Source: Clostridia bacterium (lineage in GTDB: Bacteria > Bacillota > Clostridia > Acetivibrionales > DSM-27016). Taken from it: 64,000 nt of DNA. Every line of letters starts with the position of its first letter. The stretch's first letter is position 1. The stretch covers positions 62,001 through 126,000 of the forward strand of contig JAOAIJ010000041.1 in assembly GCA_026414765.1 (NCBI GenBank). The letters run 5' to 3'. Below are positions 1-64,000 of this stretch, one piece after another. A model generated the notes under the pieces. That model ran no database searches. It was not told the origin of the DNA and saw only the letters and a list, made by a program, of their open reading frames with translations. Both the position numbers and the translations under genes were made by a program.

Positions 1-3000
1 TCAAATCGTGCCTTCTCTAAACTCTAAGGTATTAAACCCGCATATTGATTTTAGCAGTTCACCCTTTGTTGTCCAACAAGAGCTTCGGGAATGGGAACGG
101 CCGAAGGTTTCATTGAACGGAAATACTTTAGAATATCCGCGGATAGCAGGAATCTCATCCTTTGGGGCAGGAGGAGCAAACGCCCATGTTGTTATTCAGG
201 AATACATACCTGATAATATAGCAGACCCGCAAATCAGAATAGTCTCAGAAAACCCGGCGGTCATCTTATTGTCCGCAAGGAACGAGGAACGTCTGAGAGA
301 ACGGGTGAAACAATTGCTGAATGCTGTTAAGGAACAGAATTTTTCCGACAGTAATATGGCTGATATAGCTTATACTCTACAGGTTGGCCGTGAGGCGATG
401 GATGAGCGACTGGCTTTATTGGCGGCATCAATAAAGGAACTTGAAGAAAAACTGCAGAACTATCTTGACGGACATGAAGGGATAATTGATTTATATAGGG
501 GACATGTAAAGGGTAACAGGGATTTTTTGAATGTTTTTGCATCGGATGAAGATATGGCAAAAACAATCGGTATTTGGCTCGATAAGAGAAAATACGGGAA
601 ATTGCTTAATCTTTGGGTTAAGGGTATAGCAATAGACTGGCATAGACTCTATGATGGTAAAAAGCCATTCAGAATAAGTCTTCCTACATATCCTTTTGCC
701 AAAGAGCGGTATTGGGTCCCCAAAAACAAGATAATGCTGAATGGCGGATCGGCTGGTACTGCTTCGGAAACTGCATCAGTGATCCACCCGCTGGTACAGC
801 AGAATACCTCTGTATTCTCAGAACAACGCTTCAGTTCGGTCTTTACAGGGCAGGAGTTTTTCTTGGCGGACCATGTAGTGAAAGGACGACATATCTTGCC
901 GGGAGTAGCTTACCTTGAGATGGCCCGTGAAGCAATAAGTTATGCTTCAGCACTGAAGAAAGATCAAACAGGTCTTCAACTGAAAAACATCCTTTGGAAT
1001 CAACCCATCGTTGTAAATAATGATTCAGTTCAGGTCCATATAGGACTTTATCCTGCAGAAAATGGAGAAATTGCATTTGAAATATATACAGAAACAGAAG
1101 AGGACGGCTCGGAGCCTGTATTACACTGTCAGGGCAGAGCTGTCCTTAAGGCCGGCTTGGAAAGCAGGAATTTGAATATTCCGGCATTACAGTCGGAGTG
1201 TGTAAGAAATACTATTATGGCAAGCCAATGCTACGGGACATATAGGTCTATGGGTATTACTTTCGGCCCGGGACACCAGGGGATTGAGAAGATACACGTG
1301 GGAACAGGCCAAGTGTTAGCAAAGTTGTCCTTACCTTCCTCTGTTGAAAACACTAAAGATGAATTTGTTCTCCATCCAAGTCTCATGGATTCGGCAATGC
1401 AAGCATCAATCGGTTTACTGATGAGTGAAACTGAACCTTGCGAAAACAGTACAGCAACCAAACCTTTTCTGCCGTTTACCGTAAAGGAAGTTGAGATATT
1501 AAGCGGGTGTACTTCCAATATGTGGGCATACCTACGGCTAAGTGAAGAATTTAGTGCAGGAGACAAAGTATTGATTCTGGATATTGATATATGTGATGAT
1601 TCAGGCAATATTTGTGTAAGGATAAAGGGGCTTGCAACAAGGGTGTTGGAAAATGAAATAGAGCCTGTAGAGCCCTCTCAGGCTTTTGGAACTCTATTGC
1701 TTCGAACTTACTGGAAAGAACAAAGCGTTATACAGAAAGCAACTGTTCCTGACTATGATAAAAATCTTGTAGTTGTTTGTGAACCTATAAATGTATCTAA
1801 AGAGGCTATAGAATCAGGAGTAAAAGAGGCTCGCTGCATTAGCTTGCCTATGGGACAAAATGAAACAGAGGAAAGGTTCCTGAAGCTTGCACTACGGATT
1901 TTTGAGGAAATACAAGGCATTACGGCAGACAATCCCGATCATAAGGTGTTAGTCCAGATAATGGTTGCAGATAAGAATGAGCATCAGCTCTTTGCAGGAC
2001 TCTCCGGAATGTTGAAAACTGCACATCTTGAAAACTCCAATCTTCATGGGCAAATAATTGAAGTCAGTCCTGACGAAAACCTTGAGAGGGTCATTGAAAT
2101 ATTGAAGGAGAACAGAAGTTGTCCAGGTGATAACCGTATCAGATATCAGGAAGGCAAACGTTTCGTTACCGGATGGAAGGAAGTTGAAATTTCTGAACAG
2201 ACAGGTGCAATTCCCTGGAAGGATCAGGGTGTATACCTTATTACCGGTGGAGCGGGCGGCCTGGGATTGATTTTCGCTCAGGAAATTGCTCAGCGGGTTA
2301 ATAACCCCAAATTAATCTTAACAGGACGCTCTGTCCTCGATAAAGGCAGACAAGCCCGCATTAAGCAATTGGAAGAGTCAGGTGCTCAAGTTATATATAA
2401 AGTAGTCGATGTAACCCAAAAGAAGGCAGTTACTGACTTGATTCAAAATATTGAGAGGGAATTTGGGCGCCTTAACGGCATCGTCCACAGTGCAGGTATT
2501 ATCCGCGACAACTATATTCCTAAAAAGAATAAGGAAGAGTTTGTTCAGGTATTAGCACCAAAGGTCTATGGAACAGTATATCTGGATCAGGCAAGTAAAA
2601 ACATGAGTCTGGATTGCTTCATACTCTTTTCTTCAATAGCAGGAAGTCAGGGAAACCCGGGGCAGATAGACTATTCAACTGCCAATAGCTTTATGGATAT
2701 ATATGCCGGTTATCGTAACAAGCTGGTTCAGTCAAAGCAACGTCAGGGCAAAACCATATCCATAAACTGGCCATTGTGGAAAGATGGCGGGATGCAGGTA
2801 GATTCAGAAGTCCAGGAAATGATGAGGCTAAATATCGGTATGACCGCAATGGAAACTTCAAAGGGTATCAGGGCATTTTATCATAGTCTGGCCAGTGGTG
2901 AAGGCCAGGTGATGGTAATAGAAGGCGACCTGGCACGAATGAAAGAGAAGTTTCTTGCGGAGCCGGCTGTTACCAGGCCTCAGGTTATTGAAACCAATAC

Positions 3001-6000
3001 GGCATTCTCCTCATCAGAGGGGATAGATACAGGAAGCCTGCTGGATAAAGTCCAGGTATCACTGAAGCAGATTGTATCGCAAATTCTAAGAATTAACAGT
3101 AATGATATAGATGTTTGTACAGAATTAAGTGAATACGGATTTGAGTCATTATCGCTGATACGCTTTAATAATAAGCTGAATCAGGAATACAAGCTGGAAC
3201 TAAGCCCTACAATATTCTTCAACCACCCAACCCTTCAAAGCTTAGCAGAATATCTGGTAAAAGAATATCAGGCCGTATTTGCAGATAAGTTCCCGGTCAC
3301 ATCCAGGGTTGAAGCTCCAAAGCCAAAAGTCATAGATGAAAAAGCGAAGGAAGTATATGAGAAGATTTCCTTCAAAAAAAGAGATAAATTCCGATTTGCA
3401 CCAGTAGCTGCATATCCGGTTTCAAAACCGGAATCATCGGTTCCCGAAGCTGTTGCCATTATCGGGGTGAGCGGCAGGTTTCCAATGGCCGGCGATATTA
3501 ATGTGTTTTGGCAAAACCTCGTTGAAGGCAGGGATTGTATTTCGGAAATTCCCAAAGAACGTTGGGATTGGCGGAAGTACTACGGAGACCCTGAAAATGA
3601 AGCAAACAAGACTAATATTAAATGGGGTGGATTTATAGAAGGAGTAGAGGAGTTTGATCCTCTGTTTTTCGGAATATCCCCCAGAGAAGCGGAAGTAATG
3701 GATCCACAGCAGCGCTTGTTGATGACTTATGTATGGAAGGCTATTGAAGATGCAGGATACTCAGCCAACAGCCTTTCAGGATCAAATACAGCGATATTTG
3801 TGGGGACTATGGCCAGTGGTTATGGTGAATTGTTATCAAAAGCCAATATAGCAATTGAAGGTTATTCGTCCACCGGAATAGTAGCTTCTGTAGGACCGAA
3901 CCGGATGAGTTATTTATTGAATATTCACGGGCCAAGCGAACCCGTTGAAACAGCTTGTTCAAGTTCACTGATAGCCATTCACCGAGCAGTGAATGCTATA
4001 GCAGATGGAAACTGCGAAATGGCAATTGCCGGAGGTGTAAATACAATTCTGACACCGGAGCTGCATATAAGTTTCAGCAAGGCGGGTATGCTCAGTGAAG
4101 ACGGACGATGCAAAACTTTTTCGGATAAAGCTGACGGTTATGTGAGAGGCGAGGGTGTAGGTATGATTATCCTGAAAAAGCTGAAGGCTGCAGAACGTGA
4201 CGGAGATCATATTTATGGAGTAATCCGGAGTACGGCTGAAAATCATGGAGGGCGTGCAAATTCCCTGACGGCTCCAAACCCGAATGCACAGGCTGAATTG
4301 CTGAAAACTGCATACATGAAAGCTGGGATTGACCCAAGAACTGTCAGCTATATCGAGGCTCACGGAACGGGCACTGAATTGGGTGACCCAATCGAAATAA
4401 ACGGCCTGCAGATGGCTTTCAAAGATATGTATCAACAAACGGGAGAAGCTCATGTTACTGCTGCCCATTGCGGAATAGGTTCGGTAAAAACCAATATAGG
4501 TCATTTGGAATTGGCTGCGGGAATTGCAGGGATCATCAAGGTGATTCTTCAGATTAAGCACAAGACGCTGGTCAAATCTTTGCATTGCGATGAGATAAAC
4601 CCATATATTCAGCTTAAGGACAGTCCATTCTATATAGTCCGGGAGACTAAGAGATGGGAGGCCATGAAGGATACTGACGGTAAGGATTTACCAAGGCGGG
4701 CTGGTGTAAGTTCTTTTGGGTTCGGAGGCGTAAATGCTCACATTGTAATTGAGGAATATCTTCCCCAAAACCGGGAAACATCAGAAATTGTAATTGATCC
4801 GCAAAACCCGGCCATTATAGTGTTATCTGCTAAAAATAAGGAACGCCTCTTGGAACAGGCGATGCAACTACTGACAGCTATCCGGGAACAGCAAATTTCA
4901 GGCAGTAGGCTGGCCGATCTGGCTTACACGCTGCAGGTAGGACGCGAAGCTATGGAAGAGCGCCTGGCTGTGATAGCAGGATCGCTCAAGGAACTGGAAG
5001 AAAAACTGGAGAAATTTGCAGCAGGCCAGGAAAATATAGAAGATTTGTATATTGGACAGGTTAAGGGAAATAAAGAAACCCTGGCTATTTTTGCCCGGGA
5101 CGAAGAAATGCAGGAAGCGTTGGAAAAATGGATTCAGCGTAAAAAATACTCCAAGCTGGTGGAACTTTGGGTTAAGGGTCTGGTGTTTGACTGGAACAAG
5201 CTTTACGGAGATGCCAAACCCCGACGGATCAGTTTGCCAACCTATCCGTTTGCCAGAGAAAGGTACTGGGTACCCGAGGGTAGAACTGAGTCTGGAAGTA
5301 TAATGCCAAAATCAGTGATGGCAGCTCATATCCATCCTTTGATGCATGAAAACACCTCAGATCTCTCTGAACAACGGTTTAGTTCAAGCTTTACCGGCCA
5401 AGAATTTTTTCTGGCAGACCATGTTGTAAATGGCAGGCGCATTATGCCGGGAGTAGCGTGTCTGGAAATGGCCCGTGCGGCAGTAGAACGTGCGGCAGTA
5501 CCGTTTGCAGAAGGTCATACCGGGATAAGGCTTAAAAACGTGGTCTGGACCCGGCCCATAGTTGCCGGCGATCAGCCCCTTAAGGTCCATATAGGACTGA
5601 CTGCTGAGCTAAATGGAGAAATCAGCTATGAAATCTACAGCAAATCAGAAGATAACGGCCGGGAAACCGTAACCTACAGTCAGGGTACTGCTGTGCTGGA
5701 TGTGGTCAGCGAAGCTCCTGCCATAAATATTTTGGCACTACAGGCTGAGCTAAGTCAGAACATCCTTGCTCCAGACAAATTCTACCAGGCTTTTAAGATT
5801 ATGGGGATAGATTACGGGCCTGCTTATCAGGGTATTGAGAGAGTCTATAGCGGTCCGGGTCAGGTGCTGGCGAAATTATTCCTGCCTGCTTCTGTGATGG
5901 CTACGGTAGATCAGTTTATCCTGCACCCCAGTTTGATGGACTCTGCCATACAGGCCTCCATTGGTTTAAAGATAGACGCTGGGGGATTTGTTGCTCATAA

Positions 6001-7735
6001 GCAGAGCCTGGCCTTTGCCCTTAGTGAACTTGAGATTTACGGCAGTTGCACATCTTCCATGTGGGCTCTGATCCGTTATAGTAGCGGTAGTGCAGCAGGG
6101 GATAAGGTAGAGAAAATAGATGTCGAGTTATGCGACCATGAAGGTGTTGTTTGTGTGCGGATGAAAGGTTTTGCCTCCCGTGAGATGGATGGAGATATCC
6201 AACACGGAAGCATATCAAGGGGAGTAAGCACCACAGACTCTGTGGCTCCGCTTGTAGGTAACGTCACGCTGATTCCGGTCTGGAATGTTGTTCCGATAGA
6301 GAAAGGTCCACAAAGTCCGCGAATTGGCGATAAAGTTGTACTTATCGGGGGAACGGAAGGTCAGAAAAGTAAAATAGGTCAAATCTATCCGCAAAGTCAA
6401 ATATTAAGTATATCGAAAGATGATGATATAAATGCCATTGTCAAACTACTTGAAGCTTGTGGTGCTATTCAGCATATTATCTGTATTGCACCTTATCAAC
6501 AACCCTTGACATCTCTGGCTGATGAGACAGTGATTAAAGAACAGGATTCAGGGTTGCTCCTAGTTTTCAGAGTGATAAAAGCATTACTCAGCTTAGGTTA
6601 TGGAGATAAAGAATTGGGCTGGTCTGTGATGACCAATCAGGCCTTGCCTGTACATAAAAAAGATATGGTGAATCCAACCCATGCAGGTATTCATGGATTA
6701 ATGGGCTCAATGGCTAAGGAATATCCCAACTGGCAGGTAAGAGTCATTGACCTGGAACTGGGATGTGAAAACCTGCCGGCAGAGGTGTTTACTCTGCCTC
6801 CGGACCTGCAGGGGGATGCCTGGGCTTACCGGCAACAGGAGTGGTATCGGCAAAATATACTTACGGTACGCTTCAGCGGGCCTGCTGAAACTTTATACAG
6901 ACAGGGAGGAGTGTATGTCGTAATCGGAGGCGCCGGTGGAATCGGGGAAATCTGGAGCGAATATATGATTAGCACTTATCAGGCCTACATTATTTGGATT
7001 GGCAGACGGCCAAAGGATGAAGATATACAGCGTAAGCTGGACAGACTGGCAGCCCTGGGGCCTGTTCCACATTATATTTCGGCAGATGCTGCCGACCTGT
7101 CGTCCATGGAACAAGCTTACCGGGAGATAAAGAAAAAACACTCCGGGATAAACGGGGTAATTCATTCTGCTGTCGGCGTTTTGGATCAAAGCCTGGCGAA
7201 TATGGAAGAGGGTCTGTTCAGGGCGGGACTTGAGGCAAAAATTGATATCAGTGTACGGATAGCTCAAGTGTTTAAAGAGGAGCCTTTAGACTTTGCCTTG
7301 TTTTTTTCTTCCATAGGTGCATTCGGAAAAGCTCTTGGACAGAGCAGTTATGCAGCAGGGTGTACTTTTGAGGATGCATTTGCTCATCAACTGAAATATG
7401 AATGGCCCTATGCGGTGAAGGTAATGAATTGGGGATACTGGGGCAACGTCGGCATCGGCAGTGCAGTCCCTGCTGCATTTAAAAACCGCTTGAATCATAC
7501 GGGGATCGGCTTTATTGAATCACCGGCAGCTATGCAAGCCCTGGAAAACCTCCTGGCCGGGCCTGTTGATCAAATTGCCTTAATGAAAATTACAGGGCCT
7601 CAGGCCTTACAAGGGACTGATATGGGTGAATTGATTACAGTTTATCCGCAAAGTCTTCCTGCTGATAAGCAATCATTGCAGAAGGACATTCGAGAAGGAC
7701 TGGAGAGAATAGCCAACTATGGGGGTGTTCGGTAG
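1..7735 (+). CDS. trans-AT polyketide synthase, 5'-partial: (KS)-DH-KR-ACP / KS-DH-KR (m1 and front of m2)
   Basis: The reading frame is already open at base 2 and the first residues are the C-terminal end of a ketosynthase (KS), so the true start is upstream; the GTG at 8 is not a start. Numbering from that GTG: KS end 1-67; post-KS linker to about 240; dehydratase (DH) 259-548 with HxxxGxxxxP at His289 and DSAMQ at Asp461; ketoreductase (KR) about 560-978 with TGGAGGLG and a Ser/Tyr catalytic pair; ACP 1012-1088 with phosphopantetheine Ser1047 (GFESL); KS 1147-1584 with Cys1317 (TACSSS), EAHGTGT and TNIGH; DH 1775-2062 with His1805 and Asp1978; KR 2085-2530. No AT motif (GHSxG) occurs, and a trans-AT type linker follows each KS. 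m1 should give an alpha,beta-unsaturated unit. The protein stops after the KR; the methyltransferase and ACP of this module open the next gene, which starts in the same frame directly after this TAG stop. Confidence 0.96.
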   Translation, partial: QIVPSLNSKVLNPHIDFSSSPFVVQQELREWERPKVSLNGNTLEYPRIAGISSFGAGGANAHVVIQEYIPDNIADPQIRIVSENPAVILLSARNEERLRERVKQLLNAVKEQNFSDSNMADIAYTLQVGREAMDERLALLAASIKELEEKLQNYLDGHEGIIDLYRGHVKGNRDFLNVFASDEDMAKTIGIWLDKRKYGKLLNLWVKGIAIDWHRLYDGKKPFRISLPTYPFAKERYWVPKNKIMLNGGSAGTASETASVIHPLVQQNTSVFSEQRFSSVFTGQEFFLADHVVKGRHILPGVAYLEMAREAISYASALKKDQTGLQLKNILWNQPIVVNNDSVQVHIGLYPAENGEIAFEIYTETEEDGSEPVLHCQGRAVLKAGLESRNLNIPALQSECVRNTIMASQCYGTYRSMGITFGPGHQGIEKIHVGTGQVLAKLSLPSSVENTKDEFVLHPSLMDSAMQASIGLLMSETEPCENSTATKPFLPFTVKEVEILSGCTSNMWAYLRLSEEFSAGDKVLILDIDICDDSGNICVRIKGLATRVLENEIEPVEPSQAFGTLLLRTYWKEQSVIQKATVPDYDKNLVVVCEPINVSKEAIESGVKEARCISLPMGQNETEERFLKLALRIFEEIQGITADNPDHKVLVQIMVADKNEHQLFAGLSGMLKTAHLENSNLHGQIIEVSPDENLERVIEILKENRSCPGDNRIRYQEGKRFVTGWKEVEISEQTGAIPWKDQGVYLITGGAGGLGLIFAQEIAQRVNNPKLILTGRSVLDKGRQARIKQLEESGAQVIYKVVDVTQKKAVTDLIQNIEREFGRLNGIVHSAGIIRDNYIPKKNKEEFVQVLAPKVYGTVYLDQASKNMSLDCFILFSSIAGSQGNPGQIDYSTANSFMDIYAGYRNKLVQSKQRQGKTISINWPLWKDGGMQVDSEVQEMMRLNIGMTAMETSKGIRAFYHSLASGEGQVMVIEGDLARMKEKFLAEPAVTRPQVIETNTAFSSSEGIDTGSLLDKVQVSLKQIVSQILRINSNDIDVCTELSEYGFESLSLIRFNNKLNQEYKLELSPTIFFNHPTLQSLAEYLVKEYQAVFADKFPVTSRVEAPKPKVIDEKAKEVYEKISFKKRDKFRFAPVAAYPVSKPESSVPEAVAIIGVSGRFPMAGDINVFWQNLVEGRDCISEIPKERWDWRKYYGDPENEANKTNIKWGGFIEGVEEFDPLFFGISPREAEVMDPQQRLLMTYVWKAIEDAGYSANSLSGSNTAIFVGTMASGYGELLSKANIAIEGYSSTGIVASVGPNRMSYLLNIHGPSEPVETACSSSLIAIHRAVNAIADGNCEMAIAGGVNTILTPELHISFSKAGMLSEDGRCKTFSDKADGYVRGEGVGMIILKKLKAAERDGDHIYGVIRSTAENHGGRANSLTAPNPNAQAELLKTAYMKAGIDPRTVSYIEAHGTGTELGDPIEINGLQMAFKDMYQQTGEAHVTAAHCGIGSVKTNIGHLELAAGIAGIIKVILQIKHKTLVKSLHCDEINPYIQLKDSPFYIVRETKRWEAMKDTDGKDLPRRAGVSSFGFGGVNAHIVIEEYLPQNRETSEIVIDPQNPAIIVLSAKNKERLLEQAMQLLTAIREQQISGSRLADLAYTLQVGREAMEERLAVIAGSLKELEEKLEKFAAGQENIEDLYIGQVKGNKETLAIFARDEEMQEALEKWIQRKKYSKLVELWVKGLVFDWNKLYGDAKPRRISLPTYPFARERYWVPEGRTESGSIMPKSVMAAHIHPLMHENTSDLSEQRFSSSFTGQEFFLADHVVNGRRIMPGVACLEMARAAVERAAVPFAEGHTGIRLKNVVWTRPIVAGDQPLKVHIGLTAELNGEISYEIYSKSEDNGRETVTYSQGTAVLDVVSEAPAINILALQAELSQNILAPDKFYQAFKIMGIDYGPAYQGIERVYSGPGQVLAKLFLPASVMATVDQFILHPSLMDSAIQASIGLKIDAGGFVAHKQSLAFALSELEIYGSCTSSMWALIRYSSGSAAGDKVEKIDVELCDHEGVVCVRMKGFASREMDGDIQHGSISRGVSTTDSVAPLVGNVTLIPVWNVVPIEKGPQSPRIGDKVVLIGGTEGQKSKIGQIYPQSQILSISKDDDINAIVKLLEACGAIQHIICIAPYQQPLTSLADETVIKEQDSGLLLVFRVIKALLSLGYGDKELGWSVMTNQALPVHKKDMVNPTHAGIHGLMGSMAKEYPNWQVRVIDLELGCENLPAEVFTLPPDLQGDAWAYRQQEWYRQNILTVRFSGPAETLYRQGGVYVVIGGAGGIGEIWSEYMISTYQAYIIWIGRRPKDEDIQRKLDRLAALGPVPHYISADAADLSSMEQAYREIKKKHSGINGVIHSAVGVLDQSLANMEEGLFRAGLEAKIDISVRIAQVFKEEPLDFALFFSSIGAFGKALGQSSYAAGCTFEDAFAHQLKYEWPYAVKVMNWGYWGNVGIGSAVPAAFKNRLNHTGIGFIESPAAMQALENLLAGPVDQIALMKITGPQALQGTDMGELITVYPQSLPADKQSLQKDIREGLERIANYGGVR
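7721..7727 (+). promoter_or_regulatory. Ribosome binding site GGGGGTG for the second PKS gene
   Basis: GGGGGTG lies 8 nt before the ATG at 7736 and inside the end of the upstream gene. It is one mismatch from GGAGGTG. It supports independent (or coupled) initiation at this ATG, although the two genes share one frame and are separated only by TAG. Confidence 0.6.
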
Positions 7736-10700
7736 ATGGAACAGGTATCAATAGATATACCAGCTTATATTGAAGGCATGAAATCTGAATTTAACTCACA
7801 CATGACTCAATTAAATGACCTGCTTTGCAGGTTGCTCAGGGGTCAATTATGCTCTATGGGAATGTTTAGACAAGGGAAAGTATTGGTTAATAAACCGGGT
7901 TCCCGGATAGGGTTAGATAATTTATATGATAAGTGGTTGGAAGCAAGCATCAGTTTCTTAACTGAAAAAAAATATGTCACTTGCGATGGCGAGTCATACA
8001 CCTTACTAAACAGTAAGTCTGTAGATATCGATGCCGTCTGGCAGGAATGGAAGCAGAAAAAAGAGGCGTGGCTGAAAAACTCTGATATGTCAGCCCGGGT
8101 CACACTATTGGAGTCAACACTAAGGGCTTTGCCTGATATACTAACAGGAAAAGTTCCGGCGACAGATATTATTTTTCCGGATTCCTCTATGGCACTGGTG
8201 GAAGGGGTATATAAAAACAATAAAGTTGCAGATTGTTTTAATGAGGTGCTTGCCGATGCCGTAGTTTACTATATTAAGGAACAGTTGAAGCAAAATCCGG
8301 CGGGCAGGATCCGAATTCTGGAAGTGGGTGCCGGTACGGGAGGAACCAGTGCTATGGTTCTCCGTAAAATAAAGCCTTTCCGGGACCAGATCCAGGAATA
8401 TTGCTATACGGATATCTCCAGGGCATTTTTATTGCATGCCGAAAGAGAGTATGGCGAACAAAATCCTTTCCTTAGCTGTAAATTGTTTAACGTAGAAGCT
8501 CCCGTTGCGGGGCAAGGAATAAAAGCAGGTGAATATGACATTGTCATAGCTGCCAATGTTTTGCATGCCACTAAAAATATCCGGCAAACCATACGGAATG
8601 CCAAAGCAACCTTGCGAAAACAAGGGTTGTTGCTTATAAATGAGCTAAGTGACAATTCCCTGTTTGCCCACTTGACCTTTGGGCTTTTGGAGGGATGGTG
8701 GCTGTACGATGATCCGGTATTACGCATTCCTGGAAGCCCGCTGTTGTCTCAAGCAACATGGCAAAGGGTTCTGGAAGGTGAGGGTTTCCAATCTGTCTTC
8801 CATCCAGCATGGAAGATTCACGATCTTGGTCAGCAGATTATTGTTGCTGAGAGTGATGGGGTTGTACGGCAAAAGCAGCAAATAAAACCTGGCATTACAC
8901 CTCTAAAGCAGGCTGCAAAGGATCAGATTTTCAAAGAACAGTCAATGAAACCCAGGCTCCACATAGAGCAGGGCAGCGGTGTAAAAGACAATTTGCTACG
9001 GGACAAAAGTAAGGCCTATTTAGTGAAAATGGTAGCTGAAGTACTAAAAATTCCACGTCAAAAGATTGATTCATCGGAGCCTTTGGAGAGTTATGGGATC
9101 GATTCCATTTTAGTCGTTCAGATAACAAGTGCTCTAAGAAAAAGTTTTGATAATATAAGCAGTACCTTATTATTTGAGTGTCAGACAATTGATGCTCTAT
9201 CAGAGCATTTTGTAAAAACCCAAAGGGATTCGTTGATAAAGCTGTTAGGGCTGGAGGAACAACAGCCTCTTGAAAAGGAAAACCAAATGCAGTCTGTTGT
9301 ACCATCGGTAACCCCTGCAGTAACAGGAAAAAAGCCAAGATTCTTAAAATACTCTCCCTCGTCGGAAACCGTAAAACTGTCACCGGAGCCATTTAAGGAG
9401 CCAATTGCTGTAATTGGGATGAGCGGCCGGTATCCGCTGGCAAATAATTTGAAAGAATTTTGGGGGAATTTAGGTGCGGGAAGGAATTGTATAACCGAAA
9501 TTCCGGAAGATCGGTGGCCACTGGAAGATTTTTATCACCCGGACCCTAAGGAAGCTGTCGCTCAAGGCAAAAGCTACAGTAAATGGGGTGGCTTCATCGA
9601 AGGATTTGCGGAATTTGATCCGCTCTTTTTCAATATTTCGCCTAGAGAGACTTTAAATATGGACCCTCAGGAGCGCCTGTTCCTGGAAGAATGCTGGAAG
9701 GTACTGGAGGATGCGGGATATACAAGAGTACAGCTTAGCAAACAGTATCATAATCGTATAGGAGTTTTTGCGGGAATAACAAAGGCCGATGTCAGCCTGT
9801 ATAGCTCTGAATTATGGAAACAGGGAGAAAAGATTCACCCTCGCTCTTCATTCAGTTCAGTGGCAAACAGGGTTTCATATTTGTTTAATTTCAGAGGCCC
9901 CAGTATGCCAATAGATACAATGTGCTCCTCCTCCCTTACGGCTATTCATGAAGCCTGTGAAAATATCCACCGGGGAGAATGTGATCTGGCAATCGCAGGG
10001 GGTGTCAATTTATATCTTCACCCTTTAAGCTATGTAGAGCTTTGCGCACATCAAATGCTTTCGGAAGACGGACAATGTAAAAGCTTCGGTAGGGGTGGAA
10101 ACGGTTTTGTACCCGGTGAAGGGGTGGGGACTATACTCTTGAAGCCGTTGTCAAAAGCTGTCGCAGACCATGACAATATTTATGCCGTAATCCGGGGTAC
10201 TAAAATAAACCACGGCGGTAAAACAAACGGCTATACTGTACCCAGCCCTACTGCTCAGGCAGAACTCATTAAAGAGGCTATAGGCAAGGCGGACATACAC
10301 TCACGGGCCATCACCTATATAGAAGCTCACGGAACAGGAACAGAGCTTGGTGACCCAATAGAAATAAAAGGGCTTACTCAGGCCTTTGAAAAGGATACGG
10401 CAGATACGGGATTTTGTTCCATTGGGTCAGTAAAATCCAACATTGGCCATTTGGAATCCGCGGCAGGAATAGCGGGTGTAACAAAAATCATACTGCAAAT
10501 GAAAAACGGGCAATTGGCCCCAAGCATTAATTCAAAAGAATTGAATCCAAATATAGATTTCTCTAAAACACCATTCGTAGTCCAGCAAGATCTTGCCCCA
10601 TGGAACAGGCCTTTTATTGAAATAAACGGTGAAGCCGGGGAATATCCAAGAATCGCTGGAATCTCAAGTTTCGGTGCGGGAGGGTCCAATGCACATATTG

Positions 10701-13700
10701 TAATAGAAGAATATATTCCTCAACATATGGAAGAGAGTGGCATAACAGTTTCTGCTCAAAATCCGGCAATTATAGTATTATCGGCAAAGACTGAAGGACA
10801 GCTTCAGGTTCAGGTGCAGCAGCTGCTTACTGTCATGGAGGAACAGAATTTTACTGACAGCAGCCTGGCAAACCTGGCTTATACGCTTCAGGTAGGGCGG
10901 GAGCACATGGAAGTACGTCTGGCGGTTATTGCAATTTCTATAAAAGAACTTAAAGAAAAACTAAATGGGTTTATGGAAGGCCGGAGTGATATAGAAGATT
11001 TGTATCACGGTCAGGTAAAGCCAAATAGAGAAGTGCTGGCTGTTTTTGCAGCTGATGAGGATTTGCAGCAAGTTGTTAATAAATGGCTGGAAAACAGGAA
11101 GTATTTAAAATTACTTGACCTATGGGTAAAAGGTCTTAACTTTGATTGGAACAACCTGTATAAGGATGCCAGGCCTTACCGTATCAGTTTGCCGACTTAC
11201 CCCTTTGCAAAAGATAAATACTGGATACCTGTGGTGAAAACCAGCATAGGTACAAGTGCAGCAAGCCACATAAACATAAACGATATTCATCCGTTAGTAC
11301 ATCAAAATACCTCTAACTTCTCGGAGCAGAGATTCAGCTCTGTTTTTACCGGTGAAGAATTTTTTCTCTCGGATCATGTCGTCAAGGGTCAAAGGGTTTT
11401 GCCCGGTGTAACATATTTAGAAATGGCGCGGGCTGCGATAGAACTGGCAGTAGAAGATTTTACAGACAGTGAGATGGGAATACGGCTGAAGGACGTAGTA
11501 TGGGCCCGTCCTGTTATTGTAGGAAAGCAGCCGCTAAAAGTCAGCATCGGTTTATATCCCGGGAGTAACGGCGAATTCTCTTATGAAATTTATAGCAAAC
11601 CTGAAATACCTGATGCAGAAAAAATAGTAAACAGCCGGGGTATTGCAGTAATTGAAAAGGCTTCCAAAGGACCGGCAGTTGATATCCATAAATTGCGAGA
11701 CGAGTGCAATATCAGCATTCTTTCATCCGGCCAGTGTTACAAAGTCTTTGAAACCAGAGGGATAGAATATGGTCCGTCCCATCGGGGGATTGAAAGACTG
11801 TATCTGGGTATGGAACAGGTAGTGGCTGAACTTGTCTTGCCTTCCCGGGTTTTAGAGACCAGGGAACGATTCGTTTTACATCCCGGCATAATGGACGCTG
11901 CTTTACAAACATGTCTGGGATTGATGGCAGGTGCAGCAGAATTTACAGATAACCTGGAAAACAGTAAGCTCAGACTGCCTTTTGCGCTCCGGGAGCTTGA
12001 AATATTCGGAACAACAGCTTATGCCAAGTGGGCTATTGCCCGCTTTAGTGACGGTAGTGCCTCTACGGACAAAGTTCAAACCTTCGATATTGATATAGCT
12101 GATGAAAATGGGGTAATTTTAGTTAGCTTCAAAAGCCTTTCGTTCAGAACCCTGGAAGTTGAAAAAGGTATTGAAGAAGCAGACGGCAGAAAAGGAATGC
12201 TTGTACTGAAGCCTTGCTGGCAAGAAGCAGCCATGGGTAATGTATTTTCAGATACTTATGAGGAGAGGGTAAAGGAATATACAAGGCATATTGTATTTCT
12301 CGGTGAGATGAAACAGGGTCTGGAGAAAAGTATTGCAGGACAGATGGCAGGATTGCAATGCCATGTTTTACATTCCAATGAACAGGACCTTGATCAACGA
12401 TATAAGAACTATACAACTCAAGTGTTTGGGGAGATACAGAGTATTCTTGGTGGTAAATCGCCAGGTAAAACCCTAATACAGATTGTAGTCCCGGTTCAGA
12501 ATGAAGGGCAGCTCCTTACAGGATTGTCAGGTTTATTGAAAACAGCTTCCTTGGAAGACCCGAAAATTATGGGCCAGCTTATAGAAGTGGATTCAGTTGA
12601 AGATGCGCCAGGAATTGTAACCAAGCTGAAAGAAAGCGGTCTGAGACTTATGGAAAAAAGAATACGGTATCAGGGTGGTAAAAGGATGATTCCTGTCTGG
12701 AGTGAAATCGAAACCTCCTCAGCTGCAATTGAAATGCCCTGGCGTGATAAGGGAGTTTACCTTATTACCGGTGGTGCCGGAGGACTTGGGCAGCTTATGG
12801 CAAAGGAAATAGCGGGTAAAGCAAGAAATGCGAAAATAATAATTACCGGACGGTCTCCGCTAAAGGAGGGCGTGCAAAACAAATTAGAGGAATTACTACG
12901 GTATGGTGACCGGATTCAATACAAACAAGCGGATATTTCTTCAAAAGAAGAGGTTGAAATACTGGTCGGAAGCATCATAAGGGACTTTGGAGGACTTAAT
13001 GGCATAATCCATTGTGCAGGCGTAATCCGCGACAACTTTATTATTAAGAAAACCATGGACGAAATTTCTGAGGTGATGGCACCCAAGGTTTCCGGGCTGT
13101 GGAATCTCGACCAGGCAACCAGGGATATGTCCCTAGATCACTTTATTCTGTTTTCTTCCGGAGCGGCAGACATGGGGAACATCGGTCAGGCAGATTACTC
13201 TGCAGCCAATGCCTTTATGAATGCTTATGCAGGTTACAGGAACAGCCTGATGTCATTGAAAAGGCGTAGTGGGAAAACTTTGTCAATCCTTTGGCCGTTA
13301 TGGAAAGAAGGCGGAATGCGGGTAGATGACCTAACAGAAAAAAATATGGCTAAAAATTTGGGGATTACACCTCTTTCCACAACAAACGGGATTCAGGCTC
13401 TATATAAAGGCTTATCCTCCGGAAATGACTGCATAATGGTGGCGGAGGGAAATCTCAGCCAAATGAGGCAGAAACTATTGTCTTCACTTTCATCACAATC
13501 AATGAAGCCGGAGCCGAAACTCGTCACAAGGCCCAAAACCTCTGCAGAGCTTCCTGATGAAGCAAGTCTAAAAGACAATATAGCCGGTTACTTGAGGGAG
13601 ATGGTTGCCGATACGCTGAAAATCTCTCCCGGAAGTCTAAATAACAATGAAAGCTTTGATAAATACGGATTAGACTCAATTATTGTCGTTGAAATAAATA

Positions 13701-16498
13701 ATAAGCTGGAAAAAGATTTTGGCAATCTATCAAAAACACTATTTTTCGAATATAGTACCATAGATGAATTAGCTGATTATTTTGTGAAAACTCATAAGGA
13801 AGTTTTGTTAAGGCTTTTTACAGCAGAAGAAACTACTGTACCTGGAGATAGTTCAGGACTGATACCTTCGTCAAGCGGGAAGCTCCCACAAGCTGTCCCC
13901 AAGCCAAAACGAGTGGAATATCTTGCGAAGCAGGCCAATGATTACAATTGCGTAAAAGCAAATTATTCCGGCCAGTCGGGCAGCAATACACTGCAGGTAC
14001 CGCAAGAATCCAGTATTACTGACTTCCTTATAAGACAAATTGAAAATGATAACTTAACTCTTGATGATATTATTGCATTACCATGCTGCGATATTATCAC
14101 TACAAAAGATAAATCCATTAAAAAAGATGATTGCAGGAAAACCGGTGAACCTGAACCCTGTGGTGATTCATCGGATTATGTGTTAATTCATGAGAAGGAG
14201 TTGCAGAATAAACCTGTGCTCACCAGCCTGGTTGAAGAAATCGACAGGGACAATCCGCCGGTGGGATATGAACGTTTACTCTACCAGCACTTTTTCATAT
14301 CCGCTAAGCAAAAGAAATACTTAAGGCTGATGGTTGATGAGCCCGATCAACTTATTGTTCCCTTTATGCCAATAGATCCGGTCAGTTATAAGGAGTTGCG
14401 GGTCTTTTGCAAAAAGAATAATAAAAAACTGCTTGTAGTAGATTCTTATCATGATTGGATCAGCTCAGAGCAAACAAGGCTTATTCCGTTAGGAGTATGG
14501 CAGGATATAGATATAAATCAGTTTACCCTGGCCGGAAACAAAATGAGAAAATTACGGTATCTGGTAGAAAAATTCAGAAACTCCGGCGATGTAAAAATTA
14601 TCGAGTTTACTCCCGGGTTAAAGCTATCTCTGAATGAGATGCGCGGCTTAATGATGAAGTGGTGTGAAGGAAAGAAAAACATCATAAAGCATACTTTTGT
14701 CTGTATGCAGGAACTGTTGAAAAGGACTCTGCCTTCCGGATACAGGGCATTCTTAACCTATCACAATGATAAATTATGTACGGTTATAGTAATCGAACAT
14801 GGCACCAATGGAATGTACGTTATGGATCAGGAGTTCTATGATCCTAAGAACGCTCCACTGGGTCATATGGAGTATTCTATTACTGAGATTATCGGATTTT
14901 TGAAAAAAGAAAAGGCGAATATTTTTTCCCTTGGACTGACATGGTATCCCTTTGCCTTTGAAGACTATCCACAGAAGGACCCGGAAGGATGGGCATGGCT
15001 AAAAGAGCAATACAGTAAACAAACTCTGTTAAGCAGAATATTTCACCAAGGTGAAACCAACTATCAATTCAAAAAGAAGTTTGGGATATCGGGAGAGCCT
15101 GTTTTGGCGTATTTGCCCAAAGAAGAGCCTTTTTCATTATTATTCAAATACTGGCCGATTTTCTATCAAAATTCCCTTACTGCCGATCAACTCAGTGAGC
15201 AAATCAGCCGTATACCGTTGTCAGACCTGGAAAGCGGATATACAGGCAGGGAAAGCAGTCAGACAAAGTATGACTTGACTGACAGGCAGGGTCGCCAATT
15301 ACTGATATCAAGCACGACAAAACTGGATCAAATTGACTACCATGACAATCCACTGGATTTAGCCACGGACTCATGGTATATGGTCCGATCCGATGCCGTA
15401 AAGGAACGCACTGTCCATTTGAAGGCTAAAAGTCCAGTAGGGGGTTCCGAAATAATCAAAACCATATTTCCTTTTAAGCACATAATCTTAACAGACAGAG
15501 GACGGAGTGCAGAAGAGCTTTTTTACAAGGTATTCCAGAAGACCGGGAAAAAAATACTGAGCGCCATACCCTGGGCTTCCACCCTTATGCATCAACTAAA
15601 TAACGGGTTTGAAGTGATTGAGCTGCCCCATCCTTCTGTACAGGAACCTGATTCAGCTTATTTATTTAAAGGGGAGCTGGATATAGAGGCATTAATGGAA
15701 CAATTACGGAAAGATAGCCGAAATATTGCTATGGTTGGCCTGGAAGTACTTAGTAATGCCAGCGGAGGGAATCCGGTCAGCTTGTCGCACATCGGCGAGT
15801 TGAAACAGATCCTTAATCAATTTAAAATCCCGATGGTTCTGGATGCTTCGAGGATAGTCAGGAATGCGTTCCTGATAAAGCAATATGAAGAGAATTGCCG
15901 GCAAAGCAACATTTGGGATATTGTAAGACAGACTTCAAAGCAAGCTGACTATATTGTAACCAGCTTGACCAAAGATTTTGCAGTACCGGTTGGCGGTCTC
16001 ATTGCAACCAATGATGACCGGCTGGCTGAAGATATTAAGAGGGCTCAAGCGAGTCAAAGCCTTTTGATTACTCCTGAGGAGGAGCGCATGATTATCAACG
16101 CATTATCGGATCAGGAAAAGATAACGGGGCTTATTGAGGAGCAGCTTACATTTGCCAGGAGCCTGCAAGATATGCTGATTCAGGCAAAAGCACCGATTTT
16201 GCAGCCGGCTTGTGGCCATGCAATAGTAATAAATGTTTCACAGCTGGTTTATGGAGAAAGTAATACTCAGAAAAAAGAAACATTCCTTAAAGAACTGTTT
16301 ATCGAAACGGGGATTCGAGGAGGTATCCACCAGGTTGGCAAACAGAAGAATACCCTTCTGGATCAATGTATTCGTCTGGCTCTGCCATTGGGTTTAGCGA
16401 GTGAAAATAGAAGGATTATATTTGATAAGCTAAAGCATTTTTTCGCGGCCAGGCAAGTGCCTGAATCAGATAAGGAGGTAGCTGTTTGTCATGTCTGA
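7736..16498 (+). CDS. trans-AT polyketide synthase: MT-ACP / KS-DH-KR-ACP-DUF2156-tryptophanase-like (rest of m2, m3)
   Basis: 2920 residues. Domains: C-methyltransferase 36-378 with SAM motif EVGAGTGGT near 194; ACP 419-502 (Ser457, GIDSI); KS 555-992 (Cys730, TMCSSS; EAHGTGT; SNIGH); DH 1184-1472 (His1214, Asp1387); KR 1485-1919 (TGGAGGLG, Tyr1821); ACP 1944-2022 (Ser1981, GLDSI); a polar Cys-containing linker to about 2150; DUF2156/GNAT-like domain 2156-2479; tryptophanase-like PLP domain 2509-2905. The N-terminal MT-ACP completes module m2, whose KS-DH-KR ends the previous protein, so m2 should yield an alpha-methylated unit. m3 would deliver an enoyl-ACP to the two extra domains, described separately. 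The stop overlaps the next gene by 8 nt. The two C-terminal domains are very unusual in a PKS and are the main novelty of the window. Confidence 0.96.
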   Translation: MEQVSIDIPAYIEGMKSEFNSHMTQLNDLLCRLLRGQLCSMGMFRQGKVLVNKPGSRIGLDNLYDKWLEASISFLTEKKYVTCDGESYTLLNSKSVDIDAVWQEWKQKKEAWLKNSDMSARVTLLESTLRALPDILTGKVPATDIIFPDSSMALVEGVYKNNKVADCFNEVLADAVVYYIKEQLKQNPAGRIRILEVGAGTGGTSAMVLRKIKPFRDQIQEYCYTDISRAFLLHAEREYGEQNPFLSCKLFNVEAPVAGQGIKAGEYDIVIAANVLHATKNIRQTIRNAKATLRKQGLLLINELSDNSLFAHLTFGLLEGWWLYDDPVLRIPGSPLLSQATWQRVLEGEGFQSVFHPAWKIHDLGQQIIVAESDGVVRQKQQIKPGITPLKQAAKDQIFKEQSMKPRLHIEQGSGVKDNLLRDKSKAYLVKMVAEVLKIPRQKIDSSEPLESYGIDSILVVQITSALRKSFDNISSTLLFECQTIDALSEHFVKTQRDSLIKLLGLEEQQPLEKENQMQSVVPSVTPAVTGKKPRFLKYSPSSETVKLSPEPFKEPIAVIGMSGRYPLANNLKEFWGNLGAGRNCITEIPEDRWPLEDFYHPDPKEAVAQGKSYSKWGGFIEGFAEFDPLFFNISPRETLNMDPQERLFLEECWKVLEDAGYTRVQLSKQYHNRIGVFAGITKADVSLYSSELWKQGEKIHPRSSFSSVANRVSYLFNFRGPSMPIDTMCSSSLTAIHEACENIHRGECDLAIAGGVNLYLHPLSYVELCAHQMLSEDGQCKSFGRGGNGFVPGEGVGTILLKPLSKAVADHDNIYAVIRGTKINHGGKTNGYTVPSPTAQAELIKEAIGKADIHSRAITYIEAHGTGTELGDPIEIKGLTQAFEKDTADTGFCSIGSVKSNIGHLESAAGIAGVTKIILQMKNGQLAPSINSKELNPNIDFSKTPFVVQQDLAPWNRPFIEINGEAGEYPRIAGISSFGAGGSNAHIVIEEYIPQHMEESGITVSAQNPAIIVLSAKTEGQLQVQVQQLLTVMEEQNFTDSSLANLAYTLQVGREHMEVRLAVIAISIKELKEKLNGFMEGRSDIEDLYHGQVKPNREVLAVFAADEDLQQVVNKWLENRKYLKLLDLWVKGLNFDWNNLYKDARPYRISLPTYPFAKDKYWIPVVKTSIGTSAASHININDIHPLVHQNTSNFSEQRFSSVFTGEEFFLSDHVVKGQRVLPGVTYLEMARAAIELAVEDFTDSEMGIRLKDVVWARPVIVGKQPLKVSIGLYPGSNGEFSYEIYSKPEIPDAEKIVNSRGIAVIEKASKGPAVDIHKLRDECNISILSSGQCYKVFETRGIEYGPSHRGIERLYLGMEQVVAELVLPSRVLETRERFVLHPGIMDAALQTCLGLMAGAAEFTDNLENSKLRLPFALRELEIFGTTAYAKWAIARFSDGSASTDKVQTFDIDIADENGVILVSFKSLSFRTLEVEKGIEEADGRKGMLVLKPCWQEAAMGNVFSDTYEERVKEYTRHIVFLGEMKQGLEKSIAGQMAGLQCHVLHSNEQDLDQRYKNYTTQVFGEIQSILGGKSPGKTLIQIVVPVQNEGQLLTGLSGLLKTASLEDPKIMGQLIEVDSVEDAPGIVTKLKESGLRLMEKRIRYQGGKRMIPVWSEIETSSAAIEMPWRDKGVYLITGGAGGLGQLMAKEIAGKARNAKIIITGRSPLKEGVQNKLEELLRYGDRIQYKQADISSKEEVEILVGSIIRDFGGLNGIIHCAGVIRDNFIIKKTMDEISEVMAPKVSGLWNLDQATRDMSLDHFILFSSGAADMGNIGQADYSAANAFMNAYAGYRNSLMSLKRRSGKTLSILWPLWKEGGMRVDDLTEKNMAKNLGITPLSTTNGIQALYKGLSSGNDCIMVAEGNLSQMRQKLLSSLSSQSMKPEPKLVTRPKTSAELPDEASLKDNIAGYLREMVADTLKISPGSLNNNESFDKYGLDSIIVVEINNKLEKDFGNLSKTLFFEYSTIDELADYFVKTHKEVLLRLFTAEETTVPGDSSGLIPSSSGKLPQAVPKPKRVEYLAKQANDYNCVKANYSGQSGSNTLQVPQESSITDFLIRQIENDNLTLDDIIALPCCDIITTKDKSIKKDDCRKTGEPEPCGDSSDYVLIHEKELQNKPVLTSLVEEIDRDNPPVGYERLLYQHFFISAKQKKYLRLMVDEPDQLIVPFMPIDPVSYKELRVFCKKNNKKLLVVDSYHDWISSEQTRLIPLGVWQDIDINQFTLAGNKMRKLRYLVEKFRNSGDVKIIEFTPGLKLSLNEMRGLMMKWCEGKKNIIKHTFVCMQELLKRTLPSGYRAFLTYHNDKLCTVIVIEHGTNGMYVMDQEFYDPKNAPLGHMEYSITEIIGFLKKEKANIFSLGLTWYPFAFEDYPQKDPEGWAWLKEQYSKQTLLSRIFHQGETNYQFKKKFGISGEPVLAYLPKEEPFSLLFKYWPIFYQNSLTADQLSEQISRIPLSDLESGYTGRESSQTKYDLTDRQGRQLLISSTTKLDQIDYHDNPLDLATDSWYMVRSDAVKERTVHLKAKSPVGGSEIIKTIFPFKHIILTDRGRSAEELFYKVFQKTGKKILSAIPWASTLMHQLNNGFEVIELPHPSVQEPDSAYLFKGELDIEALMEQLRKDSRNIAMVGLEVLSNASGGNPVSLSHIGELKQILNQFKIPMVLDASRIVRNAFLIKQYEENCRQSNIWDIVRQTSKQADYIVTSLTKDFAVPVGGLIATNDDRLAEDIKRAQASQSLLITPEEERMIINALSDQEKITGLIEEQLTFARSLQDMLIQAKAPILQPACGHAIVINVSQLVYGESNTQKKETFLKELFIETGIRGGIHQVGKQKNTLLDQCIRLALPLGLASENRRIIFDKLKHFFAARQVPESDKEVAVCHV
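14200..15170 (+). other. DUF2156 / lysylphosphatidylglycerol-synthetase C-terminal (GNAT-like) domain embedded in PKS module m3
   Basis: Residues about 2156-2479 of the second PKS protein. Several landmarks match, from memory, the C-terminal catalytic half of MprF-type aminoacyl-phosphatidylglycerol synthases: a QFTLAGNKMRKLR segment (family: TLxGKxxxxLR), a later MKWCEGKKN helix (family: WLxGRK), an IFSLGLTWYPFA strand (family: FNLGMAPLS), and a closing YQFKKKFGISGEPVLAYLPK segment (family: LRKYKEKYxPxWEPRYLAY). No membrane segment is present. Known members transfer aminoacyl groups from aminoacyl-tRNA; other DUF2156 proteins have no assigned role. Placement after an ACP and before a PLP lyase suggests that it docks, adds or transfers an amino acid or sulfur nucleophile onto the ACP-bound chain. 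That role is inference. Confidence 0.78.
15260..16450 (+). other. Tryptophanase / tyrosine phenol-lyase-like PLP domain (beta-eliminating lyase family) at the end of m3
   Basis: Residues about 2509-2905 (about 400 residues, close to full family length). Sites that line up with tryptophanase/TPL: phosphate-binding DRGRSAE (Gly2589-Arg2590; family QGRAAE); SNASGGNPVSL (Asn2674; family NxAGGQPVS); DASRIVRNAFLIK (Asp2703, pairing with the PLP pyridine nitrogen; family DSARFAENAYFIK); SLTKDFAVPVGG (Lys2746, Schiff-base lysine; family SAKKDAxVxxGG); CGHAIVI; and IRLALP (Arg2880, the family's alpha-carboxylate-binding arginine). The PLP and amino-acid binding set looks intact. The GDEAYAG tyrosine loop of TPL is not evident, so leaving-group chemistry may differ. 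Expected reaction type: beta-elimination from a cysteine-like (C-S) or other beta-substituted amino acid. The closest functional precedent I know is the SH domain of leinamycin-family PKSs. Confidence 0.85.
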
Positions 16499-18806
16499 TA
16501 AGAATTTAAAAGAACTGGTAAACCAGCTTTCTGAAGACCAGAGGCAATTATTGTATGATAGAGTTGCCAGGGTGGACAATAGTAGAGAGCCACAAAATAT
16601 AAATATGCCTCGACAGTACGACATTGCAATAATCGGCTTAAGCGGCCGATATCCCCAAGCCGGAAATCATCTTGAATTTTGGCATAAGCTTCAGCAGGGC
16701 TTTAATTTTATAGAAGAAGTTCCCCGGAATCGTTGGGATCACAACGAATACTATGAGCCGGATTCCAGGGATGACTCCCGAAATAAGACCCGCTGCAAAT
16801 ATGGAGCTTTTATAAATGAGCATGATAAATTTGATGCTGAATTTTTTAATATACATTCAAGGGAAGCGGCACTAATGGACCCGCAAGAGCGCCTGGCTCT
16901 GGAAACTACATGGTCCTGTATTGAAGATGCAGGTTATGAACCCTCCATGCTTAGCAGGGAAACGGGGGTTTTTACAGGGCTGACCTATAGCGAGTTTCAG
17001 AAGTTGATTCCCATGACAACTCATTCCTATGTATTAGGTAGCAGAATAGCTTATTTTTTTGATTTTAAAGCAATGTCAGTTACAACAGATGCCGGCTGCT
17101 GTTCTTCTCTGAATGCAATTCATTTAGCTTGTCAAAGCTTAATCAGAGGGGAATGCCGGACGGCAATAGTGGTTGGGGCAAATCTGATATTGCATCCGGA
17201 ACATTATACAACAGCGTCACAGATGCTAAGCTCAAAACAGATTCCCTTATCCAGCCCTTTTGGTATCGATGATGGCTGGATTCCTGCCGAGGGGATTGTT
17301 GCCGTTTTGCTGAAACCTCTAAAAAAAGCTGTAGCAGACAAAGATAACATTTATGGAATTATTAAATCCAGTCATATTTTACAGGATGGGAAGACCTCCT
17401 GGTTTACAGCATTCAACCCTAAACAGCAGGCTAAACTTATTCAGGAAAATTTCATCAAATCAGGTATAGACCCGCAAACCATCGGCTATGTGGAAGCGGC
17501 GGCTAACGGCTCGGATTTGGGCGATGCTATCGAAATAGAGGGTTTGAATGCTGCATTTAAAAACTTTACCGATAAAACCCATTATTGCCCCATTGGTTCA
17601 GTTAAGTCCAATACCGGCCATGGAGAAGCAGTATCGACACTTCTGCAGTTGACAAAGGTTTTACTGCAGTTTAAGTCAAAAACCCTTCTTCCTCTGGTTA
17701 ACATTACAGAAATCAATCCTAACATAAACATGGAGCAGTCACCCTTTTATTTGCTGAAAGAGTCTCAAAGATGGGAGCCTCCGGTAGTAAGACTTAACGA
17801 AGAGCAGTTTTCGCTGCCCAGGCGGGCTACAATATCATCTTTTGGTGCAGGTGGCAATATCGGGCATCTTATCCTTGAAGAATATTCTACCAAGGAATCA
17901 GAAAAGCAAACCTTGGATTATTATATTATTCCAGTGTCTGCCAGATCTGTGGATTTACTCAGACTGAACCTGGAAAATTACCTTGATTTTTTTGAAGAGT
18001 ATCTTGTCATTGATGCAGAGTGGCAATCGAACTATACTCTGTTGAACATGATGTTTACTCTCTGTGCCGGAAGAGTGTCATTTCAGGAGCGCGTAGTTTT
18101 TGTCGCCGACAGGTTGGAAAGTTTGGTAACTCAGATCCGCCAGTTTTTAGGCGGAAATCATAACTCCAATATTATTACAGAAGGCAGTGGGAGTACCGCT
18201 GCTCCGGCAGCTGATAATATAGATGCAGCAAATTACCTTAAGAATCATTCACTTTATGATTTAGCCCGGGTTTGGGTTTGTGGCGGAAAGATTTCCTGGG
18301 ACGGGTTTTTTAAACAATATGACGTAAAGAGGGTTTCATTACCTGTATCGGCTTTTGAAAAAAAACACTTTCCTGTTCCTTCAATTCCGAAACCGGTTAA
18401 GTATACTTCTAGTCCCAAAACCGGTGTGAATCCCGGGCCGGTTGTAGAGAAACTGCAAAATAGGGAAAATGGGACTGATTTAAGACAAATTGTCAGGGAA
18501 ATATTCGCCAAGGCTTTAAGTATTCCTGTTCACCAGGTTAATTTGGCATCACAACTTGATGAATATGGTTTTGACTCGATAATGGTTGCAAAAGTTGCAG
18601 ATGGCTTGGGAAAGTATTACGGTACTGTGCCTAAAACACTATTTTTCGAATGCCAGACTATTAATGATGTCATTAATCACCTCGGGCAAAGATATACTGC
18701 CGAATCTCTTAAGACTGTTCCTGAGGATGATTCAATAGAGTCACTGACCAAAGCAATACTGTCCGATGGCATTTCCGCGGAAATACTTATTAATAAATTA
18801 CCATAG
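16491..18806 (+). CDS. Stand-alone non-elongating ketosynthase with ACP (KS0-ACP, m4)
   Basis: 771 residues. A helical N-terminal docking-like segment (1-35) precedes a KS (43-465), a short remnant of the post-KS linker, and an ACP (about 663-740; Ser696 in GFDSI). The KS keeps its acylation cysteine (Cys203, in AGCCSS) and the last active-site histidine (His377, SNTGH). The EAHGTGT motif has become EAAANGS, so the first catalytic histidine is Ala337. In this family that loss marks KS0 domains, which transfer chains without decarboxylative elongation. The ATG at 16491 overlaps the end of the previous gene by 8 nt and is preceded by GGAGG at 16474-16478 (12-nt spacing). Its place directly after the DUF2156-PLP pair suggests it moves the modified intermediate to gene 4. 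Other substitutions near the active sites (CCSS, TSWFTAF) mark a divergent KS. Confidence 0.94.
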   Translation: MSDKNLKELVNQLSEDQRQLLYDRVARVDNSREPQNINMPRQYDIAIIGLSGRYPQAGNHLEFWHKLQQGFNFIEEVPRNRWDHNEYYEPDSRDDSRNKTRCKYGAFINEHDKFDAEFFNIHSREAALMDPQERLALETTWSCIEDAGYEPSMLSRETGVFTGLTYSEFQKLIPMTTHSYVLGSRIAYFFDFKAMSVTTDAGCCSSLNAIHLACQSLIRGECRTAIVVGANLILHPEHYTTASQMLSSKQIPLSSPFGIDDGWIPAEGIVAVLLKPLKKAVADKDNIYGIIKSSHILQDGKTSWFTAFNPKQQAKLIQENFIKSGIDPQTIGYVEAAANGSDLGDAIEIEGLNAAFKNFTDKTHYCPIGSVKSNTGHGEAVSTLLQLTKVLLQFKSKTLLPLVNITEINPNINMEQSPFYLLKESQRWEPPVVRLNEEQFSLPRRATISSFGAGGNIGHLILEEYSTKESEKQTLDYYIIPVSARSVDLLRLNLENYLDFFEEYLVIDAEWQSNYTLLNMMFTLCAGRVSFQERVVFVADRLESLVTQIRQFLGGNHNSNIITEGSGSTAAPAADNIDAANYLKNHSLYDLARVWVCGGKISWDGFFKQYDVKRVSLPVSAFEKKHFPVPSIPKPVKYTSSPKTGVNPGPVVEKLQNRENGTDLRQIVREIFAKALSIPVHQVNLASQLDEYGFDSIMVAKVADGLGKYYGTVPKTLFFECQTINDVINHLGQRYTAESLKTVPEDDSIESLTKAILSDGISAEILINKLP

Positions 18807-18809
18807 ATG

Positions 18810-18817
18810 AGGGTGAT
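18810..18817 (+). promoter_or_regulatory. Ribosome binding site AGGGTGAT that favours a TTG start at 18822
   Basis: AGGGTGAT is a near-perfect match to the anti-Shine-Dalgarno complement and ends 4 nt before the TTG at 18822. The in-frame ATG at 18807, directly after the preceding TAG, has no recognisable site upstream and would itself contain this one. Starting at TTG also gives an N-terminus (KEAIISSILKKIKTG) of the length usual for trans-AT PKS proteins. Confidence 0.65.
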
Positions 18818-18821
18818 AAAG

Positions 18822-21800
18822 TTGAAGGAAGCTATTATAAGTTCTATATTGAAAAAAATAAAAACGGGATCCCTGTCAAAAGAAGTCGGGGTAGACCTAT
18901 GCTATGAGATCAAAAATATGAATGAAGGTACAGGAGCACAGATAAATCGTCCCGCTGATATTGCAATTATTGGTTTGGCGGGCTGTTATCCTCAAGCCAG
19001 AAATATCTATGATTTCTGGAAAAACTTAACCGGCGGCAAAGACTGCATCTCAGAAATACCATCCAACCGCTGGCGGTGGCAGGATTATTTCCTTCCGGAC
19101 AGGCAATCTGCAGCCGCACTGGGGAAAAGCTACAGTAAATGGGGTGGATTCATAGAGGATGTAGATAAATTCGATCCGTTATTTTTTAATGTTGCTCCCA
19201 GTGAAGCTGAACTGATGGACCCGCAGGAGCGTTTATTTCTGAAGGTGGTTTGGGAAGTATTGGAGGATGCCGGGTATAACAAATCCACATTAAGTACTCA
19301 AAAGGACAATGGAGAGAATAACAAAATAGGTGTTTTTGTTGGTGCTACATGGCAGGAATACCAGCTTTATTCCAGCAGTGTCGATGACTGTTACAAAACT
19401 GTTGTATCCACAAACGCCTGCAGTATTGCCAACAGAGTCTCCTACTTCTTTGATTTCAAAGGTTACAGCCTCACTGTCGATACAGCATGCTCTTCGTCTC
19501 TTATGGCAATCCATCTGGCTTGTGACAGTTTGCTACAGGGTACAAACAGCATAGCGATTGCCGGGGGCGTAAATCTTACTCTTCATCCCAACAAATATTT
19601 ACTGCTGTCAAAGCATCAGTTTGCTTCCAGTGATGGAAGGTGTGTAAGCTTTGGCGAGGGAGGAAACGGCTATGTCCCAGGTGAGGGTGTAGGGGCCGTG
19701 CTTCTCAAGCCCCTGTCCCGGGCTATTACAGATGGAGATCATATTTACGGTGTCATCAAAGCATCTGCTGCCAACCATGGAGGGAAAACCAACGGGTTTT
19801 CAGTTCCCAACCCCAATGCCCAGGCGGAAGTAATAACTGAGGCATTGGAGAAGGCCGGTATAGATCCCAGAACTATCAGCTATATCGAGGCTCACGGGAC
19901 AGGTACTTCCCTGGGTGATCCCATTGAAATTGCCGGTTTGAATAAAGCTTTCCGGGAGTATACCCGGGATAAGGGTTTTTGCTCCATAGGATCGGTGAAA
20001 TCCAATATCGGGCACTGTGAAAGCGCAGCGGGGATTGCTGGCCTGACGAAAGTACTGCTGCAGCTCAAATACAGAAAATTGGTCCCTTCCTTGCATTCCA
20101 GGGTTCTTAACCCTGAGATAGACTTTGATGATTCACCCTTTTTCGTTCAGCAGGAGCTTGCCGAATGGAAAAGGCCGAAAATAGAAATAAACGGACAAAC
20201 AAAAGAATATCCAAAACGGGCAGGCCTTTCATCCTTCGGGGCAGGAGGAGTAAATGTCCATCTGGTGATAGAAGAATATATTCCTGAGCACCGTGAATCT
20301 ACTCATAAAGTCCAAAACCCCGAACATCCGGCGATTATCCTGCTGTCGGCACGGAACCAGGAAGGACTCGTAGCACAGGTAAAACAATTATTAGACGCTA
20401 TTCTTGATAAAAGAATTGTTGAAGATGAGTTAAAGCAAATGGCCTATACACTTCAGGTAGGACGTGAGGCACTTGGAGAACGGCTGGCTGTAGTAGTAAG
20501 CTCCTTGGGAGAACTGGCTGAAAAGTTGCAGGCATTTTTGAAAGGTCAAAAAAATCTTGCCGGTCTATATCATGGACAGGCTCAAAATCGCCAGGAAGCC
20601 TTGTTTCCCTTAACGACAGATGCAGATTCAACGGTTTCTAAATTGATTTATGATAAAAGATATAATGAACTCTTGGACTTATGGATTAAAGGACAGCCTG
20701 TTGACTGGAATTTGCTCTATGATGAAAGCAAACCGCGACGAATGAGTCTACCGACTTATCCGTTTGCGGGTAAATCTTATTGGGTGCCGAAGATTGAACC
20801 GAACTCCTCCGCAGCTGTGATAAAATCCCCGGACACTTTCAGCAGCAGGGTATCTCCTGAAACTTCCGGTGAGTCGATGGTCGGAACGGTCATGCTGGTT
20901 CCCGTTTGGGATGCTTTTAATGTACAGAGGGTACAAGAGTATCCATCCTCTGCTGAGCAGATTTTAATTATAGGAGGGGCCGACGATAAAAGAAGCAGTA
21001 TCCGGAAGAAGTATCCAAATGCCCATATGCCGGATATTCAGCCCGTTGATAATATTGATGCGATAGCAGAAAAACTGAAAACTTATGAATACATAGATCA
21101 TATTATATGGATTGCCCCTGATAACTCCTTGACGTCCCTGGTGGAGGATGGGCTGATCGAAGGGCAGAATCAAGGTGTCCTTCAGATTTTCCGAATGATT
21201 AAAGCTTTGCTTCAGTTGGGTTATGGAACCAGGAACCTGGGGTGGACTATAATAACTGTTCAGACTCAAACTGTCAGAAAGCATGAAAAAGCAAACCCCA
21301 CTCATGCTTCACTTCATGGGCTGATCGGTTCTATGGCCAAGGAATACCGCAACTGGAAGGTACGGTTGGTTGATATGGAGGAAGATTCGTTTGCTGATAC
21401 CTCCAGGCTTACAACAGAAGTTTTTTCTTTACCTCCGGATCCTCAAGGGAATATTTTAGCATACAGAGACGGAGAGTGGTACCGGCAGCAGCTGGTTCCT
21501 TTTAATCGTCCTTCATTGCCGGAACCGCAACTATACCGGACCGGCGGAGTTTATGTAGTTATTGGCGGCGCAGGAGGCATTGGGGAAGTGTGGAGTGAAT
21601 ACATGATCCGCAGCTTCAAAGCTCAAATCATCTGGATTGGCAGACGCCAAACAAGCGAAGCAATTCAGGCAAAATTGGACAGGCTTGCAACTATGGGGCC
21701 TGTGCCCGAATACATTTCAGCGGATGCAACTGATGAAAAAATGTTGCGTAAAGCTTATGAAAAAATTAAGCAGAAATATACAAATATTAATGGAGTCATT

Positions 21801-24800
21801 CATTCAGCCATTGTGCTGCTCGACCAAAGTCTGGCCAATATGGATGAGGAGCGTTTCAAAACGGGGCTTTCTGCAAAGATCGATGTGAGTGTACGTATGG
21901 CACAGGTGTTTCAGAAAGAACCCCTGGATTTTGTAATGTTTTTCTCTTCCATGATTGCTTTTTCAAAATTTCCCGGACAGAGCAACTATGCTTCCGGCTG
22001 CACCTTTAAAGACGCTTATGCCCAGCAGCTTTCAAGGGAATGGCCTTGTAAAGTAAAGGTTATGGACTGGGGATACTGGGGCAGTGTCGGTATTGTTGCG
22101 TCGAAGGATTATCAGGACCGGATGGCATTGGCTGGTATTGGCTCTATTGAACCCCCGGAAGCGATGGAGGCTCTGGAGACACTACTTGCCGGGCCGATGG
22201 ATCAGCTTGCTCTGATGAAAACTACTAAACCTCTGGAAATGGAAGAAATAAATCCTCAGGAAGTGGTCGCTGTCTACTCTGAAAACCTGCATTCAGGTAT
22301 TCAAAATATAGAGAGCTATTTGCCTGAGCAGTTTTTACGGATTAATCACTTGAAATCGGAAGTAAGCCTTCATCTTAAGGAGATGGAGGGGCTTCTCTGC
22401 AAACTGCTTTTGGGTCAATTGCAGTCCATTGGAATGTTTGCACCAGATAATTCAATAATAGGTGATTATAAGAACAAAACTGGTCTATCCGGGCTGTATG
22501 ACCGATGGATGGAAGAGAGTATTGCTGCTTTGGAGCGGAATAAATATCTCCAGCATAAGGAACGCTTATTTGCGGTAACCAATGTAATTCCATCAGATAT
22601 GAATGATTTATGGGAAGAGTGGAATCAGAAAAAAAGTATATGGATGGAAAATTCAAACATGAAGTCATTGGTGGTTTTAGTTGATACAACACTTAGAGCA
22701 TTACCGGAAATACTCACCGGAAAAACCCTCGCGACAGAGATAATGTTTCCCAATTCCTCTATGGAACTGATAGAAGGAGTTTACAAAAACAATATGCTTG
22801 CTGATTACTTCAATGAAGTACTGGCAGACTCTGTGGTTGCATATATACACGAACGCCTTAAGCAGGATACATCCGCTAAAGTCAGAATTTTAGAGATTGG
22901 AGCAGGTACAGGCGGAAGCAGCAAAATGGTGTTTCAAAAACTAAAGCCTTATCAGCAACATATTCAGGAATATTGCTATACAGACATATCAAAAGCTTTT
23001 TTGCTTTTTGCAGAAAAAGAATACGGACCTGAGAATCCCTATCTGACCTACCGGATTTTTAATGCTGAAGCTCCGGTTGCCGGGCAAGGTGTCAATGCCG
23101 GGGGATACGATATTGCAATTGCTACCAATGTATTGCATGCAACCAAAAATATACGTACAACTTTGCGTAATGCAAAAGCTGCTTTACAGAAAAACGGGTT
23201 GATAATGCTAAATGAGATGTCACATAATACTATGTTTTTTCACCTGACATTCGGGCTGCTGGAAGGATGGTGGATGTATGAAGATTCAGCCCTCCGCATT
23301 CCGGGCTGTCCCGGATTGTATCCGGAGACCTGGAAAAGTGTTTTGGAAACAGAAGGGTTTAATTCCGTACTCTTCCCGGTCAGAGAAGCCCATGAATTCG
23401 GGCAGCAGATCATAATAGCCGAAAGTGATGGTGTTATAAGACAGCAGCAAAAAATAAAAACGGATGTGAGTACAGCTAAGGAGAAAAAGAGCCTGCAAGG
23501 AAACCAGTCAAGCTCACCCGGCAATGCTTCAAAAAAAGCTGGTCCTGAAACGAGCCGGCCGGTGTCGCCTAATAAAGGTAATGCCGCCAACGATCTAGTT
23601 CTGGAGGATTTTGTTAAGGAATTGATAAAAGAAAAGATTTCGGAATCTTTAAAGATTGATATTGACGAAATCGGCGTGGACGAACCATTTGCGGATTATG
23701 GCCTGGATTCTATAACCGGTGTCAATTTAGTATTCATCATTAATCAGGCGCTGGAAATCGATTTGAAGGTTACGACCCTGTTTGACTATAGCTCTGTAAA
23801 TCAGCTGGCAGCATATATTTTGTCCGGGAACAAAGAAGCAATTGCAGGGATCTACGGACTTAATACCAACCAGACTGAAGTGGATGAAGAACAGGATACC
23901 GATAGTCAGGAAGAATCTCTTGAGATTCTAGGTATCAAGGCAGAGACAGGAAGTGGAAGCCAACAAATATCAAAAGAGCCAATAGCAATTATCGGAATGA
24001 GTGGGCGGTATGCCAAAGCCAAATCGTTGGAGGAATTATGGGATTGCCTTGAAAACGGTACTGACCTGGTAGGGGAAATTACCAGGTGGGAGCTTGGGAA
24101 ATATCATCCGGAAGGACAGTCATACTGTAATCATGGCGGATTACTGGATGATATCGATAAATTTGATCCGCTCTTTTTCAATATTTCAGGGATTGAAGCT
24201 ACTTATATGGATCCGCAGCAAAGATTTTTTCTGGAAGAATCATGGAAAGCTCTGGAAGATGCAGGCTATGCAGGGTCAGAATTAGGTGGAAAGCAGTGCG
24301 GCGTTTATGTGGGGTACAACGGTGGAGATTACCAGCAGTTGTTTGCTGATAATCCTAATCCGCCACCTCAGGCTATGTGGGGTAACTCAGGCAACATAGT
24401 TCCTGCGCGTATCGCATATTACCTGGATCTGCACGGACCTACCGTAGCAGTCGATACAGCTTGTTCCAGTTCATTAGTTGCCATTCATCTTGCCTGTCAG
24501 GGGCTGTGGACTAACGAAACAGAGATGGCTCTAGCCGGAGGTGTATTTATTCTAAGTACTCCAGGTTTCTACATATATGCTAACCGGGCTTCAATGCTAT
24601 CCCCGTCAGGAAGATGCTATACCTTTGATGACAGGGCTGACGGGTTTGTTCCCGGCGAAGGCGTTGGTGCCGTTGTACTGAAGAGGCTTAAAGATGCCAT
24701 TGCTGATGGCGATCATATTTACGGAGTGATCCGGGGTTCTGGAATCAACCAGGATGGAAAGACCAATGGAATTACAGCACCCAGTGCCAATTCACAGGAA

Positions 24801-27800
24801 CGTTTGGAGCGCTATGTGTACGATACCTTTGGCATAAACCCGGCAGGAATCCAGATGGTTGAAGCTCACGGGACAGGTACCAAGTTAGGAGATCCAATTG
24901 AATTTGATGCCCTGACTCGTGCATTCCGGAACTATACAGATAAAAAACAATACTGTGCCCTTGGATCAATCAAGACAAATATCGGGCATTCATCAGCTGC
25001 GGCTGGGGTTGGGGGACTAATAAAAATTCTGCTGTCTCTTTACTACAAAAAAATTCCGCCCTCAATTAATTTTCACTCAGGGAACTCTAATATCAATTTT
25101 AGCGATAGCCCTTTTTATGTTAATACAACTCTCAGAGACTGGGAGGTTGAAAGCGAAGGAAGTCCGAATCAAACAAAGCGCTGTGCTGTAATCAGCTCTT
25201 TCGGATATAGCGGAACTAATGCTCATTTGGCTATAGAAGAGGCTCCGGAAGTAAAACGGACACATCCGGAAAAACCAGGTTATTTGATTGCATTATCTGC
25301 TAATTCCTTAAAACAACTGCAGCAGCAGGCGGAGAAATTAGCCGGTTATTGCAGTCAGCGGCCTTCCGTTGATTGCGGGAATATGAGCTTTACACTGCTG
25401 CAGGGTAGGAAACACATGAACCACCGTTTGGCTTGTGTTGTGCGTAACACGCAGGAACTTGTGAAATTCCTGAAAAAATGGCTGGAAAAGGGCAAAGTAT
25501 CTCAAGTCTATTCTTCAGAATTTCACGAGAAGGAGCATAGGGAGCAACTTACCCTGAAGCAATATGGCAATCAATTGCTTCAAAAATGCCGGGAAACAAG
25601 TAACACTAATGAATATTTGGAACAGTTGTCTACAGTTGCCGAGTTATATGCTCAAGGATATAATCTGGAATTCAGGCAGTTATTTGCCGAAAATCAGTAT
25701 TCGAGAATTTCTTTACCTACATATCCGTTTGCGGTTGAGAGCTATTGGGTGTCTGCAAGTGATAACAGGTCTGCCCGGGTTATGGAAGAAACCCGGAAGG
25801 CAGCAGCTATCCATCCTTTGCTGCACCAAAACACGTCTGATCTTTCAGAACAGCGTTTCAGCTCAACCTTTAACGGTGAGGAGTTTTTCCTGGCAAACCA
25901 TAGGGTTAACGGTCAAAGGATACTGCCGGGGGTTGCTTATCTGGAGATGGCCCGGGCTGCTGTAAGTCAGGCTGCCGGGACTTCAGCAGGCAACAGAATT
26001 TCAGTCAGGCTGAAAAATGTAGTTTGGGCACGGCCTGTCATAGTAGGTGAGCAGCCGGCAAATGTACATATCGGATTATTTCCTGATGATAACGGTGACA
26101 TCAGTTATGAGATTTATAGCCAGCAGGGAGGAGACAACACTGAGCCTTTAGTACACAGTCAGGGTACTGCGGTTATTACTCCCAATACAGAAGAGGCAAG
26201 ACTTGATCTGAATGCCATAAAAGCTTGCTGCAATCTGAATACTGTACCTGCCAGCCAATGCTACAAGGTATTTGAAGCTATGGGCTTTGATTATGGTCCC
26301 GGGCACCAGGGTATTGAACAGCTTTATATGGGACAGGGACAGTTATTGGCAAAGTTGTCTCTGCCGTCCTCAGTGGCCGGGACCAGTGAATTATTTGTCC
26401 TGCATCCCAGTCTGATGGATTCAGCTTTACAGGCAACACTGGGCTTGATGATGGATACGGGGGATCTGTTGTCCGGAAATATTGCCTTTACCAAACCGTA
26501 TTTGCCCTTTGCACTGCAGGAGGTTGAAATATTCGGAGGTAGCACGGCCAGTATGTGGGCCCTGATTAAATCCAGCGAAAGCAGTTCAGCAGGAGATAAG
26601 GTGCGGAAGCTGGATATTGATTTATGCGATGATGAGGGTAGAGTTTGTGTACGGATGAAAGGATTTTCAACCCGTGTGCTTGAGGGAGGAGCCGGTTCAG
26701 CGGAGACGTCCGCAGGTACCCTGATGATGAGTCCTTGCTGGAAAGTACAACCCATAAGCGGAGAAGTACATGCTCCTGACTATGAAAAACATATCGTGAT
26801 GATTTGCAAAGCCTTGGCTATGGCTCAGGATAATATCAAAGCCGGCATGACAGGAGTACATTGTATTCTCTTAGAAGCTGAATCGGAGGATATGGATGTG
26901 CAGTTTCAGACATATGCTGCCCGGGTATTTGATGAAATTAAAACAATTCTGAAAAGTAAGCCGGTTGGGCAGATACTGGTTCAAATTGTCGTTTCTGCAG
27001 AAGATAAACAGCAGATTTTTTCAGGCCTGAACGGGTTGTTGAAAACTGCCCATTTAGAGAATCCAAAGCTGATAGGACAGCTGATTGAAATAAACCCGGA
27101 TGAGGCTTCAGAAAAAATTATCGGAATATTGTGGGAAAACAGCCGTATTCCCACCGAAAGCCACATTCGCTATCAGGATAGTGTGCGCTATGTCGCCGGC
27201 TGGAGTGAGCTGGCAAATAATAAGGAAATAAGGAAGCTCCCGTGGAAAGAGCAGGGAGTCTATTTGATTACCGGAGGCGCTGGCGGCCTTGGATTAATTT
27301 TTGCTGAAGAGATGGTCAGACAGATAAAGGATCTGACCGTAATTCTGGTTGGACGATCTGAGCTTGACAGGAATAAGCAGGCTAAGCTTAAGGAGCTTGA
27401 GATCAAGGGGGCCAGGGTTGTTTACAGGGCGGTTGATGTAGCCGATATGCAGGCCGTAGTCGGATTGATTCAGGGAATCAAGGCTGAATTCGGAAATCTG
27501 AACGGAATTATTCACAGCGCCGGCGTAATACGTGATAATTTTATTATCAGAAAATCCAGGGAGGAACTTAGGGAAGTAATGAATCCCAAAGTTGCAGGAC
27601 TTGTGAATCTGGATCAGGCAAGCCAGGATATAGATCTTGACTTTTTCATAATATTTTCTGCCGGGGCAGGAATTATGGGTAACCCTGGACAAGCTGATTA
27701 TGCTTCCGCAAATGCATTTATGGATAACTATGCCAGATACCGCAGTACCCTGACTGGGCTAAAACTGCGGCAAGGGCAAACCTTATCCATTAATTGGCCC

Positions 27801-30800
27801 CTGTGGAAAGACGGAGGTATGCGGGTCGATGAAGAAACCGAGAAAAACTGGCTTAGTATGGGTATTGTACCCATGCCTGCGGAAAAAGGAATCAATGCTT
27901 TGTACCAAGCCTTAGCTTCAGGCAATAACCAGGTGATGGTGGCAGAAGGAAATTTGGGAAGGCTTCGCCAGATAATCATGGGGCAACTGACGGGAATGGA
28001 AACTGTAAAGAAACCTGCTGAAAAGGCTAAAGAAAAAACGGAATCAGCTGTTAAGCAGGATTTCCTTCAGGAAAAGGCAGTCAATTATTTTAAAAAGATG
28101 CTTTCATCTACTACCGGAATACCGCTCAACCGGATTGAGGCAGATGATCCGATGGAGGACTATGGTATTGATTCTATTATGATTATGCAGATTACTAATC
28201 AATTGGAAGAAATATTCGGCTCATTACCTAAAACACTGTTTTTTGAATATCAGAATATATATGAGTTAACTCTATATTTCGTCGATTCTTATAAGGATCG
28301 TCTTATACAGCTGCTGGGGCTTGAAGAAAAAGCAAATGCAGCTGATGAGAAGCCTCAGGCACTTGCAGTGGTGAAAGAACATGAAATCTCTGCCATAAAA
28401 AGCCGCAGGCGTTCCAGGTTTGCTGCAAAACAAACGGAATCGCTTAAAGAAAATAGCACTGATAATACGGAAATCGCAATTATAGGGGTTGCCGGACGAT
28501 ATCCGAAAGCGAGAAACATACACGAATTCTGGGAAAATTTGCAGGGTGGTAAAGACTGTATTACAGAAATTCCTATAGACCGCTGGGATTGTGATTTGTA
28601 TTATGACGAAGACAGAAACAAATCCGGCAAAATCTACAGCAAGTGGGGAGGCTTTTTAGACGGTGTAGATGAGTTTGATCCCCTGTTTTTCAACATATCT
28701 CCCAGGGAAGCAGAAATAATGGACCCACAGGAGCGCTTATTCATGCAATGTGTCTATGAGACTCTGGAGGACGCAGGATATGTACGTGAATCCAACAGCA
28801 CACAAAATGGTTTTGGATTAGAGGGTAATGTCGGTGTTTATGTAGGGGTCTGGTATGAGGAATACCAGCTTTATGGAGCCCAGGAGCAGCTTCGGGGCAG
28901 GCACATAACCTTAGCCGGAAGTCCGGCATCCATTGCCAACCGTGTATCGTATTTTTTCAATTTCCATGGACCCAGTATGGCAGTGGATACTATGTGTTCC
29001 TCCTCTCTGACTGCAATCCATCTAGCCTGTAAGAGTCTACAACGGGGGGAATGCGAGCTTGTTGTAGCAGGTGGCGTTAATGTCTCGGTTCATCCCAATA
29101 AATTCTTTATGCTGTCACAGGGGAATTTTGCGTCAAGCAGGGGACGGTGTCAAAGCTTTGGTCAGGGTGGCGACGGTTATGTACCAGGGGAAGGTATCGG
29201 GGCAGTTTTGCTCAAGCCGCTAAAAAAGGCTGTTGCTGACGGAGATCAGATTTATGGTGTTATCAAGGGGACTGCTATAAACCATGGTGGAAAGACCAAT
29301 GGTTATACTGTTCCCAATCCCAAAGCTCAAAGTGAAGTGATCGGCAGTGCCTTAAGGGAAGCAGGGATTCATCCAAGAACTGTCAGCTATATTGAAGCTC
29401 ACGGGACAGGAACTTCACTGGGTGATCCAATAGAAATTGCCGGTTTGGCTAAAGCCTTTAATGAACACACTGGCGACAAAGGGTTTTGTGCGATTGGATC
29501 AGCAAAATCCAATATCGGGCATTGTGAGAGTGCAGCCGGAATTGCCGGCATAACCAAAGTGTTATTGCAGTTCAAACACAAGCAATTAGTACCTTCCTTA
29601 CATTCCAAGGTACTAAATCCAAACATAGATTTCATCAACACACCTTTTGTTGTTCAACAGAAATTGGCTGAATGGAAACGCCCACTTGTTGAAATAAACG
29701 GTGAAACAAAGGAATATCCGCGAATTGCCGGTATTTCATCCTTTGGTGCAGGAGGGGCAAATGCCCACGTAATAATCGAAGAATATGATTCATGGGACTC
29801 AGAACGTTCCCATGTTGTCATCAGCGCCCAAAACCCTGCTATTATTGTGATATCGGCAAAAAATGAAGAGAGGCTTCAAGATCAGGTGAAGCAGTTGCTG
29901 GAAATGATCAGGAAGAAAAGACTGCCTGATGACAGACTTGCAGATTTTGCTTACACTCTTCAGGTAGGGCGGGAAGCTATGGAAGAACGCCTGGGTTTAG
30001 TCGTGGAATCGGTTAATGAACTTGAAGAAAAGCTCAAGAGGTTTTCAGAGGGCCAGGATGGTATAGATGACCTGTATCGTGGGCAGGTCAAGCGCAATAA
30101 AGAGGCTTTGAATGTATTTGCTATGGATGAAGAGCTGCAGGAAGCCCTGAGAAAATGGATTCAGAACCGTAAATATGCAAAGCTCCTTGATTTATGGGTC
30201 AAAGGGTTGTCTTTTGACTGGAACCAGATTTACGGCAGCATAAAGCCCAACCGTATCAGTATGCCGACATACCCCTTTGCCAGAGAACGTTACTGGGTAC
30301 CTGAGCTAAAAAACAATTCCGGTATTCTAAGAGAAGATTCTGCAATAACAGTACTGCACCCTTTGCTGCATAAAAATACCTCTGACCTGCTGGAATACCG
30401 TTTCAGTTCAACTTTTACAGGAGAAGAGTTTTTCTTAAAGGATTATAGCTTGAAAGGACGGAAGGTTTTGTCTGCGGTTGCTTATCTGGAAATGGCCAGG
30501 GCAGCACTGGAACAGTTGACAGGAAGGCTGGAAGAAGCAAAGAGGGGTATTACCTTGAAAAACGTGGTTTGCTCACAACCTGTCATACTCGGGCAGCAAC
30601 CGGCAGATATACATATTGGGCTTTATCCGGGAAATGATGGAGAGATAGCCTATGAAATATACGTTGAAGGGACGGATAACCGTGAACCAGTAATATATAG
30701 CCAGGGCAATGCATTACTGACTCAGATTGAAGATTTTTTACCTTTGGACATTAAAGCTATCCGGGCAGATTACAGCTCTAAAACACTAGGGTCTGCAGAA

Positions 30801-33800
30801 ATATATGAGGTCTTGTCGGGGCTGGGAAGTGAGTATGGCGAGTGTTACAGGGCTATAAAAGAGATACATGTCGGCGGGAGCCAGCTCCTGGCTAAGTTAT
30901 CCCTGTCTGAGTCTCTTTCTCTGCCCGGAAACCGGCTTGTTATTCATCCCTGCATAATAGATGCAGCGCTACAAGCGTCTATTGGTTTTGCCATAGGTTC
31001 CGGAGAACCAATCTCTTCCAGACTTAACCCGGCATTTTCCTTTGAATTGGAGGAAATTGAAGTAATGGGTCTATGCTCATCATCGATGTGGGCATTGCTC
31101 AGGACTGGTGAAGCAGGCAAAACAGCCAAGCAGCGGTTGGATATTGATATTTTTGATGAAGTTGGAAACCCCTGTATACGGATAAAAGGATGCTCATTAA
31201 CACCATTGGAAAGCGAAACCATATTGGCGGAAGCTCCTTCAGAAGATTCTACAGGAATTGGAACACTAATGCTGGAGCCTGACTGGAAAGAAAGTACTGC
31301 AAAAGTAGGGACGCCTCAGGAATATGAACAGCATCTGGTTATTCTATGCGACCAGGCCAGTGAAATTGAAATCAAGGGTTTGGCAGCAGTAAGCAGGTGT
31401 ATACGAATACAGACTGTGCAGCACGAACCGCACCGAATATTCCAGGCCTGTGCTGTCAAAGTGTTTGAGGAGATACAAAATATTCTTAAAGGAAAACCTG
31501 TAGGTAAAGTGCTAATACAGATAGTGATTTCTTCATCAGAACAGTCACAAGTCTTTTATGGTCTATCAGGCTTGCTCAAAACAGCACAGCTTGAAAATCC
31601 CAAAATTGTCGGACAGTTGATAGAAATTGAACCGGGAGAAGCTGCCGGAGAAACTATAGCCAAGCTTAAAGAGAACAGTTTGTATCCGATGGAGGATCAT
31701 ATACGGTATCATCAGGGCAAACGGAAGGTTGCAGGGTGGAGTGAAATCGAAACTTCCCGGGAAGAGGCATATTTACCTTGGAAAGATGGGGGTATATATC
31801 TGATAACCGGTGGTGCAGGTGGCTTGGGGCTGATATTTGCGGAAGAAATTGCTGAAAAGGCCAAGGAAGTAACTTTGGTTCTTACAGGCCGCTCGCAGCT
31901 TAGCGATGCAAAGCAGGTCCGTATAAAAGCATTGACTGCCAGGGGTGCCCGGGTAATCTACAAGCAAGTGGATGTTACAGACCGTGAGGAAGTTGATAGC
32001 TTAATCAGGAGCATACGAGAAGAGTTCGGGTATCTTAACGGCGTCGTACATAGTGCAGGTATAATCAAGGATAACTTCATTATCAAAAAGGCAAGGGAGG
32101 AGTTTTTGGAAGTCCTGATGCCCAAGGTTGCCGGTCTTGTTAATCTGGATGAGGCCACTAAGGATCATAATATGGATCTGTTCGTTCTCTTTTCCTCAGG
32201 AGCCGCAGCAATGGGTAATCCCGGCCAGGCAGACTATTCCACAGCTAACGCTTTTATGGATAGTTACGCAAGGTACCGTAATAATCTGGTGGCGCTGAAG
32301 CAGCGTTATGGCCGTACATTGTCCGTTAACTGGCCGCTTTGGAAAGCCGGGGGAATGAAGGTTGACAAGGAAAACCAAAAGGTAATGCTGCAGAGCGGAA
32401 TAATTCCAATGCGGACTGCAACAGGTATCCAGGCTTTCTATGAAGCATTGTCTTCCGATAGGTCTCAGGTCATAATCCTGGAAGGTTATTTGTCAGAAAT
32501 CAGAAAACGGCTTTTCAGAGCCCAGGCTAAAGAGCAGCTGTACCAGGCTCAAAAATCCTTATCCTTTGCAGAACTGGGCAGGGTTAACGAAAAGACCGTC
32601 CAGCAGCTGAAGGTGATTCTGGGAGATATTATTAAGCTTCCCGTCAGCAGGATAGACAGCAATGAGCCATTGGAAAGCTACGGTATAGATTCCGTTATGA
32701 TCATCAGGCTCAATCAGAAGCTTGAGAGTGTCTTTGGAGAGTTATCAAAGACTTTGTTTTATGAATACCGGACATTAGCCGAGCTGGCTGCTTATCTTTC
32801 AGCAGAGTTTTCTGAAGCTTGTCTGAAGTGGACCGGGCTGGACAAACAAGCTCCGGCAGTTGAGGCAGCAGCTTCAGCAGAAAATCAGGTTTACACCGGA
32901 CTTCCGGTGCTGAAATCTCTAAGAACCGGAAAGCAGCAAGTGAAAAAATATGGTACATCCGATAGTCGTTCAGACAGGGAACCGATAGCTATAGTGGGAG
33001 TCAGCGGGCATTTCCCTCAGGCAAATAATATGCAGGAATACTGGCAGAACCTGCAAAGGGGCAGGAGCTGCATTACGGAAATTCCGGCAAAACGCTGGCC
33101 GATGGAAGGGTTTTACCAGCCTGATGTTAAGGAAGCAGTAGCTCAAGGCCTTAGTTATAGCAAATGGGGTGGCTTTGTAGAAGGTTTCGCGGAGTTTGAC
33201 CCGCTCTTTTTCAATATTTCACCTCGTGAAACACAGATTATAGACCCACAAGAGCGGTTATTCATTGAATCCTGCTGGGAAGTGCTGGAGGATGCCGGCT
33301 ATACCAGGGAGCAACTATCAAAACAGTATAACGGCAGGGTAGGAGTCTTTGCAGGGATAACCAAAACGGGCTTTGATTTATACGGCGCTGATTTATGCAA
33401 ACAGGGAGAAAATATGCTCCCTCATACCTCATTCAGCTCTGTGGCAAACCGTATTTCTTACCTGCTGGATTTAAAGGGACCAAGCATGCCGGTTGACACC
33501 ATGTGTTCCTCGTCGTTAACTGCAATCCATGAAGCCTGTGAGCATATTCTGCTGGGAGAATGCGATTTAGCCATTGCCGGGGGTGTAAACCTGTATCTTC
33601 ATCCTTCAAGCTATATAAAACTTTGTGGGGCGCAGATGCTGTCCGCCAGCGGAGCGTGCAAGAGTTTTGGAAAGGGCGGCGACGGATTTGTTCCGGGTGA
33701 GGGGGTAGGCTGCGTATTACTGAAGCGGCTGTCTCAGGCAGTAAAAGACCGGGATCATATATATGCAGTTATCAAAGGTTCAAATATTAATCATGGGGGT

Positions 33801-36800
33801 AAAACCAACGGCTATACAGTTCCCAATCCTAATGCACAAGCTGAGCTGATATCAAGGGCATTGGAGAAATCAGGGGTAAATGCCCGGACAGTCAGTTACA
33901 TTGAAGCTCACGGCACAGGTACTGAACTTGGAGACCCCATAGAAATAACCGGATTAAGCCAGGCTTTCCGCAAGGATACAGATGACACGGGGTATTGCAG
34001 CATCGGTTCGGTAAAATCAAACATCGGTCATCTTGAAGCTGCGGCAGGAATTGCCGGATTGATAAAAGTCGTACTGCAAATGAAACATCAGAAGCTGGTG
34101 CCGAGCTTGCATGCAAGAGAGCTTAATCCTAACATTAATTTCACCAAAACTCCGTTTGTACTCCAACACGAACTCACCGAGTGGAAGCGGCCGGTAATTG
34201 ATACTAACCAGGGAAAAAGGGAATATCCGAGAGTTGCCGGTATATCATCATTTGGCGCTGGAGGGGCAAATGCCCACCTGGTAATAGAAGAATATATCCC
34301 GCATGATTCCGGACAGTCTCTACATAGGATTACTCCGGAAAATCCAGCTGTTATTGTACTGTCGGCAAGGAACGAGGACCGTCTAAAAGAACAGGTACGG
34401 CGGTTGCTGGCGGCTATAGGGGAGCAGCAGCTTTCAGATGCTCAACTGTCCGATATCGCCTACACCCTCCAGGTGGGGCGTGAAGCCATGGAGGTACGTT
34501 TGGCTGTAATAGCGGTTTCAATAACAGAACTTGCCGGAAAACTGGCAGGATTTATTGAAAATAGGGATTGTATTGATGATTTATTCTATGATAATGCCAG
34601 AAAGAGCAAGGAGACCCTGTCGGTTTTTGCAGGAGATGATGCACTGGTGAAAATTGTAGACTATTGGATTACAGACAGGAAGTATAGCAAACTGGCAGAA
34701 CTGTGGGTGAAGGGGATTAACTTCGACTGGAACCGTATCTACGGTGAGATTAAGCCAAAACGGATCAGTTTGCCTACTTATCCTTTTGAAAGGAAAGTCT
34801 ACTGGCTGCAGTCAAGAGATAATAAAACCGCTGCAAATGCCATATCTGCAGCTGCAGACATAAAACGGAAGATATGTTATTTTACAAAGCAGTGGGAACC
34901 CTGCATATCAGAAAAAAAGGATGATTTTGACGGTTCTATTATAATACTTTCATCCCAGGAAAGCAGGGGTTTGGCAGACCGGCTTGCGAAGCTTTTTTCA
35001 GATGCCCGTGTTTTAGATGTATGCGATCTTGGATTACAGCTTAACCAAACTTATGTAAAATGGGACAAATGCGGCGCTGTTATTGACCTGACAGGCTGCG
35101 GCAAAAATAAGGAACTGGAATTCAACGACTGGATTTTATGGCTTCAGCAGCTGATAGAGCATAGAAATGGCAACGGTCTAAAGCTTTTATGCATAACAAA
35201 GGGGTTAGAAGCTTTTGAAAATACAGATGTCAACTTGGCAGGTGCGTTAAGGACAGGTTTGTACCGCATGCTGTCAAAGGAATATTCCAGGCTGCAATCA
35301 AGGCATATTGATGCGGAAAGCACTATTGACGATATGGACCTGGCAAAACTTATTACAGATGAGCTGTCGGTAAATACTGATGAAGCGGAAATTTGCTACC
35401 GTATGGGGAAACGGTATAAGGCGTGTCTTAAGGAATATCACGAAAATGAAGAGGTTCAAGGGATTAACCGGACTGATACCATGCCTGAAAACCATGTGCT
35501 GCTTGTAACAGGCGGAACCCGTGGGGTTGGTTATCTCTGTGCTGAATATTTTGTAAAACACAAAGGAGTCAGGCGACTGGTTCTGACAGGGAAGACAGAA
35601 CTTCCGCCCCGCCAGGAATGGGATTCATATATTTGCGAGCATGGATTAACCGCCCGGAAAATCCGGGATATAAAAGCCCTTGAGTCCCTTGGGGCCAAAG
35701 TGCAGGTACTATCATTGGATTTAACGGATGAAGCTGCTGTAAAACAATCCATAAAGGACATAAAAAAGACCATGGGTCCAATCGGTGGAGTAATACACTG
35801 TGCAGGTATTATTGATAATGAGAACCCGGCATTTATCCGCAAACCCATTGATGGGATCAGAAAGGTGCTGGCTCCAAAAGTTGATGGTCTGGATATACTA
35901 TACAGTTGTCTGGAAGAGGAACCTGTTGATTTCTTTGCACTCTTCTCGTCCGTATCAGCAGTAATTCCGGCACTGGCGGCGGGCCAGAGCGATTATGCAA
36001 TGGCTAACGCATATATGGATTACTTTGCCGGGGAGAAAAAATGTAAACCCCATATTGTAAGCATCCAGTGGCCTCTATGGAAGGAGACTGGTATGGGGCA
36101 GGGCGTTGAAAGCAAGCCTTATAAACAGGCAGGACTTCTGAGTCTTACCAATGCAGAGGGATTGCACATGCTGGACCATATCTTGAGCCGGAGGATTGGA
36201 CCTACAGTTTTACCGGCTGTGATAATTGAGGAGCTATGGGAACGGCGGGGAATAACAGAGGGCAAGTTTGAAAAGTCTTTTGACATCTCCCCGAAAAGAG
36301 CTGATATACCTTGTCAGGTCAGTATCTCCGATTCCTTTAACGATCAGGAATCTACTGATAATGCAATGCAAAAATGGCTGGCTTTACTGATTTCTCAGGA
36401 ATTACACATTGACCCTTCAAGTTTGGATTTGGATACGCCATTTCATGAATACGGTATGGATTCTATCCTGTTAGCCCAGGTTATCAGAAAAATGGAGCAA
36501 AAACTGGATAATAAGGCGATAGAACCCTCAGCCCTGTTGGAATTTCCGACTATCAGAGAACTGGCCCGTTTTTTTGCAAAAACTTACCCGGAAGCATTTA
36601 CAGCTTCAGTTGATGTTCCGTTAAGAAAAGAGGGGAAGGCACCGGAAACTTTCGATATGCAGATACCGTTAACCCGGATGAAAGCTGAAGAAATGCCGGG
36701 GGAAACGAGGGAGTCTGACTATGGCAAGGTTGCGGTTATCGGAATAGCCTGTCATTTTCCTCAGGCAGCGGATATCAGTGAGTATTGGGAAAATTTGAGA

Positions 36801-38147
36801 TCAGCAAAGAATTGCATCACCGAAGTACCAAAGTCACGTTGGGATTGGGAAAAATACTATGAGCCTCAAGGCTATAAAGTAGGAAAAAGTATTTCCAACC
36901 GGGGTGGTTTTATATCCGGCATAGAAGATTTTGACCCAAAATTCTTTAAAATACCGGAAGCTTTAGCTCCTCAAATTGACCCACTTCAGAGACAATGGCT
37001 GGAGGTAAGCAGCGAGGCATTAGCTGATGCAGGCTACAGTAAGGAAGATTTATGGGGTAAGCAGGTAGGGGTTTTTGCCGGTTCCAGAGTGGGATCTTTT
37101 GCAGGTAAAATAGGCAAGGATGAGAAAATTGCAGTTGTGGGAACCGGACAAAATTTTATAGCCTCACATTTATCCCACATTTACAATTTCAGAGGCCCGA
37201 ATATGGTTATCGATACAGCCTGCTCGAGTTCATTGACCGCTATTCACCTTGCGGTAAAGAGCATCCGGAATAATGAATCGGAGATTGCTTTAGCCGGGGG
37301 TGTTGATATTTTACTTGATGAAACACCGTTTCTTGCTTTAAGCTCCGCAGAAATCCTGTCTCCGGACGGGTGCTGTAAACCTTTTAATCACGAAGCTAAT
37401 GGAATCGGTATCGGTGAAGGCTGCGGCGTGCTGGTTTTGAAGTCCTATAAAAGAGCTCTTGAAGATAAAAATAAAATCTATGGGGTTATCGAAGGAACAG
37501 CAATAAATAATGATGGAAATACCATGGGCATCACCACACCAAACCCGGAAGTTCAGCAAAAGCTTATTGAAGCAGCTATAGCCGATGCAAATATCAATCC
37601 GGAAACCATCACTTATGTGGAGGCTCACGGAACGGGAACACTAATCGGAGACCCAATTGAATTAAAAGCTTTAACAAGTGTTTTGTCCAAATACTCTGCA
37701 AAAAAACAGTATTGCGGTGTAGGAAGCGTCAAAGGCAATATAGGTCATTTGCTAAGCGCTGCGGGAGCCGCCGGTATTATTAAAGTGCTGTTGGCCTTAG
37801 CACATGAAGAAATTCCTCCAACGTTATACTGTGACAGGCCGAATCCCCGGTTTAATTTTGATAAATCACCTCTCTATCTGCCTGGGAAAGTTACCAGATG
37901 GACGGGTGATAATAATATACTACGGGCCGGGGTCAGCGCTTTTGGGTTAGGGGGAAACAATGCACATATCATTCTGAGCAATGAAGGAATACCTGATTCA
38001 TGCAAGGCATCCCTGACCCCAAGAGGTCCTAAAGCAGTATTCAACAGAAAAAGGTATTGGCCTGAAAAGTTGCACCCAGACTTAACTGGTGACAGCAATA
38101 TAGATGAATTTGATGAGATCTTTGACATAGTGGAGGTGAGAAGATGA
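18822..38147 (+). CDS. Giant trans-AT polyketide synthase: m5 KS-KR-MT-ACP, m6 KS-DH-KR-ACP, m7 KS-DH0-KR-ACP, m8 KS-KR-ACP, m9 KS
   Basis: About 6441 residues from the TTG at 18822 (6446 if the ATG at 18807 is used). m5: KS 45-485 (Cys223), KR 683-1137, C-methyltransferase 1170-1543 (EIGAGTGG), ACP 1593-1677 (Ser1630); no DH, so an alpha-methyl beta-hydroxyl unit is expected. m6: KS 1719-2142 (Cys1881), DH 2329-2623 (His2360, Asp2533), KR 2633-3057 with Ala2947 in the catalytic Ser position, ACP 3079-3163 (Ser3118). m7: KS 3216-3653 (Cys3392), inactive-looking DH 3845-4133, KR 4148-4567, ACP 4590-4670 (Ser4624). m8: KS 4720-5157 (Cys4895), KR 5347-5823 of a different subclass (TGGTRGVG, SDYAMAN), ACP 5845-5923 (Ser5881). 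m9: KS 5968-6387 (Cys6134, EAHGTGT and GNIGH intact) followed by a short acidic tail. The m9 DH-ACP-KR is on the next protein; the two genes overlap by ATGA. Confidence 0.96.
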   Translation: MKEAIISSILKKIKTGSLSKEVGVDLCYEIKNMNEGTGAQINRPADIAIIGLAGCYPQARNIYDFWKNLTGGKDCISEIPSNRWRWQDYFLPDRQSAAALGKSYSKWGGFIEDVDKFDPLFFNVAPSEAELMDPQERLFLKVVWEVLEDAGYNKSTLSTQKDNGENNKIGVFVGATWQEYQLYSSSVDDCYKTVVSTNACSIANRVSYFFDFKGYSLTVDTACSSSLMAIHLACDSLLQGTNSIAIAGGVNLTLHPNKYLLLSKHQFASSDGRCVSFGEGGNGYVPGEGVGAVLLKPLSRAITDGDHIYGVIKASAANHGGKTNGFSVPNPNAQAEVITEALEKAGIDPRTISYIEAHGTGTSLGDPIEIAGLNKAFREYTRDKGFCSIGSVKSNIGHCESAAGIAGLTKVLLQLKYRKLVPSLHSRVLNPEIDFDDSPFFVQQELAEWKRPKIEINGQTKEYPKRAGLSSFGAGGVNVHLVIEEYIPEHRESTHKVQNPEHPAIILLSARNQEGLVAQVKQLLDAILDKRIVEDELKQMAYTLQVGREALGERLAVVVSSLGELAEKLQAFLKGQKNLAGLYHGQAQNRQEALFPLTTDADSTVSKLIYDKRYNELLDLWIKGQPVDWNLLYDESKPRRMSLPTYPFAGKSYWVPKIEPNSSAAVIKSPDTFSSRVSPETSGESMVGTVMLVPVWDAFNVQRVQEYPSSAEQILIIGGADDKRSSIRKKYPNAHMPDIQPVDNIDAIAEKLKTYEYIDHIIWIAPDNSLTSLVEDGLIEGQNQGVLQIFRMIKALLQLGYGTRNLGWTIITVQTQTVRKHEKANPTHASLHGLIGSMAKEYRNWKVRLVDMEEDSFADTSRLTTEVFSLPPDPQGNILAYRDGEWYRQQLVPFNRPSLPEPQLYRTGGVYVVIGGAGGIGEVWSEYMIRSFKAQIIWIGRRQTSEAIQAKLDRLATMGPVPEYISADATDEKMLRKAYEKIKQKYTNINGVIHSAIVLLDQSLANMDEERFKTGLSAKIDVSVRMAQVFQKEPLDFVMFFSSMIAFSKFPGQSNYASGCTFKDAYAQQLSREWPCKVKVMDWGYWGSVGIVASKDYQDRMALAGIGSIEPPEAMEALETLLAGPMDQLALMKTTKPLEMEEINPQEVVAVYSENLHSGIQNIESYLPEQFLRINHLKSEVSLHLKEMEGLLCKLLLGQLQSIGMFAPDNSIIGDYKNKTGLSGLYDRWMEESIAALERNKYLQHKERLFAVTNVIPSDMNDLWEEWNQKKSIWMENSNMKSLVVLVDTTLRALPEILTGKTLATEIMFPNSSMELIEGVYKNNMLADYFNEVLADSVVAYIHERLKQDTSAKVRILEIGAGTGGSSKMVFQKLKPYQQHIQEYCYTDISKAFLLFAEKEYGPENPYLTYRIFNAEAPVAGQGVNAGGYDIAIATNVLHATKNIRTTLRNAKAALQKNGLIMLNEMSHNTMFFHLTFGLLEGWWMYEDSALRIPGCPGLYPETWKSVLETEGFNSVLFPVREAHEFGQQIIIAESDGVIRQQQKIKTDVSTAKEKKSLQGNQSSSPGNASKKAGPETSRPVSPNKGNAANDLVLEDFVKELIKEKISESLKIDIDEIGVDEPFADYGLDSITGVNLVFIINQALEIDLKVTTLFDYSSVNQLAAYILSGNKEAIAGIYGLNTNQTEVDEEQDTDSQEESLEILGIKAETGSGSQQISKEPIAIIGMSGRYAKAKSLEELWDCLENGTDLVGEITRWELGKYHPEGQSYCNHGGLLDDIDKFDPLFFNISGIEATYMDPQQRFFLEESWKALEDAGYAGSELGGKQCGVYVGYNGGDYQQLFADNPNPPPQAMWGNSGNIVPARIAYYLDLHGPTVAVDTACSSSLVAIHLACQGLWTNETEMALAGGVFILSTPGFYIYANRASMLSPSGRCYTFDDRADGFVPGEGVGAVVLKRLKDAIADGDHIYGVIRGSGINQDGKTNGITAPSANSQERLERYVYDTFGINPAGIQMVEAHGTGTKLGDPIEFDALTRAFRNYTDKKQYCALGSIKTNIGHSSAAAGVGGLIKILLSLYYKKIPPSINFHSGNSNINFSDSPFYVNTTLRDWEVESEGSPNQTKRCAVISSFGYSGTNAHLAIEEAPEVKRTHPEKPGYLIALSANSLKQLQQQAEKLAGYCSQRPSVDCGNMSFTLLQGRKHMNHRLACVVRNTQELVKFLKKWLEKGKVSQVYSSEFHEKEHREQLTLKQYGNQLLQKCRETSNTNEYLEQLSTVAELYAQGYNLEFRQLFAENQYSRISLPTYPFAVESYWVSASDNRSARVMEETRKAAAIHPLLHQNTSDLSEQRFSSTFNGEEFFLANHRVNGQRILPGVAYLEMARAAVSQAAGTSAGNRISVRLKNVVWARPVIVGEQPANVHIGLFPDDNGDISYEIYSQQGGDNTEPLVHSQGTAVITPNTEEARLDLNAIKACCNLNTVPASQCYKVFEAMGFDYGPGHQGIEQLYMGQGQLLAKLSLPSSVAGTSELFVLHPSLMDSALQATLGLMMDTGDLLSGNIAFTKPYLPFALQEVEIFGGSTASMWALIKSSESSSAGDKVRKLDIDLCDDEGRVCVRMKGFSTRVLEGGAGSAETSAGTLMMSPCWKVQPISGEVHAPDYEKHIVMICKALAMAQDNIKAGMTGVHCILLEAESEDMDVQFQTYAARVFDEIKTILKSKPVGQILVQIVVSAEDKQQIFSGLNGLLKTAHLENPKLIGQLIEINPDEASEKIIGILWENSRIPTESHIRYQDSVRYVAGWSELANNKEIRKLPWKEQGVYLITGGAGGLGLIFAEEMVRQIKDLTVILVGRSELDRNKQAKLKELEIKGARVVYRAVDVADMQAVVGLIQGIKAEFGNLNGIIHSAGVIRDNFIIRKSREELREVMNPKVAGLVNLDQASQDIDLDFFIIFSAGAGIMGNPGQADYASANAFMDNYARYRSTLTGLKLRQGQTLSINWPLWKDGGMRVDEETEKNWLSMGIVPMPAEKGINALYQALASGNNQVMVAEGNLGRLRQIIMGQLTGMETVKKPAEKAKEKTESAVKQDFLQEKAVNYFKKMLSSTTGIPLNRIEADDPMEDYGIDSIMIMQITNQLEEIFGSLPKTLFFEYQNIYELTLYFVDSYKDRLIQLLGLEEKANAADEKPQALAVVKEHEISAIKSRRRSRFAAKQTESLKENSTDNTEIAIIGVAGRYPKARNIHEFWENLQGGKDCITEIPIDRWDCDLYYDEDRNKSGKIYSKWGGFLDGVDEFDPLFFNISPREAEIMDPQERLFMQCVYETLEDAGYVRESNSTQNGFGLEGNVGVYVGVWYEEYQLYGAQEQLRGRHITLAGSPASIANRVSYFFNFHGPSMAVDTMCSSSLTAIHLACKSLQRGECELVVAGGVNVSVHPNKFFMLSQGNFASSRGRCQSFGQGGDGYVPGEGIGAVLLKPLKKAVADGDQIYGVIKGTAINHGGKTNGYTVPNPKAQSEVIGSALREAGIHPRTVSYIEAHGTGTSLGDPIEIAGLAKAFNEHTGDKGFCAIGSAKSNIGHCESAAGIAGITKVLLQFKHKQLVPSLHSKVLNPNIDFINTPFVVQQKLAEWKRPLVEINGETKEYPRIAGISSFGAGGANAHVIIEEYDSWDSERSHVVISAQNPAIIVISAKNEERLQDQVKQLLEMIRKKRLPDDRLADFAYTLQVGREAMEERLGLVVESVNELEEKLKRFSEGQDGIDDLYRGQVKRNKEALNVFAMDEELQEALRKWIQNRKYAKLLDLWVKGLSFDWNQIYGSIKPNRISMPTYPFARERYWVPELKNNSGILREDSAITVLHPLLHKNTSDLLEYRFSSTFTGEEFFLKDYSLKGRKVLSAVAYLEMARAALEQLTGRLEEAKRGITLKNVVCSQPVILGQQPADIHIGLYPGNDGEIAYEIYVEGTDNREPVIYSQGNALLTQIEDFLPLDIKAIRADYSSKTLGSAEIYEVLSGLGSEYGECYRAIKEIHVGGSQLLAKLSLSESLSLPGNRLVIHPCIIDAALQASIGFAIGSGEPISSRLNPAFSFELEEIEVMGLCSSSMWALLRTGEAGKTAKQRLDIDIFDEVGNPCIRIKGCSLTPLESETILAEAPSEDSTGIGTLMLEPDWKESTAKVGTPQEYEQHLVILCDQASEIEIKGLAAVSRCIRIQTVQHEPHRIFQACAVKVFEEIQNILKGKPVGKVLIQIVISSSEQSQVFYGLSGLLKTAQLENPKIVGQLIEIEPGEAAGETIAKLKENSLYPMEDHIRYHQGKRKVAGWSEIETSREEAYLPWKDGGIYLITGGAGGLGLIFAEEIAEKAKEVTLVLTGRSQLSDAKQVRIKALTARGARVIYKQVDVTDREEVDSLIRSIREEFGYLNGVVHSAGIIKDNFIIKKAREEFLEVLMPKVAGLVNLDEATKDHNMDLFVLFSSGAAAMGNPGQADYSTANAFMDSYARYRNNLVALKQRYGRTLSVNWPLWKAGGMKVDKENQKVMLQSGIIPMRTATGIQAFYEALSSDRSQVIILEGYLSEIRKRLFRAQAKEQLYQAQKSLSFAELGRVNEKTVQQLKVILGDIIKLPVSRIDSNEPLESYGIDSVMIIRLNQKLESVFGELSKTLFYEYRTLAELAAYLSAEFSEACLKWTGLDKQAPAVEAAASAENQVYTGLPVLKSLRTGKQQVKKYGTSDSRSDREPIAIVGVSGHFPQANNMQEYWQNLQRGRSCITEIPAKRWPMEGFYQPDVKEAVAQGLSYSKWGGFVEGFAEFDPLFFNISPRETQIIDPQERLFIESCWEVLEDAGYTREQLSKQYNGRVGVFAGITKTGFDLYGADLCKQGENMLPHTSFSSVANRISYLLDLKGPSMPVDTMCSSSLTAIHEACEHILLGECDLAIAGGVNLYLHPSSYIKLCGAQMLSASGACKSFGKGGDGFVPGEGVGCVLLKRLSQAVKDRDHIYAVIKGSNINHGGKTNGYTVPNPNAQAELISRALEKSGVNARTVSYIEAHGTGTELGDPIEITGLSQAFRKDTDDTGYCSIGSVKSNIGHLEAAAGIAGLIKVVLQMKHQKLVPSLHARELNPNINFTKTPFVLQHELTEWKRPVIDTNQGKREYPRVAGISSFGAGGANAHLVIEEYIPHDSGQSLHRITPENPAVIVLSARNEDRLKEQVRRLLAAIGEQQLSDAQLSDIAYTLQVGREAMEVRLAVIAVSITELAGKLAGFIENRDCIDDLFYDNARKSKETLSVFAGDDALVKIVDYWITDRKYSKLAELWVKGINFDWNRIYGEIKPKRISLPTYPFERKVYWLQSRDNKTAANAISAAADIKRKICYFTKQWEPCISEKKDDFDGSIIILSSQESRGLADRLAKLFSDARVLDVCDLGLQLNQTYVKWDKCGAVIDLTGCGKNKELEFNDWILWLQQLIEHRNGNGLKLLCITKGLEAFENTDVNLAGALRTGLYRMLSKEYSRLQSRHIDAESTIDDMDLAKLITDELSVNTDEAEICYRMGKRYKACLKEYHENEEVQGINRTDTMPENHVLLVTGGTRGVGYLCAEYFVKHKGVRRLVLTGKTELPPRQEWDSYICEHGLTARKIRDIKALESLGAKVQVLSLDLTDEAAVKQSIKDIKKTMGPIGGVIHCAGIIDNENPAFIRKPIDGIRKVLAPKVDGLDILYSCLEEEPVDFFALFSSVSAVIPALAAGQSDYAMANAYMDYFAGEKKCKPHIVSIQWPLWKETGMGQGVESKPYKQAGLLSLTNAEGLHMLDHILSRRIGPTVLPAVIIEELWERRGITEGKFEKSFDISPKRADIPCQVSISDSFNDQESTDNAMQKWLALLISQELHIDPSSLDLDTPFHEYGMDSILLAQVIRKMEQKLDNKAIEPSALLEFPTIRELARFFAKTYPEAFTASVDVPLRKEGKAPETFDMQIPLTRMKAEEMPGETRESDYGKVAVIGIACHFPQAADISEYWENLRSAKNCITEVPKSRWDWEKYYEPQGYKVGKSISNRGGFISGIEDFDPKFFKIPEALAPQIDPLQRQWLEVSSEALADAGYSKEDLWGKQVGVFAGSRVGSFAGKIGKDEKIAVVGTGQNFIASHLSHIYNFRGPNMVIDTACSSSLTAIHLAVKSIRNNESEIALAGGVDILLDETPFLALSSAEILSPDGCCKPFNHEANGIGIGEGCGVLVLKSYKRALEDKNKIYGVIEGTAINNDGNTMGITTPNPEVQQKLIEAAIADANINPETITYVEAHGTGTLIGDPIELKALTSVLSKYSAKKQYCGVGSVKGNIGHLLSAAGAAGIIKVLLALAHEEIPPTLYCDRPNPRFNFDKSPLYLPGKVTRWTGDNNILRAGVSAFGLGGNNAHIILSNEGIPDSCKASLTPRGPKAVFNRKRYWPEKLHPDLTGDSNIDEFDEIFDIVEVRR
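27660..27701 (+). other. m6 ketoreductase active site: Ala replaces the catalytic Ser
   Basis: The intact KRs around it read F-S-S ahead of GxxGQxDY. This one reads FSAGAGIMGNPGQADY. Ala2947 (codon GCC at 27660) lies exactly 13 residues before Tyr2960, the spacing of the SDR catalytic Ser. Tyr and the TGGAGGLG cofactor site remain. Activity may be lowered or lost; the preceding Ser might compensate. Confidence 0.75.
30354..31220 (+). other. m7 dehydratase-like domain without its catalytic His (DH0)
   Basis: The HxxxGxxxxP motif reads YSLKGRKVLS: the His is Tyr3875 and the Pro is Ser3884. The second motif (HPCIIDAALQ, Asp4047) is kept. Without the His the domain should not dehydrate, so m7 is expected to hand on a beta-hydroxyl intermediate. 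The fold appears complete, which implies decay of an active DH rather than deletion. Confidence 0.85.
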
Positions 38148-41100
38148 GCGATAAGGAGAAGCAAAGCAGGATGTTTCTGCAAAAGATAAAAAACAGCAAC
38201 TATATTGTCCGTGACCATCGGGTACATGGCGTTCGTGTTCTCCCCGGTGTTACTCTGCTGGATATGGTTTATAGATTGTCAAAGGCTGCTGTCGGTACCC
38301 AGTCTATCGAGCTTAGGAATATTGTATTCAAGAAACCGGTTGTTACATCAGAAGAATTTGATGCCGATGTATTTGTTTCATTTGAAGCGATGGATTCCTG
38401 CTGGAGGGTGGAGATTACCAGTCAAAAGCAAAAAAACGATAACCCGGTTGGAGCGGATCAGGATGAGAACATGGAGTGCATGCTTTATATAAAACCGGAC
38501 TCTGACTATTCAAAAAAAGTAGATGTAGCGGGTCTGATACACAGTGCAGATCATCAGTTGGATATGGACAGTATATATGCCCCTGCAAGACAAAACGGCA
38601 TAAGTCATTACGAATTTATGAAAACACTGGGTACTGTATATCAGCGTAATAATGAAGAATTAATGGAATTGCACTTAAGTGAATTGGCAGAAAAGTATCG
38701 GAGCAGGTTTTATGCTCATCCGGCTTTTCTGGACGGATCAACCTTTGCCGGCTTAGCCTTCTATGCAAATGGCAGGGAGTTTGAAACGCATAAAATAGAG
38801 ACACCCTTTATTCCGTTTATGATCAAAAGGTTTTGTATTTATCAGCAGTTACCGGAAAAAATATATGTTTATTCAAGTAGACGGGAAAGTAATGATTCCT
38901 CGGCGGAACCGGATATTTTATCGACTGATGTCATTATATGCAACGAGTCCGGTGAAGTTATGGTAGAGTTTGAAAAGCTCGTATACAAACGGGTCAGACA
39001 GGCAAATTCAATCACTGATCTGACGGACAAAACTAATGATATACAGGAAGAAGAACAGGGAGCATACACACCCGCTTTCCCGGTAAACTGTGTCAAGGAA
39101 GGTGAAAGAGGTTCAAAGCAAGCTCTGATCGGTTATCTGCAAAAAGAAATTGGAAAGATGCTAAAAATAAATCCGGGTGATGTCAGTATAAAGGCAGGTT
39201 TTTACGACTTAGGACTGAATTCCACCCAACTGCTGAAGCTTGTCAAAACCCTGGAAAATGAACTTAAGGAAGAGCTGTATCCGACACTTTTGTTTGAATA
39301 TTCGACTATTGAAGTTTTGGCGGAGTATCTTTTGGAAAACTTCAATACTGATGCTTTGGATTTTAAATTTCAAAAAGATGAGAGTACACAATGCGTTGAT
39401 AGCTCCGGCAGGACAAATAAGCACAAACTGTTTTTTTATGAACCTGTGTGGCAGAGAAAAGATGTTATTTATCCGCAAAAAACAGGAATCAGAAAAAATA
39501 ACCACCTGATTGTTCTTTTTGATACTGCTGATTCACTTTACGCATCACTCAAAAACAGTTTTACTACAGCAGATGTTATCAGGCTGGATTCAGACAAGGG
39601 AAGTATTTCAGACCGCTTTGAAGACAAATTTCTGCAATTGTTTGAGCTTATACAAAAACAATTAAATCAAAACACCGGTTCCGAACAGCTGGTGCAGGTT
39701 ATTGCAGATTCAAATGGTACGGGGAGTTACGCTTACGCATTAGGGGCGTTGTTTAAAACTATCTTTTTGGAAAATAGCGGAATGAGGAGCCAGATAATCA
39801 CTTTTGCCGGAATAAACGCATACCCTGTAAGCACCCTCGCTCAAATCCTTATCAATGAAGCGGATTCTGAATATACAGGGTGTGCAGAGATTCAGTACCG
39901 GGGAAATCCACCGGAGAGGTTTGTAAAAGGACTGCAGGAAACACTGCTGCCTGTAAAGAAAGAAATGTCGTATATAAAGGACAACGGAGTTTACGTAATT
40001 ACAGGTGGAATGGGCGGCCTAGGATTTTTACTGGCTTGCCACATATCCAGAAAATCTAAAATCAAATTAGCTTTATTAGGCCGCTCTGAACCGGATCAGC
40101 AAAAAATTCTGCAGCTGGCACAGAATGGAGCAGAGGTAATATATCTTAAAGCAGATGTAAGCAGCTACCCGGAGATGGCTGCAGCTTTTGATAAAATCAG
40201 GAGCAGCTTAGGGCCAATAAACGGGGTTTTCCATTGTGCAGGCATACTAAAAGATCAGTTTATTATACATAAAAACAGCGCAGAGATCCGTGAAGTGTTG
40301 GCTCCCAAAGTGGGTGGCCTACACCATCTGGATGAGGTAACTAAAAATGACAGATTGGATTTCTTTGTTATCTTTTCATCACTTTCCGCTGTTCTGGGAA
40401 ATGTAGGGCAGGGGGATTATGCAAGTGCAAACGGGTTTATGGATTGCTTCGGTATGTCCCGTCAAGAGAAAGCTGCCAATGAGAAGCGTTATGGCAAAAC
40501 CATTACTTTTAACTGGCCGTTATGGCAGGATGGTGGTATGCATATAGACAAAGAACTGGAAGATATGATATATACAACGTCCGGAATAAAACCGCTGCCG
40601 ACTGAGCTTGGTTTGCAGGCGCTGGATAGCATAATAAGCCTCCAAAAGTCTCAGATTGTTATACTTTACGGGGATGAAAACCAAATCGGCAAGCAAATGC
40701 AATCAGCTATGGTTTCAAAGGCTGATACTGTCAAAACAGAACGGGGAAAATCCCGAAGTGTGGATGATATAGCTGTTATAGGGCTGGCTGGCCGTTATCC
40801 TATGGCTGATTCAATAGAAAGTTATTACGAAAACCTGAAGCAGGGAAGGGATTGCATTACGGGTTTTCCAAAAGACAGATGGAAGGATTATCAATTCTCC
40901 TATGATGTTGAGGAGATCTATAAATATGGGGGGTTTATTGATGATATAGATAAATTTGATCCGCTGTTCTTCAACATGCTCCCCGTTCAGGCCGAAAGGA
41001 TGGATCCACAAGCCAGGTTGTTTTTGGAGGTAGCCTGGGAGGCATGTGAAGACGCAGGATTTTATCAGGACAGGGCTACCCATAATTACCCGTCATCCGG

Positions 41101-44100
41101 TAATAAAAGTGTAGGTGTTTTTGCCGGAGTTTTCTGGAGTCATTATGAGTTGTTTGCAGCCGAACTAACTCAGAGGGGAATGCCTGTATCACTAGGCTCA
41201 AGCCCGGCTGCCATCCCCAATATTGTATCATATTGTTTGAATTTTCATGGACCATCAATGGCTGTAGACACTATGTGTTCTTCAGCACTGACATCTATTC
41301 ATCTAGCTTGTGAAAGCATACGCAGAGGCGAATGCGGCTATGCCTTAGCCGGAGGAGTCAATGTTGTAACCCATCCCCATAAATATAACTTTCTATCACA
41401 GGCAAACTTTTTATCGTCTGACGGAAGGTGCCGGAGCTTTGGCGAAGGCGGAGACGGATATGTGCCCGGGGAAGGTGTGGGTGCTGTATTGCTTACCAGC
41501 CTTGAGGAAGCAGAAAAACAGGGTTACCATATTTACGGCGTTATAAAAGGTTCTGCTTTAAACCATGTGGGAAAGACATCGGGATTGACTGTACCAGACC
41601 CTGTTGCCCAGTCTGAGGTTATAGCCCATGCACTGGAAAATGCCGGGGTTGACCCGGCTACGTTGAGCTATATCGAGGCCCATGGGACAGGGACATCCCT
41701 CGGGGATCCTATCGAAATCCAAGGACTCAATAAGGCATTCAGTAAATGGACTAAAAGAAAGCAGTATTGTGCGATAGGATCATCGAAGTCCAATATCGGA
41801 CATCTTGAAGCAGCAGCAGGAATTGCCGGACTTACTAAAGTCCTGCTTCAACTTAAGTATCGAAAGTTATTTCCATCTCTGCACTCCGAAAAGGTGAACC
41901 CTTATATTCCTTTTCATGAAACACCGTTTTATTTAGCGGATAGTCTGAAAGAATGGACACTGCCTGAAGAAGCACAAGGAGAAAAAGCCGGTTATCCCAG
42001 ACGTGCCGGATTAAGCTCCTTTGGGGCAAGTGGCAGCAATGCTTTTATTATAGTGGAAGAGTATTTATCATCAAAGCCTGAACAGTGCCTGAATTCTTCT
42101 CGTGACATTAATCCGGCCATTATTACCTTGTCAGCGCGAAATAAAAACAGGCTTAAGGCCTATGTGCAAAAAACTTATGAGTTTCTTAAGAAGTGTCGTG
42201 AGCATTCTTTAGAGAAAAAATCAAATACTGCTATTGCTTTGACAGATCTGGCATATACACTTCAGGTTGGCCGGGAAGCTATGGAAGAGCGGCTGGCATT
42301 TGTTGTTTCGTCAATCGAAGAATTTGAGGTCAAGCTAAAGGAGGTCATAGAAGGAAAGGCTGGCATTGAAGGTGTATATTCAGGCAGAGTTGAAGCTGGC
42401 AGAGTGATTTCAGAAGATGAGGATATTGAGAAATCTATTGAGATTTGGTTAACCCAGAGAAATTATGAAATGTTAGCGCAAATATGGATAAAGGGTAGGG
42501 TGGTTGACTGGAATAAACTGTATAGCGGCATTAAGCCTCATAGAATGAGTATGCCAACCTACCCGTTTGCAAAAGAACGCTATTGGATATCAGAAAAAGC
42601 TCCGAAACTGGCGGATTCTACCTCTGACTTTATTAAGTCTAAGAAGGAAAATACGTTGAAAAAAGAGGTTTTGCAAAAAAACATTCTGTTAAAGGATTGG
42701 GAAGAAAAAAACAAGTCCACTAGTCTTGATATAGCTTCGGGGATTGTTATAGTACTGGAAACCGGAGTAACCCAAAAACTTTCTTGCAGGTTGTTCGAGA
42801 ACCGGGAAGAAATAAAGGTGATTCATGTTACTCATGGTGCTGGGCAGGCTGATACAGATCCAGGCAGGAACGAAAGGATAATTGCCGATTTTTATTCCGC
42901 TGAAGCAGGCAAGGTTATGTATCAGGAAATAAAGGACAGGTGCAGTGCTCATAAGCTTCTTGGTGTAATAGATATCACAGCCTATGATAGTGCATATGAA
43001 GAATCTGTTACTATCGAATCCGGGAAAATAGGATTGTTGCAGAAGATAGTCGAGCACTACAGGAACGAAAATCTGGTCTTTTTGCAAGTCACCCATAAAC
43101 TGCAGCACTTCCAGACTTCAAGCCCCACAATGCAGGGGGCTCGTCTGGCAGGATTATACCGGGTGCTGGGAGCGGAATATAAACAAATATATTCCATAAC
43201 TGTGGATAGTGACTGTACGCTTGAGGATTATGAAAAACTGCAGAAGCAAATTGAAACAGAATTTTACGGCAGCTACTCAGCTGATTCAGCAGAGTGCTGT
43301 TATCGTATAGATAAGCGGTATGAACCGAAACTAATAAAAAATCAAATAGAAAATGACATTTTAAAAGATTCTCTTCAAAAAGAAAGCTTTAATTCCCGCG
43401 ATGTTATTCTGATTACAGGCGGGTCACGGGGAATCGGAGCATCCATTGCCGAGTATGTTGTTTCTTGTGGCTGCCGGAATCTGGTAATAATAGGACGTGA
43501 AAAACTACCGGAAAAATCGGTCTGGAAAGAAATTCTGGTGGATGAAAACAAAAGTGTTTTTGCTGAAAAGATAGGAAAAATGCAGTCCTATATAGAGCAA
43601 GGAGTTAATGTTTTATATTATAGTACGCCACTTACCGATGAGGATGGCTTAAGGACTATGGTAGATGAAATCCATCAGCAGGCGGGTGCCATAAGCGGAG
43701 TATATCATTGTGCCGGAATGATGAGCAGAAGCCCGGCGTTTTTTAAAAAGGAACTGTCAGACATTGAGTCGGTTTGTGAACCTAAAATGAAAGGCCTTCG
43801 TATATTGCACAAGGCAATGGAAAATGAACCGTTAGCCTTTTTTATTCTATTCTCTTCTGTATCGGGTACTATACCCAGGCTGGCAGTGGGCCAAGCCGAC
43901 TACTCAATGGCAAATGCCTATATGGATTTTTACGCAGCTAATCAAGCATGCCGGAGAAACAGCTGTTTCAAAGCTGTTCAATGGCCTGTATGGGGTGAGA
44001 CAGGAATGGCCTCCGGAGAAAATGTCACTCCCTCATATACTAAAACCGGTATGGAGCCTCTTTCCACAGAAGACGGGATAACATTCTTGAGTTTTATTAA

Positions 44101-46060
44101 GAAGGAATCCTATAATGTGTGTCTGCCTTGTGTTACGAATGGAGATAAATTCCGGGATGACTGTCTGCTAAGAATAAAAGAGATTACCGAAGGTACTGCT
44201 CATAATGACTCGGGCGCAAATAAAGATGTCGGTTTGCATAAAGATTTGCAGTACTATGTCAGACAGTGGCTGAGGGAACAGTTCATGTCGGAACTAAAGT
44301 TATCAGATGATCAATTAGATGAAAACAAGCAGTTTAGCGAATACGGTATTGATTCAATTATCCTTGCTCAACTTGTTCAAACACTGCAATCGGGAGTAGA
44401 AAAGAAACTGGAGCCATCATTAATTCTGGAATACGGAACAATCTCGGAGCTGGTGGATTACTTTACTGTACACCACGGAGAAAGTTTCAGGAAAAGGTAT
44501 GCAGTTAACACAAAAGTTCAGGCAGTAAAAATACCTGAACAGAAGAGGTGTTTGGCAGAAAAAGGTTTTGGCGGGACTACGGATGATATAGCTGTTGTAG
44601 GGTTATCATGCAGGTTTCCGGGTGCACCTGCAAAAGAAGACTATTGGCAGCTCCTTACCCGGGGATTATCGGCTATAAAGCCTGTACCGGAGAAACGGTG
44701 GCAGCCGAAGAATAACCGGATTGACTATGGTGGATGGCTTGATGATGCTGAGTTGTTTGACGCCGATTTTTTTAGTATAAACGAAAAAGATGCAGAAATA
44801 ATGGACCCACAGGCAAGAATTATTCTCGAGGAGAGTCTGAAAGCAATCTATGATGCAGGATACCGGCATAAAGATCTGTCAGGAGAAAAAGTAGGAGTTT
44901 ATATCGGCGGACGTTCACAGTCCAATGCAAAAATTAATGCGGTTTTGAATGCGCCCAATCCGATTTTGGGAACAGGTCAGAACTACATGGCAACAAATAT
45001 CTCACGGTTTTTTAATTTCAGGGGACCCAGTCTGATCGTTGATACTGCTTGTTCTTCAGGAATCACCAGCATGGTGTTTGCCTCGGATGCCCTGCAAAAT
45101 CACCGGATTGACATTGCAGTAGCGGGGGCGGTAAGCCTACTGTTGAGCCCTTATTCCCATGAACTTTTTGATGCCCGCAACATTTTAAATAGGGACGGGA
45201 AGGTTAATATTTTTGATAAAAACTCCGGTGGAGAAGTTTTAGGTGAAGGCTGCGGTGTAGTCATACTGAAGCGGTACAGCGATGCCGTTAAGGATGGAAA
45301 TCATATATATGGCGTAATAAAAGCAATTGCAACTAATAACGATGGTCGCACCCTTGGCCCCGGCTCACCTAATATCAATGCTCAGAAGCAGGTATTGCAG
45401 GATGCCCTGATGTGCAGTGGCAGGAATGCAGAGGATATTGGTTATATTGAAGTAAACGGCGGTGGTTCACCTGTGGTTGATTCAGTAGAAATAAAAGCAC
45501 TATCAGATATTTACCATTTGGATGATCTTTCTTTATCAGAATGTTATGCAGGTTCAATAAAACCAAATGTCGGACATTTACTGCTGGCATCCGGAATGGC
45601 AGGTTTTATCCGCTGTCTGCTCAGTGTTCATTATAAACAGATTCCTCCATTTCTGTCAGCTTTGGAGCCTTTTGATTATTATGATTTTACTTCATCCCGG
45701 ATCCGCTTTAACCGGGAAACGATAGAATGGGAGACAGCACCAGGCAAGAAGCGGATTGCTGCCCAAAGTTCATTTCCAGATGGGGGTACAAACTGCCATA
45801 TCATTATAGAGGAGTTTGTGCCGGGTGGAAACTATATGCAGCGGTATTATCCTCAAAAGTGTCCGGAACTGCAAAAGAGAAGTTTTCCACTGTCAGCGGC
45901 ATCATCCCCGGAAGCTCTGCCTACTCCGAAACATGAGCCGGAGTATTGTAATGGAACAGATCTTAACAGTATCATTCAAAAATTTGTTATAGAGCCGGCT
46001 AAAGGAACTGGACAGGAATCCCATATACCTGTTGGGACATTCTGGGGAGAAGTAAAATAA
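38144..46060 (+). CDS. trans-AT polyketide synthase: DH-ACP-KR (rest of m9), m10 KS-KR-ACP, m11 KS0
   Basis: 2638 residues. The ATG at 38144 overlaps the previous stop (ATGA) and has GGAGGTG at 38132-38138. DH 16-286 (His25 in HRVHGVRVLP; Asp197 in LDGSTF, the usual Gln absent); ACP 325-403 (Ser360, GLNST); KR 429-853 (TGGMGGLG; GDYASAN). This completes m9 in the order KS-DH-ACP-KR, a known trans-AT arrangement. m10: KS 875-1306 (Cys1045, TMCSSA; EAHGTGT; SNIGH), KR about 1506-2016 (TGGSRGIG; ADYSMAN), ACP 2033-2113 (Ser2071). m11 starts with KS0 2147-2556: Cys2303 is kept but the EAHGTGT site reads EVNGGGS, with Asn2438 in place of His. The rest of m11 is on the next protein. The split point (after KS, before DH) is the same at both ends of this gene. 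Confidence 0.95.
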   Translation: MSDKEKQSRMFLQKIKNSNYIVRDHRVHGVRVLPGVTLLDMVYRLSKAAVGTQSIELRNIVFKKPVVTSEEFDADVFVSFEAMDSCWRVEITSQKQKNDNPVGADQDENMECMLYIKPDSDYSKKVDVAGLIHSADHQLDMDSIYAPARQNGISHYEFMKTLGTVYQRNNEELMELHLSELAEKYRSRFYAHPAFLDGSTFAGLAFYANGREFETHKIETPFIPFMIKRFCIYQQLPEKIYVYSSRRESNDSSAEPDILSTDVIICNESGEVMVEFEKLVYKRVRQANSITDLTDKTNDIQEEEQGAYTPAFPVNCVKEGERGSKQALIGYLQKEIGKMLKINPGDVSIKAGFYDLGLNSTQLLKLVKTLENELKEELYPTLLFEYSTIEVLAEYLLENFNTDALDFKFQKDESTQCVDSSGRTNKHKLFFYEPVWQRKDVIYPQKTGIRKNNHLIVLFDTADSLYASLKNSFTTADVIRLDSDKGSISDRFEDKFLQLFELIQKQLNQNTGSEQLVQVIADSNGTGSYAYALGALFKTIFLENSGMRSQIITFAGINAYPVSTLAQILINEADSEYTGCAEIQYRGNPPERFVKGLQETLLPVKKEMSYIKDNGVYVITGGMGGLGFLLACHISRKSKIKLALLGRSEPDQQKILQLAQNGAEVIYLKADVSSYPEMAAAFDKIRSSLGPINGVFHCAGILKDQFIIHKNSAEIREVLAPKVGGLHHLDEVTKNDRLDFFVIFSSLSAVLGNVGQGDYASANGFMDCFGMSRQEKAANEKRYGKTITFNWPLWQDGGMHIDKELEDMIYTTSGIKPLPTELGLQALDSIISLQKSQIVILYGDENQIGKQMQSAMVSKADTVKTERGKSRSVDDIAVIGLAGRYPMADSIESYYENLKQGRDCITGFPKDRWKDYQFSYDVEEIYKYGGFIDDIDKFDPLFFNMLPVQAERMDPQARLFLEVAWEACEDAGFYQDRATHNYPSSGNKSVGVFAGVFWSHYELFAAELTQRGMPVSLGSSPAAIPNIVSYCLNFHGPSMAVDTMCSSALTSIHLACESIRRGECGYALAGGVNVVTHPHKYNFLSQANFLSSDGRCRSFGEGGDGYVPGEGVGAVLLTSLEEAEKQGYHIYGVIKGSALNHVGKTSGLTVPDPVAQSEVIAHALENAGVDPATLSYIEAHGTGTSLGDPIEIQGLNKAFSKWTKRKQYCAIGSSKSNIGHLEAAAGIAGLTKVLLQLKYRKLFPSLHSEKVNPYIPFHETPFYLADSLKEWTLPEEAQGEKAGYPRRAGLSSFGASGSNAFIIVEEYLSSKPEQCLNSSRDINPAIITLSARNKNRLKAYVQKTYEFLKKCREHSLEKKSNTAIALTDLAYTLQVGREAMEERLAFVVSSIEEFEVKLKEVIEGKAGIEGVYSGRVEAGRVISEDEDIEKSIEIWLTQRNYEMLAQIWIKGRVVDWNKLYSGIKPHRMSMPTYPFAKERYWISEKAPKLADSTSDFIKSKKENTLKKEVLQKNILLKDWEEKNKSTSLDIASGIVIVLETGVTQKLSCRLFENREEIKVIHVTHGAGQADTDPGRNERIIADFYSAEAGKVMYQEIKDRCSAHKLLGVIDITAYDSAYEESVTIESGKIGLLQKIVEHYRNENLVFLQVTHKLQHFQTSSPTMQGARLAGLYRVLGAEYKQIYSITVDSDCTLEDYEKLQKQIETEFYGSYSADSAECCYRIDKRYEPKLIKNQIENDILKDSLQKESFNSRDVILITGGSRGIGASIAEYVVSCGCRNLVIIGREKLPEKSVWKEILVDENKSVFAEKIGKMQSYIEQGVNVLYYSTPLTDEDGLRTMVDEIHQQAGAISGVYHCAGMMSRSPAFFKKELSDIESVCEPKMKGLRILHKAMENEPLAFFILFSSVSGTIPRLAVGQADYSMANAYMDFYAANQACRRNSCFKAVQWPVWGETGMASGENVTPSYTKTGMEPLSTEDGITFLSFIKKESYNVCLPCVTNGDKFRDDCLLRIKEITEGTAHNDSGANKDVGLHKDLQYYVRQWLREQFMSELKLSDDQLDENKQFSEYGIDSIILAQLVQTLQSGVEKKLEPSLILEYGTISELVDYFTVHHGESFRKRYAVNTKVQAVKIPEQKRCLAEKGFGGTTDDIAVVGLSCRFPGAPAKEDYWQLLTRGLSAIKPVPEKRWQPKNNRIDYGGWLDDAELFDADFFSINEKDAEIMDPQARIILEESLKAIYDAGYRHKDLSGEKVGVYIGGRSQSNAKINAVLNAPNPILGTGQNYMATNISRFFNFRGPSLIVDTACSSGITSMVFASDALQNHRIDIAVAGAVSLLLSPYSHELFDARNILNRDGKVNIFDKNSGGEVLGEGCGVVILKRYSDAVKDGNHIYGVIKAIATNNDGRTLGPGSPNINAQKQVLQDALMCSGRNAEDIGYIEVNGGGSPVVDSVEIKALSDIYHLDDLSLSECYAGSIKPNVGHLLLASGMAGFIRCLLSVHYKQIPPFLSALEPFDYYDFTSSRIRFNRETIEWETAPGKKRIAAQSSFPDGGTNCHIIIEEFVPGGNYMQRYYPQKCPELQKRSFPLSAASSPEALPTPKHEPEYCNGTDLNSIIQKFVIEPAKGTGQESHIPVGTFWGEVK
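44582..45810 (+). other. m11 non-elongating ketosynthase (KS0)
   Basis: The nucleophile Cys2303 (TACSSG) and the last His (PNVGH) are present. The decarboxylation His is replaced by Asn2438 (EVNGGGSPVVD instead of EAHGTGTxxGD). Together with m10 (KS-KR-ACP) and the DH-ACP that follow, this fits the split, type B dehydrating bimodule known from trans-AT synthases: the m10 hydroxyl is dehydrated on m11 without elongation. Confidence 0.88.
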
Positions 46061-46068
46061 AACGGTTT

Positions 46069-46077
46069 GGAGAGAGG
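46069..46077 (+). promoter_or_regulatory. Ribosome binding site GGAGAGAGG that decides the start at 46082
   Basis: The frame is open from a TTG at 46067, but that codon overlaps a purine-rich Shine-Dalgarno sequence ideally spaced for the ATG at 46082. The ATG is therefore the preferred start, leaving a 21-nt gap after the previous stop. Confidence 0.75.
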
Positions 46078-46081
46078 TCGC

Positions 46082-49000
46082 ATGAAAAAAGTATTTAGTT
46101 TAAGCATTTCCAAAGAGAATCCTATTGTTAAGAATCATACGGTAAATGGAGAAGCTTTATTACCGGGTCTGGCTTATATAGACATGCTCTATCAACTGGC
46201 TAAACAGGGGTTAGAGACAGGGATTACCGGGTTATGTCTAAAACATATGACGATTTATAGCCCGCTGATTGTAAGAGAAGGCTCTCCGGTTCAGATAAGG
46301 ATTACATTTACAAAGAAATCACAAGCTTGGAGTATCAGCGTAGAAGGCTCTGAAACAGGGGCACAGCAGGATCCTTCTGAAAGCAGGTTATATGCGGCGG
46401 CAGAATTGCATGAAAACGCTGTTTTGAAAAAACAGCAAATAGATATTCTAGGTCTTAAGAGGTCTGCCAAGGAGTGTATTGATCTTGAATCAGTGTATGG
46501 TGAGGCCGGAAAACGGGGATTGAAGCATCAAGGGGTAATTAAGGCTAAGGGCTGTATTTATGTAATAGATTCAGGGTGTTTGGTCGAGCTGTGTATAGAC
46601 GAGAATCAATATAAATCCATGGATACCCTTTTCCACCCTGCTCTGATTGATGGGGCGGCGATGGCGGCATCTGTATTGGCAGACAGTAACAGCTCGGATA
46701 ATAGTGAATTGTTTATACCGCTATACTATGAGTCGTTTTCCGGAAGGGAACTGTTGCAGACTCATTGTTATGCATTGGTGGACACATCATCCATACAAAC
46801 AGCTAATGATATCAGGAAACTGGATATTAATTTTTTTAATTTGGAGGGGGAATTGGTGGCTGAATTAAAAGAAATCACTACAAAGCAAATCAGGTCAAAG
46901 GGACAAGCAAGTCAAGGAAAGGGAATGGGGGAATCCCGCATATCTGATTCAATAGAAGAAATTTTAAGGAAAATCTTTGCCGGGTATATTAAGAAAAAGG
47001 ACTCCGATATCGATTTGGATACGGTTTTTTTTGAATTGGGACTGGAATCAGCCCAGCTATTATTTATAGTAAAGGACATCGAAAATGCACTAGGGCTATC
47101 GCTAAATCCTACTCTATTATTTGAGAACAGCAATTTGCAGGAGTTAATCAAGTATCTTGAACAAAAAATTGCCATGAAAGAGTTTAGTTCCCCAATAACT
47201 GAAATAAATCAAAAGGAAGTGTTTAAACCAGCTAATAATAATGGTACATTAGCTTCTGATACATTCATATTTTATGAAGATGAGGCATACCTGCGGGATC
47301 ATTTAGTATTCGGCAAACCTGCCTTGATGGGTGTTACCCATCCATGTCTGGCACTTGAAGCTTATTTGCGGCAAAATCCCGGTGCTTTACCTGTAGGACT
47401 GAAAAACATTCAGTTCATAGGGGGACCTGTAACTCTGGAAAAAAAAGAAAAGGTTCATGTGAGGGTACGGTTTTGTGGTGACTCTAATCAAACCACTTTT
47501 AGCACAGAATACTATATCACACACCCTAAAGAGTCTAAACCGTGTTGCAGCGGTAAGTGTATCAAACCTGTAGAGGTACCCGGAAAAGTCATAGATATTT
47601 ATTCCATGATAAAAGAATCAAAGACAGTAGATGACGAAACCATAAATAAAAGCTATCACATAGTAAAAAATTTCAAAGTAGGACCAATGCTGCAAAATGT
47701 TGAAGCAGCTTATAGATATGGTGAAAACACCTTGATTTCAAAGATAGGCTTAGCCAACAAGCTGAAAAAAGGTGATATATCACGCTTTACTTTTGACCCG
47801 TTGCTACTAAACTGCTGTTATCTCGGCATAGCTGATGAAGATAATAAAAAAACAGATAACATACTGGTTCCTCTGATGATAGAAAGATTGACAGTTTTCA
47901 GGGAGATGACGGAAGATGCCTATGTCATCAATACAATCAGAAGTAAAAGGGACGGCTTCATTTCCATTGATGCTGTGGTGCTGACAGATATGGGAGAAAT
48001 CATTGCTGAGATATCAAATGCATCTTTAAGAGAAGTAATGAATCCTTCAATGTTGCATAATGCTGTGTTTGACAGTGATGTTTTAGCTGAAAAAGTTAGT
48101 TCTGATGAAAGTGGCAGTGATGGCCGACCAAGGATTGCAGAAGGTCTGGATATAGCTATTGTAGGCATATCAGGACGTTATCCTCAGGCTTATGATGTCA
48201 ATGAATTCTGGCATAATTTGAGGGAGGGAAAGGACTGCATTACAGAAATACCGGAAGACCGCTGGGACTGGAAGGAATATTATTCTGAAGACCGGAAGAG
48301 TACCGGAAATATTTACAGTAAATGGGGAGGGTTTATTGATGATATGGATAAATTTGACCCAGGATTTTTTAATATCTCACCTAGGGAAGCAGAATTTTTG
48401 GATCCCCAGGAAAGGTTGTTCTTAGAACACTGCTGGATGGCAATGGAAGATGCGGGGTATACCAGACAAGGGCTCCAAAAAGGGCAGGAAACTGATATGC
48501 CGGGTTCAGTCGGCGTTTATGCTGGAGTCATGTACCAGGAGTATCCGTTATACGCTGCAGAAGCTACACTGAAGGGGCAGCCCATGGGTCTGGCAGCAGG
48601 AATATCGTCTATAGCTACCAGAGTGTCTTATTTCTGTAACTTTCATGGTCCAAGTATAGCACTGGACACAATGTGCTCCGGTTCATTGACCTCGATTTAT
48701 TTAGCCTGCCAGGCTTTAAAGGATAAGAGAATCGACGCTGCTTTAGCCGGCGGAGTTAATCTTACTATTCATCCAAATAAATATCTGATGCTCAGCCAGG
48801 GACAGTTTATATCCTCAAAAGGCCACTGCGAGAGCTTTGGTATCGGCGGAGACGGGTATATTCCGGGTGAAGGCGTCGGGGTATTGATGCTAAAGAGATT
48901 GAGCGATGCCAAACGTGATAAGGATCACATATATGGAGTAATCAAAGGCATAGCCGTCAATCATGGAGGAAAGTCAAGCGGGTATACGGTGCCTAATCCG

Positions 49001-52000
49001 AAAGCCCAGAGAATGGTGATTACTCAGGCGTTAGAGGAAGCTGGGTTTGATCCCAGGACTATCAGCTATATCGAAGCCCACGGGACCGGAACAAAATTGG
49101 GTGATCCTATAGAAATATCGGCTTTAACGGAGGCCTTCGGAAATTTTACTGATGATAAGCAGTTTTGTATGATAGGGTCAGTAAAGTCAAATATCGGACA
49201 CTGCGAATCGGCAGCAGGTGTTGCGGGTGTTATAAAAGTACTGCTGCAAATGAAACACGGAAAAATCGTTCCTTCGCTACATTCCAGCATATTGAACCCT
49301 AATATTGATTTTAACGCTACACCTTTTATGGTAAACCAGAAATTGGTGGATTGGAAAAGGCCAACGGTAGAAGGCACGGAACAACCTCTCCGGGCAGGAA
49401 TCAGTAGCTTTGGTGCAAGTGGGCTAAATGCTCACATGGTTATTGAAGAATATCAACCGGAGGGTGTTCAGGACTATATTACCATAAATGCACAAAACCC
49501 GGCGGCAATAGTACTTTCCGCCAGAAACAGGGAACGGTTGACGGAGCAGGTAGAGCGTTTGCTGCATGCTATCAAAGAGAAGAAGCTTACCAATGCAAGT
49601 CTTGCAGACCTGGCATATACCCTTCAGACCGGCAGAGAGGCTATGGAAGAGCGCCTTGCTTTAATTGTGTCCTCCATTAAGGAACTGGAAGACAAACTTC
49701 TTGATTTCTTAAAAGGTAAGGGAAATATAGATATGCTTTACCATGGCCAAAGCAAAAAAAATAATGATTCAGTTTCCTTGTTTACTGTAGATGAAGATTT
49801 ACAGGAAGCAGTCAATAAATGGATTGAGAAAAGAAAGTATACAAAGTTGTTAAGCCTGTGGGTTAAGGGACTTTCCTTTGATTGGGACATGCTGTATGGC
49901 AGTACTAAACCTTACAAGCTCAGCCTGCCGACGTATCCCTTTGCAAAAGAACGCTATTGGGTGCATCAGACCCGATCCTCCGAAAACAATCTCAAGGAAT
50001 CTGTAATTCATCCCCTGGTTCATAAAAACACATCGGACATCTCAGAGCTTAAGTTTACTTCAAGCTTTTCCGGAAAGGAATTCTTTCTGACCGATCACGT
50101 AGTAAGGGGTAAGAAAGTATTGCCAGGAGCAGCATATCTCGAAATGGCACGAGAAGCACTGGAACGTGCAGGGGTAGGAAAGGAAGGCCGGGCAGGGCTT
50201 CGGATGAAAAATGTGGTTTGGGTTCAGCCGGTTACTGTGGAAGAACAACCGGTTGAATTACATATCGGACTTTATCCTGACAGTGACGGGGGTATCGCAT
50301 TTGATATCTATTCCTTTACGGAAGAGAATGGTGCGGAGTCAATAGTTCACAGTCAGGGTACCGGAATGCCTGGCGGAGCTGTAGAAATACCGAATTTGGA
50401 TATCAAAGCTTTGCTGGGGCAGTTTACAGAGAGTATCGATGCTTCCCGCTGTTATCAGGTATTGGAAAATATGGGGATTGAATATGGTCCGGGGCATAGG
50501 GGGATCGATAAAATATACCTGGGAAATAATCAGGTACTGGCGAAGATATTCCTCCCATCCTCTGTCAGCGGCACAAAAGACCAGTATGTGCTGCATCCGA
50601 GCATAATTGACTCAGCGCTGCAGGCATCAGTCGGGTTAGTGCTGGGCTCTGGTTCCTCAAGGCCTTCGCTGCCCTTTGCGTTGGAGGAGCTCGAAATTTT
50701 TGGCAGCTGCACACCGGAAATGTGGGCGCTGATAAGTTATCAGACAAATATGCAGGCAGGAGAGAATCTTCATAAGCTGGATATAGATTTATGCAATGAA
50801 GACGGAGAGATTTGTTTACGTCTGAAAGGATATACTTCAAGGCTGCTGAATGATGGAACTGATTCCTCAGACTCTTCAGCTAAAACGGGCACAGTGTTGT
50901 TCCAGCCTTATTGGAAAGAATGCGCAGATATTATAGAAAACCCTGTAAACAAGTGCATGCAGCGGTTTGTGGCGCTATGTGAACCCGAAGGAATTAATAT
51001 GGAGAATTTTAAATCTCAAATGAGCGGAGTGAATTGCATTATTCTCCAATCTGAGCAGGAAGCTATTGAAGAGCGCTTTAATACTTATGCTGTCCGGTTG
51101 TTTGAGGAAATTCAATGCATCCTTAAAAACAAACCCAAGGATAAAATACTGATTCAGGTTATTATTTCGGGACAAAAGGATAAGCAACTCTTATCAGGTC
51201 TATCCGGACTTTTAAGAACCGCGCAACTGGAGAATCCTCTGCTGACCGGGCAGTTAATTGAAGTGGAAGCTTGGGAAAATTCTGAGGTCATTGCAGGGAA
51301 ATTAATGGATAGCAGCTTATGCCCCGACGATCACAGGATCCGCTATCAGGAGGGTAAACGGTGGGTACTTGATTGGAGGGAAGCGGAAGCATCTCAAAAT
51401 CTACCGCCTATCCCCTGGAAAGATGGGTGCTTATATTTGATCGCCGGAGGCTCCGGTGACCTGGGAATGATCTTTGCCGCAGAAATTGCGCGGCAGGTCC
51501 GGACCCCAACTCTGATCCTCACAGGGCGTTCTCCTTTAAGCAAAGAAAAGCAGGACAAACTTGCAGAACTGGAGGCTAAGGGTGCCAGAGTAATATACAG
51601 GCAAGTCGATATAGCTGAAAAACAGGCTGTAGACGCTTTGTTCCAAAATATCCGTGAAGACTTTGGCAGCCTTCATGGCATTATCCACAGCGCTGGGGTG
51701 ACTAAAGACAATTTTATCATTAAGAAAAACAGCAAAGAGTTCTCAGAAGTATTGGCTCCCAAGGTTAAAGGACTGGTGAATCTGGACAAGGGGAGCAAAG
51801 ACATGTCTTTGGATTTCTTTATCCTCTTTTCATCAGGAGCCGGAGCTATGGGTAATATTGGCCAGGCCGACTACGCCAGTGCAAACGGCTTTATGGACGC
51901 TTATGCAGCATACCGCAATGAACTGGCAGGGGCAAATGAACGTCACGGGCGTACTCTGACTATAAATTGGCCTCTTTGGGAAGACGGCGGAATGTATGTA

Positions 52001-55000
52001 GATGAAGCAACCCAAAAGATGTGGCAAAACCTTGGTATGAGCGCTATAAAAACCTCAGCGGGCATTCAGGCCTTTTATCGGAGCTTTGATTCCGGCACGG
52101 ACCAGGTACTGGTGGTAGAGGGGGATGTATCGCGGCTACGAAGGATTTTCAAGGGGCAATCGTACGGCGATGAAGTTACAGTAACTTCTCCTTATGCAAA
52201 AAAAGAGCAGGAGGGGACAGAAATTGCCCAAGACCTTCTTCAGGAACAAGCTATAAATTATTTCAAGAGCCTCCTTAGCTCGATTATCAAGCTGCCAGCC
52301 AGCCAGATCGAGGCTGATGCCCCAATGGAAAAATACGGGATAGATTCAGTTATGGTAATGCACATGACCAATCGTCTCGAAGAGAGCTTCGGCTCTTTAT
52401 CCAAAACTCTATTTTTCGAATATCAAAATATCCGGGATCTAACCGGTTATTTTTTGGAAAATCACCATCAGCAGCTGGTTAGCCTGGTGGGAATAAAACA
52501 GAAGGATTTACTGGCAGGAATGAACGGTCCAAACAGCCTGACGGGGCTGCTAAAGCCGGTAGCCGGCAGACGGCAAAGGTCAAATTTTGTATCCCTCAGC
52601 GACACCCGTAAGGAGGAAAGACCTGACAGGGCTTTAGATATTGCCATAATCGGTGTTGCCGGAAGGTATCCTCAGGCAAGAAACCAGCAGGAATTTTGGA
52701 ATAATCTGTCCGGGGGCAGGGATTGTATAACTGAGATACCACGGGAGCGATGGGATTATAGCTTGTATCCCGGCCAAAATAAAAATGAGACGGATAAAAC
52801 TTACTCCAAGTGGGGAGGTTTTTTGGACGATGCAGACAAGTTTGACCCGTATTTCTTTAATATTTCCCCCCGTGAAGCGGAAATAATGGATCCTCAGGAG
52901 CGCTTGTTTTTACAATGTGTTTATGAAACATTGGAGGATGCAGGCTATACCCGGGAACCCCTCAATAAATGTCAAGGGTCTGGAATGGAAGGCAATGTAG
53001 GAGTTTTTGTGGGTGTAATGTATGAAGAATACCAGCTTTACGGAGCCCAGGAACAAATTCTTGGAAAGCCGGTTGTCCTTCCTGGAAATCCTTCATCCAT
53101 AGCAAACAGGATATCCTATTTTTTCAATTTGCACGGACCCAGCATGGCAATAGATACAATGTGTTCATCATCTCTGACGGCAATACATCTGGCCTGTCAG
53201 AGCTTACAACAGGGTGGGTGCGAGTTGGCTGTTGCCGGCGGCGTTAATGTCTCCATCCATCCCAATAAATACTTACTGCTTGGCCAGGGGAATTTCTTGT
53301 CAAGCAGGGGAAGATGTGAAAGCTTTGGACGGGACGGCGACGGCTATGTTCCCGGTGAGGGAGTCGGAGCTGTTTTGCTTAAGCCCTTGGCTGAAGCTAT
53401 TAAGGACAATAACCAGATATATGGTGTTATAAAAGGATCAGCAATTAACCATGGGGGTAAGACCAACGGCTATTCTGTCCCTAATCCCAACGCACAGGCA
53501 AATGTAATTGCACAAGCTGTAAAATCGGCCGGGATCGACCCAAGGGCAATCAGCTATCTGGAAGCTCACGGAACCGGAACATCCCTTGGTGATCCCATAG
53601 AAATTACTGCTTTGTCCAAGGTGTTCCGTAAATATACACCTGATAAGGAATTCTGTGCTATTGGATCGGTCAAGTCGAATATAGGGCACTGCGAAAGTGC
53701 TGCCGGGATTGCCGGGGTTACAAAGGTGTTGCTTCAGCTTAAGTATCAGCAATTGGTACCTTCACTTCATTCCGAGGTGCTAAATCCTAACATTGATTTT
53801 GCTGATACTCCGTTTATTGTTCAGCAAAAGCTTCAGCAATGGAAACGGCCTGTGTTGCAAATAAACGGAATAAAAAGAGAATATCCAAGGATTGCCGGAA
53901 TTTCATCATTTGGTGCCGGCGGTTCAAATGCACATATCATCATAGAAGAATACATACCAGGCAGTCAGTCTGAGGCGTCAAACCTGACAGAGCAAAGCCT
54001 TGCACTGGATCAGCCTGTCATTATACTATTGTCGGCAAGGAATATGGAGCAGCTGAGAGAACAGGCAAAGCAACTGCTGGAATATGTCATTGAACAAAAA
54101 TATTCAGACCACCTGCTGGCTGATGTGGCCTACACCCTTCAGGTGGGGCGTGAAGCAATGGAAGAACGCATGGCCGTTGTTGTTTCCTCTTTTGAAGATT
54201 TACAGGAAAAACTAAGGGAGTTTGTAGAAGGGAAAGAAAGCATAGATGACTTTTACCTGGGTCAAGTCAATAAGAATAGTGATTCCGTTGCTTTACTCAA
54301 TTCAGATAAGGATTTACAGGATGATATTGATATATTCTTTACAGAAAGAAAATATGACAAGCTGCTGAACCTATGGGTCAATGGGCTCAAATGTGATTGG
54401 AACAAGCTGTATGGTGCGGTGAAACCCCGTATAATGAGCCTTCCCACCTACCCCTTTGCGCGAAAACGCTGCTGGGCTCCGCAGATTGATCATAGGTCGA
54501 GCAACTCTTATGCAAACCCTATTCATCCTATGGTTCATAAAAATACCTCCCGTTTCTCGGAAATAAGGTTTACTTCAAGTTTTACCGGAAATGAGTTTTT
54601 CCTGTTTGATCATGTAGTAAAAGGAAACAGGATTTTTCCAGGAGTAGCCTATTTGGAAATGGTTATAGCTGCAGCTATGGAGGCAGCAGGACTTTCGCCG
54701 GAAGATGGTGCAGGGATTAATCTGGAGAATATTGTCTGGATCAGGCCTATAGCTGTGCAGGATCATCCTGTAGAGATACATATCGGGCTCTCATTACAGA
54801 ATGACGGGGATGTTCAATACCAGATCTACAGTGAAGATATTGAGATGAAATCTCAAAAGATTGTTTACAGTCAGGGAACTGTGACTTTTGACTCAAAGCG
54901 GTCAGTAAGTTCCTTGGATTTAAAGAAATTACTGGCACAATCCACCCTTCAAACTGCTGATCCTGATCAATACTATAAAGTATTTGAAGAAATGGGGATT

Positions 55001-56908
55001 AATTATGGTCCGGGATATAGGGGTATAAAAGAAGTATATGCAGGAGCAAATCATATACTGGCAAGATTATCCCTGCCTCCAGCACTATCTGACACACTGG
55101 AGCATTTCACTCTCCATCCGAGCTTGTTGGATTCGGCAGTTCAGGCATCAATTGCTTTAAATAGAAAAGGTGATGACTCCGGTAAATTCCTAAAACCTGC
55201 ACTGGCATTCTCTTTGAAAAAGCTTGAGGTAGCAGGGAAATGTACATCAAAAGTGTGGGCCTTGATCAAACCTGGAGAAAAAAGCCAATCAGCGGAGATA
55301 CAGAATCTTGATATTGATTTGTGCAATGAAAAAGGAGTTGTTTTAGTCCGGATGCAGGGCCTGACCACAAGAACGTTTGAGGAGAAAACCCCTGCAGAAA
55401 TAAATACTAATGGAGCCCTTACGGGAAATATCACGCTTATGCCCGTATGGGATCCGATTCAAATAAAACAAGACCAAAAACCTTCAGTCAGGGAAGGATG
55501 TACTGTGATAATAGGATGTAACCAGGATGCAGAAAAACTTATCAAGCAGTGTTATCCTGATGCTCACCTGCTGAAAATCGGAGCGTTCGATACTACGGAG
55601 GAGATACCCAAAAAGCTTCAGGCGTATGGATTAATTGGTCATATCATATGGATTGCTCAAAACAAGCAGATTGAATCCGTAACCTCGGACGAAGTGATAG
55701 ATGGGCAGAATCAAGGGGTTATTTTCTGCTTTAGAGTAATTAAAGCTCTCCTTAGTTTGGGCTATGGCACCAGAGAATTAAGCTGGAGTGTGATTACTAC
55801 GCAATGCCAGCCTGTTTATAAAAATGAAACGGTCAATCCGGTAAATGCAAGCCTTCACGGGTTAATTGGAACGATGTCTAAGGAATATCCCGGCTGGAAA
55901 ACCTCTATTATAGACCTTGAGGAAAATTGTGACTGGCCGGTACCCGAAATATTCACTATACCTGCAGAATTGTATGGGGAGTCTTTGGCTTACCGGGGCC
56001 GGATGTGGTATAAACAACGGCTGATCAATGCTGATCTCCCTTCGGAAATGAAGACCGTGTATAAAACGGAAGGGGTATATATCGTAATAGGAGGCGCAGG
56101 CGGCCTGGGTGAGGTGTGGAGCGAATACATGCTCCGCAGCTACCGAGCTAGAATTGTCTGGATTGGCCGGAGGCCGATTGATGAACAGATTCAGGCAAAA
56201 CTAGATAAACTGGCTGCTCTGGGGCCTGCTCCAATCTATATTTCGGCAGATGCCTCCGATAAGAATTCACTTGAACATGCATATATGGAAATAAAGCAGA
56301 TTTACCACCGGATAAACGGTGTTATTCATGCCGCAGTCGGGGCAATGGATCAAAGCCTGACAATAATGGAAGAGAAATTGTTCCGGGAGGGACTGTCTGC
56401 AAAAGTTGATCTGAGTGTATATTTAGCTCAGGTGTTTGGAAAAGAGCCTTTAGACTTTATTATATTCTTTTCTTCCTTAGCTGCATTTTCCAAAGATCAC
56501 GGGAAGAGCAGCTACTGTTCAGGCAGTGTTTTTGAAGATGCATTTGCACACCAGCTGGCTCAGGAATGGACATGTATTGTAAAAGTGATGAACTGGGGAT
56601 ACTGGGGTGACGTTGGTATCGGAGGTGCTATACCGGAAGCATTTAAAAAACGGCTGATAAAAGCGGGTACAGGCCATATTGATCCTGAGGGGGCTATGAT
56701 AGCTCTGGAGAAATTACTGGCCGGGCCGGTTAATCAAATGGCATTAATCAATACAACCAAACCAATAAATACAAAAGATATACCGGATGAGACAATTTTA
56801 GTTTATCAGGCCGGGGTTTCCTCAAACATCGGGAAGATTCAGCGTTACATGCCATTAAGAGATGAAATGGTTGAGAAAATCAAATTGGAAATGGGGATGA
56901 TTTCTTGA
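46082..56908 (+). CDS. trans-AT polyketide synthase: DH-ACP-DH* (rest of m11), m12 KS-DH-KR-ACP, m13 KS-DH-KR
   Basis: 3608 residues from the ATG at 46082. m11 remainder: DH 7-273 (His19 in HTVNGEALLP; Asp190), ACP 289-362 (Ser323, GLESA), then a second, altered DH-fold domain 392-660 (separate entry). m12: KS 690-1123 (Cys865, TMCSGS; EAHGTGT; SNIGH), DH 1309-1593 (His1339, Asp1510), KR 1607-2023 with a slightly unusual cofactor loop (AGGSGDLG), ACP 2052-2133 (Ser2089). m13: KS 2186-2623 (Cys2361), DH 2812-3103 (His2844, Asp3017), KR about 3115-3560 (GGAGGLG). The m13 KR belongs to the same subclass as the KRs of m2 and m5, the other methyltransferase modules. As in m2, its MT and ACP are on the next protein. 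The stop overlaps the next start (TTGA). Confidence 0.95.
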   Translation: MKKVFSLSISKENPIVKNHTVNGEALLPGLAYIDMLYQLAKQGLETGITGLCLKHMTIYSPLIVREGSPVQIRITFTKKSQAWSISVEGSETGAQQDPSESRLYAAAELHENAVLKKQQIDILGLKRSAKECIDLESVYGEAGKRGLKHQGVIKAKGCIYVIDSGCLVELCIDENQYKSMDTLFHPALIDGAAMAASVLADSNSSDNSELFIPLYYESFSGRELLQTHCYALVDTSSIQTANDIRKLDINFFNLEGELVAELKEITTKQIRSKGQASQGKGMGESRISDSIEEILRKIFAGYIKKKDSDIDLDTVFFELGLESAQLLFIVKDIENALGLSLNPTLLFENSNLQELIKYLEQKIAMKEFSSPITEINQKEVFKPANNNGTLASDTFIFYEDEAYLRDHLVFGKPALMGVTHPCLALEAYLRQNPGALPVGLKNIQFIGGPVTLEKKEKVHVRVRFCGDSNQTTFSTEYYITHPKESKPCCSGKCIKPVEVPGKVIDIYSMIKESKTVDDETINKSYHIVKNFKVGPMLQNVEAAYRYGENTLISKIGLANKLKKGDISRFTFDPLLLNCCYLGIADEDNKKTDNILVPLMIERLTVFREMTEDAYVINTIRSKRDGFISIDAVVLTDMGEIIAEISNASLREVMNPSMLHNAVFDSDVLAEKVSSDESGSDGRPRIAEGLDIAIVGISGRYPQAYDVNEFWHNLREGKDCITEIPEDRWDWKEYYSEDRKSTGNIYSKWGGFIDDMDKFDPGFFNISPREAEFLDPQERLFLEHCWMAMEDAGYTRQGLQKGQETDMPGSVGVYAGVMYQEYPLYAAEATLKGQPMGLAAGISSIATRVSYFCNFHGPSIALDTMCSGSLTSIYLACQALKDKRIDAALAGGVNLTIHPNKYLMLSQGQFISSKGHCESFGIGGDGYIPGEGVGVLMLKRLSDAKRDKDHIYGVIKGIAVNHGGKSSGYTVPNPKAQRMVITQALEEAGFDPRTISYIEAHGTGTKLGDPIEISALTEAFGNFTDDKQFCMIGSVKSNIGHCESAAGVAGVIKVLLQMKHGKIVPSLHSSILNPNIDFNATPFMVNQKLVDWKRPTVEGTEQPLRAGISSFGASGLNAHMVIEEYQPEGVQDYITINAQNPAAIVLSARNRERLTEQVERLLHAIKEKKLTNASLADLAYTLQTGREAMEERLALIVSSIKELEDKLLDFLKGKGNIDMLYHGQSKKNNDSVSLFTVDEDLQEAVNKWIEKRKYTKLLSLWVKGLSFDWDMLYGSTKPYKLSLPTYPFAKERYWVHQTRSSENNLKESVIHPLVHKNTSDISELKFTSSFSGKEFFLTDHVVRGKKVLPGAAYLEMAREALERAGVGKEGRAGLRMKNVVWVQPVTVEEQPVELHIGLYPDSDGGIAFDIYSFTEENGAESIVHSQGTGMPGGAVEIPNLDIKALLGQFTESIDASRCYQVLENMGIEYGPGHRGIDKIYLGNNQVLAKIFLPSSVSGTKDQYVLHPSIIDSALQASVGLVLGSGSSRPSLPFALEELEIFGSCTPEMWALISYQTNMQAGENLHKLDIDLCNEDGEICLRLKGYTSRLLNDGTDSSDSSAKTGTVLFQPYWKECADIIENPVNKCMQRFVALCEPEGINMENFKSQMSGVNCIILQSEQEAIEERFNTYAVRLFEEIQCILKNKPKDKILIQVIISGQKDKQLLSGLSGLLRTAQLENPLLTGQLIEVEAWENSEVIAGKLMDSSLCPDDHRIRYQEGKRWVLDWREAEASQNLPPIPWKDGCLYLIAGGSGDLGMIFAAEIARQVRTPTLILTGRSPLSKEKQDKLAELEAKGARVIYRQVDIAEKQAVDALFQNIREDFGSLHGIIHSAGVTKDNFIIKKNSKEFSEVLAPKVKGLVNLDKGSKDMSLDFFILFSSGAGAMGNIGQADYASANGFMDAYAAYRNELAGANERHGRTLTINWPLWEDGGMYVDEATQKMWQNLGMSAIKTSAGIQAFYRSFDSGTDQVLVVEGDVSRLRRIFKGQSYGDEVTVTSPYAKKEQEGTEIAQDLLQEQAINYFKSLLSSIIKLPASQIEADAPMEKYGIDSVMVMHMTNRLEESFGSLSKTLFFEYQNIRDLTGYFLENHHQQLVSLVGIKQKDLLAGMNGPNSLTGLLKPVAGRRQRSNFVSLSDTRKEERPDRALDIAIIGVAGRYPQARNQQEFWNNLSGGRDCITEIPRERWDYSLYPGQNKNETDKTYSKWGGFLDDADKFDPYFFNISPREAEIMDPQERLFLQCVYETLEDAGYTREPLNKCQGSGMEGNVGVFVGVMYEEYQLYGAQEQILGKPVVLPGNPSSIANRISYFFNLHGPSMAIDTMCSSSLTAIHLACQSLQQGGCELAVAGGVNVSIHPNKYLLLGQGNFLSSRGRCESFGRDGDGYVPGEGVGAVLLKPLAEAIKDNNQIYGVIKGSAINHGGKTNGYSVPNPNAQANVIAQAVKSAGIDPRAISYLEAHGTGTSLGDPIEITALSKVFRKYTPDKEFCAIGSVKSNIGHCESAAGIAGVTKVLLQLKYQQLVPSLHSEVLNPNIDFADTPFIVQQKLQQWKRPVLQINGIKREYPRIAGISSFGAGGSNAHIIIEEYIPGSQSEASNLTEQSLALDQPVIILLSARNMEQLREQAKQLLEYVIEQKYSDHLLADVAYTLQVGREAMEERMAVVVSSFEDLQEKLREFVEGKESIDDFYLGQVNKNSDSVALLNSDKDLQDDIDIFFTERKYDKLLNLWVNGLKCDWNKLYGAVKPRIMSLPTYPFARKRCWAPQIDHRSSNSYANPIHPMVHKNTSRFSEIRFTSSFTGNEFFLFDHVVKGNRIFPGVAYLEMVIAAAMEAAGLSPEDGAGINLENIVWIRPIAVQDHPVEIHIGLSLQNDGDVQYQIYSEDIEMKSQKIVYSQGTVTFDSKRSVSSLDLKKLLAQSTLQTADPDQYYKVFEEMGINYGPGYRGIKEVYAGANHILARLSLPPALSDTLEHFTLHPSLLDSAVQASIALNRKGDDSGKFLKPALAFSLKKLEVAGKCTSKVWALIKPGEKSQSAEIQNLDIDLCNEKGVVLVRMQGLTTRTFEEKTPAEINTNGALTGNITLMPVWDPIQIKQDQKPSVREGCTVIIGCNQDAEKLIKQCYPDAHLLKIGAFDTTEEIPKKLQAYGLIGHIIWIAQNKQIESVTSDEVIDGQNQGVIFCFRVIKALLSLGYGTRELSWSVITTQCQPVYKNETVNPVNASLHGLIGTMSKEYPGWKTSIIDLEENCDWPVPEIFTIPAELYGESLAYRGRMWYKQRLINADLPSEMKTVYKTEGVYIVIGGAGGLGEVWSEYMLRSYRARIVWIGRRPIDEQIQAKLDKLAALGPAPIYISADASDKNSLEHAYMEIKQIYHRINGVIHAAVGAMDQSLTIMEEKLFREGLSAKVDLSVYLAQVFGKEPLDFIIFFSSLAAFSKDHGKSSYCSGSVFEDAFAHQLAQEWTCIVKVMNWGYWGDVGIGGAIPEAFKKRLIKAGTGHIDPEGAMIALEKLLAGPVNQMALINTTKPINTKDIPDETILVYQAGVSSNIGKIQRYMPLRDEMVEKIKLEMGMIS
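47255..48060 (+). other. Altered DH-fold domain after the m11 ACP (candidate enoyl-isomerase or pyran-synthase type)
   Basis: The domain keeps the first-motif His407 and Gly411 (HLVFGKPALM), but the motif Pro is Met416. The second motif reads FDPLLLNCC, with Asn577 where DHs have the catalytic Asp. Loss of Asp with retention of His is, to my knowledge, the pattern of trans-AT enoyl-isomerase domains, which shift a double bond rather than remove water. Pyran synthase domains are also DH-derived and are the main alternative; an inactive remnant is the third. It occupies the place that the KR holds in the parallel module m9 (DH-ACP-KR). Confidence 0.6.
56893..56896 (+). promoter_or_regulatory. 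Ribosome binding site GGGG for a TTG start
   Basis: GGGG lies 8 nt before the TTG at 56905. With the TTGA stop/start overlap it supports translational coupling of the two halves of module m13. No ATG is in a better position: the next in-frame ATG codon falls inside the methyltransferase domain. Confidence 0.5.
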
Positions 56909-59900
56909 AGGATATTATCTGCAAGCTGCTATGGTGCCAGCTACAATCCATCGGCATGCTAAGAAAAAAGCATTCAATTGTTAAAGAAGATAAGAAGGAA
57001 AGTGGAATCATTGATTTGTATGACCGATGGCTGGATGAATCTGTTTCTGTATTGGAACGGAACCATTATCTAACCTTAGAAGGGGAAGTATGTTTGGTAC
57101 AGGATACGTTGCTAATTGACCCAGACTCTGTATGGGCCGAGTGGGAGATGGCTAAGAGCGAATTAGTGAAAAATAAAAAGAATGTGGCGCAACTTAACCT
57201 GGTTGAGGCTACTATGCGTTCATTGCCGGAAATCCTTACAGGGAAAAAAGCGGCAACGGATATCCTCTTTCCCAATTCCTCCATGGAACTGGTGGAAGGC
57301 ATATATAAAAATAATCCTGTTTCGGACTATTTTAATGAAGTATTGTCCGACTCAATAATCGCGTATTTAAGAGAGAGGATCGAACAAGATCCGAAAGCTG
57401 AAATACGCATTTTGGAAATTGGTGCTGGTACAGGCGGTACAAGCGCTTCAAACTTTTTAAAGCTTCGACCCTATGGTGGGCATATTCAGGAATATTGCTA
57501 TACCGATCTTTCAAAAGCCTTTTTATTATTTGCCGAAAGGGAATATGGGCCGGTCAATCCATTCCTAACATACAAAATACTGAATGTTGAAGAACCTTTA
57601 AACAGGCAGGGGATTGAAACAGGGGTATATGATATTGTCGTTGCTGCTAATGTATTGCACGCCACAAAAAATATAAGGAAAACCCTGAGAAATGTGAAAG
57701 CAGCTCTGAAAGCTAACGGGTTGCTCCTGGTAAATGAAATCAGTGAGAATAGTTTATTTACTCACTTAACCTTTGGTTTAACCGAAGGGTGGTGGAAATA
57801 TGAAGATGCGGAACTGAGGATTCCTGGCTGCCCGGGGCTGTATCCTGAAACCTGGAAGAAGATCTTTGAGCAAGAGGGATTTCCGGAAGTCTTCTTTCCG
57901 GCGCAAAAAGCTCATAGCTTAGGACAACAGATAATCATTGCTGAAAGTGATGGAGTTGTACGGCAGCAAAATACGGCACAAGCAGCTGTGAACTTTAGGA
58001 AAGCTGTTGACAAGAATATGTATTCATCCGGTGATACCTGCCTGAAAATCACAAACAAACCGGTTCAGGGTGTGAATATGATCACAGGTGCTCAGATGAG
58101 GAAAAATCAGGGGGCAGGAGTAAGCATTCAATTGGTTAAAGACTTTGCTAAAACAGCTGTAAAAGAGAGTATTGCTCAGTCGCTAAAAATGGATGAGGAT
58201 TTGATTACAGACGATCAAAGCTTTTCTGAATATGGAGTAGACTCAATTATTGCCGTGAATTTGGTAAATTTAGTCAATCAGCGATGTAAGACTAAACTGG
58301 AAACGACAGTATTGTTTGAGTACAATAATGTGAATAACCTTAGCCGGTATATTGCTGAAGCACATGAATCCGCTATAGTTTCGATACTCAATGAAGATAA
58401 CCCGGGTTCAATAGAAGTTGATGCCGGTTTTCAGGGAGAAAATGCAGATCAAGCGACACAAACTATTTCTCTTATAAGGTATGGAGATAGGGAGACTGCA
58501 AAAGCCTTGGAAATATCAAAAGAGACAATTGCCGTAATCGGAATGTCCGGACGCTTCGCTGAATCCCAGACAGTAGATGACTTATGGAAGCATTTGGCCA
58601 ATGGTGCGAACTTAATTAAGGAGGTCAGCAGGTGGGATCTTTCGGAGCGCTACCAGGAAACTCAACGTGAGGGGAAGAGTTTTTGCAATTATGGCAGTTT
58701 TCTGGATAATATTGATAAATTTGACCCTGTTTTCTTTAATATTTCGGGAATTGAAGCAACCTACATGGACCCTCAGCAGCGGTTATTCCTTGAAGAATCC
58801 TGGAAAGCATTGGAGAATGCAGGCTACGTCGGAGATTCCATTCAGGAAAGCAAATGCGGAGTTTATGCAGGATGTGGCTCAGGCGATTACCAGAATTTAT
58901 TTATAAACAATCCCCCTGCTCAATCAACCTGGGGTAACCATAACTCCGTGATTCCGGCAAGAATTGCGTATCATTTGAATTTGCAGGGGCCGGCAATCGC
59001 TGTTGATACAGCGTGTTCAAGTTCTTTGGTAGCTATACATTTGGCGTGCCAGGGCTTATGGACCAGAGAAACAGATATGGCTCTGGCAGGGGGTGTTTTT
59101 GTGCAGTCAACCCCCGGTTTTTATTTATCAACTAATAAAGCAGGCATGTTATCTCCCACAGGACGATGTTCAGCATTTGACCAGGCAGCAGACGGTTTTG
59201 TTCCTGGTGAAGGTGTAGGTGTAGTCGTATTGAAACGTCTTAGCGAGGCATTAGCTGACGGAGACCATATATATGGTGTCATCCGCGGATCGGGAATTAA
59301 TCAGGACGGTTCAACCAACGGTATTACAGCTCCTAGTGCAGCATCTCAGGAAAAACTGATTTGTGAAGTTTATAATTCTTTTAGTATAAATCCGGAAAAT
59401 ATTCAAATGGTTGAGGCCCACGGAACAGGTACAATATTGGGGGATCCTATAGAATTCAGTGCGTTGACCAGTGCCTACCGCAAATATACACAAAAGCAGG
59501 GATACTGCGCACTGGGGTCTATTAAAACAAATCTGGGACATACTACGGCTGCCGCAGGAGTTGCCAGTTTGATAAAGGTTTTACTTTCACTAAAAAATAA
59601 GAAAATTCCGCCATCGATCAATTTTAGAAAAGGGAATCCTAAAATCGATTTTGACAACAGTCCTTTTTATGTAAGTACCAGTTTAAGGGATTGGGAGGCT
59701 GGGGAAAATTCCCCGCGTTCCGCTGCTATCAGTTCTTTTGGCTTTAGCGGAACAAATGCTCACTTAGTTATCGAGGAACCGCCAGAAGTAGTCAGGAAGC
59801 ATCAGGAGAAGGCTGGCTACTTGATTGTTTTATCGGCGCGTACTTCTGAGCAGCTGTATAAACAGGTACAGCAACTGATAAGTTTTTGTGACGAAAACAC

Positions 59901-62631
59901 CGGGGTGGACTGCGGGAATATCAGTTATTCACTATTATTGGGCAGAAAGTTCTTTAATCATCGGCTGGCGTGTGTAGTCCGCAGTCTGAATGAACTGGTC
60001 AAACTGCTCACAAAGTGGCTGGAAAAAGGTAAAACTCCTCAGGTATATGTGTCTAACCTACAGGAAAACCCTTGCCGCGGGCAAATTTATTTGGAACAGT
60101 ACGGAAATATGTGCATAAGGAATTGTTTGAACACAACTGATGCAAATGAGTATTTAGGGAACTTATCCGTTATTGCAGACTTATTTATCCAAGGTTATTT
60201 ACTGGAATTCAAATACCTGTTTCCTCTTAATGAGTATTCAAGAATTCCAATGCCTGGCTATCCGTTCGCAAGAGACCGGTATTGGGTTTCTGATGGTGAA
60301 ACAAAGGTTAAGGATGTTTCGCCGATGCTGCTTTATTCACCAGCAGTACCTGCAAAGCAAACAGTCATGTCCCGATTATCGGAACCTTCTCCAGTAAAGA
60401 GGACTGAGAAAACTAATTGCATTTCCCTCAATTCCCTGTCAGATGTCCGGAATGTGCCAGAGATGCAGCCAAAGGTCAATAGCAAACAAATTTCGTTGCA
60501 ACCTGCTGCCCGGCTTATTCCGTTACAATCCCTAAAGGCTCCTGTATCAGAAAAGCCTGATGTCCGGAATACTTCCACTCAACCCGGCAAAGTTAAACTG
60601 ACTGGCTTATTAATGACGTCGGAAGCATTACAGGAAGGGTTGAGAGACAGCCTGGCAGGGATATTGTGTATCAGGCCCGAGGATATAGATGTGAATAAGA
60701 AATTTATTGAATTGGGGATGGACTCCATTATCGGCGTGGAATGGATTCAATCCATTAACAACAGATACGGTACTTCCATTGCGGTGAATAAAGCGTACGA
60801 ACATCCGACTATAGTGGAGCTTGCAGAATTCTTAGGGAGTGAGATGGGAAACCATAGCGGTGTGTCTCAGCTCATAAAAGAAAGACCAGCTGCGGCAGAA
60901 GCTGAAAGAAATAGACCTTCAAGCCTTATACAAGGGGCAGAAACACTACGGGAAGGGTTGAGAGACAGCCTGGCAGGGATATTGTGTATCAGGCCCGAGG
61001 ATATAGATGTGAATAAGAAATTTATTGAATTGGGGATGGACTCCATTATCGGTGTGGAATGGATTCAATCCATTAACAACAGATACGGTACTTCCATTGC
61101 GGTGAATAAAGCGTACGAACATCCGACTATAGTGGAGCTTGCCGAGTACCTTCAAAATCAAATCTACAAGCCGGACCAAGATGAACACAATAGTAGAGAA
61201 ACTGTACAAGAAGGAGAAGCTCAGCTCGAATTCTCCCAAACAAGCTCTGTTCAGGAACCTGTCCAGCATCCCGATTCTCACGCGGCAGCCGATATGCACA
61301 CATCATGCAATTCAAGTCCTGAGCCAAGGAGCTACTCCTTGGTTGAAGAGCAAGTCATGGATCTGATATCCGGTACTATAGGAGTTGAAAAGCAAAAACT
61401 GGATATGGACACATCTCTAAAAGACTATAACATTGATTTGTTTGATCTTGCGTACATAACAGAAAGAATACAGGCGAAAATTGGCCCGGTAATTGAAGGC
61501 GATGCGTTATACCAATGTTCTACTATCCGTGATATCTGTAATCTGTTGCAGACAGACATAAAAGGTGATGAGGAATTACTAAAAGTTCATGATATGGAAT
61601 TAGCTTCAGAAACGGGAGAGTTTCCTGAACTTATCCATCTAAATAAGAACACGGAAGGAAGGCCTGTTTTCTGGATACATGCCGGGTTGGGGGGAGTAGA
61701 TGTATACTACCCGATTGCTGAAAAAAGCAATCGCCCCTTTTATGGTATCAAGCCTCATGGCTGGTACAACGACCAGGTTCTGATACGTGGAATTCAGGCG
61801 ATAGCTTCATACTATGTGAAAATCATTCAGTCGGTGCAGCCGGAAGGACCTTATGATCTTGGCGGTTATTCGTTAGGAGGCATATTTGCCTATGAAATCA
61901 CCCGACAGCTGCAGGCAATAGGTCAGGAAGTCAGTTCTGTTGTCATAGTGGAGGCTTTTGATGACGAGGGAACAAAAAAGGTTCATGTACCGGAGTACCT
62001 TTTCAGAAAAAATACTGCACTTAATGTTATTAATACTGCCCTTTATATTTTGTGCTTGCAGGAACCCGAAAAACTGCATAAAACCCTTATTAACCAGAAA
62101 GAGATCAGCATAGACCTGGATGATGAGGAATACTTCTCTCAATTGATAAAGCTTGCAAAGACCCGGGGGTTGGCTCAAACGGAGGAGAGATTATATAAAA
62201 CTATACTGAAAACTATTGATATGCAGGATGCTTATAAGACGGGAGATGATTTTATTCTGCCTCTGCCGGCACCGGACAGGGTACAGGGCTATTTGCTGAG
62301 AAACAAGAATAGACGGTTCCTGGGAGAACTTCAACCATATTTTTCAATCAGGGAGGATTTATTATTATTGGATAATCAGAACTATTGGAAAGGCTGGAAG
62401 GCTGAAATTCCTTACTTAAAGATAATTGATGTAGATTGTCCTAACCATGTGGCAATGTTGTTAGATCCTAAAGCATATAAATCAATAGTTGATTTCTGTG
62501 AAATCTTATATTGCGGGAGCTCCGGTGTTGTAGCAGGTAAAGACTTTCAAAAGAAGAATAAAGCTGGAACTAAGAGAAGCAGTAATAAGGAAAAATCAAA
62601 AGTAGGACTATTAAGCAAGGAGGCTGACTAA
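56905..62631 (+). CDS. Terminal trans-AT polyketide synthase: MT-ACP (rest of m13), m14 KS-ACP-ACP-ACP0-TE
   Basis: 1908 residues. C-methyltransferase 1-355 (EIGAGTGGT near 171), starting almost at its first helix; ACP 411-492 (Ser447, GVDSI); KS 539-961 (Cys704, TACSSS; EAHGTGT; TNLGH); post-KS linker to about 1135; Ser/Pro-rich linker to 1237; twin ACPs 1239-1312 and 1346-1419 (Ser1274 in the first); a degenerate ACP 1476-1552; thioesterase 1572-1868 with nucleophile Ser1656 (GYSLG) and His1848 (PNHVAM); basic tail. m14 has no KR, DH or MT, so it forms a beta-keto thioester. The twin ACPs carry the DSxxxxxW signature linked to beta-branching, so the keto group is probably converted to a carbon branch before release. 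The thioesterase marks the end of the assembly line, by hydrolysis or macrocyclisation. Confidence 0.95.
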   Translation: MKDIICKLLWCQLQSIGMLRKKHSIVKEDKKESGIIDLYDRWLDESVSVLERNHYLTLEGEVCLVQDTLLIDPDSVWAEWEMAKSELVKNKKNVAQLNLVEATMRSLPEILTGKKAATDILFPNSSMELVEGIYKNNPVSDYFNEVLSDSIIAYLRERIEQDPKAEIRILEIGAGTGGTSASNFLKLRPYGGHIQEYCYTDLSKAFLLFAEREYGPVNPFLTYKILNVEEPLNRQGIETGVYDIVVAANVLHATKNIRKTLRNVKAALKANGLLLVNEISENSLFTHLTFGLTEGWWKYEDAELRIPGCPGLYPETWKKIFEQEGFPEVFFPAQKAHSLGQQIIIAESDGVVRQQNTAQAAVNFRKAVDKNMYSSGDTCLKITNKPVQGVNMITGAQMRKNQGAGVSIQLVKDFAKTAVKESIAQSLKMDEDLITDDQSFSEYGVDSIIAVNLVNLVNQRCKTKLETTVLFEYNNVNNLSRYIAEAHESAIVSILNEDNPGSIEVDAGFQGENADQATQTISLIRYGDRETAKALEISKETIAVIGMSGRFAESQTVDDLWKHLANGANLIKEVSRWDLSERYQETQREGKSFCNYGSFLDNIDKFDPVFFNISGIEATYMDPQQRLFLEESWKALENAGYVGDSIQESKCGVYAGCGSGDYQNLFINNPPAQSTWGNHNSVIPARIAYHLNLQGPAIAVDTACSSSLVAIHLACQGLWTRETDMALAGGVFVQSTPGFYLSTNKAGMLSPTGRCSAFDQAADGFVPGEGVGVVVLKRLSEALADGDHIYGVIRGSGINQDGSTNGITAPSAASQEKLICEVYNSFSINPENIQMVEAHGTGTILGDPIEFSALTSAYRKYTQKQGYCALGSIKTNLGHTTAAAGVASLIKVLLSLKNKKIPPSINFRKGNPKIDFDNSPFYVSTSLRDWEAGENSPRSAAISSFGFSGTNAHLVIEEPPEVVRKHQEKAGYLIVLSARTSEQLYKQVQQLISFCDENTGVDCGNISYSLLLGRKFFNHRLACVVRSLNELVKLLTKWLEKGKTPQVYVSNLQENPCRGQIYLEQYGNMCIRNCLNTTDANEYLGNLSVIADLFIQGYLLEFKYLFPLNEYSRIPMPGYPFARDRYWVSDGETKVKDVSPMLLYSPAVPAKQTVMSRLSEPSPVKRTEKTNCISLNSLSDVRNVPEMQPKVNSKQISLQPAARLIPLQSLKAPVSEKPDVRNTSTQPGKVKLTGLLMTSEALQEGLRDSLAGILCIRPEDIDVNKKFIELGMDSIIGVEWIQSINNRYGTSIAVNKAYEHPTIVELAEFLGSEMGNHSGVSQLIKERPAAAEAERNRPSSLIQGAETLREGLRDSLAGILCIRPEDIDVNKKFIELGMDSIIGVEWIQSINNRYGTSIAVNKAYEHPTIVELAEYLQNQIYKPDQDEHNSRETVQEGEAQLEFSQTSSVQEPVQHPDSHAAADMHTSCNSSPEPRSYSLVEEQVMDLISGTIGVEKQKLDMDTSLKDYNIDLFDLAYITERIQAKIGPVIEGDALYQCSTIRDICNLLQTDIKGDEELLKVHDMELASETGEFPELIHLNKNTEGRPVFWIHAGLGGVDVYYPIAEKSNRPFYGIKPHGWYNDQVLIRGIQAIASYYVKIIQSVQPEGPYDLGGYSLGGIFAYEITRQLQAIGQEVSSVVIVEAFDDEGTKKVHVPEYLFRKNTALNVINTALYILCLQEPEKLHKTLINQKEISIDLDDEEYFSQLIKLAKTRGLAQTEERLYKTILKTIDMQDAYKTGDDFILPLPAPDRVQGYLLRNKNRRFLGELQPYFSIREDLLLLDNQNYWKGWKAEIPYLKIIDVDCPNHVAMLLDPKAYKSIVDFCEILYCGSSGVVAGKDFQKKNKAGTKRSSNKEKSKVGLLSKEAD
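60633..60824 (+). repeat. Direct repeat copy 1: first beta-branching ACP of m14
   Basis: This 192-bp stretch recurs 318 bp downstream with a single silent difference (GGC/GGT glycine). It encodes most of an ACP with DIDVNKKFIELGMDSIIG; Ser1274 is followed six residues later by Trp1280, the DSxxxxxW feature of ACPs recognised by HMG-synthase cassettes. Confidence 0.95.
60951..61142 (+). repeat. Direct repeat copy 2: second beta-branching ACP of m14
   Basis: Second copy of the 192-bp unit, with the same Ser and the Trp six residues on. The sequence between the copies (126 bp) and after them diverges freely, so only the ACP core was duplicated or homogenised. Confidence 0.95.
61330..61560 (+). 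other. Degenerate third ACP (ACP0) before the thioesterase
   Basis: Length, helix pattern and position fit a carrier protein, but the GxDS core reads NIDL: Leu1512 replaces the phosphopantetheine Ser and Asn replaces the Gly. It cannot be pantetheinylated. It may be a structural spacer or a docking platform for the thioesterase or the beta-branching enzymes. Confidence 0.7.
61620..62510 (+). other. Type I thioesterase domain releasing the chain
   Basis: Alpha/beta-hydrolase fold: WIHAGLGG near the start, GYSLG nucleophile elbow (Ser1656) and a C-terminal His1848. The catalytic set appears complete. Whether it hydrolyses or cyclises cannot be read from the sequence. Confidence 0.9.
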
Positions 62632-62649
62632 TGATGGGGGGATAAAATT

Positions 62650-63399
62650 ATGATTAATTCTGTAGTTGATTTATGCGAAATCGGACAAGGTATTGTTCAG
62701 TTGACAATGCAGGACAGGGTTTATAAAAACGGTTTTTCCGAAGAGTTGATTGGCGGCTTGCTAATGGCCTTTGAAGAAATAAAGAATAATTCCGGATACA
62801 AGGTAGTAATTCTAACCGGATATGACAGCTACTTTTGCTCCGGCGGAACAAGGGAAGGAATGCTAAGCATACAGGCGGATAAATTGAAGTTTACCGATTT
62901 GGAAATACACAGCATTGCCTTGGATTGTCCGCTCCCGGTGATTGCTGCAATGCAAGGTCATGGTATAGGAGCCGGATTTACTTTAGGTTTATCCTGCGAT
63001 TTTGCAGTTTTGAGCAAAGAAAGTTTTTACAGCTGTAACTATATGAAATACGGTTTTACTCCAGGAATGGGTGCCAGCTATATTGTACCCCGGAAATTAG
63101 GCTTTAGCCTTGCTCAGGAATTATTATTCACTGCGGACAATTATAGCGGAGCTGAACTGGAAAGACGGGGAATTCAGTTTAAGGTTCTGCCAAGAAAGGA
63201 AGTAATGGAATATGCATGCAAACTGGCCGGAAAAATAGCGGAGAAGCCTAGAACCGCGCTAATGACTTTAAAGGAGAATCAGGTTGCACAAATAAGGGGA
63301 GAACTGGCAGAAGCTTTAAAGCTGGAATTGGAAATGCATGAGAAGACTATGTATCAACCCGGGGTAAAAGAACGGATTGCGAATCTGTTCGGAATGTAA
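62650..63399 (+). CDS. PksI-like enoyl-CoA hydratase-family decarboxylase (ECH2) of a beta-branching cassette
   Basis: 249 residues, crotonase superfamily, with a GGGGGG ribosome site at 62636-62641, 18 nt after the terminal PKS gene. The sequence closely follows PksI of the bacillaene pathway as I remember it: QDRVYKNGFS, FCSGGTREG, ALDCPLPVIAAMQGHGIGAGF, YMKYGFTPGMGASYIVP, LGFSLAQELL and MHEKT near the C-terminus. Lys80 and His230, which I recall as the PksI catalytic residues, fall at exactly those positions. It should decarboxylate the ACP-bound glutaconyl-type intermediate made after HMG-synthase addition and dehydration, leaving a methyl or exomethylene branch. The partner enzymes (HMG-CoA-synthase homologue, ECH1, decarboxylating KS, donor ACP) are not in the window. 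The likely substrate carriers are the twin ACPs just upstream. Confidence 0.9.
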   Translation: MINSVVDLCEIGQGIVQLTMQDRVYKNGFSEELIGGLLMAFEEIKNNSGYKVVILTGYDSYFCSGGTREGMLSIQADKLKFTDLEIHSIALDCPLPVIAAMQGHGIGAGFTLGLSCDFAVLSKESFYSCNYMKYGFTPGMGASYIVPRKLGFSLAQELLFTADNYSGAELERRGIQFKVLPRKEVMEYACKLAGKIAEKPRTALMTLKENQVAQIRGELAEALKLELEMHEKTMYQPGVKERIANLFGM

Positions 63400-63468
63400 T
63401 GTTAATAGTTTACTGCGTTGAGCTAGTAAGTTTTAGTTTATCAAGCTAAATAAAATGGGGGTATTTAA
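63400..63468 (+). other. Short intergenic gap
   Basis: 69 bp between the ECH gene and the carbamoyltransferase, the longest non-coding stretch in the window. It is AT-rich and contains GGGGG at 63457-63461 as a ribosome site for the next gene. I see no stable hairpin with a U-tract and no convincing promoter, so the next gene is probably co-transcribed. Confidence 0.5.
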
Positions 63469-64000
63469 ATGAAACGTAACTATATAGGTTTAGCAACATC
63501 CTTCAGGGATCCGTCAATTACGATTGTTAATTCAAAAGGAGAAGTCGTTTTTGCTGAGGCTTCAGAGAGATATGTGCAGTATAAAAGGGCTGCACAGATG
63601 TCTCCCGACCAGTTCGGATATTATTTGTACCACTTGCTTAAGACACATACGGAGGCAGGGGCTGAATTGGTTGTAGCTCACAGCTGGAGTGATAGAGCTG
63701 CTGAAAGTATTGAAAAGAATCTGAAACATGCCACTGAAGCCAGTGCAAAATTATCAAATGAAAACAGTGAAGATGCTTTAGTCCTGAAAAAATATTATGA
63801 TGACCAAAAATACATGTCGTACCATGCTATTGAGTCAATCAAAAATGCTTCAAAAAACCTTGAGGCTATGGTTAGTATGCTGGATGGCTTTAACCTTGTT
63901 TCAGTCAGGCGTTATGACCATCATCTGACACATGCAGCTACCGCATGCTATAGCAGCCCCTTTAAAGAAGCCGCATGTGCTGTATTGGACGGTTATGGAG
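63469..64000 (+). CDS. O-carbamoyltransferase, NodU/CmcH family (3'-partial)
   Basis: The ATG at 63469 opens a frame that runs off the window (177 codons visible; family members are about 550-600 residues). The N-terminus (NYIGLATSFRDPSITIVNSKGEVVFAEASERY) and the later DHHLTHAATACYSSPFKEAACAVLDGYG match the Kae1-like domain of carbamoyltransferases, where the DHHxxHA histidines bind metal. Such enzymes use carbamoyl phosphate and ATP to carbamoylate a hydroxyl. Position after the PKS suggests a tailoring step on a retained alcohol of the polyketide. The C-terminal half and any second domain cannot be seen. Confidence 0.88.
   Translation, partial: MKRNYIGLATSFRDPSITIVNSKGEVVFAEASERYVQYKRAAQMSPDQFGYYLYHLLKTHTEAGAELVVAHSWSDRAAESIEKNLKHATEASAKLSNENSEDALVLKKYYDDQKYMSYHAIESIKNASKNLEAMVSMLDGFNLVSVRRYDHHLTHAATACYSSPFKEAACAVLDGYG

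Follow-up and report, generated by a model that had tools for sequence, protein, structure and literature searches.

To our knowledge, hydropersulfide-installing domains have been characterised solely from the leinamycin family. Leinamycin, an antitumour antibiotic, probably owes its sulfur to a DUF-SH pair. The leinamycin-type DUF-SH pair lies in a terminal module of the order KS-ACP-ACP-DUF-SH-TE, and DUF-SH modules outside this family are described with one ACP and no TE (PMC7618002). Such pairs are already in print as three non-leinamycin DUF-SH families (Meng 2021, PMC8479088). In the same paper, three tested SH domains favour thiocysteine 50-106 fold, and leinamycin-type SH domains act on S-cysteine conjugates too. 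Conjugate addition by any DUF is a proposal in the papers. Leinamycin clusters have also been inferred in Paenibacillus from KS identity (mSystems 2025, PMC12282132); we set this study aside as evidence on DUF-SH, its section on Paenibacillus domains listing no DUF or SH.

The window (the whole stretch of 64,000 nucleotides analysed, GC 41-47%, on a contig that ends at 133688) contains one open frame on the forward strand (7736-16498) that encodes a 2920-aa trans-AT PKS protein. The initial annotation had described two non-PKS domains behind the ACP of its module 3 (m3), and Pfam recovered both in a single frame, the coordinates being right to within a few residues. The tail (14150-16498) matched LPG_synthase_C (PF09924, E 3.3e-11, 43.3 bits against a curated cut-off of 27.5) and Beta_elim_lyase (PF01212, E 2.6e-25, 89.8 bits against 27). 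The type I PKS to which the pair is fused lacks AT: there is none among the best 25 Pfam matches listed for the protein or the nine for the next ORF, and a separate AT gene was located at L016:5266-7167. The features are as follows.

8291..8650 (+), methyltransferase core of the previous, split module (residues 186-305; Pfam Methyltransf_12, phmmer)
9011..9220 (+), ACP of the previous module (residues 426-495; Pfam, phmmer)
9392..10735 (+), m3 KS with catalytic C-H-H (residues 553-1000; Pfam, triad reading)
11276..12175 (+), m3 DH with active motifs (residues 1181-1480; Pfam)
12731..13345 (+), m3 KR with active motifs (residues 1666-1870; Pfam)
13556..13795 (+), m3 ACP (residues 1941-2020; Pfam, GLDS)
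14174..15193 (+), DUF domain, double-GNAT fold, LPG_synthase_C/DUF2156 (residues 2147-2486; Pfam, AF2, fold search)
15347..16456 (+), SH domain, PLP beta-eliminating lyase (residues 2538-2907; Pfam, PDB searches)
16620..17900 (+), KS0 in the next ORF (16491-18806), Cys and last His kept, first His replaced by Ala (AANGS)
18498..18683 (+), ACP of the KS0 module (GFDS; Pfam, motif reading)
18957..20297 (+), KS of the next extending module, the first KS of ORF 18807-38147 (phmmer, trees)

As had been suggested, m3 has an active-looking DH and reads as an enoyl-making module upstream of the pair. The DH motifs HVVKGQRVLP and HPGIMDAALQ, the S..Y..N of the KR and the GLDS of the ACP are intact, the KR carries what we take to be a B-type Asp, and no ER is among the Pfam matches listed. 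The DH of the Paenibacillus counterpart, HVIRNQRVLP, has Asn in place of the motif's Gly, which counts against this reading.

The anticipated likeness to leinamycin-type DUF-SH extends to both domains, which are homologous to that pair at 23-28% identity in a comparison that used three plasmid clusters of leinamycin type rather than LnmJ, GnmT or WsmR themselves; at such low identity the substrate may differ. A tblastn search of plasmids with the DUF found four records with E 4e-17 to 2e-16, aligned over query residues 102-254 of 276 (55% of the query); all came from Streptomyces or Kitasatospora. The three that we opened each have an annotated LnmK-family gene and an HMGS close by, and in each the SH lies behind the DUF. 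The DUF of these actinobacterial clusters is itself a DUF2156 match (E 1.9e-18). The DUF2156-like domain and the DUF of DUF-SH are thus one family; the initial annotation was right about the homology and wrong in treating the two as separate ideas. Domain order, fusion to a trans-AT PKS and the PLP site with its Lys are also common to the window and the leinamycin family, whereas the window pair is not terminal but internal: it follows KS-DH-KR-ACP, with a single ACP before the DUF, and precedes KS0-ACP.

DUF-SH pairs with the same domain order are present in three other genomes (Paenibacillus, SAR324 and Verrucomicrobia) at 47-57% identity, so the pair is real and not a product of chance or artefact. 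We assign it to a divergent DUF-SH clade of four genomes, the window included. At E 1e-20, the DUF profile detected only its own genome among 398 of the phylum and 58 of the order, and, in the family that includes the Paenibacillus genome, three of 394 genomes. A search of 60 relatives with both domains together matched 22, but apart from the own genome the matches were weak or confined to the PLP part. No relative was found among 132 pattern matches in viral contigs; the next-ORF protein matched 160 plasmid records at E 1e-60, the best below 60% identity. Two further genomes of the Paenibacillus family (G499 and G688) carry a second type that is likewise mid-line and in DUF-SH order. It is 35-37% identical to the leinamycin-type rows and 27-30% to the window clade, and its next KS is C-H-H in both genomes, not KS0 as in the window clade. 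The internal position outside actinomycetes noted for the window pair is therefore less unusual than had been supposed, given this second type and the other families in print.

The SH domain is, by homology, a putative C-S lyase with key residues K2746, D2703, N2674, R2706, R2861 and R2880. Lys2746, Asp2703, Asn2674, Arg2880 and the GR site were found where the initial annotation had put them; the first four and Gly2589 are invariant in all nine aligned DUF-SH sequences, and Arg2590 of the GR site (Gly2589-Arg2590) is kept in seven. Using PDB, the window SH alone matched tyrosine phenol-lyase (119.7 bits) above 9cen (107.6 bits), and a seven-row SH profile that includes three leinamycin-type rows matched 9cen, known here by its deposited name 'Polyketide Synthase Protein' only, at 308 bits and tyrosine phenol-lyase at 220. 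The expected kinship with the tyrosine phenol-lyase/tryptophanase family is thus supported, as is that of the DUF with DUF2156, and PLP Lys, Asp, Asn and two Arg are common to these enzymes and the SH. We rejected a plain tyrosine phenol-lyase or tryptophanase, although the former tops the single-sequence search, as the scores lie far below the NCBIfam equivalog cut-offs (129.6 bits for a cut-off of 720.7, 96.5 bits for one of 825.8). The residue that we take to be Tyr71 of tyrosine phenol-lyase, with its presumed role, has no conserved residue opposite it in the SH-profile alignment (hand count). We also rejected an anti-phage role: in PADLOC the DUF had no match and the SH a single weak one (E 0.0081).

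KS0 modules are a frequent element of trans-AT lines, and dehydrating bimodules and other KS0-ACP stations occur in trans-AT PKSs. These combine a non-extending KS and an ACP with a tailoring activity, as in the window; dehydrating bimodules use a DH, whereas here the tailoring activity would be the C-S lyase pair. In all four genomes of the window clade, the pair follows KS-DH-KR-ACP and precedes KS-ACP, and the KS after it is C-A-H, with the active Cys kept and the first catalytic His, that of HGTGT, lost (VEAAANGS in the window). This KS is predicted from its triad to be non-elongating. The constant company of KS0-ACP, encoded in the window by the next gene, is the strongest oddity of the locus and had been missed by the initial annotation. 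The four KS0s are monophyletic (FastTree 1.0, UFBoot 100) with no other of the 56 compared KSs inside, and the downstream KSs of the window, Paenibacillus and Verrucomicrobia, the only three of the four genomes with a next KS, also form a clade (FastTree 0.995, UFBoot 100). The upstream KSs form no clade in the trees, nor does the KS that follows the second type of DUF-SH fall in the downstream clade. The triad alone is not specific, since C-A-H occurs once (SAR_0_KS2) among the other 52 KSs. A DUF-SH-KS0-ACP cassette had no match in the literature searched, a body that leaves aside the supplements of Meng 2021 with architectures.

Homology, active-site conservation, conserved order and the KS0 and KS clades are the observed basis on which we propose, with fair confidence, that DUF-SH inserts sulfur mid-chain in this trans-AT PKS, forming a bimodule with the following KS0-ACP. 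The chemistry is inferred from sequence. Module 3, with its intact DH and KR motifs, would yield an alpha,beta-unsaturated thioester, to which the DUF would add cysteine or thiocysteine at C3 by conjugate addition; the conserved Lys of F-K-x-K-F, aligned with the MprF motif, may stabilise the enolate. The PLP domain would then bind the S-conjugate through Lys2746, Asp2703 and Arg2880 and beta-eliminate it with release of pyruvate and ammonia, leaving -SH or, by analogy with leinamycin-type SH domains, -SSH. The KS0 would transfer the chain unextended, and elongation of the sulfur-bearing chain would resume at the following KS. The DUF, PLP and KS0 steps are presumed to follow in this order, with the chain probably held on one of the two ACPs during sulfur insertion. 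The didomain model is poor (pLDDT 67, pTM 0.46), so no geometry backs the hand-over. Pfam recognised no sulfur-tailoring gene among ten flanking ORFs; genome-wide, Cys_Met_Meta_PP had ten matches, and the five strong ones could be thiocysteine suppliers.

It is possible, though we consider it the less probable outcome, that the pair works with cysteine rather than thiocysteine, so that a plain thiol remains, which may be taken up immediately into a ring as a thiolane or thiolactone. The activity of leinamycin-type SH domains on S-cysteine conjugates and the distance of the window clade from them are consistent with this, and the thiocysteine preference of the three tested SH domains argues against it.

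Another source of the cysteine unit is suggested by the DUF fold, for which the initial annotation had offered aminoacyl-tRNA-dependent transfer by analogy with MprF and had called for AlphaFold superposition. In the AF2 model (pLDDT 84, pTM 0.82), the ten best fold rows are all MprF-type synthase domains, led by L-PGS (4v36, Z 23.6, rmsd 3.7, 296 aligned), and the nearest folds are those of aminoacyl-tRNA transferases. Sbb17 (9wqw, Z 16.0, rmsd 4.0, 259), FemX (4ii9, Z 15.1, rmsd 4.8, 276) and ATE1 (8tzv, Z 12.9, rmsd 3.8, 183) rank below. The window DUF retains D2364, E2366 and Y2368 together with F2445-K2446-x-K2448-F2449, an FKxKF motif common to it and MprF, with F-K kept in all nine aligned DUF-SH sequences. 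Cys-tRNA, possibly charged with cysteine persulfide, might then donate the cysteine unit via the DUF before the SH cleaves, a scheme that we regard as improbable. In its favour, FemX Lys305, to which the DUF Lys may correspond, is named as the reactive residue (PMC12945691), and more than 80% of the cysteine that E. coli CysRS loaded onto tRNA in vitro was the persulfide or a longer form (PMC5660078). The window DUF is also basic (pI 8.4); the other six of seven DUFs, against the scheme, are acidic (4.9-6.0). The fold itself is no proof of function: a protein whose function is unknown, 2hqy (Z 18.1, rmsd 3.5, 262), outranks Sbb17 and FemX, and among the matches are CoA-dependent double GNATs as well (MshD, 2c27, Z 12.0, rmsd 5.0, 247). 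The D-L-M-R motif of the two MprF-type chains compared is D-Q-E-F in the window DUF, and its Arg, which presumably has a role in aminoacyl-PG synthases, is replaced by Phe in eight of nine DUF-SH rows and by Val in one. In addition, the window DUF differs from MprF in its fusion to a PKS, with no flippase part in frame by Pfam, and the invariant SH Arg needs a free alpha-carboxylate, so the ester would require prior cleavage. We give very little credence to the more specific picture of a PKS-embedded transferase that takes persulfidated cysteine off Cys-tRNA and passes it to the growing chain at a dedicated KS0-ACP. A housekeeping DUF2156 type was also rejected: of 22 matches in 20 genomes, 16 loci were tried, and the eight in usable frame lacked, by eye, the D..FY and FKxKF motifs.

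We think it very doubtful that the didomain is inactive or serves in docking or pacing, with KS0-ACP there for another tailoring step such as late dehydration. In favour of this, KS0 modules are widespread, eight of the 56 KSs lack C-H-H with only four of them behind DUF-SH, and the window has one more such KS (C-N-H), but the catalytic residues are kept in nine of nine sequences across distant genomes and the KS0 clade behind DUF-SH consists of these four alone.

If mid-chain insertion by DUF-SH is true, the DUF-SH-KS0-ACP cassette would be a second, apparently portable sulfur device that works in mid-chain and is present in distant phyla, so that sulfur could be set at internal polyketide positions. 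The DUF fold frames the question of the DUF's role as one of free thiocysteine versus an activated cysteine donor; were the tRNA reading true, charged tRNA of translation would feed sulfur into a polyketide. Through this clade, unstudied clusters become candidate sources of undiscovered natural products that contain sulfur.

The extra domains at the end of the PKS module, DUF (residues 2147-2486) and the PLP lyase SH (residues 2538-2907), are encoded in the first of two frames that share an 8-base overlap:

window 7736-16498, + strand: PKS protein of 2920 residues, MT-ACP-KS-DH-KR-ACP-DUF-SH (open frame and Pfam)
window 16491-18806, downstream neighbour of the 7736-16498 frame: KS-ACP protein (Pfam)

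AT was absent from the Pfam matches listed for the two frames (at least 25 families and 9 families, respectively). Upstream on the contig, Pfam detected an acyltransferase encoded as a discrete gene. Another gene there matches FabD-insert and nitronate-monooxygenase, and we take it for a PfaD-type reductase. Together these point to an assembly line of the trans-AT kind. Among 10 flanking ORFs, one of them without any match, Pfam recognized no sulfur-tailoring gene.

The initial annotation had assigned a DUF2156-type acyltransferase fold to the first extra domain and beta-eliminating lyase homology to the second, and both assignments are borne out by Pfam: DUF matches LPG_synthase_C (DUF2156) with 43.3 bits and SH matches Beta_elim_lyase with 89.8 bits. 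The SH residues listed there are present, with Lys2746, Asp2703, Asn2674 and Arg2880, as well as Arg2706 and Arg2861, invariant in 9/9 sequences and Arg2590 of the "GR" site kept in seven of the nine. The AlphaFold2 model of DUF (pLDDT 84, pTM 0.82; alignment of four rows) resembles MprF-type synthase domains, which fill the best ten rows of the fold comparison (first match 4v36, Z 23.6, rmsd 3.7, 296 aligned). These are followed by 2hqy (function unknown, Z 18.1), then by the aminoacyl-tRNA-dependent Sbb17, FemX and ATE1; CoA-dependent double GNATs rank lower still. This modelled likeness to aminoacyl-tRNA-dependent transferases would fit a DUF that draws cysteine, possibly persulfidated, from Cys-tRNA before cleavage by SH, and tRNA charging with persulfidated cysteine is reported for CysRS (PMC5660078). 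Such a route is nevertheless improbable: the D-L-M-R motif of two MprF-type chains is D-Q-E-F in the window DUF and D-L-E-F in the actinobacterial rows, so that its Arg is lost, six of seven DUFs are acidic (the window DUF itself is basic), and a free carboxylate is needed. The F-K-x-K-F motif is kept, unlike D-L-M-R, and D2364, E2366, Y2368, F2445, K2446, K2448 and F2449 are invariant in all nine sequences.

Searched against plasmid records, DUF gave four matches with E-values from 4e-17 to 2e-16 that span 55% of the query; all are in Streptomyces or Kitasatospora. SH stands behind DUF in each of the three records inspected, beside genes annotated as LnmK-family acyltransferase/decarboxylase, phosphopantetheine-binding protein and HMG-CoA synthase. 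The two plasmid DUFs that were scanned score 67 bits (E 1.9e-18) and 60 bits with LPG_synthase_C, which indicates that the "DUF" of leinamycin-type DUF-SH has this fold. In the published model, DUF performs conjugate addition of thiocysteine and SH then cleaves the C-S bond to leave -SSH; the SH step was demonstrated with purified domains and the DUF step is a proposal (PMC8479088, PMC7618002). With the window SH sequence alone, a PDB search places tyrosine phenol-lyase (119.7 bits) above 9cen, titled "Polyketide Synthase Protein" (107.6 bits), which calls for caution about a close leinamycin link; 9cen comes first (308 vs 220 bits) only with a profile containing three leinamycin-type rows.

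A search of genome contigs yielded three related loci from 133 pattern matches, one in Paenibacillus sp. MMS18-CY102 and the others in two MAGs, of SAR324 and Verrucomicrobia. With the window the clade sample is four genomes; the alignment is shallow. In all four, DUF-SH is preceded by KS-DH-KR-ACP and followed by a KS-ACP whose KS triad is C-A-H, not C-H-H (KS0, a non-elongating ketosynthase). DUF-SH closes the protein preceding KS0-ACP in the window and in Paenibacillus, where a metallo-beta-lactamase-fold gene (L004, the Paenibacillus locus, 12599-13288) separates SH from KS0; in SAR324 and Verrucomicrobia, DUF-SH and KS0-ACP are fused in one protein, with DUF-SH at its front. A tree built from 56 KS domains unites the four KS0s in one clade (FastTree 1.0; UFBoot 100, stem 0.61). 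The KSs next after KS0-ACP in the window, Paenibacillus and Verrucomicrobia likewise form one (0.995; 100), while the KSs upstream of DUF-SH form none. For SAR324, no colinear KS follows KS0-ACP in the 7 kb covered. The second KS of the first SAR324 PKS protein (SAR_0_KS2, L003 context) is also C-A-H, yet falls outside the DUF-SH-linked KS0 clade. KS clades in trans-AT lines track the structure of the incoming chain, and the common downstream KS clade thus fits a shared modification. We read DUF-SH-KS0-ACP with its product-accepting KS as a cassette moved between assembly lines.

The best reading of the pair, and a probable one, is that the KS-DH-KR-ACP module ahead of it would provide an enoyl-ACP, DUF would put (thio)cysteine on C3 of the enoyl chain, SH would eliminate from the S-conjugate, and KS0-ACP would carry the chain onward without extension. 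Sulfur could be inserted on the ACP of the preceding module or on that of the KS0 module, the latter slightly favoured because DUF-SH is fused to KS0-ACP in two genomes. An -SSH product would follow by analogy with the kinetics of three leinamycin-type SH domains. The genome has 10 Cys_Met_Meta_PP matches, five of them strong, and the strong ones are a possible source of thiocysteine.

Elsewhere in the cluster, the last KS of ORF E (window 38144-46060) has the triad C-N-H, which makes it a second non-canonical KS of the line and likely another KS0. Ahead of the PKS operon, Pfam detected a NusG-family gene (upstream flank L016, 4390-4923), which may serve a very long transcript as its own antiterminator. 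The cluster tail, in the flank just past the window (L019), encodes a radical SAM protein that also has a match to B12-binding (3358-4980; Pfam), a possible C-methylase of the polyketide. HMG-synthase-like and enoyl-CoA-hydratase-like ORFs (L019 5053-6330 and 6321-7094, named by eye; window 62650-63399, named by Pfam) make a beta-branching cassette likely. An ORF near the tail continues past the contig end at 133688, and downstream tailoring genes may therefore be missing.

In the family to which the Paenibacillus genome belongs, 3 of 394 genomes have a DUF match at E 1e-20, namely the known one and two others. The loci of these two (L055 and L056) have the order KS-ACP-DUF-SH-KS-KR-ACP, in one case with a DH-like stretch, seen by eye, between KS and ACP. 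Like the window clade, this second type carries an internal DUF-SH; unlike it, the next KS is C-H-H, as is the KS on the other side, and there is no KS0. Its pairs share 35-37% identity with the leinamycin-type rows and 27-30% with the window clade. The KS0 cassette is thus the mark of one deep clade, and the two internal types together show that DUF-SH is restricted neither to actinomycetes nor to the ends of assembly lines.

Follow-up and report, generated by a model that had tools for sequence, protein, structure and literature searches.

Near-identical Trp-flagged carrier domains as the probable beta-branching site in the last module of a clostridial trans-AT polyketide synthase

Background

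In polyketide beta-branching, tandem acceptor ACPs are reported to be generally very alike and to raise flux, and the Trp flag is diagnostic, but the members of a tandem need not be equivalent (PMC7618002). Leinamycin-family compounds, ripostatin and bongkrekic acid are known examples of branching in a terminal module (PMC7618002, PMC12560621); in bongkrekic acid the terminal branch stays carboxymethyl although an ECH2 is present (PMC12560621). The design of the locus described here is thus already known: other bacteria also have tandem Trp-flagged ACPs that are nearly identical, and branching in a terminal module has been described.

The window analyzed here is a stretch of 64,000 nucleotides (C41:62001-126000) from a draft genome of 4.56 Mb in 53 contigs; positions given below without a prefix are those of the window. 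Near its right end lies a pair of almost identical carrier domains, originally predicted to be a beta-branching doublet. It is probable that these twin ACPs are the acceptor pair of an HMG-ACP synthase (HMGS) in the terminal module of a trans-AT polyketide synthase (PKS), that they work in parallel, that the resulting branch is a methyl at C-3, that their cores have been kept alike by conversion, and that a third ACP beside them is a relic.

Organization of the cluster and its terminal module

ORFs and Pfam domains place most of a trans-AT PKS line within the window; stand-alone acyltransferases and an enoylreductase of the PfaD type are encoded upstream. Also upstream of the PKS on this contig, at C41:28082-40540 (L011:4082-16540), translations indicate a small Nif11-like leader peptide (L011:9566-9886) flanked by a run of seven or more similar radical-SAM-like proteins, which has the look of a distinct peptide (RiPP) cluster.

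The terminal PKS protein (56905-62631; 1908 aa, first codon TTG) is encoded on the forward strand, as are the domains, linker and ECH2 gene of the window described below. Pfam assigns it a cMT and an ACP, which form the end of the previous module, followed by the terminal module: KS, ACP, ACP, a Ser-less ACP and a thioesterase (TE). The KS (58522-59625; PF00109/PF02801 at aa 540-907) has intact DTACSSS, HGTGT and GH motifs, and the TE (61660-62550, right end approximate; PF00975) retains its GYSLG motif. A Pfam domain search found no KR or DH between the KS and the ACPs of the terminal module, so the ketone stays on the chain; an unreduced beta-keto group is what HMGS chemistry requires of an acceptor ACP. 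The pair does lie in the last, TE-bearing module, as had been predicted, but the domain adjoining the TE is the Ser-less ACP and neither member of the pair.

The twin carrier domains

A repeat search of positions 59000-64000 found one direct repeat family, with copies of 206 nt at 60622-60827 and 60940-61145 (spacing 318). The copies differ at 5 bases, exactly one of them in the 192-nt core. These cores, 60633-60824 and 60951-61142, are identical at 191/192 positions (99.5%) and encode the same 64 aa of carrier domain; the sole difference, C at 60735 and T at 61053, gives GGC and GGT, both Gly, and is silent. The original prediction of two 192-bp units with a single silent difference, spanning 60633-61142, is therefore confirmed. 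From the repeat and its translation, the first ACP (60622-60843; also matched by PF00550) carries its Ser at 60724-60726 and its Trp at 60742-60744, and the second (60940-61161) carries them at 61042-61044 and 61060-61062. Both cores read GMDSIIGVEW, which puts the Trp at Ser+6 in each unit, again as predicted; this is the Trp flag of an HMGS acceptor. The fetched regions of the genome gave 91 carrier-domain hits, and only four of these have Trp at this position, namely the twins and a pair on contig C39. Among solved chains, the closest to the second ACP are those of the mupirocin ACP didomain (2L22) and PksL (5ENY).

The other ACPs of the line had been described as well diverged. This holds inside the window, where the next best pair is about 66% identical in amino acids, but not for three tandem ACPs just upstream of it (C41:59896-60765; L009:15896-16765), which lack the Trp flag, share 87-95% protein identity and have linkers that match in part. 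Highly similar carrier domains are thus not unique to the twin site in this PKS line.

The third carrier domain (61348-61548; PF00550, 36.5 bits), which the original prediction did not list, translates as DYNIDLFDL where the Ser would be expected and is taken to be an inactive ACP. The Ser is kept in the homologues L066, L067 and L048: in homologous terminal modules (G022, G021 and the C43 cluster of the same genome) a single carrier domain with its Ser precedes the TE. A scan of genome contigs with the Ser-less ACP plus TE turned up no relative, and relatives were taken from genomes of the same order. Insertion of the doublet in place of the module's original TE-proximal ACP, which would then have decayed to a Ser-less relic, is a reasonable history. 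Ser-less carrier-like domains are also present at C42:143224, C42:164582 (L050, L051) and C31:48612 (L061), each directly 5' of a C-methyltransferase and an active ACP.

Origin of the near-identity

We compared 93 pairs of Trp-flagged ACPs in loci drawn from many bacteria. In several pairs the cores match each other as closely as those of the twins do, and in a tree of Trp-flagged ACPs 28 of 81 adjacent pairs fall in a clade holding only their own locus. Young or homogenised Trp-flagged pairs are common, not universal. In four Paenibacillus loci, positional orthologues are 97-100% identical and paralogues 79-89%, which indicates that no recent conversion has occurred there. Concerted evolution in biosynthetic clusters is reportedly a familiar theme.

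The near-identity of the twins had been attributed to recent duplication or gene conversion. Recent tandem duplication of one ACP with its linker, rather than homogenisation of an older pair, would account for the single silent difference in 192 nt, and pairs clearly formed in this way exist: in L085, L091 and L145 the linkers match too, with z of 38 and more. Such an event should leave the inter-ACP linker matching one flank, but the linker here (60828-60939) is unrelated both to the sequence before copy 1 and to that after copy 2 (z of -1.3 and 0.1 in local alignment against shuffles), and we consider tandem duplication improbable. Because the linkers are unrelated while the cores differ by one silent base, conversion is preferred; judged from the sequence of this one genome, conversion limited to the domain core, or the pasting-in of a core copy, would best explain the pattern. 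The second copy might also have been created by the assembly. The draft is in 53 contigs, and both C39 and C46 end inside KS stretches; against this, a single long open frame holds the two copies, each side of which has a different sequence, repeat misassembly usually collapses copies and rarely adds one with new flanks, and tandem Trp-flagged pairs are common elsewhere. An artefact is accordingly extremely unlikely. The doublet was also considered as a copy of the C39 doublet, and this was rejected, the two being only about 55% identical in amino acids.

Beta-branching genes

A gene for ECH2, a PksI/CurF-like decarboxylase (62650-63399; NF005496/PRK07110, 336.8 bits against a cut-off of 215), starts 18 nt past the end of the PKS gene; its best solved match is PksI (E 3.1e-96), followed by CurF. 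Outside the window, about 6.4 kb past the PKS gene on the same contig, are genes for HMGS (C41:131053-132330) and ECH1 (C41:132321-133094). The HMGS has PksG as its best solved match (E 1.6e-221), also matches CurD and contains NACYSG, as in the PksG/CurD type with its catalytic Cys. ECH1 matches PksH (E 3.5e-111), so that ECH1 and ECH2 are of the PksH and PksI types. A genome lacking an HMGS cassette would have spoken against the original prediction; HMGS, ECH1 and ECH2 all occur in this very cluster. The Trp flags, the cassette genes and the make-up of the module agree in supporting HMGS-dependent branching at the twin ACPs. The prediction had also called for a decarboxylating KS and a donor ACP alongside HMGS and ECH1; neither was recognised in C41 as assembled, and this contig ends about 600 nt past ECH1.

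A whole-genome KS search listed 67 matches. One of them, at C46:24954-26186, has the active-site sequence GGASASG, with Ser replacing Cys, and is the only such KS in the assembly. It belongs to a complete HMGS-ECH1-ECH2-ACP-KS(Cys to Ser) cassette at C46:21788-26186 (L046:1788-6186), in which identity to the C41 counterpart is 80% for HMGS, 72% for ECH1 and 66% for ECH2. A free KS at C43:68213 was examined as a decarboxylating KS and rejected, its active-site Cys being kept. We infer that the donor ACP and KS come from the second cassette on C46 or are encoded in an unassembled gap beyond the end of C41. The second Trp-flagged ACP pair of the genome lies at C39:142469 and 142814 (L053); the break at the end of C39 and that at the start of C46 each fall within a KS, at compatible positions, and the two contigs may carry parts of one cluster. 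No overlaps between contig ends were found that would extend C41 or join C39 to C46.

Two further genes of the region likely encode tailoring enzymes: a NodU-type carbamoyltransferase right after ECH2 (63469 onward; L010:3469-5226) and, before HMGS, a PhpK-like B12 radical SAM protein (L010:7358-8980; 551.5 bits, with a family cut-off of 600).

Proposed mechanism and alternatives

In the proposed mechanism, the terminal KS would make a beta-ketoacyl chain on either of the two equivalent ACPs, which would act in parallel, and the HMGS would add a two-carbon unit from the donor ACP to the beta-carbon. Dehydration by ECH1 and decarboxylation by ECH2 would give a 3-methyl-2-enoyl chain, and the TE would then release the branched product. 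Gene conversion confined to the domain core would keep the twins nearly identical. A more detailed version of this history, in which the doublet was spliced into an ordinary KS-ACP-TE terminal module, the Ser-less ACP was kept as a spacer or for TE docking, conversion holds the cores alike and a second beta-branching cluster of the genome lends the acetyl donor (decarboxylating KS and donor ACP), is offered as a tentative and rather doubtful elaboration.

The outcome of branching and the division of labour between the ACPs could each be read differently. With an ECH2 present, and no flagged site but the twin pair found in the cluster, a C-3 methyl is the most likely branch, ahead of a carboxymethyl. 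The TE might instead release the chain before ECH2 acts, and the carboxymethyl branches of bongkrekic acid and ripostatin (PMC12560621) lend this some weight; an idle ECH2, however, would have no other use when the twins are the only flagged site found, and its gene sits directly 3' of the PKS gene, so that a carboxymethyl product seems possible but unlikely. As to the ACPs, leinamycin-type lines have a terminal module 8 that operates in series (PMC7618002), and here an extra carrier domain adjoins the TE, so that the first ACP might serve extension and branching and the second or third hand the chain to the TE. Yet active ACPs with identical cores can hardly differ in enzyme recognition, the third ACP, lacking the Ser, cannot hold a chain, and in leinamycin the ACPs are unlike each other and carry no flag (PMC7618002). 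We regard operation in series as quite improbable, and infer that the twins work in parallel.

Comparison with known systems

From the locus, a clostridial polyketide branched at C-3, beside its carboxyl, is predicted, which aids structure prediction. Identical cores between unrelated linkers, with a Ser-less ACP beside the TE, would also provide a small natural case of the insertion of beta-branching ACPs and of their uniformity, useful to those who splice such domains.

The locus shares tandem Trp-flagged acceptor ACPs and the same HMGS, ECH1 and ECH2 families with the mupirocin didomain (2L22) and the bacillaene PksL ACPs, which are served by PksG/PksH/PksI-type cassettes. It differs from mupirocin and PksL in that the doublet lies in the TE-bearing last module and is followed by a Ser-less ACP, in the 99.5% DNA identity of its cores, and in that donor ACP and decarboxylating KS were not seen in the cluster.

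With leinamycin-type lines it has in common a terminal module with tandem ACPs, HMGS-dependent beta-branching and a TE. The leinamycin-type ACPs, in contrast, act in series, have diverged from each other and do not carry the Trp flag, whereas the cores here are identical and flagged; nor is the KS-ACP-ACP-DUF-SH-TE arrangement present, there being no DUF-SH in the terminal module. A DUF-SH-like didomain does occur elsewhere in the line: at 14393-16294, the end of the protein encoded at 7736-16498, matches to PF09924 and PF01212 (beta-eliminating lyase) resemble the leinamycin-type DUF-SH (thiocysteine lyase) didomain, although this protein of the clostridial line is an early and not the terminal one. 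The didomain suggests that the product bears sulfur, and DUF-SH outside the leinamycin family has already been described (PMC8479088).

Bongkrekic acid module 11 and the ripostatin terminal module likewise place a beta-branch in the last module, beside the released carboxyl (PMC12560621). Ripostatin also has a TE, whereas bongkrekic acid lacks one and ends in an atypical KS (PMC12560621). Both of these branches stay carboxymethyl (PMC12560621), in contrast to the methyl proposed here.
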